In this document: positions 1 to 35,999 of the stretch, piece after piece | How positions within the stretch are numbered: the stretch's first letter is position 1 | How the letters are laid out: every line of letters starts with the position of its first letter | Origin: a virus | IMG/VR virus record: IMGVR_UViG_3300048549_001549 | Span: 1 to 35,999 of that record | Length of the DNA stretch: 35,999 nt | Reading direction: 5' to 3' (one strand) | Position numbers and translations under genes: made by a program | The notes under the pieces: model-generated | What the model saw: the letters and a program-made list of their open reading frames with translations, nothing else | Database searches by the model: none | What the model was told of the DNA's origin: nothing

Positions 1-1
1 A

Positions 2-2188
2 AGTATGGGGACTGCAATTGGAACAGAGAACGGACAAAAAGTAGGAAACCGACTTGGTAATATGGGAATTGAAGATGCATCAAAGTTGGTAAATGTAAAA
101 GGTGTTTCGTCTGGAACCGGATCATCTACATTGGTTGGTGGAAGTGTCGGTGCTTCCGGTGCTATCGGGTCTGGTGGTGTTTCACACCCAATAGGCACGA
201 ATAAAGGAAAAAGTAATTTCATAAAAGGTGTTGGTCTTGGTAACTTTTCACTCAATTCAACATATGAACAAGGAATACTTGGAGCAGTAAAAACTGCAAA
301 TAAAGTCGGAAAGTCAACATTACTTAAAAAAACGAAAGCAGGAAGGGCATTGTCAGCTGCTTCGTCTCTTGGGATTGGAATACCTGGTGCCAACGATCTT
401 GGAATTAACTCGGGTGATAGTGCAATGTTTAAAATATTTAAACTTGCTTCGTTTGGTGTTAAGTCAATATGTGCTGGTTTAAAAAATAAAAAAGGATATG
501 GTTCTGATACCGAAGAGTCTTTGGGGTGGTTGTTATCGTTTGGAATAAATCTAGAACTACTTGCAATTTTAATGGCAATATTTGATCGTCTTAGAAATCT
601 TAAATTTAATTTTGGTGCAATGTTTTCATTTGATCTTAATAGTCTTAAATTCGATTTGTGTGATTGGGTAAATCAAGTTGAGTTTGGAAATTCACTGACA
701 GATACACTTAAAGGTGAGGCGGGTAAATTTCTTGGTGGGGCAACCTCGGGTGCAGGATTGATGGGTGGAGTTGGTGGTGGACTTTTAGGTGGCCTAACCG
801 GAGATGCTTCCAATAAAGATAAGACGGCTGCACTCGGAAAAGATTTACAGGCAAAAGGAACACTCGGTGCTTTTACAAAAAGAGATCCAGACTTTGCTCA
901 ACAATTTCAACTTATTACCGATGAAGAAAAGGCACAACTTAAAGCATCCGGTGCAAGTTTTGGTTCGATGGGGTTGTCGCTAAAAAAAGGAAACAACCAA
1001 GTGGCCACTATGGGGTTTGATCCAATTACAGGTCTTTTTAGAAATAAACAAGCAGGTCCTGGAAGTATAATGAGTGCAAGTGTAGACCCAAGTGCGGCCA
1101 GTTCTTCAAAAATAGCAAGTAATCTCGGTGCAATAAGTTATATGTCTGGAACCGGTGGAATTCAATATGGAGCATCTGTTGATGAGATTAACACACGAAA
1201 TGCTACAAAAGAAATTAAAGACCCACTTGGTGAGAAAAATCAACAAACGACCCAATCTCAACAACCCACCCCACAGACAACAACACCAAATAACCAAACA
1301 CCACAATCAACATCAATCGGTCAGAGTTCACAACCCACTACACCCCAAAGTCCTCAACAAGCAGGTGGTGGTCAAAGTACACAATCCACGGGTGGGACTT
1401 CCCCAACAACCAACTCTCAGCAAAATAATCAACTCGCATCTGACCCAAATACCCAATCATCACCCAACGCACCAACCACAACATCACCATCTGCAAGTAA
1501 CGGAGTGACAGCTGCTTCACAAAATCCAGATTCGGTAACATCATTTCATACGGGTGAAGAAATAACAAAAGCAGATTTAGCAGGAACTCCACTGCAAAAT
1601 GCAGATTTAAATGCAGTATCTTTACTACACCCCAACGACCTTGCGGTATTAAAGGATACAAAGGCAGTTAATGATTCACTAAAACAAGCACAAGAAGCAA
1701 AGGATCAAACATTTAATTCAGAAATGGAAAAATCTGAAAAACAAGCAAAGGACGAAGGTGGTGGAAATTTAATTTTTGGTCAACCAATTAGTGAACTTAC
1801 TGGCAACCAAATTATATTGAATTCCGAAAGAATATTATTGTCATCAAAAAGTGCGGAAATGGTTCAATATGCAAAGGGAAAATATGCAGTTGCAACTGAT
1901 GGAGAATTAACAATGAATGCAGTTCAAAGAATCGTAACGGTTACTGCTGTACACACTTCTGTTGTATCACCAACTATTCACTTGGGAGAATATTATACAT
2001 TTAATCACCCAGTTTTAAAAGGTGATGTTACTACTGCATGGCTGAGTTCGTTGTGTGGTTGGTTAAGTTCTCACACTCACCACGACCCATATATTTCAAC
2101 AAGTAGTCCTGCCCAACAAGGACAATTATCTGGATTAAGAGCAAGATTGCCAACATTATTAAGTACACGTGTATTTATAGCTGGATAA
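2..2188 (+). CDS. Baseplate central spike / gp5-like hub protein (5' end probably outside window)
   Basis: Probable component of the cell-puncturing spike under the tail tube. The frame is open to the window edge and the first ATG is at base 5, so the true N-terminus may lie upstream. Residues are counted from that ATG. The N-terminal half is Gly/Ser/Ala-rich, with a hydrophobic stretch near residues 172-192. A long Q/P/T/N/S-rich low-complexity linker covers about 412-499. From about 585 to the end there are regular beta repeats (NQIILNSERILLSSKSAEM and following), as in the C-terminal beta-helix of gp5-type spike proteins. It closes with a His cluster (H690, H692, H693) and the ending STRVFIAG. 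No lysozyme domain is visible in this portion. Its position just before gp25 and gp6 fits T4-like baseplate order. The spike assignment rests on the C-terminal repeats and context; the N-terminal part is not recognised. Confidence 0.65.
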   Translation, partial: SMGTAIGTENGQKVGNRLGNMGIEDASKLVNVKGVSSGTGSSTLVGGSVGASGAIGSGGVSHPIGTNKGKSNFIKGVGLGNFSLNSTYEQGILGAVKTANKVGKSTLLKKTKAGRALSAASSLGIGIPGANDLGINSGDSAMFKIFKLASFGVKSICAGLKNKKGYGSDTEESLGWLLSFGINLELLAILMAIFDRLRNLKFNFGAMFSFDLNSLKFDLCDWVNQVEFGNSLTDTLKGEAGKFLGGATSGAGLMGGVGGGLLGGLTGDASNKDKTAALGKDLQAKGTLGAFTKRDPDFAQQFQLITDEEKAQLKASGASFGSMGLSLKKGNNQVATMGFDPITGLFRNKQAGPGSIMSASVDPSAASSSKIASNLGAISYMSGTGGIQYGASVDEINTRNATKEIKDPLGEKNQQTTQSQQPTPQTTTPNNQTPQSTSIGQSSQPTTPQSPQQAGGGQSTQSTGGTSPTTNSQQNNQLASDPNTQSSPNAPTTTSPSASNGVTAASQNPDSVTSFHTGEEITKADLAGTPLQNADLNAVSLLHPNDLAVLKDTKAVNDSLKQAQEAKDQTFNSEMEKSEKQAKDEGGGNLIFGQPISELTGNQIILNSERILLSSKSAEMVQYAKGKYAVATDGELTMNAVQRIVTVTAVHTSVVSPTIHLGEYYTFNHPVLKGDVTTAWLSSLCGWLSSHTHHDPYISTSSPAQQGQLSGLRARLPTLLSTRVFIAG

Positions 2189-2201
2189 AATATATATTGA
2201 T

Positions 2202-2210
2202 ATATTTATT
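2202..2210 (+). promoter_or_regulatory. ATATTTATT box, copy 1
   Basis: One of five near-identical nonamers in the longer non-coding gaps; this copy ends 10 nt before the start of the small protein gene. Possibly a phage late promoter element; its reverse complement differs from TATAAATA at one position. Role unproven. Confidence 0.35.
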
Positions 2211-2220
2211 TATAATTATT

Positions 2221-2625
2221 ATGAAGAAGATAGAACTAAAAAACCTAATAAAAGAAGCAGTTCGTGAAGAACTAAGAAGTTACTTGCCAAAACTAATAAG
2301 TGAACTTGGAACAAAAAAAACTAGCGAAAAACCTACTGATATTGTAGAAGAAACAAAAAAGTCATTATTAAAGGTAAGAAACACAGAAACCAAACCTCTT
2401 AAGAGTTTTTCTAAAAATCCTGCAATCAATCAAATACTAAATGAAACAGTCGGAGGTGTACCACAGGAAGGTTCTATGGTATCAAATGGCCAGGCATCGT
2501 TTTCTGATACCAATGGTAACCAAGTAGATGTAGATGCATTACCTGACCATTTATCTTCCGCATTAACAAGAAATTATTCGGATGTAATGAAACTTGTTGA
2601 TAAAAAACGAGGAAAGATTACATGA
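2221..2625 (+). CDS. Small phage protein with amphipathic N-terminal helix, function unknown
   Basis: A 134-residue protein. I chose the ATG at 2221 over an in-frame upstream start at 2197, because the upstream extension (MIYLFIII) is translated from the AT-rich spacer. The N-terminus (KKIELKNLIKEAVREELRSY) is predicted to be a charged amphipathic helix. The middle is polar and the C-terminus includes LPDHLSSALTRNYSDVMKLV. The stop overlaps the gp25 start as ATGA, so translation is likely coupled. Its place between the spike and the wedge gene suggests a baseplate or assembly role, but this is context only. No Shine-Dalgarno sequence is evident; an ATATTTATT box lies 10 nt upstream. Confidence 0.6.
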   Translation: MKKIELKNLIKEAVREELRSYLPKLISELGTKKTSEKPTDIVEETKKSLLKVRNTETKPLKSFSKNPAINQILNETVGGVPQEGSMVSNGQASFSDTNGNQVDVDALPDHLSSALTRNYSDVMKLVDKKRGKIT

Positions 2626-3014
2626 GTGAGGTTGGACTCGGAATAAAAATCCCATATACACGGGATGATCAGTTTGGTTATTTTGCACAGGTCGAGACGG
2701 ACCTTGAAAAGGCCAAAACCAATCTAAAAATGTTATTAATGACATCAAAGGGAGAACGACCAATGATGCCTACATACGGAAGTGACTTGAAAAAGATTTT
2801 GTTTTCACAAAATACGGAAGGTGCGGTTGATCTTGAGTTTGAAGACGCCGTTATATCAGCAACAAGTACGTGGATGCCTTCCGTTATCATAACAAATGTA
2901 GGTATTGACCGAGACCCAATTAATAATCCATATCAAGCAACAATAATAATACAATTTGAACTATCAAACATTCCAGACTCGGAACAAACACTTGACCTAC
3001 AACTTGAGATTTAA
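2622..3014 (+). CDS. gp25: Baseplate wedge subunit gp25 (GPW/gp25 family)
   Basis: Baseplate wedge protein of contractile tails. In T4, gp25 joins gp6 and gp53 in the wedge core and contacts the first sheath ring. At 130 residues it has the usual family length. The family pattern is clear: DLEKAKTNLKMLLMTSKGER followed by PTYGSDLKKILF, matching the conserved '..L..LL.T..GER....YG..L...LF' block, then beta strands ending in LQLEI. It starts with ATG overlapping the previous stop (ATGA) after a GAGGA-like ribosome site, and gp6 starts 2 nt after its stop. The gp25-gp6 order is typical of T4-like phages. Identification is firm. Confidence 0.95.
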   Translation: MSEVGLGIKIPYTRDDQFGYFAQVETDLEKAKTNLKMLLMTSKGERPMMPTYGSDLKKILFSQNTEGAVDLEFEDAVISATSTWMPSVIITNVGIDRDPINNPYQATIIIQFELSNIPDSEQTLDLQLEI

Positions 3015-3016
3015 TT

Positions 3017-4990
3017 ATGGCAACTGACATGGACATTTTTGGCAATACAAAGGGTAAAGATATAAATTACCTTAGTAGAGATTTTAATTCATTTAAGACA
3101 AATTTGGTTCAGTATATAAAATCATACTATCCAGGTTCATATTCAGATTTTAGTGAAAACTCCACGGGTATGATGTTCGTAGAACTCACGGCTTATGTGG
3201 GGGATGTTCTTTCTTATTATATAGACTATCAATTTAAAGAGGGGTTTCTTCAATTTGCATCTGAACGAAAAAATATAATGACACTTGCAAATTATTTGGG
3301 GTACAGACCCAAACCGGCAGTACCTGCGTCAACTAACGTAGAGATTATGCATATTGTACCCGCACGACTAGATAACAAGGGAAAAAATATTCCAGATATG
3401 AGGTATGCTTTAAATATCGAACCTGGCCTGGAAGTGCGTTCAAATGATAACGCAGATGTTGTTTTTAGAACTACACAGGCCACATCCTTTGCAGAAAATA
3501 GTCCTGACTCACCATTGACAATTAAAGTCTTTGAAAGAGATACATCGGGACAACCAGTTTACTATTTGCTGAAAAAAATAGCACACGCATCAAGTGGAAC
3601 ACTCATACGAAAGAAAATTCAAGTAGGAGAGGCCTCACCCTTTTATGAGATTGAACTTGGAGAAGAAAATGTACTTGAAATTTTATCAGTAACGGATTCG
3701 GACGGAAATGCATATTACCAAGTCCCTTATTTAGCACAAAGTACTGTGTTAATTGAAGAACCTAATAATGAAAGAAATAGTCCACTTTATTCTAGATACG
3801 CAACCAGTGTACCTTATATACTAAAATATATTAAAACATCTCGTAGATATGTGGTACATACAAATACCGACAATTCAACTACATTAGAATTCGGAAAAGG
3901 TGACGATAAAATTGATGATGAAATTATAATTCCGAGAATGAGTAATGTAGGGCGTACTATGAATGAAAACAGATCGGTAATGGACATGGGATATGATCCA
4001 AGTAATTTCTTAAAAACGGATTCTTACGGAGAAGCACCTGCAAATACAGAACTTACGATTGACTACTATATCGGTGGGGGGGCAACTTCCAATGTTGCAA
4101 GTAATACACTAAACACAATAAGTCTTGTAAAATACACAGAAACAAGTGAATACTTAAATCAAAGTGAACGTTCGGTTTTGGAGGGAATAAAGAATAGTCT
4201 TAAAGTAAACAATCCAGAACCCGCCCGTGGTGGTAAGGGAAGTGAGAGTGATGAAGAAATACGACTCAAAGGTTTGTCATCATTTCCTGCACAATTAAGA
4301 GCAGTAACACGTGATGATTATGTTGTAAGGGCATATTCCATGCCATCTAAATTTGGAAGTGTGGCAAAGGCCTTTGTGACAAAAGACGGAATATTGGATA
4401 CAAACTCACAACTTGATGTTATAAAAAATAATGAAACAGAAAACGACGTAACACCTGAGTCAATAAATAGAGTTTATGGGGAAATCAACAATCCATTTGC
4501 AATAAATATGTATATATTAAGTTACGATGCAGATAAAAAATTAACAGAACCAAATGATTTAGTATTTAAAAACCTAACAAATTATATATCACAATACAGA
4601 ATGTTGACAGATGGAATAAACATTACAAACGCATTTGTAATTAACATTGGTATATATTTTGAGATTTCTGTTTTGCATAATTTTAACCAAAAAGAGGTAT
4701 TAGATACCTGTCTGGTTGAGTTAACCGATTACTTTGAAATAGACAATTGGCAAATATCACAACCAATTGAATTGAGTAGTATAGAAATAATGATTTCAAA
4801 AATCAATGGAGTTCGTACGGTTGGTAGTATGAGGGTGGTTAATTTAACATCAAACGATGGAAACTATTCAGCAAATGAATACGACATTGAGGCCGCAACG
4901 ATAAATAAGATTTTATACCCGTCAATGGACCCATCTATATTTGAAGTCAAATTTCCGAGTAGAGATATAGTAGGGAGGGTGGTGTCATGA
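3017..4990 (+). CDS. gp6: Baseplate wedge subunit gp6 (baseplate J-like)
   Basis: Core wedge protein that dimerises to form the inner baseplate ring. It has 657 residues, close to T4 gp6. The N-terminus (YLSRDFNSFKTNLVQYIKSY, then FSENSTGMMFVELTAYVGDV) is the family's opening block. A baseplate-J signature lies near residues 405-450: a GGKGSESDEEIRL-type segment followed by AVTRDDYVVRA and MPSKFG. The C-terminus carries the expected mixed alpha/beta domain. It follows gp25 by 2 nt and its stop overlaps the next start (ATGA), which is preceded by a strong GGGAGGG ribosome site. It would act with gp25 in the wedge. Confidence 0.95.
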   Translation: MATDMDIFGNTKGKDINYLSRDFNSFKTNLVQYIKSYYPGSYSDFSENSTGMMFVELTAYVGDVLSYYIDYQFKEGFLQFASERKNIMTLANYLGYRPKPAVPASTNVEIMHIVPARLDNKGKNIPDMRYALNIEPGLEVRSNDNADVVFRTTQATSFAENSPDSPLTIKVFERDTSGQPVYYLLKKIAHASSGTLIRKKIQVGEASPFYEIELGEENVLEILSVTDSDGNAYYQVPYLAQSTVLIEEPNNERNSPLYSRYATSVPYILKYIKTSRRYVVHTNTDNSTTLEFGKGDDKIDDEIIIPRMSNVGRTMNENRSVMDMGYDPSNFLKTDSYGEAPANTELTIDYYIGGGATSNVASNTLNTISLVKYTETSEYLNQSERSVLEGIKNSLKVNNPEPARGGKGSESDEEIRLKGLSSFPAQLRAVTRDDYVVRAYSMPSKFGSVAKAFVTKDGILDTNSQLDVIKNNETENDVTPESINRVYGEINNPFAINMYILSYDADKKLTEPNDLVFKNLTNYISQYRMLTDGINITNAFVINIGIYFEISVLHNFNQKEVLDTCLVELTDYFEIDNWQISQPIELSSIEIMISKINGVRTVGSMRVVNLTSNDGNYSANEYDIEAATINKILYPSMDPSIFEVKFPSRDIVGRVVS

Positions 4991-6204
4991 ATTTGTTTTA
5001 TTATCCAAAAAAAGACTCAACAATTTATAGTCAAAGTTCTATGCGTGAACTAAACTTTGGAAAGTCAGAGATTTTAGAATTAAAAAATGACTGGTCAATG
5101 GGAAGGGGGTCAGATATTTCACGCATTCTACTACAATTTGATATTCCATTTTCTTTGCAAAATTATACTAATTTTAAGAATTTAAGATTTTATTTAAAAC
5201 TTAACATTACTCAGTCCGAGGAACTAACGGCCGATACAAATATTTGCATTCACCCCATAACGGATGATTGGCAAAGTGGAACTGGAATTGGATTAGACGC
5301 AGATCCAGAATATCATGCGGTAAATTGGTTGTTTAAAACCGACTCTAACCTATGGAATACAGAAAACCAAGGTGGTGGTAGTTATTACACCCATGTTAAA
5401 AGATGCGAAGATGATAAAAGGCCTTTAGTATCAATATATAAATTTGAAAATAAAACATCCGACCTAGAGGTGGATGTAACTGACATAGTAAAGTGTTGGA
5501 TTCTCGGTGACATTAAAAACAATGGTTTTTTAGTCAAATTTGAAAGTGAGGGACGAAGTGAAAGAAGTCAGTCAATAAAATTTTATTCAAGTAACACAAA
5601 TACTATATACTCACCGATACTAAAGGCCTGTTATGTTGATTATGTTAGTGGTGATACCACAGACACAGGAATTGGATCAGGAAGTTTATCGGGATCATTA
5701 AGTTCATATGAATTTAATATTCCGAACTCATATAGTTTAGAATCATATGAAGAAGATGTAGATGAAAAAGTAGTAATTGGTACGTGTGAGCAGTATGTAG
5801 AAGAACCCACAATAATAAAAAAACCCGAACCATCTATATCAGGTGATATTACAGCAAAAATAAAAACAATAAGAAAAAAATATTTTAATAATGAACAAGT
5901 AAAGTTCAATGTATCGGTTAGAAATAAAAATCCAATTAAAACATTTTCAGATAAAGCAAGGTATGGGGGTGGTGGTATAACTGATTATGATATGTTTTAT
6001 AGTGTGCGAGATGCAGAAACTCAAGAAATAATAGTTGATTATACCGACTTTTCACGAATAAGTAACTCAAAAGATGGTCATTTTTTCATATTAGATTTAA
6101 GTGGTTTGCATATAGGAAGGTATTATAAGATAATGCTTATGATTAGAGGTGAGAATGGAACTGAAGTGTTTGATGATACACGTGTATTTGAGATAGGAAG
6201 TTAA
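4987..6204 (+). CDS. DNRLRE-domain virion protein with C-terminal Ig-like region
   Basis: A 405-residue probable baseplate or tail-surface protein. Residues about 5-210 show a DNRLRE (carbohydrate-binding-like jelly-roll) pattern: KKDSTIYS, then NFGKSEILEL, SRILLQFDIP, and later LEVDVTDIVKCWILGD with NNGFLVKFE. A Gly/Ser/Asp-rich linker covers about 215-270. The last ~120 residues (from about PEPSISGDITAKIK) look like an immunoglobulin-type beta sandwich. In T4-like phages the slot after gp6 normally holds gp7-like wedge genes, so a structural role is likely. The glycan-binding idea comes from the DNRLRE fold family and is inference. It has a strong ribosome site and is translationally coupled to gp6. 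Confidence 0.7.
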   Translation: MNLFYYPKKDSTIYSQSSMRELNFGKSEILELKNDWSMGRGSDISRILLQFDIPFSLQNYTNFKNLRFYLKLNITQSEELTADTNICIHPITDDWQSGTGIGLDADPEYHAVNWLFKTDSNLWNTENQGGGSYYTHVKRCEDDKRPLVSIYKFENKTSDLEVDVTDIVKCWILGDIKNNGFLVKFESEGRSERSQSIKFYSSNTNTIYSPILKACYVDYVSGDTTDTGIGSGSLSGSLSSYEFNIPNSYSLESYEEDVDEKVVIGTCEQYVEEPTIIKKPEPSISGDITAKIKTIRKKYFNNEQVKFNVSVRNKNPIKTFSDKARYGGGGITDYDMFYSVRDAETQEIIVDYTDFSRISNSKDGHFFILDLSGLHIGRYYKIMLMIRGENGTEVFDDTRVFEIGS

Positions 6205-6206
6205 GC

Positions 6207-6797
6207 ATGAAAAAACTACCAGAGTATCTCAAAGAAGAAAAATTTAATCAAAGAAATCTTCAAACACTATTAACTGAAGGAAGTTTGGAAAACAAGATTG
6301 ACACTTTTAATACTATATCCTTTTCAACTGATGAGATAAATGAAGACTCGCAACTAGAAGATTTTCTTTTATTAATTCCAACCGAAAAGAGAAGACCAAT
6401 CCCACCACAGGTTGAGACATACATACCAACACAGGTTACTGATTATGCACAAGATGTAGCAACAAACCCGGACGAAGAGGTTAGTGTAATTGATGAAGTG
6501 GAGGATATACAACAAGAAATGGAAAATATGCTTACATCTGAACAGGCATTACAAGCACAAATAGACGAATTGAGTAACCGATTGGATGACGAGATTGGTA
6601 ACTCTGTTAAATTAAAAGAAGATGCGGCCGAAACATTTACGGCCGCAAAAGATATAATAGTATCACAAAGAATTGCAGCCGGAGAAGGAAATGCACCCAG
6701 TGAATTTTCTGACGTTTTTCCATTTCTACCAAAATCAGCAGAAGAAAGACAAAACGAAGGAGTCGATCCATTTCCTTTTATGGGTGGGTATGAATAG
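6207..6797 (+). CDS. Acidic coiled-coil protein, probable virion or assembly factor
   Basis: A 196-residue acidic protein with no family I recognise. It starts MKKLPEYLKEEKFNQRNLQT and contains LLTEGS near residue 25, resembling a T4 prohead-protease site (L-x-E before G). A coiled coil is likely around residues 95-135 (EDIQQEMENML, ALQAQIDELSNRLDDEI). The C-terminus is Pro/Phe-rich (VDPFPFMGGYE). A good AGGAAG ribosome site precedes the ATG, 2 nt after the previous stop. Lying between two structural genes, it is probably a baseplate or chaperone-like component, but nothing in the sequence proves this. Confidence 0.55.
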   Translation: MKKLPEYLKEEKFNQRNLQTLLTEGSLENKIDTFNTISFSTDEINEDSQLEDFLLLIPTEKRRPIPPQVETYIPTQVTDYAQDVATNPDEEVSVIDEVEDIQQEMENMLTSEQALQAQIDELSNRLDDEIGNSVKLKEDAAETFTAAKDIIVSQRIAAGEGNAPSEFSDVFPFLPKSAEERQNEGVDPFPFMGGYE

Positions 6798-6809
6798 GAA
6801 TAAATAACA

Positions 6810-9800
6810 ATGGTGGATTTTATGAAATATATCCAACAGGTTCCGTCTGATAATAAAAAACTCACACGGGGTTTTAGTGTTGATGAATCAACCTTATCTA
6901 TTGGATTTGAGAATGAACCAACACACTATAACTTTGGTTTATCTCCGAAGGATTCAATTGAATTTAGTGTATTTTCATCAGAGGGCATACGTTTGGCTTG
7001 GAAGGTTGTTGATGATGAACCAAACTTTGAAGTATTAAACCTTGATTATACAAACTTAGATGGAGACAGAATAAGTGGCCAAGCAAGATTGTTTACAAGC
7101 AATTATCCATCCATAGATGGAAATGTAGTAGTATCACCAAGTATTGACGCCAAGTCGGTTGGCATTGACTCTGGTTACTACTATATGCGTTATTCTTTTT
7201 TAAATGATATAGTTGGTTCGAGTGCCAATAAAAGTAAATTGTTAATAAAGGAAATATCAAATTCACGAACAGAAATAAAAGTAATTCCAGAGTGCTTAAA
7301 AACATCTATTCGTGCAGAGGATATATCGTTATCTTTTGATTATATAAATTTCACCACAAAAAAACTACCAGTTTCTCATTTATATAACTACACGGACAAA
7401 CTTCTCAGTGAAGATAAAAATTTATTATCTCAGGAATTTGACACGGAACTGTCAGAAATTATAACTGATTACGAAGACTCAATCGAGTTAACTCTTGAAA
7501 TGCTTGGTACAACTACACGAAAGCAAGTCTTCATAGAAATTGACTCTGTTAGAAAAAGAGTTTTTGAGTTGTATAAGAATACATTAATTTCAGAATATAA
7601 TGAGGTATACACACGAACAGATTTTTATGTTCAGTATATAAATTGTATTAACTATGAAATATCTAAACAAAAACGATTAGCAGATTCAGGTGTTGATCCA
7701 CGTATAATTGATTTATATAAGTCTGTGTTGATCACACTATACGATTCAGATTATTTAAATAGATTGTTCGTAGATAGATTTGAACTTTACTTCAACAATT
7801 ATGTAAATTTTGGTCAGGGTGAGTTGTTCCCAATATTAGGAACACAACTTGCAAATGAAAATATAGGTGATGAAGACAAGCACACACCACTCATTATAAA
7901 ACTATCGGATGCACTTCCTGCAAATATAACGATTGGGTCTAGATTGTATATTTCAAACAAACTATATTCTGACGATGTAGTACAGAAAGTAACTTACTTT
8001 AAAGAAATTAAGTCAAATCTTACAAAGTTGAGAGGACCGAATAGAAGTCAGATTATCAAGAATAACGGCACCAAAGAATATACAAAGGACGAACTTGATA
8101 CTGAGTCTGGGTTAGATGAAATAGATGAATCAACGACGAAGATTTCTACATATTTCAACAAAAATATAAATACAGGAATTACAAGTTTTGAAGAATTTTC
8201 AGACTTTGTAAAGTTCTCTTCGGCAAAAAGACAACTTGATTTGTTTATACAAAGATTTTCTAAGATTTCAAAATTAATAAATGTTATATCTTCATATGAA
8301 TATTCAATCGAGATACTTGCTAAGAAAGTGGAAGATAACTTATTACCGGAAAAAGAAGCAAATAGTTCTATTTCAATATTACAGAAACTAGAACTCAAAG
8401 AAAAACTAAAAGAACTTGACACAGAATTGTTGTCTCTGTCTGAGTATGAGAGATATTTACTTTATACAGATTCACCAAGAGCATATCCAAGGACCGATAA
8501 TGTTTATGTTAGTGGTATAACTGGAAAAAACCGACTTGCAAATGGTAGGTATGAAAAATATTCATTTTTTAACGACAAGAACTCGTTTAAGCATTGGTTG
8601 GGTGACTGGTATCTTTGGTGGGACGCAACTTTATTTGAGTGGGTATTATCGGTCGATGCTTATTCACGAAATGAAACTTTCTTTTCTTTTAAAAGTGAGT
8701 CATACTTTTTTGAAACAGATGTAAGATGGGGAAACCATCTAGGTTTTGACGGAGACGAATTTGTAAAAATATCCAAAGAAACATTAGAATACGGACCCGA
8801 AAAGGGAAAACTTGCACCTGAGTATATTCCAGATGACATATCAAAGTGGTCAACTACAAGCAGAGGATATGCTTGGTATATAGATATGGCAACTGAGGCT
8901 GCTTACTACGACAAAAGCAATGACGATTTCTTGGGTTTAAATATACCTGAATTCTTAATAAGAGATGATCAAAACGAAGATTTCCTAAAATTATTAAGTG
9001 CAGTTGGTACGATTTTTGATGTAATTGACAACTACATTAAGAACATGGGAAATTCAAGAGAAATACGGAACAACCCTGAAAAAGGAATACCAGACGAACT
9101 TGTTTATTATTTTTTAAATTCCTTTGGGATAAATTTCACAGGAAAAAATACCAGAGGTGATGTAGTATCAAAACTTAAAATAAAAGATAAAGAAAGTACG
9201 GAGTATAAACGCAATCAAATATGGAGACGTATTTTAAACAATTTACCCTTGATATTAAAAACAAAAGGAACCCGTGAGTCAATTGAGGCACTTATGCGTT
9301 GCTATGATATACCAGAGCAATTATTTGTAACACGTGAATACGGTGGTGCGTCACTAGAAGACTCTTCATCAAATTTTTCCGAGTTTTCTTTTGACACATA
9401 CGATTATAGTTTATCTATTGAAAATGAAGATGAATATCTTGAAGTGCCCTGGAATCACAATGATTTAAAACCAAAATCAATTGAGTTTAAATTATTTATA
9501 AATTCGGAGCCACAGATCAAAAAAACATCTGCCGAAGACGATACAACAGAAACCTACGCACGTGAAGTTCAAACTATAATTTCAAACGACAATTGGAATT
9601 TTGGAATTATGAGATTTTCTGATTACGATGATGGTTGGTGGAGGTTTTATGTATCGTATCAAATAGAAGGTGAGTCTCATGAAACACATAAACTAATACC
9701 AGATTTAGATAAAAAACCACTTTATATAAAACACTCCGATGGGTACGATGTATTAATTCAGGTTTCAAGAACTTTCCGTCAACTGAAAAGAAAAACTTTG

Positions 9801-12800
9801 CGGATCATAATCAAAAGACATAGTGACGGTGAAATTGTATTAACAGAAACTGCTGATATTATAATCGATGAAAAAATGTTTTTGAATTTTTCAAAGGCCA
9901 AGGACATTTACGTTGGAAACTATTTGGGTAGTAGTTTTAAAGGGCAATTTGATCGTCTGCGTATATATAATGAAGAAATTACAGAGGATGATTTTGAGCA
10001 ACATATTAAATACGGACAATCTTATAGTTTGAGAACAACCGATAAATCCGTTGAAGATACCTTGTTACTTAAAACTAACTTCGACCAACCACATGATATT
10101 TCTCTTGAAACAAATTATAAGTTTGGTTATGGAATTATACCAAACTCTTCGTTAAAAGAATCACACCCAAAATATATAAAATGCTACAATTTTAAAAAGA
10201 CACAATATCCGTTTGAATTTGTAGGTGCATATAAAAAAGAATTTGCAGGATTACCAAACTTCGGAGCCCAAGTTTTTAATAATAAAAAAATAAGAAGAGA
10301 AGAACTAAATTTAAATGCAAATTTAAATCCATTTAATAGAGTAACAAATAAATCCTTGGACCGTGTTGGGGTTGATACAAATAAACTTGGAGTGTTTTTT
10401 GGAAAAAGTGTAACACTTAACGAAGAAATAATAAAGTTTTTTGGTAAAATAAAATTGGGAGATTATATAGGGAATCCGGAGGACTATAACAAACGGACAT
10501 ACAATGAATTAAAAAAACTAAGAAATCTATTTTTCAAACACGGGTTTGGTAAAGTTGACTGGAACAATTACATAAACAGTATCAAAGGATATTTTGACGA
10601 GTCATTTTTTGATAACATAGAAAAGTTAGTACCTGCGAGGAGTATGCTGGTGAGTGGTCTTTTGGTAGAACCACTATTACTTGAAAGACCAAAGGTTAAG
10701 GGAACGGACTTAGACACAAATCTTGAATCAAATGTTGATAGATTTAATATTATAGAATCAACTGAAAAAATAAAACCACTAAAGAATATAAGACTTTCTG
10801 CTAAACACACGAACAAGAATATAGTGGAGTTTGCAAACGCAAAAGTTTACGGACCAAGAAAAACAGATGAGAACGCAATCTGCCTAAATTCGGATATTGC
10901 GTATAAGAATATAAAAGGAAAAACACACAAAACCGAGATGTTTGAGAATATTGATTATGGCAATTTACAAAGTGTTGCGTCCAATTTTGGTCATGTGAGT
11001 ATAGAGGGTACGGATTATCGTGTTGAAAAGGATGAGTTTACACTGAGTCATCACACAAGTTTTACAAACGGTCTTGTAGACTATACAATTGCAAATAAAG
11101 TAAAAATAACAATAAAAATTACTAATGATAACTCTAATCACTTTTCTTCTGCGGAGGGTGAGTTCTTCTCGGGTAAAAACCTAAATGGACAACGTCTTTT
11201 CACAAACAACGCAGAGACTTGGTTCATTTACTTTGAACCTTATATTAATATATGGGTTCTTGTAAACAAAGACCCCCGTACAAGTGCAAATACAAATGAA
11301 ATAATTTCAGATGGTTCTGTTAAGAGAATTTACTGCACAATACAAGGTACGGAATTTCCTACAAATTTCTATATAAACTCCTATACTGATGTAGTAAGAA
11401 CTCTGGTCGGTTCATTCGAGTCGTGGGATGATATGTTTCTAATTTCCGGAGCAACCGGAAAATTACCACTTAACACAAATAGAATTTATCGTGCTACATC
11501 GTCGGTGAACATATTAAACGATAAATTTATTAATTTATCAGGAGAAATACTTGGTGTTGTTGATTGTGAAATAAACGGAGTTTTTGACGGAAAGTATAAT
11601 GAAATTTTAGATGACGGGACCCTTGTAATACACAAAAAAGGAAGTTATGTATTCAGAGGACTGAAGCAAACGATTAAATTTGACGGAACTTTCTCAGGAA
11701 CTTTAAAAAGAGGATTTGTAGGATCAACAGAAACTCAGTCAGACTTTGTAATTCGGAATGGTTATGTAAATGGAAAGAGATACGGTGGGTGTTATTTTTC
11801 TGATAAAAAATTATATGGAAATATAAACGATGTCATTGAAAATGATTTAAGGTATACTGATTTAGATTTAAGTATTTTTGATTCAAATAAGATAAACACC
11901 ACATCTCAAACATTTAAGAATATTAAATTAGTGCCAATTCCTAATAAAATAGAATATTATGTTGACGAGAGTAAATTTGTTGTAAGTAAAAAAGTAAACA
12001 TAGAAAGAAACTCCACCAACCAATTATATAATATTGGATCATTTAGATATAGAAAAACACTTGGTACATATTCGAATTGTTTTTACCACAGAACCAAGGA
12101 TGTTTTTGTTCCTGCTTTATTTCACGAATTTGATATAAAATTAAATACTAAGATAAAAACAAATCAAATAAGAGAGGTAAAAATAATTGGTTATACTGAT
12201 TTGATGGCTGACATTAGAACGCAGGAAAATTTATCGTACAAACGAAAATTTAAAACTGAGGTTATTAAAAATGAAACATATACAATTAGTATGTGTTTTG
12301 ATTTTATATATAAAATGGAAACTAACGATTACGAAGTTAGTCCTATTCTGTATTCCCGTGGTAGAAATCTTAAAAATAATAATTACTATCGCATAACATT
12401 TGATGAATATGGTGATACTATAAGAGTAAAAGAAAATTTCTTTGATAAAGGCTGGGATTCTCTTGACAAAATATATGAAATTGATGATTTTCGATTTTTA
12501 TTACCAAAAGAAGATGTTATGGCTGAGTTTGAAAATACAAATTCGTCACTTTTTTATGTTGAGATTGATGATAAAAACTCAATTGCATTTTTAGCAAACC
12601 ACGACTCGGAAGAAACAAATTCAATTGATTTTCACTCACTTGACTTTGTAAAAAATTCGACTGAAAAAAATATAAAAGGGGAGATTGAAATATTAAATAC
12701 ACGTGATTTATATAATCAAACTGGTAAAATATACGGTGAGCAGGAATTGGGTGTGAGTTATGATACAATTGAAATAAAACATAATAGACATCATCTCATA

Positions 12801-15800
12801 AGTAATAACATAAAGGTTGGTGATACAATTAGACTTGATGTTTATGGAAAAAACAAAACCAAGTATGCGATTCAGACCAACCGAGAACTTACACCAGACG
12901 AAGTGGATGATTCCGAAGCAATAATTTATACAGTAGATACTCTGGATTGTCATGTCACATATGACATCAATGAAAACTTTTTAAGGTATACGGCCGAAAC
13001 ACTTCCATTAAAATATCATTCTTATTTTACACAAGAAAGTCCGTCTAATTACTTTTTAATAATGCCAAAGTCTGAGTATAATGGATTTGAACTAAGTGGG
13101 TATAACGGAAAGTGGAAATCGGCCAATGGAATGTATAAACAAAGTTTTATGCTGAATGATAAATACACATACACAAACATAAACTCAGAGTGGATTGTAT
13201 TTTGGAGCAAAGTCACTCCTAATTGTGAAAAAGAGGGTGTAAACGGTGCGTGGGTTTTGGCAAAAGAAGAAGAGTCGGGATTCACAGACAGAATTCAAAG
13301 CGATTTGGAAACTGATAAAATAAAACTATGGATGTATGGATTTGTTCGTGGAGAATTTGCATCTGACGTTGAATACACAACCAACCCGACAATTAATGTA
13401 GATACATTCAGTTCAGACTTTGGTGGGGGTGCTGAAGAATTTTTACTTAAACAAGAAGCATCTGTTCTACATACAAAGGATCTGTGCTCAGACGAAGATT
13501 ATGTAAAAAACAAAATAAAAGATAGCAATAAGAATGTGGATACCTCATTTGTTATTATTCCGAATAAAGAGGCTTTTAGATTTGCAGAGAAATACGGAAA
13601 GAATACATTGAGTGTAAAGGATCAAATACTTTCCTGGAGTTTAAATATTAAGAGTGTAGAAAGCAAGTTACCTGCACGTGGTTTATACGACAAAGTAAAA
13701 CCAATGAAAGAAGTTGATGTACAAGTTGAAGTGGAATATAATCAGAACTTTGATAGAGTAGTTCCGTATGTAAGGTTGATAGGAGCAGATGTTAGTTCAA
13801 CTCAATATAGACTGGTAGAAGGTGACTACTTTCTTACCACACAAGAAATAAATAATTATCCTGTTTATAGAAATCCACACGGATTTTTGATGAAACGAGA
13901 TAGATACATTGATGAGGAAACTGGTAATGCAAATTATTTGTGGGTAATCGCACAGGACGCACAACCTCTGACCACTAAAATTGAAGATCTAACCAATAAA
14001 AACCGACTTGTTTTTATTTCATATAATGGAACCTGTGCAAGTGATGATTTTAATTTTAGAGTTGGTTATGATATGAATCCAAACGTAGACACCACCCGTG
14101 ACAGAAATGATATGCTGGCAGATTCTTTTAGGGATGCCGTATTACTAGATGATCAGGAAGTAACGGTTACGTGGGGTTATGACAGAAACGAACAGGCCTG
14201 CTCTACTTGTGAGGATATAGCAACACCTGATTTTAAAATCACAGTAAGTCCAGATAATTTATATACAACATACGCAGGGAAAAAGAAGTTTATTACTATT
14301 TACCAAGGAGGAGTTGATGCAGAAGTTGGTATCAATGAATTAAATCCAAATACATTTGCAAAGCAATTCGGTGGATTATATAGTCACATCAATGGAAGTT
14401 ATTGTGATTCTGAAATTTGCTATCATCAAAAAAATGGTGGGTCGGTTATGAAGAAATTACCTGCCGGGTGGGTAATAGAACCGACTGTAGTTGGAAGTGG
14501 TAACAAGTTTACGACATATATATCAAGTAATCATGCAGATGTAAAATCAAAGGGGTTGATATTCCAACATCCAAAATATGGAATGTATAAGTCAGAAAGT
14601 GGAGAGTTGGCATTTATTTATTACGAAAAAAATGAATATTCGGACATCAAAATATGCATTGATTCTGATAATGAAAATTTAAGATCAAAATTTTCTAAAA
14701 CAACTTATGAGCAAAATAATAGAGTTGTGTATCAAAATGAAAATGGTTGGTTGGTATTCTATAATATAGAAGAAATTTCCGGTGACGAATATTGGTGCAT
14801 AAGTGATACTTTGTCTGATAGAAATGTAAAATACAAAGCAGATATTAGATGGAAAAATGAACTTAATTTTAAAGAAGGGGACCGTCATTATGATGAGGAG
14901 TTTGGTGTCTATTACCATAAGACTACAAATATAGACTATAATGAAAAAAATGCCATTGTAGTAAATATGAAGATTAATCTTGATGAAGAAAACCCAACTA
15001 ATATATTGAACTTGGATAGATTTGATGTTAATACATTTAGTTATCGTTTAACATACGATTCCACATTTAGACAAGAATCAACTGCATTGGAACTTCTACC
15101 AGTATTATCACGGGTTGAAAATAAGTATATATCGGAACTACCTGTGTCAATAAATTATGATCCTGAAACATTTTACTTAGAGTATCCTAATTTGGTTGAT
15201 ATTCATGTTTTGTCCGATGGGTCGTATGAATATAATGAAACAGGTAATACTAATTTAACACTTGCATTGAATTCGTTTGGAACAACTAAAAACTTTGATA
15301 TGAAGATTAATATTGAAAATACATTTGGTCATGTCAAAGTTGATTCAAATGATATATTCTCTGCGGACTTCAAACGGAACACCACAGATCAAGAAAGAGA
15401 GGACGGATATATTGACATAAACAAACTGTATGAAAAGTATTATATTGACGAAGTAAACTATACACTTGAAGTTGGTGTAAAAACGAGAAGAGAACCAATA
15501 GTAGTAGAAAAAAATATAAGAAAAATAAATCAACAAAGCAAATTTGAAGAATTATTTTTGGATGATTCTGATGAAGATGAACGTGAAATTAAGATTACAT
15601 TTGATGAAGACCTTAGTTATAAGGTAAATAAAAATTATGTTTTAACTGACATTACAAAATTAAAAGTAAACAATGATATTGTATCAAGAAATATTTCAAA
15701 AGACCACCTATCATATAAAAGAAGATTTAAAAGAACCACGACACAAAATAATGTTTCGACAACTATTTCACAAGAAGGAATACAAGATTTTACATCACCA

Positions 15801-16076
15801 ATAACAAGAACCCGTAGAGTATTTCCAAGAACTGACTTTAATAGTGGTTCGTTTGATTCATTTTGGTTTATTGATGATGTACCTGTTACTAACCAGACCT
15901 ACGAGCAAAAACCTGTAATCGTTAGAAAGGGTGTGTATGAACTACCAACTGATGTTCTTGATAAACTTGAATTTTATTATTCATTTAATGATTCGGATGT
16001 AGAATTCGTAGAGGCATTTCCAACTCATACTCCGTCACCAACTAAAACAGAAACCAAAACACCAACCGATGACTAA
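6810..16076 (+). CDS. Giant (3088-residue) baseplate/tail-fibre protein with LamG-like domain and repeated beta modules
   Basis: The largest gene here, a quarter of the window. Residues 1-560 are unlike anything I can name securely and include a helical region (~200-320). Around 800-835, NNLPLILKTKGTRESIEAL (K819-G820-T821-R822) resembles the 'KGT' motif of P2 gpI-type and related baseplate proteins. Residues ~865-1073 form a LamG/concanavalin-like sandwich ending in DRLRIYNEEITEDDFEQ. At least six small modules with the pattern G-x-Y...N...W-x-I/L...W-V-L recur near 567-630, 1448-1495, 2097-2156, 2334-2390, 2517-2564 and 2631-2670. The C-terminus is Thr/Pro-rich (THTPSPTKTETKTPTDD). The start is the ATG at 6810; 6822 is an in-frame alternative. 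The last 8 nt overlap the next gene. Likely a wedge-anchored adsorption or fibre scaffold; the exact T4 counterpart (gp7-like?) is inference. Confidence 0.75.
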   Translation: MVDFMKYIQQVPSDNKKLTRGFSVDESTLSIGFENEPTHYNFGLSPKDSIEFSVFSSEGIRLAWKVVDDEPNFEVLNLDYTNLDGDRISGQARLFTSNYPSIDGNVVVSPSIDAKSVGIDSGYYYMRYSFLNDIVGSSANKSKLLIKEISNSRTEIKVIPECLKTSIRAEDISLSFDYINFTTKKLPVSHLYNYTDKLLSEDKNLLSQEFDTELSEIITDYEDSIELTLEMLGTTTRKQVFIEIDSVRKRVFELYKNTLISEYNEVYTRTDFYVQYINCINYEISKQKRLADSGVDPRIIDLYKSVLITLYDSDYLNRLFVDRFELYFNNYVNFGQGELFPILGTQLANENIGDEDKHTPLIIKLSDALPANITIGSRLYISNKLYSDDVVQKVTYFKEIKSNLTKLRGPNRSQIIKNNGTKEYTKDELDTESGLDEIDESTTKISTYFNKNINTGITSFEEFSDFVKFSSAKRQLDLFIQRFSKISKLINVISSYEYSIEILAKKVEDNLLPEKEANSSISILQKLELKEKLKELDTELLSLSEYERYLLYTDSPRAYPRTDNVYVSGITGKNRLANGRYEKYSFFNDKNSFKHWLGDWYLWWDATLFEWVLSVDAYSRNETFFSFKSESYFFETDVRWGNHLGFDGDEFVKISKETLEYGPEKGKLAPEYIPDDISKWSTTSRGYAWYIDMATEAAYYDKSNDDFLGLNIPEFLIRDDQNEDFLKLLSAVGTIFDVIDNYIKNMGNSREIRNNPEKGIPDELVYYFLNSFGINFTGKNTRGDVVSKLKIKDKESTEYKRNQIWRRILNNLPLILKTKGTRESIEALMRCYDIPEQLFVTREYGGASLEDSSSNFSEFSFDTYDYSLSIENEDEYLEVPWNHNDLKPKSIEFKLFINSEPQIKKTSAEDDTTETYAREVQTIISNDNWNFGIMRFSDYDDGWWRFYVSYQIEGESHETHKLIPDLDKKPLYIKHSDGYDVLIQVSRTFRQLKRKTLRIIIKRHSDGEIVLTETADIIIDEKMFLNFSKAKDIYVGNYLGSSFKGQFDRLRIYNEEITEDDFEQHIKYGQSYSLRTTDKSVEDTLLLKTNFDQPHDISLETNYKFGYGIIPNSSLKESHPKYIKCYNFKKTQYPFEFVGAYKKEFAGLPNFGAQVFNNKKIRREELNLNANLNPFNRVTNKSLDRVGVDTNKLGVFFGKSVTLNEEIIKFFGKIKLGDYIGNPEDYNKRTYNELKKLRNLFFKHGFGKVDWNNYINSIKGYFDESFFDNIEKLVPARSMLVSGLLVEPLLLERPKVKGTDLDTNLESNVDRFNIIESTEKIKPLKNIRLSAKHTNKNIVEFANAKVYGPRKTDENAICLNSDIAYKNIKGKTHKTEMFENIDYGNLQSVASNFGHVSIEGTDYRVEKDEFTLSHHTSFTNGLVDYTIANKVKITIKITNDNSNHFSSAEGEFFSGKNLNGQRLFTNNAETWFIYFEPYINIWVLVNKDPRTSANTNEIISDGSVKRIYCTIQGTEFPTNFYINSYTDVVRTLVGSFESWDDMFLISGATGKLPLNTNRIYRATSSVNILNDKFINLSGEILGVVDCEINGVFDGKYNEILDDGTLVIHKKGSYVFRGLKQTIKFDGTFSGTLKRGFVGSTETQSDFVIRNGYVNGKRYGGCYFSDKKLYGNINDVIENDLRYTDLDLSIFDSNKINTTSQTFKNIKLVPIPNKIEYYVDESKFVVSKKVNIERNSTNQLYNIGSFRYRKTLGTYSNCFYHRTKDVFVPALFHEFDIKLNTKIKTNQIREVKIIGYTDLMADIRTQENLSYKRKFKTEVIKNETYTISMCFDFIYKMETNDYEVSPILYSRGRNLKNNNYYRITFDEYGDTIRVKENFFDKGWDSLDKIYEIDDFRFLLPKEDVMAEFENTNSSLFYVEIDDKNSIAFLANHDSEETNSIDFHSLDFVKNSTEKNIKGEIEILNTRDLYNQTGKIYGEQELGVSYDTIEIKHNRHHLISNNIKVGDTIRLDVYGKNKTKYAIQTNRELTPDEVDDSEAIIYTVDTLDCHVTYDINENFLRYTAETLPLKYHSYFTQESPSNYFLIMPKSEYNGFELSGYNGKWKSANGMYKQSFMLNDKYTYTNINSEWIVFWSKVTPNCEKEGVNGAWVLAKEEESGFTDRIQSDLETDKIKLWMYGFVRGEFASDVEYTTNPTINVDTFSSDFGGGAEEFLLKQEASVLHTKDLCSDEDYVKNKIKDSNKNVDTSFVIIPNKEAFRFAEKYGKNTLSVKDQILSWSLNIKSVESKLPARGLYDKVKPMKEVDVQVEVEYNQNFDRVVPYVRLIGADVSSTQYRLVEGDYFLTTQEINNYPVYRNPHGFLMKRDRYIDEETGNANYLWVIAQDAQPLTTKIEDLTNKNRLVFISYNGTCASDDFNFRVGYDMNPNVDTTRDRNDMLADSFRDAVLLDDQEVTVTWGYDRNEQACSTCEDIATPDFKITVSPDNLYTTYAGKKKFITIYQGGVDAEVGINELNPNTFAKQFGGLYSHINGSYCDSEICYHQKNGGSVMKKLPAGWVIEPTVVGSGNKFTTYISSNHADVKSKGLIFQHPKYGMYKSESGELAFIYYEKNEYSDIKICIDSDNENLRSKFSKTTYEQNNRVVYQNENGWLVFYNIEEISGDEYWCISDTLSDRNVKYKADIRWKNELNFKEGDRHYDEEFGVYYHKTTNIDYNEKNAIVVNMKINLDEENPTNILNLDRFDVNTFSYRLTYDSTFRQESTALELLPVLSRVENKYISELPVSINYDPETFYLEYPNLVDIHVLSDGSYEYNETGNTNLTLALNSFGTTKNFDMKINIENTFGHVKVDSNDIFSADFKRNTTDQEREDGYIDINKLYEKYYIDEVNYTLEVGVKTRREPIVVEKNIRKINQQSKFEELFLDDSDEDEREIKITFDEDLSYKVNKNYVLTDITKLKVNNDIVSRNISKDHLSYKRRFKRTTTQNNVSTTISQEGIQDFTSPITRTRRVFPRTDFNSGSFDSFWFIDDVPVTNQTYEQKPVIVRKGVYELPTDVLDKLEFYYSFNDSDVEFVEAFPTHTPSPTKTETKTPTDD

Positions 16077-17070
16077 ATTATATAAAGTAAAAGATATTAC
16101 CGACAAGGTAAAACACGCAGAGTTGTATGGTCATGTAGCAAATAAACTACAAAATGATTTAACAACCCGTTTTGCCGTTTTGCGTAATTTTAGTGATGAA
16201 AAAAATGATACAATTCCGTCGGAACGAATGGAAATAAAAAATGTTTCATCGGGAATTGAATCAGAATTGTTTTACACAAACGAACTTACATTATCGTGTT
16301 GGGTTTATTTAACTGGAGAATCTGAGGCTAGTTGTGGCGTAATGACCAACGGAGATAATACAAACAGATGTGGGTTGTTAATAAACGCAAACGAGGAGAC
16401 TGGTGACGATTCTGAATCTGGTCCAATTGGATACACTTGGGAAAATAAATTAGAACAAAACTCGGACGGAGAAGATGTTTGGTCAAGACAAGACTTTACA
16501 TTTGGTATTGGTTTACCGAAACAAAAATGGACTCATTTAGCAATAATGATATATCCTTCTGGTAAAGCAAGATTGTTTATTGATAATATTTATCGTGCTT
16601 CATTTGACGAGGGGATAGTAAGAGATAAGGTTTCGTTTTCTAAAATTGAACTTGGAAGATTTAATGGATATGCTGATAATATTATGTGCTTTTCAACTAC
16701 ACTTGATTACGGAAATGTAGATATTGATAAAGAAGCAGTATCAGATTTTGCTACACTTTATTATACAAGCAGAACCGAACCAAAAAAAGCAATAGTGGAG
16801 TCACCAATTGTACCAAAAAAACAAACTGCTGATAATATACCTTTTTTTTATATGCAATCTGATGAGTATATAGAGGCCGCAACTTTGTACGACGAAAATA
16901 CACGGAAAAAAATAGAAAGTGGTATGACACGGAACGAAGCAATTGATTCACAGACGCAAGAAGAACTAATGGTACAAAAATACGCAATTGAGGGTGGGGT
17001 TAATGATAAAACTCGGGTTTATGCAGATAATGCGTTTATGACATTCCCCGGAGAACTAAAGAAATTGTAA
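16069..17070 (+). CDS. LamG/concanavalin-like virion protein
   Basis: A 333-residue protein. Residues about 60-225 have the LamG-type order of strands: TNELTLSCWVYLTGE, then a variable segment, KQKWTHLAIMIYPSGKARLF, IDNIYRASFDEG, and IELGRFNGYADNIMCFSTTL. This domain class commonly binds glycans or proteins and is frequent in phage tail-fibre proteins. The C-terminal ~100 residues are polar and unrecognised. Its ATG overlaps the end of the giant gene by 8 nt (ATGACTAA), so the two are probably co-translated and may assemble together. It is the second LamG-like domain in this region, after the one inside the preceding protein. Confidence 0.75.
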   Translation: MTKLYKVKDITDKVKHAELYGHVANKLQNDLTTRFAVLRNFSDEKNDTIPSERMEIKNVSSGIESELFYTNELTLSCWVYLTGESEASCGVMTNGDNTNRCGLLINANEETGDDSESGPIGYTWENKLEQNSDGEDVWSRQDFTFGIGLPKQKWTHLAIMIYPSGKARLFIDNIYRASFDEGIVRDKVSFSKIELGRFNGYADNIMCFSTTLDYGNVDIDKEAVSDFATLYYTSRTEPKKAIVESPIVPKKQTADNIPFFYMQSDEYIEAATLYDENTRKKIESGMTRNEAIDSQTQEELMVQKYAIEGGVNDKTRVYADNAFMTFPGELKKL

Positions 17071-17095
17071 ATTGTGACTTTAATGCAAATAAAAA

Positions 17096-17137
17096 AACAA
17101 TATATAAATATTTATTAGAAAGAATATATATATTGTT
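17096..17137 (+). promoter_or_regulatory. 11-bp inverted repeat enclosing a T4-late-like TATAAATA box
   Basis: The arms AACAATATATA (17096-17106) and TATATATTGTT (17127-17137) are perfect reverse complements around a 20-nt loop. The 3' arm abuts the ATG at 17138. TATAAATA (17103-17110), identical to the T4 late promoter -10 consensus, lies across the 5' arm and loop, and a purine-rich AGAAAGAA that could serve as a ribosome site lies in the loop (17117-17124). It could be a late promoter, an RNA hairpin controlling the next start, or both. Matches are seen directly; function is inferred. Confidence 0.5.
17108..17116 (+). promoter_or_regulatory. ATATTTATT box, copy 2
   Basis: Lies inside the loop of the inverted repeat before the MGYLNN-type protein and overlaps the TATAAATA box, giving a near-palindromic TATAAATATTTATT. 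It ends 21 nt before the ATG. Confidence 0.4.
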
Positions 17138-17830
17138 ATGGGTTATTTAAATAATGAAACTATTACAGTTGAGGCAACACTCACAAAACGGGGTCGTGAG
17201 TTACTAGCATCAGACTCTGGATTAAATATTACAAGTTTTGCATTAGCTGACGATGAAATTGACTACAAGTTGTACGATCCGAACCACCCCGGTGGTTCTC
17301 AGTATTATGACGCAGCGATTAGAAATATGCCAATATTCGAACCACTTTCTGACGAAACGCAAGCATTAAAATATAAATTGGTAACTCTACCAGCAGGTAC
17401 TCAGTATATTCCATTAATAAAACTCGGTCAACAAAGCATTACACTTGACAAAAACTACAACGGAGTTGTTACAATATCACCAACCACAGATCCTGTGTAT
17501 AACACCACACTTGGATACACGGCAGTATTGTCTGATAAAAGAGTTGGTTCTATAACAGGTTCGGGTGTAGACGGAACTGCAGCTGCTTCTTCTGCACTGT
17601 TTCTTGGGGATACCTCAAGTGACCAAGCACAAACAGTAGTTGGTTTGACATTTACATTTAGACCAAATTCTGCAATCGACAAAGACAGAACTGCGACATT
17701 AACAATAATAGGAAACGAAAGTGGTGGGTCGGTCACGATACCTGTGCGAGTTTTCACAGATGATTTGGCAGAAAGTGGATTGTCAGATTCACTTGGACTC
17801 AATTCATCATCTACAAGTTCAAATTACTGA
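17138..17830 (+). CDS. Conserved phage structural protein (MGYLNN-type)
   Basis: A 230-residue protein of a type recurrent in large marine phages. The N-terminal block is characteristic: TLTKRGRELLASDSG, then ITSFALADDEIDYKLYDPNH, MPIFEPLSDETQALKYKLVT. The middle (about residues 100-210) is a beta-rich, Ig-like region with evenly spaced valine/threonine strands, and the tail is Ser-rich. I know no biochemical role; it is usually regarded as virion-associated. It begins the first gene after the longest non-coding gap in the tail region, so it probably heads a late operon with the next genes. The following ATG is 1 nt beyond its stop. Confidence 0.75.
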   Translation: MGYLNNETITVEATLTKRGRELLASDSGLNITSFALADDEIDYKLYDPNHPGGSQYYDAAIRNMPIFEPLSDETQALKYKLVTLPAGTQYIPLIKLGQQSITLDKNYNGVVTISPTTDPVYNTTLGYTAVLSDKRVGSITGSGVDGTAAASSALFLGDTSSDQAQTVVGLTFTFRPNSAIDKDRTATLTIIGNESGGSVTIPVRVFTDDLAESGLSDSLGLNSSSTSSNY

Positions 17831-17831
17831 T

Positions 17832-19328
17832 ATGATATATAAGCAAATAGAAGAATCGGATAAAGTTTTTGGACGATCATTGAGAGTCTCTTCTGGAACT
17901 TTCAATGAGGGGTTTCAACTTAAGTCAATGCACATTGATCAGGATGAAGTCACAACTCAGATGGCAAAATATGTTTCAACGGGTGCGGGTTCGGCATCAA
18001 ATATATCAGATGCAGAACTTAGTAATTTAGATGCAGATGAACTTGAACCATTTTCATCTGATACAATATATGATTCTTATGAGAGTGCCTTTTTACTTCA
18101 AGATTATTCCCCACACATTGTCGCAACACAAAACTACCAACATGGACATTGGACAGATATATCTTTTGGTGATTACTACGCAAATGTTTATGACGAACAA
18201 ACCAAACTCGGTGATATAGAAAATGAAAATGCTCAAGTACAATTTTCTGTTTCGTATGGTCACAAACATGGTCACGGTAGTAGACAAGGAAATAGATCAG
18301 CATCTGTTACACAGGCAATATATAATCAATATAGAAATATATTATTAGGACCTGGTGATGATATGTTCACATTCACATCAGACAATTCTGCTCTTTCGGG
18401 TGCCGACAGAGATTCTTTTTTCGTTATTAACTTTGCATCATCTGCACTTAAAGATAAAATAGATGAGGGAAATCTTGAATTTACTCTTAGTCTAAATGCA
18501 AGATTTGAATATACACTTGATAACAACAGAACATTCATTGAACAAACTTTTACTCAAACATTCAGAGACGATTCTCGTTTTGAAACCGAAATATTATCTA
18601 CAACAGGTGAGAAAAAGGTAGAAAAATCTTTTAATATAGTTAAAGGTACACTTGCAGATGGTGCTCCACAGGCGGTAGACAAATATGCCGTAGGAACTGG
18701 TGACGGAGCAGGTGAGGGTTTTGGATTAATGTATCCTGACCTTGGGTTGATTATTTTAAATCCCTATGCAATTGCGTGTGAATTTGGTACCAGAATAGAA
18801 ACATGGTACGATGAATGGTACTCAACATCAAAAACAAATATTTTTCCTTCAAAAGAAAATAATGTTGGACGAGCAATTTCCTGGACAGGAAACATAAATC
18901 CAACATCAACTGATTCAAGTGTATCCGATGATTTAAAACTTGGAATTGAGAGAAATCATCAGAACTTTTTAAAATTATTTTATATGCTAAAGAGTGGAGG
19001 TGACTTTAAATCAAGAAGCAGTGAACTCGTTCCATCCAAGCATTATTTTATACGAGTACGAAATACTGATTTTAATTATAGTAACAACCCAAGTTATATA
19101 ATTCAATCAAAAGAGGCAAGGGAACTTGCATCAACAACTGGTATGCCACTTGAGTATTATACTGGTAGATTGAGGTATGATAATTTTGTCAACGATCCGA
19201 GAGCATATATTACCACAATAGGATTGTATAATGATAACAATGAACTACTCGCCGTGGCAAAAATGAGTGTACCTGTATTAAAAACATTTGATTCGGAAAC
19301 ATTAATAAAAGTAAGATTAGATTTCTAA
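17832..19328 (+). CDS. Phage virion protein with His-rich patch and TTIGLY C-terminal module
   Basis: A 498-residue protein starting at the ATG at 17832 (MIYKQIEESDKVFGRSLRV). An in-frame upstream start at 17721 would overlap the previous gene by 110 nt and is rejected. A His/Gly patch (YGHKHGHGSRQGN) follows a SFGDYYANVYDEQT block, and the second half is rich in aromatic residues, beta-type, with YFIRVRNTDFNYSNNP. The last ~40 residues (460-498) form a compact module, ITTIGLYNDNNELLAVAKMS, ending in LIKVRLDF. A similar module ends the next protein, arguing for a shared docking or oligomerisation role. I recognise it as a marine-phage structural type but not as a T4 homologue. Confidence 0.7.
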   Translation: MIYKQIEESDKVFGRSLRVSSGTFNEGFQLKSMHIDQDEVTTQMAKYVSTGAGSASNISDAELSNLDADELEPFSSDTIYDSYESAFLLQDYSPHIVATQNYQHGHWTDISFGDYYANVYDEQTKLGDIENENAQVQFSVSYGHKHGHGSRQGNRSASVTQAIYNQYRNILLGPGDDMFTFTSDNSALSGADRDSFFVINFASSALKDKIDEGNLEFTLSLNARFEYTLDNNRTFIEQTFTQTFRDDSRFETEILSTTGEKKVEKSFNIVKGTLADGAPQAVDKYAVGTGDGAGEGFGLMYPDLGLIILNPYAIACEFGTRIETWYDEWYSTSKTNIFPSKENNVGRAISWTGNINPTSTDSSVSDDLKLGIERNHQNFLKLFYMLKSGGDFKSRSSELVPSKHYFIRVRNTDFNYSNNPSYIIQSKEARELASTTGMPLEYYTGRLRYDNFVNDPRAYITTIGLYNDNNELLAVAKMSVPVLKTFDSETLIKVRLDF

Positions 19329-19346
19329 GTATTTTCTAAGAAAAAT

Positions 19347-19355
19347 ATATTTATA
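19347..19355 (+). promoter_or_regulatory. ATATTTATA box, copy 3
   Basis: Ends only 4 nt before the ATG of the propeller/dockerin protein, which has no Shine-Dalgarno sequence. If it were a -10 element the mRNA would be leaderless or start inside the gene, so it might instead act in translation or be chance AT-richness. Confidence 0.3.
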
Positions 19356-19359
19356 TTTT

Positions 19360-22300
19360 ATGATAAAGAATCTACGTGTGTCTGACAAAACTGTCAGAAA
19401 GTTTAAGTCGGCTAAGTCTTGGAAGTATTCTACAATTGACTCTTTATCTAATTTAGTTTTAGAACAAACGAAAAAAGATGGAACACAAGTACCGATTAGT
19501 CTTGATACTACACAATCAATAGCACTTGAACAGGCATCCAATAAGGCAAAGGTAAAAATAAAGTTTGGAAAAAAAATCGATGGTAGATTTTATCCTGATG
19601 ACCATGAATTTCATAATCCAGAGATCGAATTAAAAAATACAGACGGGTCATATTACAGAACCGTTTACGATTCAGTCAAACATTTATTTTACAATAGTTA
19701 TGGAATTTATGATAATGAAGAAGATATTAAAAACCCATTAATGGTATTTGGATCACAGACAGGTCATTACAAAACAGACGGAGACGATGGAGATGTGTTG
19801 AGAGACGATACCGATAGATACGAGAAAAGAAAATTAACAGATAATGTTCTTGTAATAGAATTTACAAAAAATCAATTTGGTGAAACAATTAAGCCAAATA
19901 ATTTCAAAATAAAAGATTACAGTTCTCCATATGGTACAATTGAAATAGAAGATGATGGTTGCACTAACTTGGTTGTAAGCAATTCTTCGTTTAATGAAAT
20001 TACTGAAATTTCACACGCAAACTCAGATAAAATCGAATTTCCCAACTTAAAACCAAAGTTTGACTCTGAGACATTATCATTTGGAAAAAATATAGTTGCA
20101 GAAAGTGACTATGTGCTATCTGGTAGTCCAATGGATCAAGATTCTCCAACAGATTTTCTCACAGGTAGTGCTTCTTTGTTTAAATATGATCCATCTAAAA
20201 AGCAGTTTAGAAGAATAAGAAAATTTAAATGCCCATTTACACAAGAAGGTTTGTTGTACGAGTCAAAACAAAACTCAAATGGTTTTTTAGTCACAGAGTT
20301 GGGAAACTTAATTGCGTCTGACGATTATTCACAAAATGATAATTTTGGTGGTGCGGTTGAATTAAAAAATGGTACTTGTGCAATCGGAAGTTCTCGTTCA
20401 CACATTACATCTGCCTGTAACGAGGCAAGACAAGGTCATGTCTTTATTTACGATATAAACAAAGGAGGAACTGAACATTGGGGACTTGTAAATATATTAG
20501 AAGGTACACCCGGATCTGAGTTCGGTTCATCAATTTCAATTAGTGGCAACTATATGGCAATAGGAGCACCTGGTATGTATCATTGCGAGGGTGCTATTTA
20601 CATTTTTGAAAAGTCTATTAGAGATAAAACATCACCTTGGTATAGAATATCAGACTCGCACGATGATTTATGCTTTAATGAAAAATCAAATAACTTCTTA
20701 GGTTTTCCTGTATGCGATAAACTTAAGGAATTGAATGAAACCATATACAGATGGAAAATACAATCCGCATCACCACACGAAACACCAATGACTTATTTTT
20801 CAGAAAAAGGTGAAGACATCTGCGATGATTATGAAATTGCAACATTTAAAGATGAAACCTTGAGTTACTATGGAAATGACTTAGGAATGCCTACTAGTAG
20901 ATTTCATAAGTTTGACGAGGATAGATATACACCTCATTATGGTGAGGGTGATGTCATGTGGAAACTCGTAACTATTATACGACAACCCGGAACCGATATG
21001 CTTGGTCAAAAAGTAAAATTGTACGGAAACACACTTATTTCATCAACACCATATACAGATAATCAGGAAGTTTTTGTTTTTAGAAAAAGACCAAAACAGG
21101 ATGTTTCTTGTGATGAGTGGGTGTATACTCAAAAAATTACAAGAACCGGCACTTACAACTATGACCGAAATAAAGTAAATATGTCAAGTTCTTTTGACAA
21201 CATAAACTTTAATATAAATAAAAATTCAATTACAATTGATGTAAAAAATAAATCAATTGATAAAAAAACATCGCAGGGATTTATATGGAGATTAAATGAA
21301 GTATTTGGTTCTGGTGAAGACTTGTATAGTAGTAGGATTTTTCACGGTGGTCGGGTTGAATTGACTGAACAATTAAAACTGGAGAATCTTCCATATGGTG
21401 ATCATGTTTTATATATAGGAAGGTATGATGGAAATTTTTTAGTTGATACACCTGCAGCCATTAACTTTTCAATTAACCCAACTCCGATTACTCCACAAGA
21501 AAGACAAGAACAGGTAAAATATCCGTTTACATATAAAGAACCAAAGAAGCATGAGTTTGGAATTACACTTGAGACAAACGGTAGGTATTTGTTTATAGGT
21601 GACTCAAGAGATAGAATTTATTCGGATTCTGATTTCAATAGTATTTTCAAGAAAGATTTTAACGCAGGTTCTGTATATTTTTACTCAATAGAGGAAAGTT
21701 CAATTGAGTTTATACGAAAAATATACGAGGATGACGATGATGAAAGAAGATATTCTAGTTCGTTTGGAAGTAGTCTTTCTATGATAGGAAAAGATTTGTT
21801 AATTGGATCACCGTGCCTTGAACAAACAAAAATTTCAATAATTAATAATGGAAAAAGTTTTGTCATACCAGATTTTTCACATGGTGCTGAAAACAACGAA
21901 GAAACTTCTTTTATTGTAGGTGAGTCTATGTTTACTAAGTTTGAGCATGAATTTATTGGTGACGATTTTGTAGATTTGAAACTTAAAATAAATGTTGCTT
22001 CAATTGACGCATTGTCAATGGAATCACTTGATGATTTTGAAATCAAAGCATCTTTTCTTTCCGACGAAGAAAGTTTGGTCGATGGAGATCATGGAACATT
22101 TACCCGTGGTATATATCGTGATAAAACTGAATATGATGGAGACTATGTAATTTTCTATTTAAAAGTATTGGGTCATAGATTCGACCCAGATGAAGAGGTT
22201 GAATTTATATATTATATCCACAGAAATAGTATTCAAGGAACTGCAATCTATTGCAAAATAACAAATAAGAATACTCTTGAAAAAATAAAAAACATAAAAA

Positions 22301-23472
22301 CAATTAAGCAAAAAAATGGAGTGATGGGAAGTTATGGTACATCTGTTGCACTAAGTTCTGATTTTATATTCGTAGGTGAACCTATTGTTGGTGATTGGCC
22401 AATCGACTCGATTGAGGGATTTGGTGAAGAATCTATTGTTTCATTTGATGGTTGTTCTCATGTATTTACTTCATCCGGTGATATCGTTTGGGGTAACTTA
22501 GAAAAGCAAGATATATTCGTAGAGGGAAAAATAATTAGTTACGATATTAGAACAATAAGAGATAATGTTAAAATCCATGTTGGAAACATTTTCTACAAAA
22601 ATGGAATTGCAGTAATAACGGAACTTGGAAATTATTTTAAAGAAATGCTTACACGGGGTGGTCGCAGAGGATTCGAAATTTTATTTGACGGAGTAAATTC
22701 AATTTATGAGAATGAAATATTGTGTAAAGTAAATCCAAACGAATTTAATATTAGTACAAATCCGACATCCGTGACATATTCTGATATTCCTTTTGATGTA
22801 ACAGGTGATAAGAAATTTACAATACTAGATGTATCTTACATTTATAGATACATAATGGGTACATTTAGAAAAATAGTAGTAGAATCAAGTGATGACGAAG
22901 AAGTACGAGATTCTTTGGTGCTTGAACAAGATAAAAAGTGGCCAAATGAGGATGTATTGTTAAGTGAGTCGGAAGATGTCATCTTAATGAATACACTTAT
23001 GAATATTACAAAAGATAATGTATTAAATCCAGAAGAAGAGTTAAAGATACTTGAACGAATAGATACTATTTTTAATATGGGTGCAGATGGATTAGATATT
23101 GACGGTGACGGTGCAGTTACTGCCAATGACGCAAAACTTCTTGCTAGGTACTTTGTAGGTCGCAAAGGAACTTCATTAGTTGACGGCTTAATTAATCCAA
23201 TTGATGATGCTATAACACGATACAAACCATTCCAAATTATTCAGTATTTGGATATAAAGACGGGAAAAGATAGAGGTAGACGAATTATGCAGGATTTCTT
23301 AGATTATGATGAAAATGATAAAACTGATACAACAGGTAGTTATCTTGCACCATTTGCTACTACTATTGGTTTATATGATGGTCCTGACTTGGTAATGACT
23401 GCAAAACTTGGTTCACCTATTAAGATAGTTCCAAACTATCCTATAAATTTTTTGATAAAATACGACTCTTAG
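19360..23472 (+). CDS. Large virion protein: seven FG-GAP repeats, dockerin-like calcium loops, TTIGLY C-terminus
   Basis: A 1370-residue probable adsorption protein. Seven FG-GAP-type (integrin-alpha propeller) repeats begin near residues 241 (FGKNIVAESDYVLSGSP), 329 (FGGAV), 388 (FGSSISISGNYMAIGAP), 548 (LGQKV), 733 (FGITL), 802 (FGSSLSMIGKDLLIGSP) and 992 (YGTSV), enough for one full propeller, with large insertions between some blades. Two dockerin-type loops follow: DVTGDKKFTILD (D1146, D1150, D1157) and DIDGDGAVTAND (D1246, D1248, D1250, D1257), each continuing into a '..LL.RY..G'-like helix. Residues 1333-1370 resemble the end of the preceding protein. The ATG has no Shine-Dalgarno sequence and sits 4 nt after an ATATTTATA box. 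Calcium-dependent surface binding is inferred from the fold families. Confidence 0.75.
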   Translation: MIKNLRVSDKTVRKFKSAKSWKYSTIDSLSNLVLEQTKKDGTQVPISLDTTQSIALEQASNKAKVKIKFGKKIDGRFYPDDHEFHNPEIELKNTDGSYYRTVYDSVKHLFYNSYGIYDNEEDIKNPLMVFGSQTGHYKTDGDDGDVLRDDTDRYEKRKLTDNVLVIEFTKNQFGETIKPNNFKIKDYSSPYGTIEIEDDGCTNLVVSNSSFNEITEISHANSDKIEFPNLKPKFDSETLSFGKNIVAESDYVLSGSPMDQDSPTDFLTGSASLFKYDPSKKQFRRIRKFKCPFTQEGLLYESKQNSNGFLVTELGNLIASDDYSQNDNFGGAVELKNGTCAIGSSRSHITSACNEARQGHVFIYDINKGGTEHWGLVNILEGTPGSEFGSSISISGNYMAIGAPGMYHCEGAIYIFEKSIRDKTSPWYRISDSHDDLCFNEKSNNFLGFPVCDKLKELNETIYRWKIQSASPHETPMTYFSEKGEDICDDYEIATFKDETLSYYGNDLGMPTSRFHKFDEDRYTPHYGEGDVMWKLVTIIRQPGTDMLGQKVKLYGNTLISSTPYTDNQEVFVFRKRPKQDVSCDEWVYTQKITRTGTYNYDRNKVNMSSSFDNINFNINKNSITIDVKNKSIDKKTSQGFIWRLNEVFGSGEDLYSSRIFHGGRVELTEQLKLENLPYGDHVLYIGRYDGNFLVDTPAAINFSINPTPITPQERQEQVKYPFTYKEPKKHEFGITLETNGRYLFIGDSRDRIYSDSDFNSIFKKDFNAGSVYFYSIEESSIEFIRKIYEDDDDERRYSSSFGSSLSMIGKDLLIGSPCLEQTKISIINNGKSFVIPDFSHGAENNEETSFIVGESMFTKFEHEFIGDDFVDLKLKINVASIDALSMESLDDFEIKASFLSDEESLVDGDHGTFTRGIYRDKTEYDGDYVIFYLKVLGHRFDPDEEVEFIYYIHRNSIQGTAIYCKITNKNTLEKIKNIKTIKQKNGVMGSYGTSVALSSDFIFVGEPIVGDWPIDSIEGFGEESIVSFDGCSHVFTSSGDIVWGNLEKQDIFVEGKIISYDIRTIRDNVKIHVGNIFYKNGIAVITELGNYFKEMLTRGGRRGFEILFDGVNSIYENEILCKVNPNEFNISTNPTSVTYSDIPFDVTGDKKFTILDVSYIYRYIMGTFRKIVVESSDDEEVRDSLVLEQDKKWPNEDVLLSESEDVILMNTLMNITKDNVLNPEEELKILERIDTIFNMGADGLDIDGDGAVTANDAKLLARYFVGRKGTSLVDGLINPIDDAITRYKPFQIIQYLDIKTGKDRGRRIMQDFLDYDENDKTDTTGSYLAPFATTIGLYDGPDLVMTAKLGSPIKIVPNYPINFLIKYDS

Positions 23473-23483
23473 AGTTTTTTTTT
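23465..23483 (+). terminator. Weak rho-independent terminator candidate
   Basis: A short hairpin (ACTC, loop TTA, GAGT) overlaps the TAG stop of the propeller gene and runs straight into nine T residues (23475-23483). The 4-bp stem is minimal, so termination may be partial. An ATATTTATT box follows at once, consistent with one transcript ending and another starting. Confidence 0.35.
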
Positions 23484-23484
23484 A

Positions 23485-23493
23485 ATATTTATT
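23485..23493 (+). promoter_or_regulatory. ATATTTATT box, copy 4
   Basis: Follows directly on the T-run of the terminator candidate and ends 30 nt before the ATG of the Gly/Ser-rich protein, leaving room for a leader with the GGAG ribosome site. This is the best-spaced copy for a promoter. Confidence 0.4.
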
Positions 23494-23523
23494 AACATAC
23501 AAACTTAAATTGGAGATTAAATT

Positions 23524-24039
23524 ATGATTACAACACCACCACCAACCGGTTTTAGAGAATTTAAAACACAAGCAGACCGTGCTTCAAACAAACTTAGTTT
23601 AGAAGACCGTCTTCAAAATTATGATACAATGTATCGTCAATCAGCACCAAGTCCTTCTGGAAAAGGAGCACCTGGAATTGATGACCAAACAAAAGGACCC
23701 GAAGGAGAGGGAGCAAACTTTTTTGGTTACGGAAGTAGTGTCGCAACAAACCCGTTCGGTGAAGCAGGAAGTGTAGTTTCAAACGCAAATGCAACCGGAT
23801 CAGTAAAAATTAAAGGATTTACCACAAAAAAGAGTGCAGGTAACAAGGTATCTGACTATGGCCATGGTAATCCAGGTGACGCAGCTGATCAAAGTTTCTA
23901 TCGTGATAGCAAAATTAATTCAGCAGATGATCCATATATAAACTACATCAAAGGATTTACCGGAACTCAACGTGATAATAACGGAAGTTCTACTGCTGGT
24001 AGAGCTCGTTCCAACGTCGGTGGTTCAAGTTCACGATAA
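23524..24039 (+). CDS. Gly/Ser-rich small protein, probable virion component
   Basis: A 171-residue, low-complexity, hydrophilic protein (MITTPPPTGFREFKTQADRA at the start; SSTAGRARSNVGGSSSR at the end). No fold or catalytic motif is visible. A GGAG ribosome site lies 10 nt before the ATG. It is the last gene of the structural block and is flanked by non-coding gaps of 51 and 40 nt, so it may be a separate unit. The composition suggests a flexible, abundant structural or scaffold protein, but this is a guess. Confidence 0.55.
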   Translation: MITTPPPTGFREFKTQADRASNKLSLEDRLQNYDTMYRQSAPSPSGKGAPGIDDQTKGPEGEGANFFGYGSSVATNPFGEAGSVVSNANATGSVKIKGFTTKKSAGNKVSDYGHGNPGDAADQSFYRDSKINSADDPYINYIKGFTGTQRDNNGSSTAGRARSNVGGSSSR

Positions 24040-24042
24040 ATA
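24035..24042 (+). promoter_or_regulatory. GATAAATA, late-promoter-like box before the resolvase
   Basis: Seven of eight bases match the T4 late consensus TATAAATA. It overlaps the stop of the Gly/Ser-rich gene and ends 37 nt before the resolvase ATG. In an AT-rich genome this can arise by chance. Confidence 0.3.
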
Positions 24043-24079
24043 ATATTGATTTTTCTTATATTTTGTCATAACATAGTTT

Positions 24080-24607
24080 ATGCAAGATATAAAAGTATCT
24101 CTTGGACTAGACATTAGTTCAACTACAATAGGTTATTGTTATTCATCTTCTGAACAGAAAATAATTCAAGCAGGATATATTTCTGTTCATAAAGAAATCT
24201 CCATAAGAAACAAAGCACACAAGGTTGCAGACGAATTGAAAAAAATTCAACTGCAACCTTTTGTTGTTATTGTGGAAGATTCACTTAGTGGATTTGGTGG
24301 GGGAAGAACGAGTCAACAGACTATTGTAAAATTAGCAAAGTGTAATGCCATAATAAGTTATGTTGTAGAAGAATTGTATAATTTAGAAGTACAACACATA
24401 AATGTATCTACAATGCGTAAAGGGGTATTTGGAAAAAGCAGAGAAAAAGGATTAGATAGTAAAACATTTGTAAAGTGCAACCTTGAAAATATGCTTGATT
24501 TATCCGACTTTATTCACTATAATTCTAAGAATAATTATGATAAAAAAAACTACGATATGCTTGATGCTGTAGTCGCATCTTTGTATCATTGGTATTCTTT
24601 GAAATAG
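24080..24607 (+). CDS. ruvC: RuvC-like Holliday junction resolvase
   Basis: RNase-H-fold endonuclease expected to cut four-way junctions and branched replicative DNA before packaging. It has 175 residues, the typical RuvC length. The four acidic catalytic positions are present: D11 in GLDISSTTIGY, E66 in VIVEDSLSGF, and D159/D162 in YDMLDAVVAS. T4 uses the unrelated endonuclease VII (gp49) for this job, so RuvC-like enzymes are a known alternative in other phages. It begins the DNA-metabolism block after a 40-nt gap containing GATAAATA (24035-24042). Its TAG stop overlaps the GTG start of the primase by 1 nt. Confidence 0.88.
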   Translation: MQDIKVSLGLDISSTTIGYCYSSSEQKIIQAGYISVHKEISIRNKAHKVADELKKIQLQPFVVIVEDSLSGFGGGRTSQQTIVKLAKCNAIISYVVEELYNLEVQHINVSTMRKGVFGKSREKGLDSKTFVKCNLENMLDLSDFIHYNSKNNYDKKNYDMLDAVVASLYHWYSLK

Positions 24608-25536
24608 TGGGCATCTCTGAACAAAAACTTCTCAATCTTCTACAAAAAGTATTAGGAACTGGAAAAATCGTCTCTAAAGACGAGGCTATGTTCATGTGTC
24701 CATTTTCACATCATAGAAAACCTAAACTTGCTATTAATTTATCTACGCAACGTTGGCAAAGTTGGATTGATACAAATGCAAAAGGTAGATCAATTTATGG
24801 TTTATTCAAAAAGATGAATGTTGCTCCACAATATCTTACGGAATTATCTAGAATCGTAAAGATACCAAAAAGCACACAACAAACCGAAGAAGAAGAGTTA
24901 AAAGTTCACCTTCCTTATGAATTTACATCATTGCAGTATGACACCGAAAAAACAAGAGCATCAAAGGCTGCGTTTAATTATCTAAGACAAAGAAACATAT
25001 TTTCTTATGATATAGAAAGATATAATATTGGATATTGTGAAAGTGGTGATTATGCGAATAGAATCATAGTACCATCATATGATTGCGACAATAATTTAAA
25101 TTATTTTATAGCAAGAGATTTTACAGGAACTGCGTATTTACGATACAAAAACCCACCGGTCAGTAAAGATGTTGTGGTGTTTGAGAATCAAATTGATTTC
25201 TCCGAACCACTTATTTTTTGTGAAGGTGTATTTGATGCTATGGCAATTCGTCGAAACGCAATTCCACTATTGGGGAAGAATATTCCAAGTAAACTAAAAA
25301 CAAAATTAGTTGAACATGGAGTTTCTGAAATATGTATTGTTCTTGATAACGATGCATTTAAAAACGCATTACAAATTTCCGAAACAATGATGAACGAGAA
25401 TGTTCGTGTCAAATTAGTAAAAATGGGAAATGACGATGCGGCGGACATTGGGTTTAATAAAATAATTCATAAAATTAGAAATGCAGAACTTCTTGATTTT
25501 AGTGAATTGATGAAGCAAAAGTTATGCATGAACTAA
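24607..25536 (+). CDS. DnaG-type DNA primase (Toprim) with degenerate zinc-binding motif
   Basis: Makes RNA primers for lagging-strand synthesis, functionally like T4 gp61. I chose GTG at 24607, which overlaps the resolvase stop by 1 nt, over the upstream TTG at 24589; the protein is then 309 residues. An N-terminal segment aligns with the DnaG zinc-ribbon position (C31-PF-S34-H35-H36, then QRWQSWIDTNAKG at 48-60), but the second Cys pair is absent. Toprim motifs are intact: E206 in EGVFDAMA and D247-x-D249 in LDNDA. LRQRNI and RIIVPSYD are typical primase core segments. The stop overlaps the next gene by 13 nt. It probably partners a replicative helicase encoded elsewhere. Confidence 0.85.
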   Translation: MGISEQKLLNLLQKVLGTGKIVSKDEAMFMCPFSHHRKPKLAINLSTQRWQSWIDTNAKGRSIYGLFKKMNVAPQYLTELSRIVKIPKSTQQTEEEELKVHLPYEFTSLQYDTEKTRASKAAFNYLRQRNIFSYDIERYNIGYCESGDYANRIIVPSYDCDNNLNYFIARDFTGTAYLRYKNPPVSKDVVVFENQIDFSEPLIFCEGVFDAMAIRRNAIPLLGKNIPSKLKTKLVEHGVSEICIVLDNDAFKNALQISETMMNENVRVKLVKMGNDDAADIGFNKIIHKIRNAELLDFSELMKQKLCMN

Positions 25537-26228
25537 AAACAAATTTAAAGAATGTTGAAAAAGTATATCATCTCGCAGACATTCATATAAGAAACGTAAA
25601 AAGACACAACGAATATTCATTGGTATTTGAAAACTTTTACAAACAAGTAAAAGAAGATAATCTTGATAACGCAATTATTTTTATCGGTGGAGACATTGCT
25701 CATGCCAAAACAGAAATGAGTCCAGAGTTGATTCATCAAATATCTTCATTTTTAAGAGAGTGTTCTAAACTTCACCCAACAATTGTAATTGCAGGAAATC
25801 ACGATTGCAATTTGAATAATCCTGATCGTCTTGATGTGCTATCACCTATACTTGATATGATGGACGATGACAATTTGTTTTATTTAAAAGATACTGGTGT
25901 ATATAAATTAGGTGATGTTGCTATTGGAGTTTTTGGGATATTTGAAGATCCTGTTGAATATATCAAAGGTTCTGATATAAAAGATGATTCTATTAAAACC
26001 AAGATTGCAGTATATCACGGTGCGGTAAAAAGAAGTAGAACCGATATAGGATATGTAGTTATGGGTGGTGATATTAATCTACCTATGTTTAATGGATATG
26101 ATATTGTTATGCTTGGGGATATACACAAGTATCAAGTTTTACAAGAGTATCAAACTGAGCATAGATTTATCCCTGAGAGTAAGATAGATGAATATAAACT
26201 AGAAGGCTGGTGCGTTAGTGATGACTAA
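25524..26228 (+). CDS. gp47: Mre11/SbcD-like (gp47) nuclease, N-terminal phosphoesterase part only
   Basis: Metal-dependent exonuclease subunit that works with the Rad50/gp46 ATPase in recombination-dependent replication and end processing. The 234 residues hold all the phosphoesterase motifs in order: D19-x-H21 (LADIHIR), D57 (GGDIAH), G91-N92-H93-D94, H165 (YHGAV) and GDIH (198-201, Asp where many relatives have the first His). The protein stops soon after (LEGWCVSDD) and lacks the expected next block, YSGS..QQNHGE, found instead at the start of the gene at 27143. T4 gp47 is about 340 residues, so this is a truncated or split protein. Its stop overlaps the glycosyltransferase start by 8 nt. 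Confidence 0.88.
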   Translation: MHELKTNLKNVEKVYHLADIHIRNVKRHNEYSLVFENFYKQVKEDNLDNAIIFIGGDIAHAKTEMSPELIHQISSFLRECSKLHPTIVIAGNHDCNLNNPDRLDVLSPILDMMDDDNLFYLKDTGVYKLGDVAIGVFGIFEDPVEYIKGSDIKDDSIKTKIAVYHGAVKRSRTDIGYVVMGGDINLPMFNGYDIVMLGDIHKYQVLQEYQTEHRFIPESKIDEYKLEGWCVSDD

Positions 26229-27153
26229 TATACTCATAAGATGTAGAAACATACAAATCGGTGATACTTTGTTTGCGAGTAGTGTTGCAAAAAAACTGAA
26301 AGAAGAAAACCCAAACTGCGTAGTTCATTATGACATTTCTTTTTTACAACCAATTGAGTTGATGATGGCCAATCCATATATTGATGGGGTGTTTTACAAG
26401 GAATCTGCTGATATCCAATATGATGTAGTTTACAATCTAATTGATACGGATTTTGTAATTGATCCATATATATCGGCCGTTTCTCAACTTCAAAGGTTGT
26501 GCAATATTAAAAACTTCGACGATACCTTTGAAATTTATACAAACCCACATCTTGATTATTCTATAAAGAAAAGTATTCAAGAATTAAAAAATATAAATGA
26601 ATTAGAAGATGATGTAATTTTAGTAGGATACCAAGTAGATTGGGAACGAAAAAGTTATTTGTTTACAGAAGATGAATATGAAAAAGCAGAAGGTGCGGAA
26701 GATGGATCAGGATATGGAAGTGGCAAACGAAATATTTATGATATAATAAATCCACTAGAGGTTAACTCAGATGTTTTGTTGCTTGCACTTGGTATAGAGG
26801 AAAAAATTTCCAAGCACTATCCCGAGATAAACTCTACAAATAAATTTTCTTTTACTGCAAGTTTAATTAAAAATTGCGACTATGTAATTGGTGCTGAAGG
26901 GTGTATTACAAATATGTCATCGGCAATCGGGACAAAAACTATTATTACAACTGATTACATTCATCAGATGTTCGGTCCCAAGGGAATTAATTGGTTAAAG
27001 CAAGGAAGAGATTTTTCTAACTTAGAAAAAAGAACTCCGTTTTTAGGACCTAATGTGTATTTTCCAAATAAAGGTCATGTGCATCTCAATCCATATCTTA
27101 CTGATTACGAGGTAGGGGAAGAAATTTTAGAAATTGTAACGAATGGAAGATAA
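26221..27153 (+). CDS. GT9-like (heptosyltransferase-type) glycosyltransferase inserted between gp47 and gp46 parts
   Basis: A 310-residue probable glycosyltransferase. The start is the ATG at 26221 (a GTG lies one codon upstream). The N-terminus, ILIRCRNIQIGDTLFASSVA, matches the GT9 opening with the key Gly-Asp (G14-D15), followed by NPYIDGVFY. The C-terminal donor-site region CDYVIGAEGCITNMSSAIGT matches the '.D.vIg.(D)sG..H.a.AlG' block, with E-G-C replacing the common D-S-G. An acidic/Gly-rich insert (EGAEDGSGYGSGK) lies in the middle. It overlaps the upstream nuclease gene by 8 nt and the downstream gene by 11 nt, and all three are in different frames. The substrate (LPS, DNA base or protein) cannot be told. 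GT-B fold family assignment is likely; specificity is unknown. Confidence 0.75.
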   Translation: MTNILIRCRNIQIGDTLFASSVAKKLKEENPNCVVHYDISFLQPIELMMANPYIDGVFYKESADIQYDVVYNLIDTDFVIDPYISAVSQLQRLCNIKNFDDTFEIYTNPHLDYSIKKSIQELKNINELEDDVILVGYQVDWERKSYLFTEDEYEKAEGAEDGSGYGSGKRNIYDIINPLEVNSDVLLLALGIEEKISKHYPEINSTNKFSFTASLIKNCDYVIGAEGCITNMSSAIGTKTIITTDYIHQMFGPKGINWLKQGRDFSNLEKRTPFLGPNVYFPNKGHVHLNPYLTDYEVGEEILEIVTNGR

Positions 27154-29743
27154 AGAAACATACATAAAAGTAACAAGACATAATCCCGAAAAACCGGTTG
27201 TGGTTTATTCGGGTAGTATGATACAACAAAACCACGGAGAGTTGCCATCTGGACATGGTTATGTTTTATGGGATTTGGAAAATAGAACACACCAACAATA
27301 TAATGTACATAACGAATATGGTTATTATACGGTTACGGTTCGTGATGGAAAGTGTGTTAGTGATTTATCTAAACTACCAAACAAAGCAAGATTGCGTGTA
27401 AAGGTGTATAATACAACTGCAACCGAGACAAAGGAGATTATTGCAGAAATACGAAAGCAAACGAGTATAACAGATTTAAATGTTACACGATGCGATGCAA
27501 TTTCCGAAGCAAAAAAATTTGATCGAGACAACAAATTTGATTTCGGTGATATATCACTTGTACAGATTCAAAATGATTTAATTGAAGATTATCTAACTCG
27601 TAATTTTGTGGTTGATGAAGAGCAAATAAAAACTGCTCTTGATATTAACAAAGAAGTAAATGAAAAGTTGGTAATTAAAGAGATACTCAAAAATTGTATT
27701 TGGAAACCAAAGAAGTTTGAGTTTGGAAATATGTTTAGTTACGGAGATGGAAATGTAATTGACTTTTCAAATATGAAAAGTGTTATGGGATTGTTTGCAT
27801 CTAACGCAAGTGGTAAAAGTAGTGTAATGAGTGCATTGAGTTTTTGTTTATTTGACAAATGTGATCGTGCATTCAAAGCAGCCCATGTACTAAACACACA
27901 AACAGAATCTTTTTATTGTAAATTAAATTTTGAAATATCAGGAGTAAACTACTTCATAGATAGAACTGCATCCACAAAAAAGAATGGAGATGTTACCGTT
28001 GTTGTAGATTTTTGGAAACAAGACGAAGATGGTCAGACCGTTTCTTTAAACGGAGAGCAACGTGCAGGAACAAATGCAATTATTCGTGATCATGTGGGTT
28101 CTTATGATGACTTTGTATTAACTACTTTGAGTTTACAAAATAACAATGCCATTTTTATAGATAAAAGTCAGAGTGAAAGAAAAGACTTACTTGCTCAATT
28201 TATGGGAATTGATATATTTGATCAATTACACTCAACAGCATCTGAAGATATAAAAGAAATAAATGCTTTATTAAAAAGATTTAATCGTGAAAATTTCGAT
28301 GAAACATTGGTAGAGGTAAACGAAAAACTAAGCAGTATATCTGAACAATATTCAGAACAGGAAAGTAAAACTAATGTTGCACTACTAGAGCAAAAACGCA
28401 TAAACAAAATTCTTTCAGATAAAAGTTCAAAATTTAAGAATTGTTCGTTTAATGAAGATAGTTCTGACATAGATAATTTAGAATTTAATAAAAAGAACTT
28501 AGAAGATAGACTTATAGTTGCGGAAGAACAAAGAGATGTAGAGTCTGCACGAAAAAAAGAACTTGTAAATAAACGAGGAGACTTATCAAAAAGAATTTCT
28601 GAGTTATCTGGTGTAGAAGAAAATTATGTAGAGGTTCTTAAAATAAGAGAAGAGGTTGTGGTTGTTGAGAAAGACTTAGCAGTTTTAAGAACTTCGGTTA
28701 ATGCAAAACTTGATAAATTAAAACATTATGATGATCACGAATATGATCCGAAGTGTTCATATTGTGTAAACAATTCTAAAAACTTAATTGAAAGTGCAGA
28801 GCAAACTAAGCAAGAACTTGATAAAGACAAAGCAGCCGCAGACGAACTCGTAAAACAAAAAGCAATATACACAGAGCAATTAAGTGAATTTCAGAATGTA
28901 GAGAGTGAATATGAAGAATTAAAAGATTTAAGTAACACTATGACACAAACTTCATTTGAAATAAACGAAGCAGATTCAAAAGTTCTTGCTCTATCGAGTA
29001 TGATAGAGTCACTTGAAAAAGATATAATAATTAATAACAAGAACATTGATTCGTATCATGAGTGTAAGGACATAATTGAATTTAATAAAAAACTACAAGT
29101 AGAAGTAGATGATCTTCAAGATAAGTTATTATCTGTAAACAACATAGCAAATGAAGAAAGTGAAAAACTTCAAACTCTTTTTGGTGAAGTAAAAATTGTT
29201 GAAAAAGAACATGAAGATATTCTTGCGTCAATAGAAGAAGCAAAAAGCTACGAAAGAAAAAAACGAGGATATGAACTTTATCTTGATTCTGTAAAACGAG
29301 ACGGTATATCATATGAACTTATTTCTAAAACTATTCCAAGTATAGAAAGTGAAGTAAATAATATACTTTCTCAAATCGTTGATTTCGGTATGAATCTTGA
29401 AATGGATGGAAAACATATTTACTCAAAGATTACTTACGAGGATCGTCATTGGCCATTAGAAATGTGTAGTGGTATGGAACGATTCATAAGCAGTATCGCA
29501 ATGCGGGTAGCACTTATCAATGTAAGTAGTTTACCACGTTCTAATTTCCTTGTTATTGACGAAGGGTGGGGTTCGTTGGACGGAGACAACATAAGTAGTG
29601 TATTTAATCTGTTTACCTATTTAAAGGGGCAGTTTGAGTTCATCATGGTTATTAGTCATTTAGACGTAATGAGAGATATGGTGGACGAAATTATTGAAAT
29701 TCAAAAAGAAGGTTCATTTAGTAAGATAAATTACGGAGCATAA
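27143..29743 (+). CDS. gp46: Fusion of gp47 C-terminal part with Rad50/SbcC-like (gp46) ATPase
   Basis: An 866-residue protein. Residues 18-33 (PVVVYSGSMIQQNHGE) and the following beta region are what normally follows the phosphoesterase core of gp47/SbcD, so roughly the first 190 residues are the missing end of the nuclease. The ATPase follows: Walker A GLFASNASGKSS (216-227), long coiled coils, a CxxC zinc hook (C538-SY-C541) at the apex, signature SGME (776-779), Walker B with D806-E807 and D-loop SLD, and H-loop H839. It would form an Mre11-Rad50-like complex with the gene at 25524. The ATG overlaps the glycosyltransferase end by 11 nt. A single ancestral nuclease-ATPase fusion is inferred. 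Confidence 0.9.
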   Translation: MEDKETYIKVTRHNPEKPVVVYSGSMIQQNHGELPSGHGYVLWDLENRTHQQYNVHNEYGYYTVTVRDGKCVSDLSKLPNKARLRVKVYNTTATETKEIIAEIRKQTSITDLNVTRCDAISEAKKFDRDNKFDFGDISLVQIQNDLIEDYLTRNFVVDEEQIKTALDINKEVNEKLVIKEILKNCIWKPKKFEFGNMFSYGDGNVIDFSNMKSVMGLFASNASGKSSVMSALSFCLFDKCDRAFKAAHVLNTQTESFYCKLNFEISGVNYFIDRTASTKKNGDVTVVVDFWKQDEDGQTVSLNGEQRAGTNAIIRDHVGSYDDFVLTTLSLQNNNAIFIDKSQSERKDLLAQFMGIDIFDQLHSTASEDIKEINALLKRFNRENFDETLVEVNEKLSSISEQYSEQESKTNVALLEQKRINKILSDKSSKFKNCSFNEDSSDIDNLEFNKKNLEDRLIVAEEQRDVESARKKELVNKRGDLSKRISELSGVEENYVEVLKIREEVVVVEKDLAVLRTSVNAKLDKLKHYDDHEYDPKCSYCVNNSKNLIESAEQTKQELDKDKAAADELVKQKAIYTEQLSEFQNVESEYEELKDLSNTMTQTSFEINEADSKVLALSSMIESLEKDIIINNKNIDSYHECKDIIEFNKKLQVEVDDLQDKLLSVNNIANEESEKLQTLFGEVKIVEKEHEDILASIEEAKSYERKKRGYELYLDSVKRDGISYELISKTIPSIESEVNNILSQIVDFGMNLEMDGKHIYSKITYEDRHWPLEMCSGMERFISSIAMRVALINVSSLPRSNFLVIDEGWGSLDGDNISSVFNLFTYLKGQFEFIMVISHLDVMRDMVDEIIEIQKEGSFSKINYGA

Positions 29744-29758
29744 AACATATTTAGATAT

Positions 29759-29767
29759 ATATTTATT
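29759..29767 (+). promoter_or_regulatory. ATATTTATT box, copy 5
   Basis: Lies in the 43-nt gap between the Rad50-like gene and the zeta-like kinase, ending 19 nt before the kinase ATG. The kinase start lacks a clear Shine-Dalgarno sequence. Confidence 0.35.
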
Positions 29768-29786
29768 ATGTACCTGAAATGTATTT

Positions 29787-30833
29787 ATGAGTAATTCCAA
29801 AGAAAACCAAGAAGTCCAAGAAGAAAGTCTTATCAAGGCTGGTCTTCGCAAAGGATATTTTACACTCGTTGAGGGAGTATACGATCCTGGTATTCTTAAA
29901 GCAGTATTTTTAGCAGGAGGTCCTGGTTCTGGTAAATCAGCTGTCGTGGATACTGTTTTTAATACGACACCTGAAGCAAAGTCATTGACATCATCTGGAT
30001 TAAAAATCGTAAATAGTGATAGTTCCTTTGAGTATTTATTAAAAAAAGCAGGTCATAGTTTAGATTTGGGTTCGTTGGATGATGAAGTTTTTCAAAAAAT
30101 AACAAGTGACGATCCAAATTCAGTTAGGTCACGTGCTAAAAACATTATGCTTAAACAATACGAAAATTACAAGGATGGTAGGTTGGGTGTAATTATTGAT
30201 GGAACTGGTGATGATTATGCTAAGATATCAAAACAAAAGAAAGAGTTGGAAAAACTTGGATATGATTGTTATATGGTATTTGTTAATACAACACTTGAAG
30301 TTGCACAACAAAGAAATGCGTTTCGTGCAAGAAAACTTCCACGTAAAATTGTGGATGTTATATGGAAAGATGTTCAAAAGAATATGGGGAAATTCCAAAG
30401 TTCATTCAAGCAGAATTTCACGATCATTGATAACTCAGAAGATTTAAGAAGCAAAACAAAACCAGGAAAACTTAATCTTGCTCCTTTTATATTAAAAGCA
30501 ACTGCAAGATTTATCGGAAAACCAATTCGCAATCCTATTGGTAAACAATGGATTACTTTGATGATGAAACACGATAAAATGAGTAAGAGTGGTGATACAC
30601 GAAATCGTATGAACGAAGAACTCGATATGGTTTCAATGGAAGATGTAGTTCTACCTATGGATTTGGAAAGACATTTAACTCGTTCTATATTTGTAATTAA
30701 AAAATTTAAATTAAATGAAAGACGGAATCTTGCAATTATATCAAGACTGGTAGAAAGTTTAGAGTTGGATAGAAACCAACTTAACAAATATTTCCACCAA
30801 ATTAGAACATTAAAGTTCAAGGGAGAAAAATGA
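29787..30833 (+). CDS. Zeta-toxin-like P-loop kinase
   Basis: A 348-residue P-loop protein. Walker A is GGPGSGKS (44-51), followed by VNSDSSFEYLL (a zeta-like Ser-Asp position) and IDGTGDDY. The stretch LEVAQQRNAFRARKLPRKIV is the Arg-rich lid/sensor region of zeta-type and polynucleotide-kinase-like enzymes. The C-terminal ~130 residues are unrecognised. Zeta toxins phosphorylate UDP-amino sugars; many phage relatives have unknown substrates, so the name describes the fold only. No epsilon-type antitoxin is seen beside it. No clear Shine-Dalgarno sequence; the start is 19 nt after an ATATTTATT box. The stop overlaps the next start (ATGA). Confidence 0.7.
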   Translation: MSNSKENQEVQEESLIKAGLRKGYFTLVEGVYDPGILKAVFLAGGPGSGKSAVVDTVFNTTPEAKSLTSSGLKIVNSDSSFEYLLKKAGHSLDLGSLDDEVFQKITSDDPNSVRSRAKNIMLKQYENYKDGRLGVIIDGTGDDYAKISKQKKELEKLGYDCYMVFVNTTLEVAQQRNAFRARKLPRKIVDVIWKDVQKNMGKFQSSFKQNFTIIDNSEDLRSKTKPGKLNLAPFILKATARFIGKPIRNPIGKQWITLMMKHDKMSKSGDTRNRMNEELDMVSMEDVVLPMDLERHLTRSIFVIKKFKLNERRNLAIISRLVESLELDRNQLNKYFHQIRTLKFKGEK

Positions 30834-31183
30834 TCTTTGACGAAATATTAGATGAATTGATACTTGAAGATAAGTTGGGTGAGACTTGGAGAATTGAAAT
30901 GGCTCCAAATCATGCACGTTATAGTTTTTCTTCAACAAAAAGTGGAAATGAAAACTGGGCAAAACAATTAGCAATGAAACTTTTAAAAAATGAAAAAGAT
31001 GATTTTAAGTTCATTGGAATTTATAGTGAGGGTGAAACCGATCTTGGTCCAATAGTTGATGGATATATATTTCATTGCACACCTGAGTACCTTGATAAAG
31101 CACCTCATTTGCATCGTGACAAAAAAAAGGCCTGCAAACAACACATTAAAACAGGAAAAATTATTGAATATTTTGAGGACTGA
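30830..31183 (+). CDS. Unknown small protein, coupled to the kinase
   Basis: A 117-residue protein with no recognised family. It contains TWRIEMAPNHARYSF, IGIYSEGETDLGPIVDGYIF and a His/Lys-rich tail (APHLHRDKKKACKQHIKTG). ATGA overlap with the kinase and a GGGAG ribosome site indicate coupled translation, so it could be a kinase partner; an antitoxin role is possible but unsupported. Two His and one Cys in the C-terminal part might bind metal. Confidence 0.55.
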   Translation: MIFDEILDELILEDKLGETWRIEMAPNHARYSFSSTKSGNENWAKQLAMKLLKNEKDDFKFIGIYSEGETDLGPIVDGYIFHCTPEYLDKAPHLHRDKKKACKQHIKTGKIIEYFED

Positions 31184-31185
31184 TC

Positions 31186-31701
31186 ATGAATATAAAAGAA
31201 TACAAAAGATACAAAGATGATCCATTTTGGATGAAGTCAAAATACGATGGAGTTTCTGGTGAACAAAGATTACCTGTCCAACGCAGATTGCGAAAAGGTG
31301 GTGTCAAGTTTAAGAAAGGTGATGAGATACTTTATTATCCAAAAGGAAAAGTGATTTTAGTCGGAAAAGAAGCAGAACAAGCGTACCGTGATTTTCAGGC
31401 AGCTGCACAGGATGAAGATTTTTATATGTCAATGTACGAGGACAAAACTATGAATGAAATTAAAATAACAAGTAAAGAATATAAACAAGCAATTGATTTT
31501 ATGTCAGATATGCATTCCAGTATATTAAAAGCAAAAGACAAAGTCATAGCATTTCTTAAAAGAAAAGGATTTGATGATATGGCAGACGAACTTGCTCCAC
31601 TGTCTAAAATTGAATTCAAGAAGTTTGTTGAAAAACGAGTGTATGAGCAAAAAATTAGAAAACAAATTCGTACAGTTCTTTCTGAAATATTAAAAAAGTG
31701 A
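31186..31701 (+). CDS. Unknown basic protein with helical C-terminus
   Basis: A 171-residue protein. The N-terminal half has short beta segments (GVKFKKGDEILYYPKGKVIL) and the rest is helical (EYKQAIDFMSDMHSSILKAK). It ends in an amphipathic helix, EQKIRKQIRTVLSEILKK, similar in character to the N-terminus of the small protein at 2221. The start is 2 nt after the previous stop, with a GAGGA ribosome site. The stop overlaps the next GTG start (GTGA). Function unknown. Confidence 0.55.
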   Translation: MNIKEYKRYKDDPFWMKSKYDGVSGEQRLPVQRRLRKGGVKFKKGDEILYYPKGKVILVGKEAEQAYRDFQAAAQDEDFYMSMYEDKTMNEIKITSKEYKQAIDFMSDMHSSILKAKDKVIAFLKRKGFDDMADELAPLSKIEFKKFVEKRVYEQKIRKQIRTVLSEILKK

Positions 31702-34205
31702 AAACTGAACTAAGAGAATTGCTTACTCAAAATTTAACTGAGTATGTTGTAAACGATGTATTGCAAGAAAATTCAATACGAAAAGTTATTGGAATATATC
31801 CTGGTAGATTTCAACCAGCAGGAGTGCATCACTATAAAACATACAAATGGTTGGATGGTAAGTTTGATAAAGCATATGTAGCAACTAGTGACAAAACGGA
31901 TGCCACAAAAAGTCCCTTGAATTTCAAGGAAAAGAAAATGGTATGGACAAAGCATGGAGTTCGGAATGTTACTAAAGTAAAAAATCCATATGTGTGTGAA
32001 GAAATTTTAAAGAAGTATGATCCAAATACAACGGCAGTCGTTTATATTTTTGGAGAAAAAGATGCGGGTAGATTAAAAACAACCAAAGCAGATGGCTCTC
32101 CTGCGTATTATCAATCGTATGAAAAAAATAAAAATGATTTGAAACCATACGGTGAACATGGATATTTTATTGTAGCACCACACGTAAGCATTAAGGTTTT
32201 AGGAAAAGAAGTTAGTGGTACTCGTATTCGTGACTTATTGGGAAGTCCTAACCACGACAAAATGACAAAGATTCAAGCATTTGAAGAATTGTTTGGTTGG
32301 TATGATGAAAAGATATTTAAGTATCTTACCAAGAAGTTTAGTACATTATTTGAAAATGAAGAGTTATTTGAAAGTTTTTTGCAGAACTATCCAAACTTTA
32401 CAAAATCAATTTCAATTGTACTGAATGAAGTAAGCACAATAGCCGCATCGGGTATTCTGTTGGTTGATGACGGTCCTGGTTCTTTTTTCCCAAACAAAGT
32501 TTACGAAACTGAAAGTGAGGAAAGAGTTCAGCAACTTGGTTATGATCTTTTAGATTATGTAGTGGGTAAAAACGGAGTAAGTAGAAATGCAGATTATAGA
32601 ATGTGGAAAGAATACGCAGGACCCGTACCGGCAGTATCTTTTTATCCTGCAGGTGTAACAGACGAAATAACTGCAAATAATCAAATTTCGATAGAAAAAT
32701 CAAAATCAGCACACGAACAATGGGTTGAGGTAATAGATTCTGTTGCTCAAACTTCTGGATATAAATTAGTAGACTTTATAGGTTCAGAAGCATCTATACG
32801 AAAAGTAGATAGGTCAGGAGAAGAAAATGTAGATGGAAATACACTTGATGTAGAAGATGAAGAAAACGAAGACAAAATAGATAAAGGAGTCGAAGGTCAG
32901 GCAATCAAAGAAAGTAAAATTATCACAGAAGGAGGTGCAGCTGGACATATGAGTCATCCTTTTGATGATCGTGAGTTAACATTCGGAGATTTAAAAGAAA
33001 TGATTCGTAGGTCACTTGCAGGAGAATTAAATGTTGAAAAAGAAGTTACCGAAAAACTCGATGGACAAAATTTAATGTTTTCTTGGAAAGATGGTGAATT
33101 AGTGGCTGCAAGAAATCAAGGGCATTTAAAAAACGCAGGAGCAGCCGCACCTAATGTAAAAGAATTTTCAAGTATATTTGCTGATCGTCCTGATAATATT
33201 CGTGACGCATTTGTAGGTGCAGTTGAAGATTTAGAAACTGCTATATCTGGTCTTACAGATGCACAAAAGAATAAAGTATTTCGTGAAGGTGAACGTTTTA
33301 TGAATATAGAGGTAATGACACCTGCAACACAAAATGTTATTCCTCAGAATGTAGATATGTTAGTATTCCACGGAACACAGGCATATGATTCCGCAGGAAA
33401 AGCAGTATCAGAAGATTCCGAGGGAAACGATATAACAGGTGAACTTAAAGACTCTGCAAGAATGCTTAAAGGTATGTTGAAACAAATAAACGCAGATGTT
33501 CAAAAACGATATTCATTGAACGCACCGATTGTGGTGGAACTTCCTAAAAGTAAAACATTTGGAGATTCATATGCAAAGTATTCTGCTAAAATAGATAAAC
33601 TTAAAAGCAAATTTAGATTAAAAGATAACGATAAAGTAATGAAGTATCACGATTCTTGGTGGAGAAACTTGCTTGATAAACAACAAACAAAAAATAAAGA
33701 GATATTTCCCTCGAATGTATACGAAGCACTCATTGGTCGTTGGGCATATAATGATAAGTCTAACAAAATCACTACAATTAAAAAAGAATTATCTGATCAT
33801 CCAAAACTACTTGCTTGGGTTACCAAGTTTGAAAAAGAAGATATTACAAAACAGTTTGAAGAAAATATGTGGCCGTTTCAATTCATCTTTTTGAAATTGG
33901 GTGCAGAAGTATTAAAGAATGTAAAAGGGTTTGTTGCGGCTGGTGGAAGTGATGATATTGCAAAAGCACTTGATTCTCACGTTAAAACACTTGAAGGCAA
34001 GAAGATAAGTTCGGTGGAATCACCTGATAAGTTTAAGAAAGACATGGAGAAACTAAATAAGAATCTTGCTCGTCTTAATTCTATTGGTGGAAGCAGTGCA
34101 ATTGCACCAACAGAAGGTGTAGTATTTCAATACAAAGGTGGAACATATAAACTCACAGGTACATTTGCTCCTATAAATCAAATTATGGGTATAATGAGGT
34201 TTTAA
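31698..34205 (+). CDS. NMN-adenylyltransferase-like / nucleic-acid-ligase-like fusion protein
   Basis: An 835-residue multidomain protein with a GTG start. Residues ~30-220 are a cytidylyltransferase-fold (NadM/NadR-like) domain: GIYPGRFQPAGVHH (G36-R-F-Q-P, H44-H45) and SGTRIRDLL (173-181). Residues ~240-400 are an unrecognised domain with an acidic linker. From about 415 (EGGAAGHMSHPFDD) a covalent-nucleotidyltransferase (ligase-like) domain follows: motif I EKLDGQN (K453-x-D-G), FMNIEVM, EGVVF (E806) and YKLTG (K818) near the end. NMNAT domains make NAD+ from NMN and ATP; ligases transfer AMP to a nucleic acid end. Whether this ligase uses ATP or NAD+, or DNA or RNA, cannot be told. It is translationally coupled on both sides. 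Confidence 0.75.
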   Translation: MKTELRELLTQNLTEYVVNDVLQENSIRKVIGIYPGRFQPAGVHHYKTYKWLDGKFDKAYVATSDKTDATKSPLNFKEKKMVWTKHGVRNVTKVKNPYVCEEILKKYDPNTTAVVYIFGEKDAGRLKTTKADGSPAYYQSYEKNKNDLKPYGEHGYFIVAPHVSIKVLGKEVSGTRIRDLLGSPNHDKMTKIQAFEELFGWYDEKIFKYLTKKFSTLFENEELFESFLQNYPNFTKSISIVLNEVSTIAASGILLVDDGPGSFFPNKVYETESEERVQQLGYDLLDYVVGKNGVSRNADYRMWKEYAGPVPAVSFYPAGVTDEITANNQISIEKSKSAHEQWVEVIDSVAQTSGYKLVDFIGSEASIRKVDRSGEENVDGNTLDVEDEENEDKIDKGVEGQAIKESKIITEGGAAGHMSHPFDDRELTFGDLKEMIRRSLAGELNVEKEVTEKLDGQNLMFSWKDGELVAARNQGHLKNAGAAAPNVKEFSSIFADRPDNIRDAFVGAVEDLETAISGLTDAQKNKVFREGERFMNIEVMTPATQNVIPQNVDMLVFHGTQAYDSAGKAVSEDSEGNDITGELKDSARMLKGMLKQINADVQKRYSLNAPIVVELPKSKTFGDSYAKYSAKIDKLKSKFRLKDNDKVMKYHDSWWRNLLDKQQTKNKEIFPSNVYEALIGRWAYNDKSNKITTIKKELSDHPKLLAWVTKFEKEDITKQFEENMWPFQFIFLKLGAEVLKNVKGFVAAGGSDDIAKALDSHVKTLEGKKISSVESPDKFKKDMEKLNKNLARLNSIGGSSAIAPTEGVVFQYKGGTYKLTGTFAPINQIMGIMRF

Positions 34206-34207
34206 TC

Positions 34208-35245
34208 ATGGAAGAGAAAAAACTCTCGATTGCAGCTAGAAGAAAACTGGCCAGAGCAGCCAAACGAACTGCAAAAAAACGTTTGCTTAAAAAAAAGTTA
34301 TTGGCAAAACGAATGAAAACACCTGAGAAGTTAAAAGCATCTGCACAAAAGGCTGCCAAGAATGTTCTTGTAAAAAAAATTACAGGTGGGAAGTCGTATT
34401 CAGATTTAAGCATTACCCAAAAACAAACAATTGATAATAAACTAAAACCAGCAATAATTGCAAAGGTCGCAAGAAAGATGTTACCAAAAATAAAAGCAAA
34501 GGAAAAAGAACGACTCAAACGAGTCAGAGCAAATTCAAATACGATGCAAGAAAATAAACACGGAGTGTTGACTTTAAAAGTAAATGGATCGCAACCAGAA
34601 GTGTCTGCACATTATGAAGGTGGAAAACTAAAACCATATATCTTTAAAACAAGAGAAGCCGCAAAAAAACATTGTAAGAATGTTGGTGGGAAACCATTTG
34701 AATCATCTGAAACTGGTAAGTTCTATGTAGAGTTTACGAAAATAGACGGACCAATTAATGAAAAATCTGTGTCAAAATCCCAACAAAGATTATTTGGAAT
34801 GGTTCATGCATATAACAAAGGTGAATTAAAAAAGTCTGATGTAGATGATGGTTTATATTCTAAGATTAAAAAGATAGCAACCGGAATGACAAAAAAGGAT
34901 ACAAAGAAAATGGCAAAAACAGATCACGATGACTTACCTGAAAAAGTTCCAACGAATGAAAGTAAAGAAAACCAAGAAAATTTAAAAGATTTGAAAGCAA
35001 TACTTGATGTTGCTAAAATGCTAAGTGATAAAAGTCCATATTTTAAAGGTCGTGGTAGCAAAAAAGAATATATTAAAATGCTTGTCCACAAAATACAAAA
35101 GTTGTCTGAATCAAAAAAGCAAAAGTTATTAACCAAGATGGACGCATATAAAAAAGTTCGTAAACCAACTATGCCAAAAAGTATTCCTATGAAAAACAAA
35201 AAAGCATATGACAGAAAAGACTTTAAACGAGGTAAATATGATTAA
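34208..35245 (+). CDS. Very basic protein with DUF3008-like segment
   Basis: A 345-residue, Lys/Arg-rich protein. Residues 1-105 are long positively charged helices (ARRKLARAAKRTAKKRLLKK, SYSDLSITQKQTIDNKL) that could bind nucleic acid or pack inside the head. A short alpha/beta region (about 115-180) follows. Near 185-240, SKSQQRLFGMVHAYNKGELK through KKMAKTDHDDLPEKV matches the small DUF3008 family pattern (KS..QQR.MGM....KG......H..LPE). The C-terminal third is again basic. Similar basic proteins occur in marine T4-like phages, but I know no proven role. A GAGG ribosome site lies 2 nt after the ligase-like gene; the stop overlaps the next start by 8 nt. Confidence 0.65.
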   Translation: MEEKKLSIAARRKLARAAKRTAKKRLLKKKLLAKRMKTPEKLKASAQKAAKNVLVKKITGGKSYSDLSITQKQTIDNKLKPAIIAKVARKMLPKIKAKEKERLKRVRANSNTMQENKHGVLTLKVNGSQPEVSAHYEGGKLKPYIFKTREAAKKHCKNVGGKPFESSETGKFYVEFTKIDGPINEKSVSKSQQRLFGMVHAYNKGELKKSDVDDGLYSKIKKIATGMTKKDTKKMAKTDHDDLPEKVPTNESKENQENLKDLKAILDVAKMLSDKSPYFKGRGSKKEYIKMLVHKIQKLSESKKQKLLTKMDAYKKVRKPTMPKSIPMKNKKAYDRKDFKRGKYD

Positions 35246-35639
35246 GTTAAATGGAAACATTTATCTAAAGGCAAACGAATTAGAAAAATATATAAACGAA
35301 GTTGCAAAACGATTTAGAACTTCGCACCGTGCAATATTACCCCAGCAAATTACATATCTTGATAAAGAATTTGTTGATAGTATAAAAGAAGAAGAAAAAA
35401 ACTTGTGTTTGTCTATCGTCTTTTTATATGGTTATGGGGAGGATCATGCTCCTTTAAAAAAAATAATACAAGGAATACACGACAGATTTAGAAAGGAAAA
35501 TGAGTGTTGTGAGAAATTATATTTTATGCAATACGACTTAACAGATACTCAACGGAATAAATATAGAACTCAATACGAGAACTTTTTAATAAATGTTTTT
35601 TTAAATGAGTGTATTAAAAAATTAGAAATACTATCATAG
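35238..35639 (+). CDS. Unknown protein, 133 residues
   Basis: I chose ATG at 35238 (MIKLNGNIYLKANELEKYIN), with an AGG ribosome site 7 nt upstream, over 35208, which would overlap the preceding gene by 38 nt. The protein is mainly helical, with LCLSIVFLYGYGEDHAPLKK in the middle and a Cys pair (ENECCEKLY). No family recognised. It is the last gene of this operon; its stop lies within the dyad at 35626-35644. Confidence 0.6.
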   Translation: MIKLNGNIYLKANELEKYINEVAKRFRTSHRAILPQQITYLDKEFVDSIKEEEKNLCLSIVFLYGYGEDHAPLKKIIQGIHDRFRKENECCEKLYFMQYDLTDTQRNKYRTQYENFLINVFLNECIKKLEILS

Positions 35640-35644
35640 TATTT
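35626..35644. repeat. Perfect 8-bp dyad (AAATACTA/TAGTATTT) at the operon end
   Basis: AAATACTA (35626-35633) and TAGTATTT (35637-35644) are exact reverse complements around TCA. The dyad covers the stop codon of the preceding gene and overlaps the first two bases of the -35 hexamer next to it. It is not followed by a T-run on the + strand, so an operator for a dimeric regulator is at least as likely as a terminator. Function is inferred. Confidence 0.45.
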
Positions 35645-35671
35645 GACAAAAAACAAAAAATATGGAATAAT
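35643..35671 (+). promoter_or_regulatory. Sigma-70-type promoter (probable early promoter)
   Basis: TTGACA (35643-35648, perfect -35) is followed by a 17-bp spacer and AATAAT (35666-35671, 5 of 6 to TATAAT), with a TG at 35663-35664 giving an extended -10. The expected transcription start is near 35678, almost on the ATG at 35680. This is the best host-type promoter I see in the window and probably opens an early gene unit transcribed by unmodified host polymerase. Confidence 0.7.
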
Positions 35672-35679
35672 AATAGGTT

Positions 35680-35999
35680 ATGGCAAAAATGGATAAAGAT
35701 GACTTGAAGTATGTGATAAAAAGATCACGTAAATTGTTTCAAGGTGAAGAACTTCCCAAAGTACATGGATATGAGGGAGAGGTTGATGAACTTGTAATCC
35801 GACAACCAGGTGAAGTTTGGACAGATAAAGATGGAAAAGAATGGAAACAAGTTGGTTCTAATTCAAAGGTTAGAACAGAAACTTTAATGGATAAGGTCCG
35901 AAAGTCTTTAAGAGAAGCACCGAATTGTCCTAAGAAAATGTGTACGGTTGATCCAACTAAAAACCTAGACAAAAGAATGCTTGCTATGAAAGGTATGTG
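35680..35999 (+). CDS. Probable zinc-binding phage protein (3' end cut by window)
   Basis: Frame open from ATG 35680 to the window end, 106 codons seen and no stop. It starts MAKMDKDDLKYVIKRSRKLF; an internal ATG at 35689 is an alternative start. The middle reads RQPGEVWTDKDGKEWKQVGS, then a helix TLMDKVRKSLREAPN, and NCPKKMCTVDPTKNLDKRML. This resembles small phage proteins in which a Cys pair, a 'LDK+M' segment and a second Cys pair form a zinc ribbon; the second pair would fall beyond the window. It lies directly behind a sigma-70-type promoter, with almost no leader. Function unknown. Confidence 0.65.
   Translation, partial: MAKMDKDDLKYVIKRSRKLFQGEELPKVHGYEGEVDELVIRQPGEVWTDKDGKEWKQVGSNSKVRTETLMDKVRKSLREAPNCPKKMCTVDPTKNLDKRMLAMKGM

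Follow-up and report, generated by a model that had tools for sequence, protein, structure and literature searches.

The locus at positions 25524-29743 of the window, the whole 35,999-nt stretch of viral DNA analysed here, raises the question of how a core DNA-repair gene comes to be interrupted by a complete gene for another enzyme, and what becomes of the interrupted product. The usual account of phage genes in pieces is that they are scars left by homing endonucleases. In the present clade, every assessable member has an ordinary-looking enzyme gene inside the repair gene, and separate lineages appear to have broken the same loop. We propose, with a probability of about three in four, that a Mre11-Rad50 fusion has become a gene in pieces with coupled translation and reassembly in trans, and that the glycosyltransferase-like gene between the pieces is cargo.

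Arrangement of the locus

Three ORFs in three different frames occupy the locus: the N-half (25524-26228, 234 aa), a glycosyltransferase-like gene (26218/26221-27153) and the C-half (27143-29743, 866 aa). The end of the N-half at 26228 and the start of the C-half at 27143 are separated by 915 nt. The ORF coordinates thus agree with the initial annotation, which had described parts of 234 and 866 residues, overlaps of 8 and 11 nt, the same 915-nt distance and an insert in a third frame. The features, all on the plus strand, are:

24589-25536 (+): DNA primase (phrog_47, 9.3e-33), immediately upstream, its last 13 nt shared with the N-half
25524-26228 (+): Mre11/SbcD-like N-half, metallophosphoesterase core with ADIH, GGDIAH, GNHD, YHG and GDIH
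26145-26225 (+): extra N-half tail EYQTEHRFIPESKIDEYKLEGWCVSDD, first part of the added linker, with no counterpart in short-linker fused relatives
26221-26228 (+): 8-nt start/stop overlap of N-half and glycosyltransferase-like gene, ATG 26221 being taken as start
26221-27153 (+): GT-B fold glycosyltransferase-like protein, closest to GT9/heptosyltransferases (AF2 model, Foldseek)
27143-27153 (+): 11-nt start/stop overlap of glycosyltransferase-like gene and C-half (ORF coordinates)
27143-29743 (+): C-half, closing Mre11 strands and capping region, then Rad50/SbcC ATPase with coiled coil (ORF, profile matches)
27143-27205 (+): extra C-half head MEDKETYIKVTRHNPEKPVVV, the rest of the added linker (comparison with fused relatives)
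27206-27241 (+): YSGSMIQQNHGE block, the Mre11 segment expected shortly after GDIH (read from the sequence)
27797-27823 (+): presumed Walker A region of Rad50, ASNASGKSS (read from the sequence)
28754-28765 (+): CSYC, presumed zinc-hook type CxxC in the coiled coil (read from the sequence)

The frame step is +1 at both junctions in all 28 distinct genes. A start codon lies 8 nt upstream of the N-half end in each of them (27 ATG, 1 GTG), as counted by a script that picked the start codon closest to the expected point, and the second overlap measures 11 nt in 22 genes, 14 nt in 4 and 8 nt in 2. Because the order N-half, glycosyltransferase, C-half recurs in 37/37 contigs with both neighbours visible (33 + 4 further; a separate search gave the identical set), it is neither chance nor assembly error; one more contig, L008, starts within the glycosyltransferase gene. 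The overlaps indicate that the translation of the three genes is probably coupled, so that one message would give three proteins through termination-reinitiation. A P-loop kinase/zeta-toxin-like gene is present downstream of the split locus.

The two parts of Mre11-Rad50

The N-half has profile matches to Metallophos (9.2e-9) and to phrog_100, an SbcD family (7.8e-18), is 234 aa long in 29/29 distinct sequences and contains all phosphoesterase metal motifs, roles that we assume for ADIH, GGDIAH, GNHD, YHG and GDIH. For the C protein the match is to phrog_77 (SbcC) and covers residues 93-864 (3.7e-43); in 9/10 related records its first part matches SbcD phrog_100 (positions 219-384). Pfam SMC_N and SbcC_Walker_B also match the C-half, both under their cut-offs. 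Further Rad50 motifs read in it are CSGME and LVIDEGWGSLD, which we take to be the signature and Walker B. In short-linker fused relatives, the block of the YSGSMIQQNHGE type begins 45-66 nt past the start of GDIH.

A second, intact Mre11 was not found in the 10 related records. There, phrog_100 matched at the two halves only, missing the N-half in 5/10 and the C-half in 1/10. Because of these misses the check was repeated with PF00149, which matched once per record, at the N-half (10/10), revealing no second metallophosphoesterase, and with the N-half as query, which gave one match in each record, the N-half itself (10/10).

Residues invariant in 62 fused relatives (30 on the N side and 12 on the C side) are all kept in 29/29 split sequences. 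In the 24 of 29 sequences used for dS and pN/pS, five with incomplete C-half being left out, pN/pS is 0.12-0.36 across all parts, 0.12-0.27 in the Mre11-Rad50 parts, 0.22 in the N-half tail and 0.27 in the C-half head. Purifying selection acts on the insert as well as on the two halves.

Relatives and the position of the break

The search for uninterrupted relatives, which the initial annotation had suggested, was successful: 100/132 distinct sequence sets have an uninterrupted gene, 98 with a short linker and two with a long one; L156 and L242 are long-linker fused genes. The 132 sets leave out L062, L063, L088, L118, L147 and L155 (motifs unreadable), short-sequence rows, loci lacking either match, and duplicates. 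Relatives in bacterial contigs comprise 5 loci, and the one read by the motif script (L279) is fused with a short linker. The abundance of uninterrupted relatives and the complete set of 42 invariant residues place both parts in the nuclease-ATPase fusion family, as had been supposed, and make reassembly as two polypeptides the best reading of these sequences.

The same break occurs without insert in L073 and L089-L092, three of which (L073, L091, L092) have a 4-nt ATGA-type overlap; the gene can therefore be split without any insert. In L002, a distant huge phage (LR756508.1), the break holds another gene. Its product matches TnsA-like N (5.8e-6) and phrog_1271 (3.5e-15) and is endonuclease-like by these profile matches, homing being only putative; its C-terminal part also matches the head-completion family phrog_218 (2.3e-10) and cyanophage gp4-type proteins. 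A search for more endonuclease-bearing relatives gave no more than partial, weak matches to this protein in other records. Primase-like ORFs, judged by eye, occupy the equivalent position in L002 and L073. Among the best 80 of 151 relatives of the window C-half, 33/33 assessable contigs with at least 78% identity in the C-half carry the glycosyltransferase, and no empty relative was seen among these 33. Since relatives were restricted to the best 80 (of 151 for the window C-half, of 497 for L073), further inserts may be missed.

The cut lies within Mre11, in additional linker sequence that separates the YxGS strand from GDIH, the last of the metal motifs. The initial annotation had considered that Mre11 might naturally end here and the YSGS block belong to an unrelated domain. 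Instead, SbcD/Mre11 structures align across this point in the unsplit long-linker relative L156, predicted as SbcD/Mre11 (Z 25.1 to 7dog; SbcD aligned over 16-354), and relatives in which Mre11 ends at this point are other split lineages only. The long linker region of L156 is predicted to form a small lobe of Mre11 with the elements E215-219, H220-228, H230-233, E235-238 and E246-251 (block pLDDT 72-83). Pfam gave nothing on the identity of this lobe beyond one match at 0.073, and PHROG gave weak matches (0.0077, 0.013, 0.3) to families of 68-72 positions.

Tails like that of the N-half occur in L002 and some empty splits. The L002 tail resembles two tails of the glycosyltransferase clade and three of the empty clade, with 0/2000 shuffles as good each time. 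The window tail compared with three empty-clade tails gave 320 and 382/2000 shuffles as good, and 4/2000 for L090. L064 and the L156 linker are alike (10/2000 shuffles as good); for the window tail, the L156 linker is no significant match (555/2000). The cut is therefore placed in the L156 model largely by position.

History of the break

In a tree of 64 rows, thinned from 132, the glycosyltransferase clade comprises 17 rows (support 100) and has a fused clade as its neighbour (support 96); 5 rows make up the empty-split clade (support 100), which is placed among fused rows. Tests on 45 rows, with L004 (long branch) and 18 near neighbours left out and with clades chosen after tree inspection, rejected all splits as one clade (p-AU 8.7e-96) and glycosyltransferase plus empty splits as one clade (p-AU 1.4e-72); grouping of the glycosyltransferase clade with L002 was not rejected (p-AU 0.346). 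Two warnings came from the tree tool: a pair of long branches adjoin at the junction of the glycosyltransferase clade with its fused neighbours, and L002 is itself on a long branch. We consider the uninterrupted state ancestral on the basis of parsimony and because canonical SbcD is uninterrupted at this point. The site was thus probably broken more than once; re-fusions may also have occurred, the trees being unrooted.

The inserted gene

The AF2 model of the insert (pLDDT 76.9, pTM 0.78) is closest to 3tov (Foldseek 1e-8; Z 18.2, rmsd 3.8, 253 residues aligned). Other neighbours are GT9 and NDH-PSI chains (Z 14.9-16.4), with 2-epimerases next (11.1); the top-scoring ones are mostly GT9 heptosyltransferases. 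The sequence evidence is weak (DUF354 0.0058; 3tov E 0.19), and Pfam GT9 matched none of 28/28 insert members (E up to 0.1). PF01075 (Glyco_transf_9) likewise matched 0/10 records at 0.1, with 6/14 matched in the control. The label "GT9-like" given initially therefore holds for the fold and not for the sequence, and without a Pfam match we do not file the protein as a GT9 member. The alignment (A1) contains invariant IGD and G.EGC motifs; the invariant residues D15 and E226 hint at a putative activity in sugar transfer.

Each of 10 large records has one copy of the insert. No relative was found in the phages collection (E up to 0.01), none was confirmed in genome_contigs, and PHROGs gave weak, scattered matches only. 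The 20 records of fused relatives contained none, although the same alignment matches 10/10 carriers. GC and GC3 of the insert equal those of the neighbouring genes and so give no signal of recent arrival. The insert evolves faster than the flanking halves. In L001/L006, the one close pair examined, dS is 1.40 in the glycosyltransferase and 0.49 and 0.59 in the flanks; the gene was therefore probably swapped alone, without its flanks.

Discussion

We hypothesize that the N-half, with all metal motifs, and the C-half, with the closing strands, the cap and Rad50, reassemble into a working Mre11-Rad50. The linker lobe, which would be shared between the halves, perhaps aids this reassembly. The glycosyltransferase would be cargo, probably acting on phage or host glycans and mechanistically unlinked to the nuclease. 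The fission point appears to have been reused. A mobile endonuclease of the kind still present in LR756508.1 may have opened it first, and in this clade the glycosyltransferase gene would now stand in its place. This endonuclease-first origin rests on one lineage (L002). More generally, we tentatively suggest, at less than even odds, that the Mre11 loop is a recurrent fission port, where a small inserted beta-alpha-beta-beta linker lobe tolerates breaks and clamps the two polypeptides that result. If so, unrelated genes (a mobile endonuclease, a glycosyltransferase) or nothing could occupy the break, and recombination could exchange the cargo without loss of nuclease activity.

The history could also have run the other way, with a point mutation in a long linker splitting the gene first, the glycosyltransferase arriving later and no endonuclease involved in this lineage. 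Empty splits, three of them with the ATGA-type overlap, and the fused long-linker genes L156 and L242 are what such a course would leave behind. Since the glycosyltransferase and empty clades do not form one clade and the 33 assessable contigs (among the best 80 of 151) all carry the gene, we regard this order of events as less likely than not. A closer partnership of glycosyltransferase and nuclease, with modified phage DNA (glycosylated, for instance) as a possible substrate, had been raised as speculation; the gene order would then mirror their cooperation. Such a tie would suit the arrangement constant in 37/37 contigs, the single insert copy in each of the 10 large records, the probable coupling of translation and the downstream P-loop kinase/zeta-toxin-like gene. 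However, the same split occurs empty or with an endonuclease-like insert, the gene was probably exchanged alone in L001/L006, and the best fold neighbours are mostly GT9 heptosyltransferases. PF00303 (thymidylate synthase/hydroxymethylase) was not found in 10/10 records, possibly fragments, and matched 9/14 in the control. These findings leave the tie unsupported, and we consider it very improbable. Tet_JBP was found in 0/10 records as well, a result without weight because its control was silent too.

The constant +1 step at both junctions could be read as a sign that the halves are rejoined, by an intron or intein or by ribosomes that shift frame twice on their way through the glycosyltransferase. 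This has a slight chance at most: no Rfam family matched 25000-30000 at E up to 1, hence no group I/II intron, and Pfam (E up to 1) gave no intein family for any of the three proteins. The overlaps consist of a start codon over a stop codon in variable surroundings where a conserved slippery site is absent, and a read-through product would hold the entire glycosyltransferase within Mre11. That the interrupted gene encodes a decaying, non-functional nuclease is hardly credible given a pN/pS of 0.12-0.27, the constant N-half (234 aa in 29/29) and the retention of all 42 invariant residues. Reassembly of two polypeptides around a cargo gene remains our preferred reading.

Genes in pieces described in the available text of PMC2988022 include Aeh1 nrdA with the homing endonuclease mobE, T4 gene 60/39 with mobA, and gene 43, split in Aeromonas phages 25 and 44RR. 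According to the same text, NrdA keeps its full function in the split form, the 43A/43B proteins of phage 25 purify together and have polymerase activity, and free-standing endonuclease genes show start/stop overlaps (PMC2988022). As in Aeh1 nrdA, an inserted gene here interrupts a phage replication/repair gene at a critical region, leaving two polypeptides that need to reassemble. Unlike nrdA, the gene is Mre11-Rad50, the insert is glycosyltransferase-like rather than an endonuclease, the halves carry an added linker, and breaks at this one point occur in separate lineages, either empty or with an endonuclease-like gene. Set against homing-endonuclease genes in pieces generally, the gene is split and both parts are kept and constrained; the insert is not a homing endonuclease. 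The tails that assemble the split Aeh1 reductase have reportedly been studied. T4 gp47/gp46 and bacterial SbcD/SbcC have the same domains and motifs as here; they divide at the Mre11/Rad50 border, not within Mre11.

Mre11/Rad50 fusions occur in viruses, plasmids and some cells and are abundant in aquatic viruses, as stated in the available text of PMC3175470. They form a one-protein family like the present one, with Mre11 first and Rad50 second; here the fusion is cut again inside the nuclease domain, whereas the proteins in that paper are fusions without such a cut, and the word "split" is absent from the available main text of PMC3175470. Among the titles and abstract openings of the literature matches listed, neither a split Mre11-Rad50 nor a glycosyltransferase splitting a phage gene is described. 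The locus opens to experiment the questions of how a gene outlives its own fission, whether a docking lobe arises before or with the break, and how cargo genes come to hold a lasting position in phage genomes. It would also supply structural biology with an Mre11 nuclease domain that is naturally in two pieces.

The insert shares the fold of GT9 heptosyltransferases (WaaC, WaaF) and 3tov over 238-253 residues (Z 16-18), and a weak profile match pairs its IGD stretch with LGD of 3tov. It differs from GT9 in its identity of 9-14% and in having EGC.TN in place of the sugar-nucleotide motif, which in GT9 is of the D.G.H type. Plant NDH-PSI subunits with the same fold score nearly as high against the insert (Z 15.5-15.9).

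Layout of the split locus

The division of the Mre11-Rad50 gene in the window is real and well supported, and the initial annotation gave its three reading frames and the two overlaps correctly:

25524-26228, N-half, Mre11/SbcD-like ORF
26221-27153, GT9-like glycosyltransferase ORF
27143-29743, C-half, ORF with the rest of Mre11 and Rad50

The N-half is an Mre11/SbcD metallophosphoesterase core with all five metal motifs (Pfam 9.2e-9; SbcD family phrog_100, 7.8e-18) and stops 27 residues past GDIHKYQVLQ. Residues 22-33 of the C-half are the Mre11 segment YSGSMIQQNHGE; behind them come Mre11's C-terminal region and an ATPase of Rad50 type, which is complete (phrog_77, 3.7e-43).

Among the best 78 of 151 viral loci matching the C-half, the order N-half, glycosyltransferase, C-half occurs in 33 contigs that cover every part, and most of the more distant relatives at ~42% identity have a single open frame spanning the site. 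With further searches added, 249 loci were classified, copies of one contig counted (179 fused, 62 split, 8 partial). With identical copies and unreadable rows taken out, 132 distinct sequence sets comprise 100 fused ones, of which 98 have a short linker (YxGS starting 45-66 nt past GDIH) and 2 a long one; the glycosyltransferase divides 26 more, another gene divides 1, and 5 are split with nothing between the parts. The uninterrupted relatives that the initial annotation proposed to look for thus exist; in the named Microcystis phage Mel-JY01 the fused form is annotated as one CDS.

All columns invariant in 62 fused relatives (30/30 N-side, 12/12 C-side) are kept in all 29 distinct glycosyltransferase-split sequences, whose N-half is always 234 aa long; 28/30 and 12/12 of these columns are kept throughout the six empty or endonuclease splits. 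The earlier proposal of a former fusion now in two pieces has strong support. Raw pN/pS values over 24 sequences, which lean high because synonymous sites are near saturation, are 0.16 for the N-half body, 0.22 for its tail, 0.27 for the C-half head, 0.12 for the Mre11 C-terminal part, 0.18 for Rad50 and 0.36 for the glycosyltransferase. No spare intact Mre11 copy was seen by PF00149 and N-half searches in ten related records (67-170 kb, possibly fragments), since the metallophosphoesterase PF00149 matches once per record, always at the N-half (10/10). Matches to phrog_100, which is less sensitive, are confined to the halves (N-half in 5/10 records, C-half in 9/10).

States of the site and number of fissions

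The site occurs in four states: fused, split by the glycosyltransferase, split by an endonuclease-like gene, and split with nothing between the parts. The third is found in L002 (LR756508.1, 484 kb, uncultured phage), where a 305-aa ORF (L002:6701-7618) cuts the gene at the same place. This ORF is endonuclease-like in make-up, with a TnsA-like N-terminal nuclease domain (5.8e-6) and a match to the HNH endonuclease family phrog_1271 (3.5e-15); its end also matches the head-closure family phrog_218 (2.3e-10). Empty splits are L073 (same contig as L087), L089, L090, L091, L092 and the truncated L062; the parts overlap by 4 nt in L073, L091 and L092 and by 14 nt in L090, and a 51-nt gap separates them in L089.

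In a 64-row tree, glycosyltransferase splits and empty splits are each set apart by a support-100 branch. The former stands beside a fused clade (support 96), a join that drew a long-branch warning from the tool, and the latter among fused rows. With groups named after the tree was seen, a single clade of all splits is rejected (p-AU 8.7e-96), as is one of glycosyltransferase and empty splits (p-AU 1.4e-72); a clade of glycosyltransferase splits and L002 is not rejected (p-AU 0.346). Since the simplest count also gives three fused/split transitions, two or more fissions are likely unless re-fusion has occurred, and the fission point has probably been used more than once. The empty splits form a separate clade, cut at the same loop. 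A single fission common to the glycosyltransferase clade and L002 is possible, in which case the glycosyltransferase could occupy a former endonuclease place. The fused clade adjoining the glycosyltransferase clade was found on jumbo-size contigs (L209, L215, L223; 276-289 kb).

Linker, expression and proposed reassembly

Split forms carry added sequence at the cut, an N-half tail (window: EYQTEHRFIPESKIDEYKLEGWCVSDD) and a C-half head (window: MEDKETYIKVTRHNPEKPVVV). In shuffle tests the L002 tail matched two glycosyltransferase-clade and three empty-clade tails better than all 2000 shuffles each time; likeness in other tail/linker pairs ranged from clear to none (none for the window and L156). 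A long linker is also present at this position in two relatives whose gene is unsplit, L156 and L242:

L156:4866-5045, long linker of an unsplit Mre11, predicted beta-alpha-beta-beta lobe

This linker weakly matches a 68-position PHROG family of unknown function. The AlphaFold2 model of L156 (pLDDT 87.4, 62 sequences) has the SbcD/Mre11 fold (Z 25.1 to 7dog, 277 residues aligned), and its linker, at lower confidence (block means 72-83), forms a strand (215-219), helices (220-228, 230-233) and strands (235-238, 246-251). Judged by position, split forms would be cut in loop 239-245. We infer that tail and head may jointly re-form the lobe from two chains, which would help to keep these together; the split Aeh1 reductase is reportedly assembled by short tails in like manner.

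At the first overlap the start codon, taken as the one nearest that point, lies over the stop codon by 8 nt in 28/28 sequences; at the second, start lies over stop by 8-14 nt. Because the surrounding bases are variable at both and no intron family was found at the locus, termination-reinitiation yielding three proteins from one message would be the simplest mode of expression. In a review of T4 mobile elements (PMC2988022), start/stop overlaps of this type are described for free-standing endonuclease genes; according to the same source, the split NrdA of Aeh1 retains full function, and the parts of a split polymerase purify together. By analogy with these two cases, reassembly of Mre11 in trans is plausible. 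While the cut gene in those known phage genes in pieces is NrdA or a polymerase, here it is Mre11-Rad50 and the cargo is glycosyltransferase-like, which extends the kind to another gene and another cargo.

The glycosyltransferase

The GT9-like nature of the inserted gene is not recognisable from sequence alone and needed the fold. The model (28 sequences, pLDDT 76.9, pTM 0.78) is a two-domain GT-B fold, with confidence below 50 at residues 160-164, 193-206 and 247-273, and matches 3tov in Foldseek at 1e-8. The nearest solved structures are the GT9 enzymes 3tov (Z 18.2, 253 residues), heptosyltransferase II (Z 16.4) and WaaC (Z 16.0); plant NDH-PSI subunits, which share this fold, score just below (Z 15.5-15.9).

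The gene occupies the site in 37/37 contigs with both neighbours in view, is single copy in 10/10 records and was not found in 20/20 records of fused relatives. It evolves more quickly than the flanking halves (median pN 0.25 vs 0.11). In the 276 pairwise comparisons among 24 sequences, dN of the gene tracks that of the N-half (Spearman 0.63) and not that of the C-half (0.10), and the halves correlate weakly with each other (0.23); this pattern points to recombination between glycosyltransferase and C-half. Its dS in the pair L001/L006 is 1.40 vs 0.49 and 0.59 in the flanks, and identity in L006/L029 falls to 0.66-0.85 across it with flanks near 0.9, the one clean trough among eight profiled pairs (three low over glycosyltransferase and N-half, four without notable trough). 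Together, rate, dN correlation, dS and trough make it read as cargo open to swapping. Its composition is that of the neighbouring genes and so gives no sign of a recent arrival.

The initial annotation had speculated on a functional tie between sugar transferase and nuclease, for example through modified phage DNA. This is unsupported: the thymidylate synthase/hydroxymethylase family was not found in any of 10 records, possibly fragments, in a search whose control worked. A role on glycans that has nothing to do with DNA would be more ordinary, since these phages carry other sugar transferases, with GT2-family matches in 8/10 related records (G001-G010; above cut-off in 7).

Other genes of the window

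Baseplate wedge matches at 3017-4990 (phrog_10646, 7.7e-19) make a contractile-tail phage likely. One ORF of 3088 aa spans 6810-16076. A RuvC-like resolvase (24080-24607; phrog_159 3.8e-9, phrog_827 4.2e-9) lies ahead of primase and Mre11, and the locus is followed by a P-loop kinase/zeta-toxin-like gene (29787-30833; Zeta_toxin 1.5e-10, AAA_33 2.7e-7, phrog_12810 7.6e-38).
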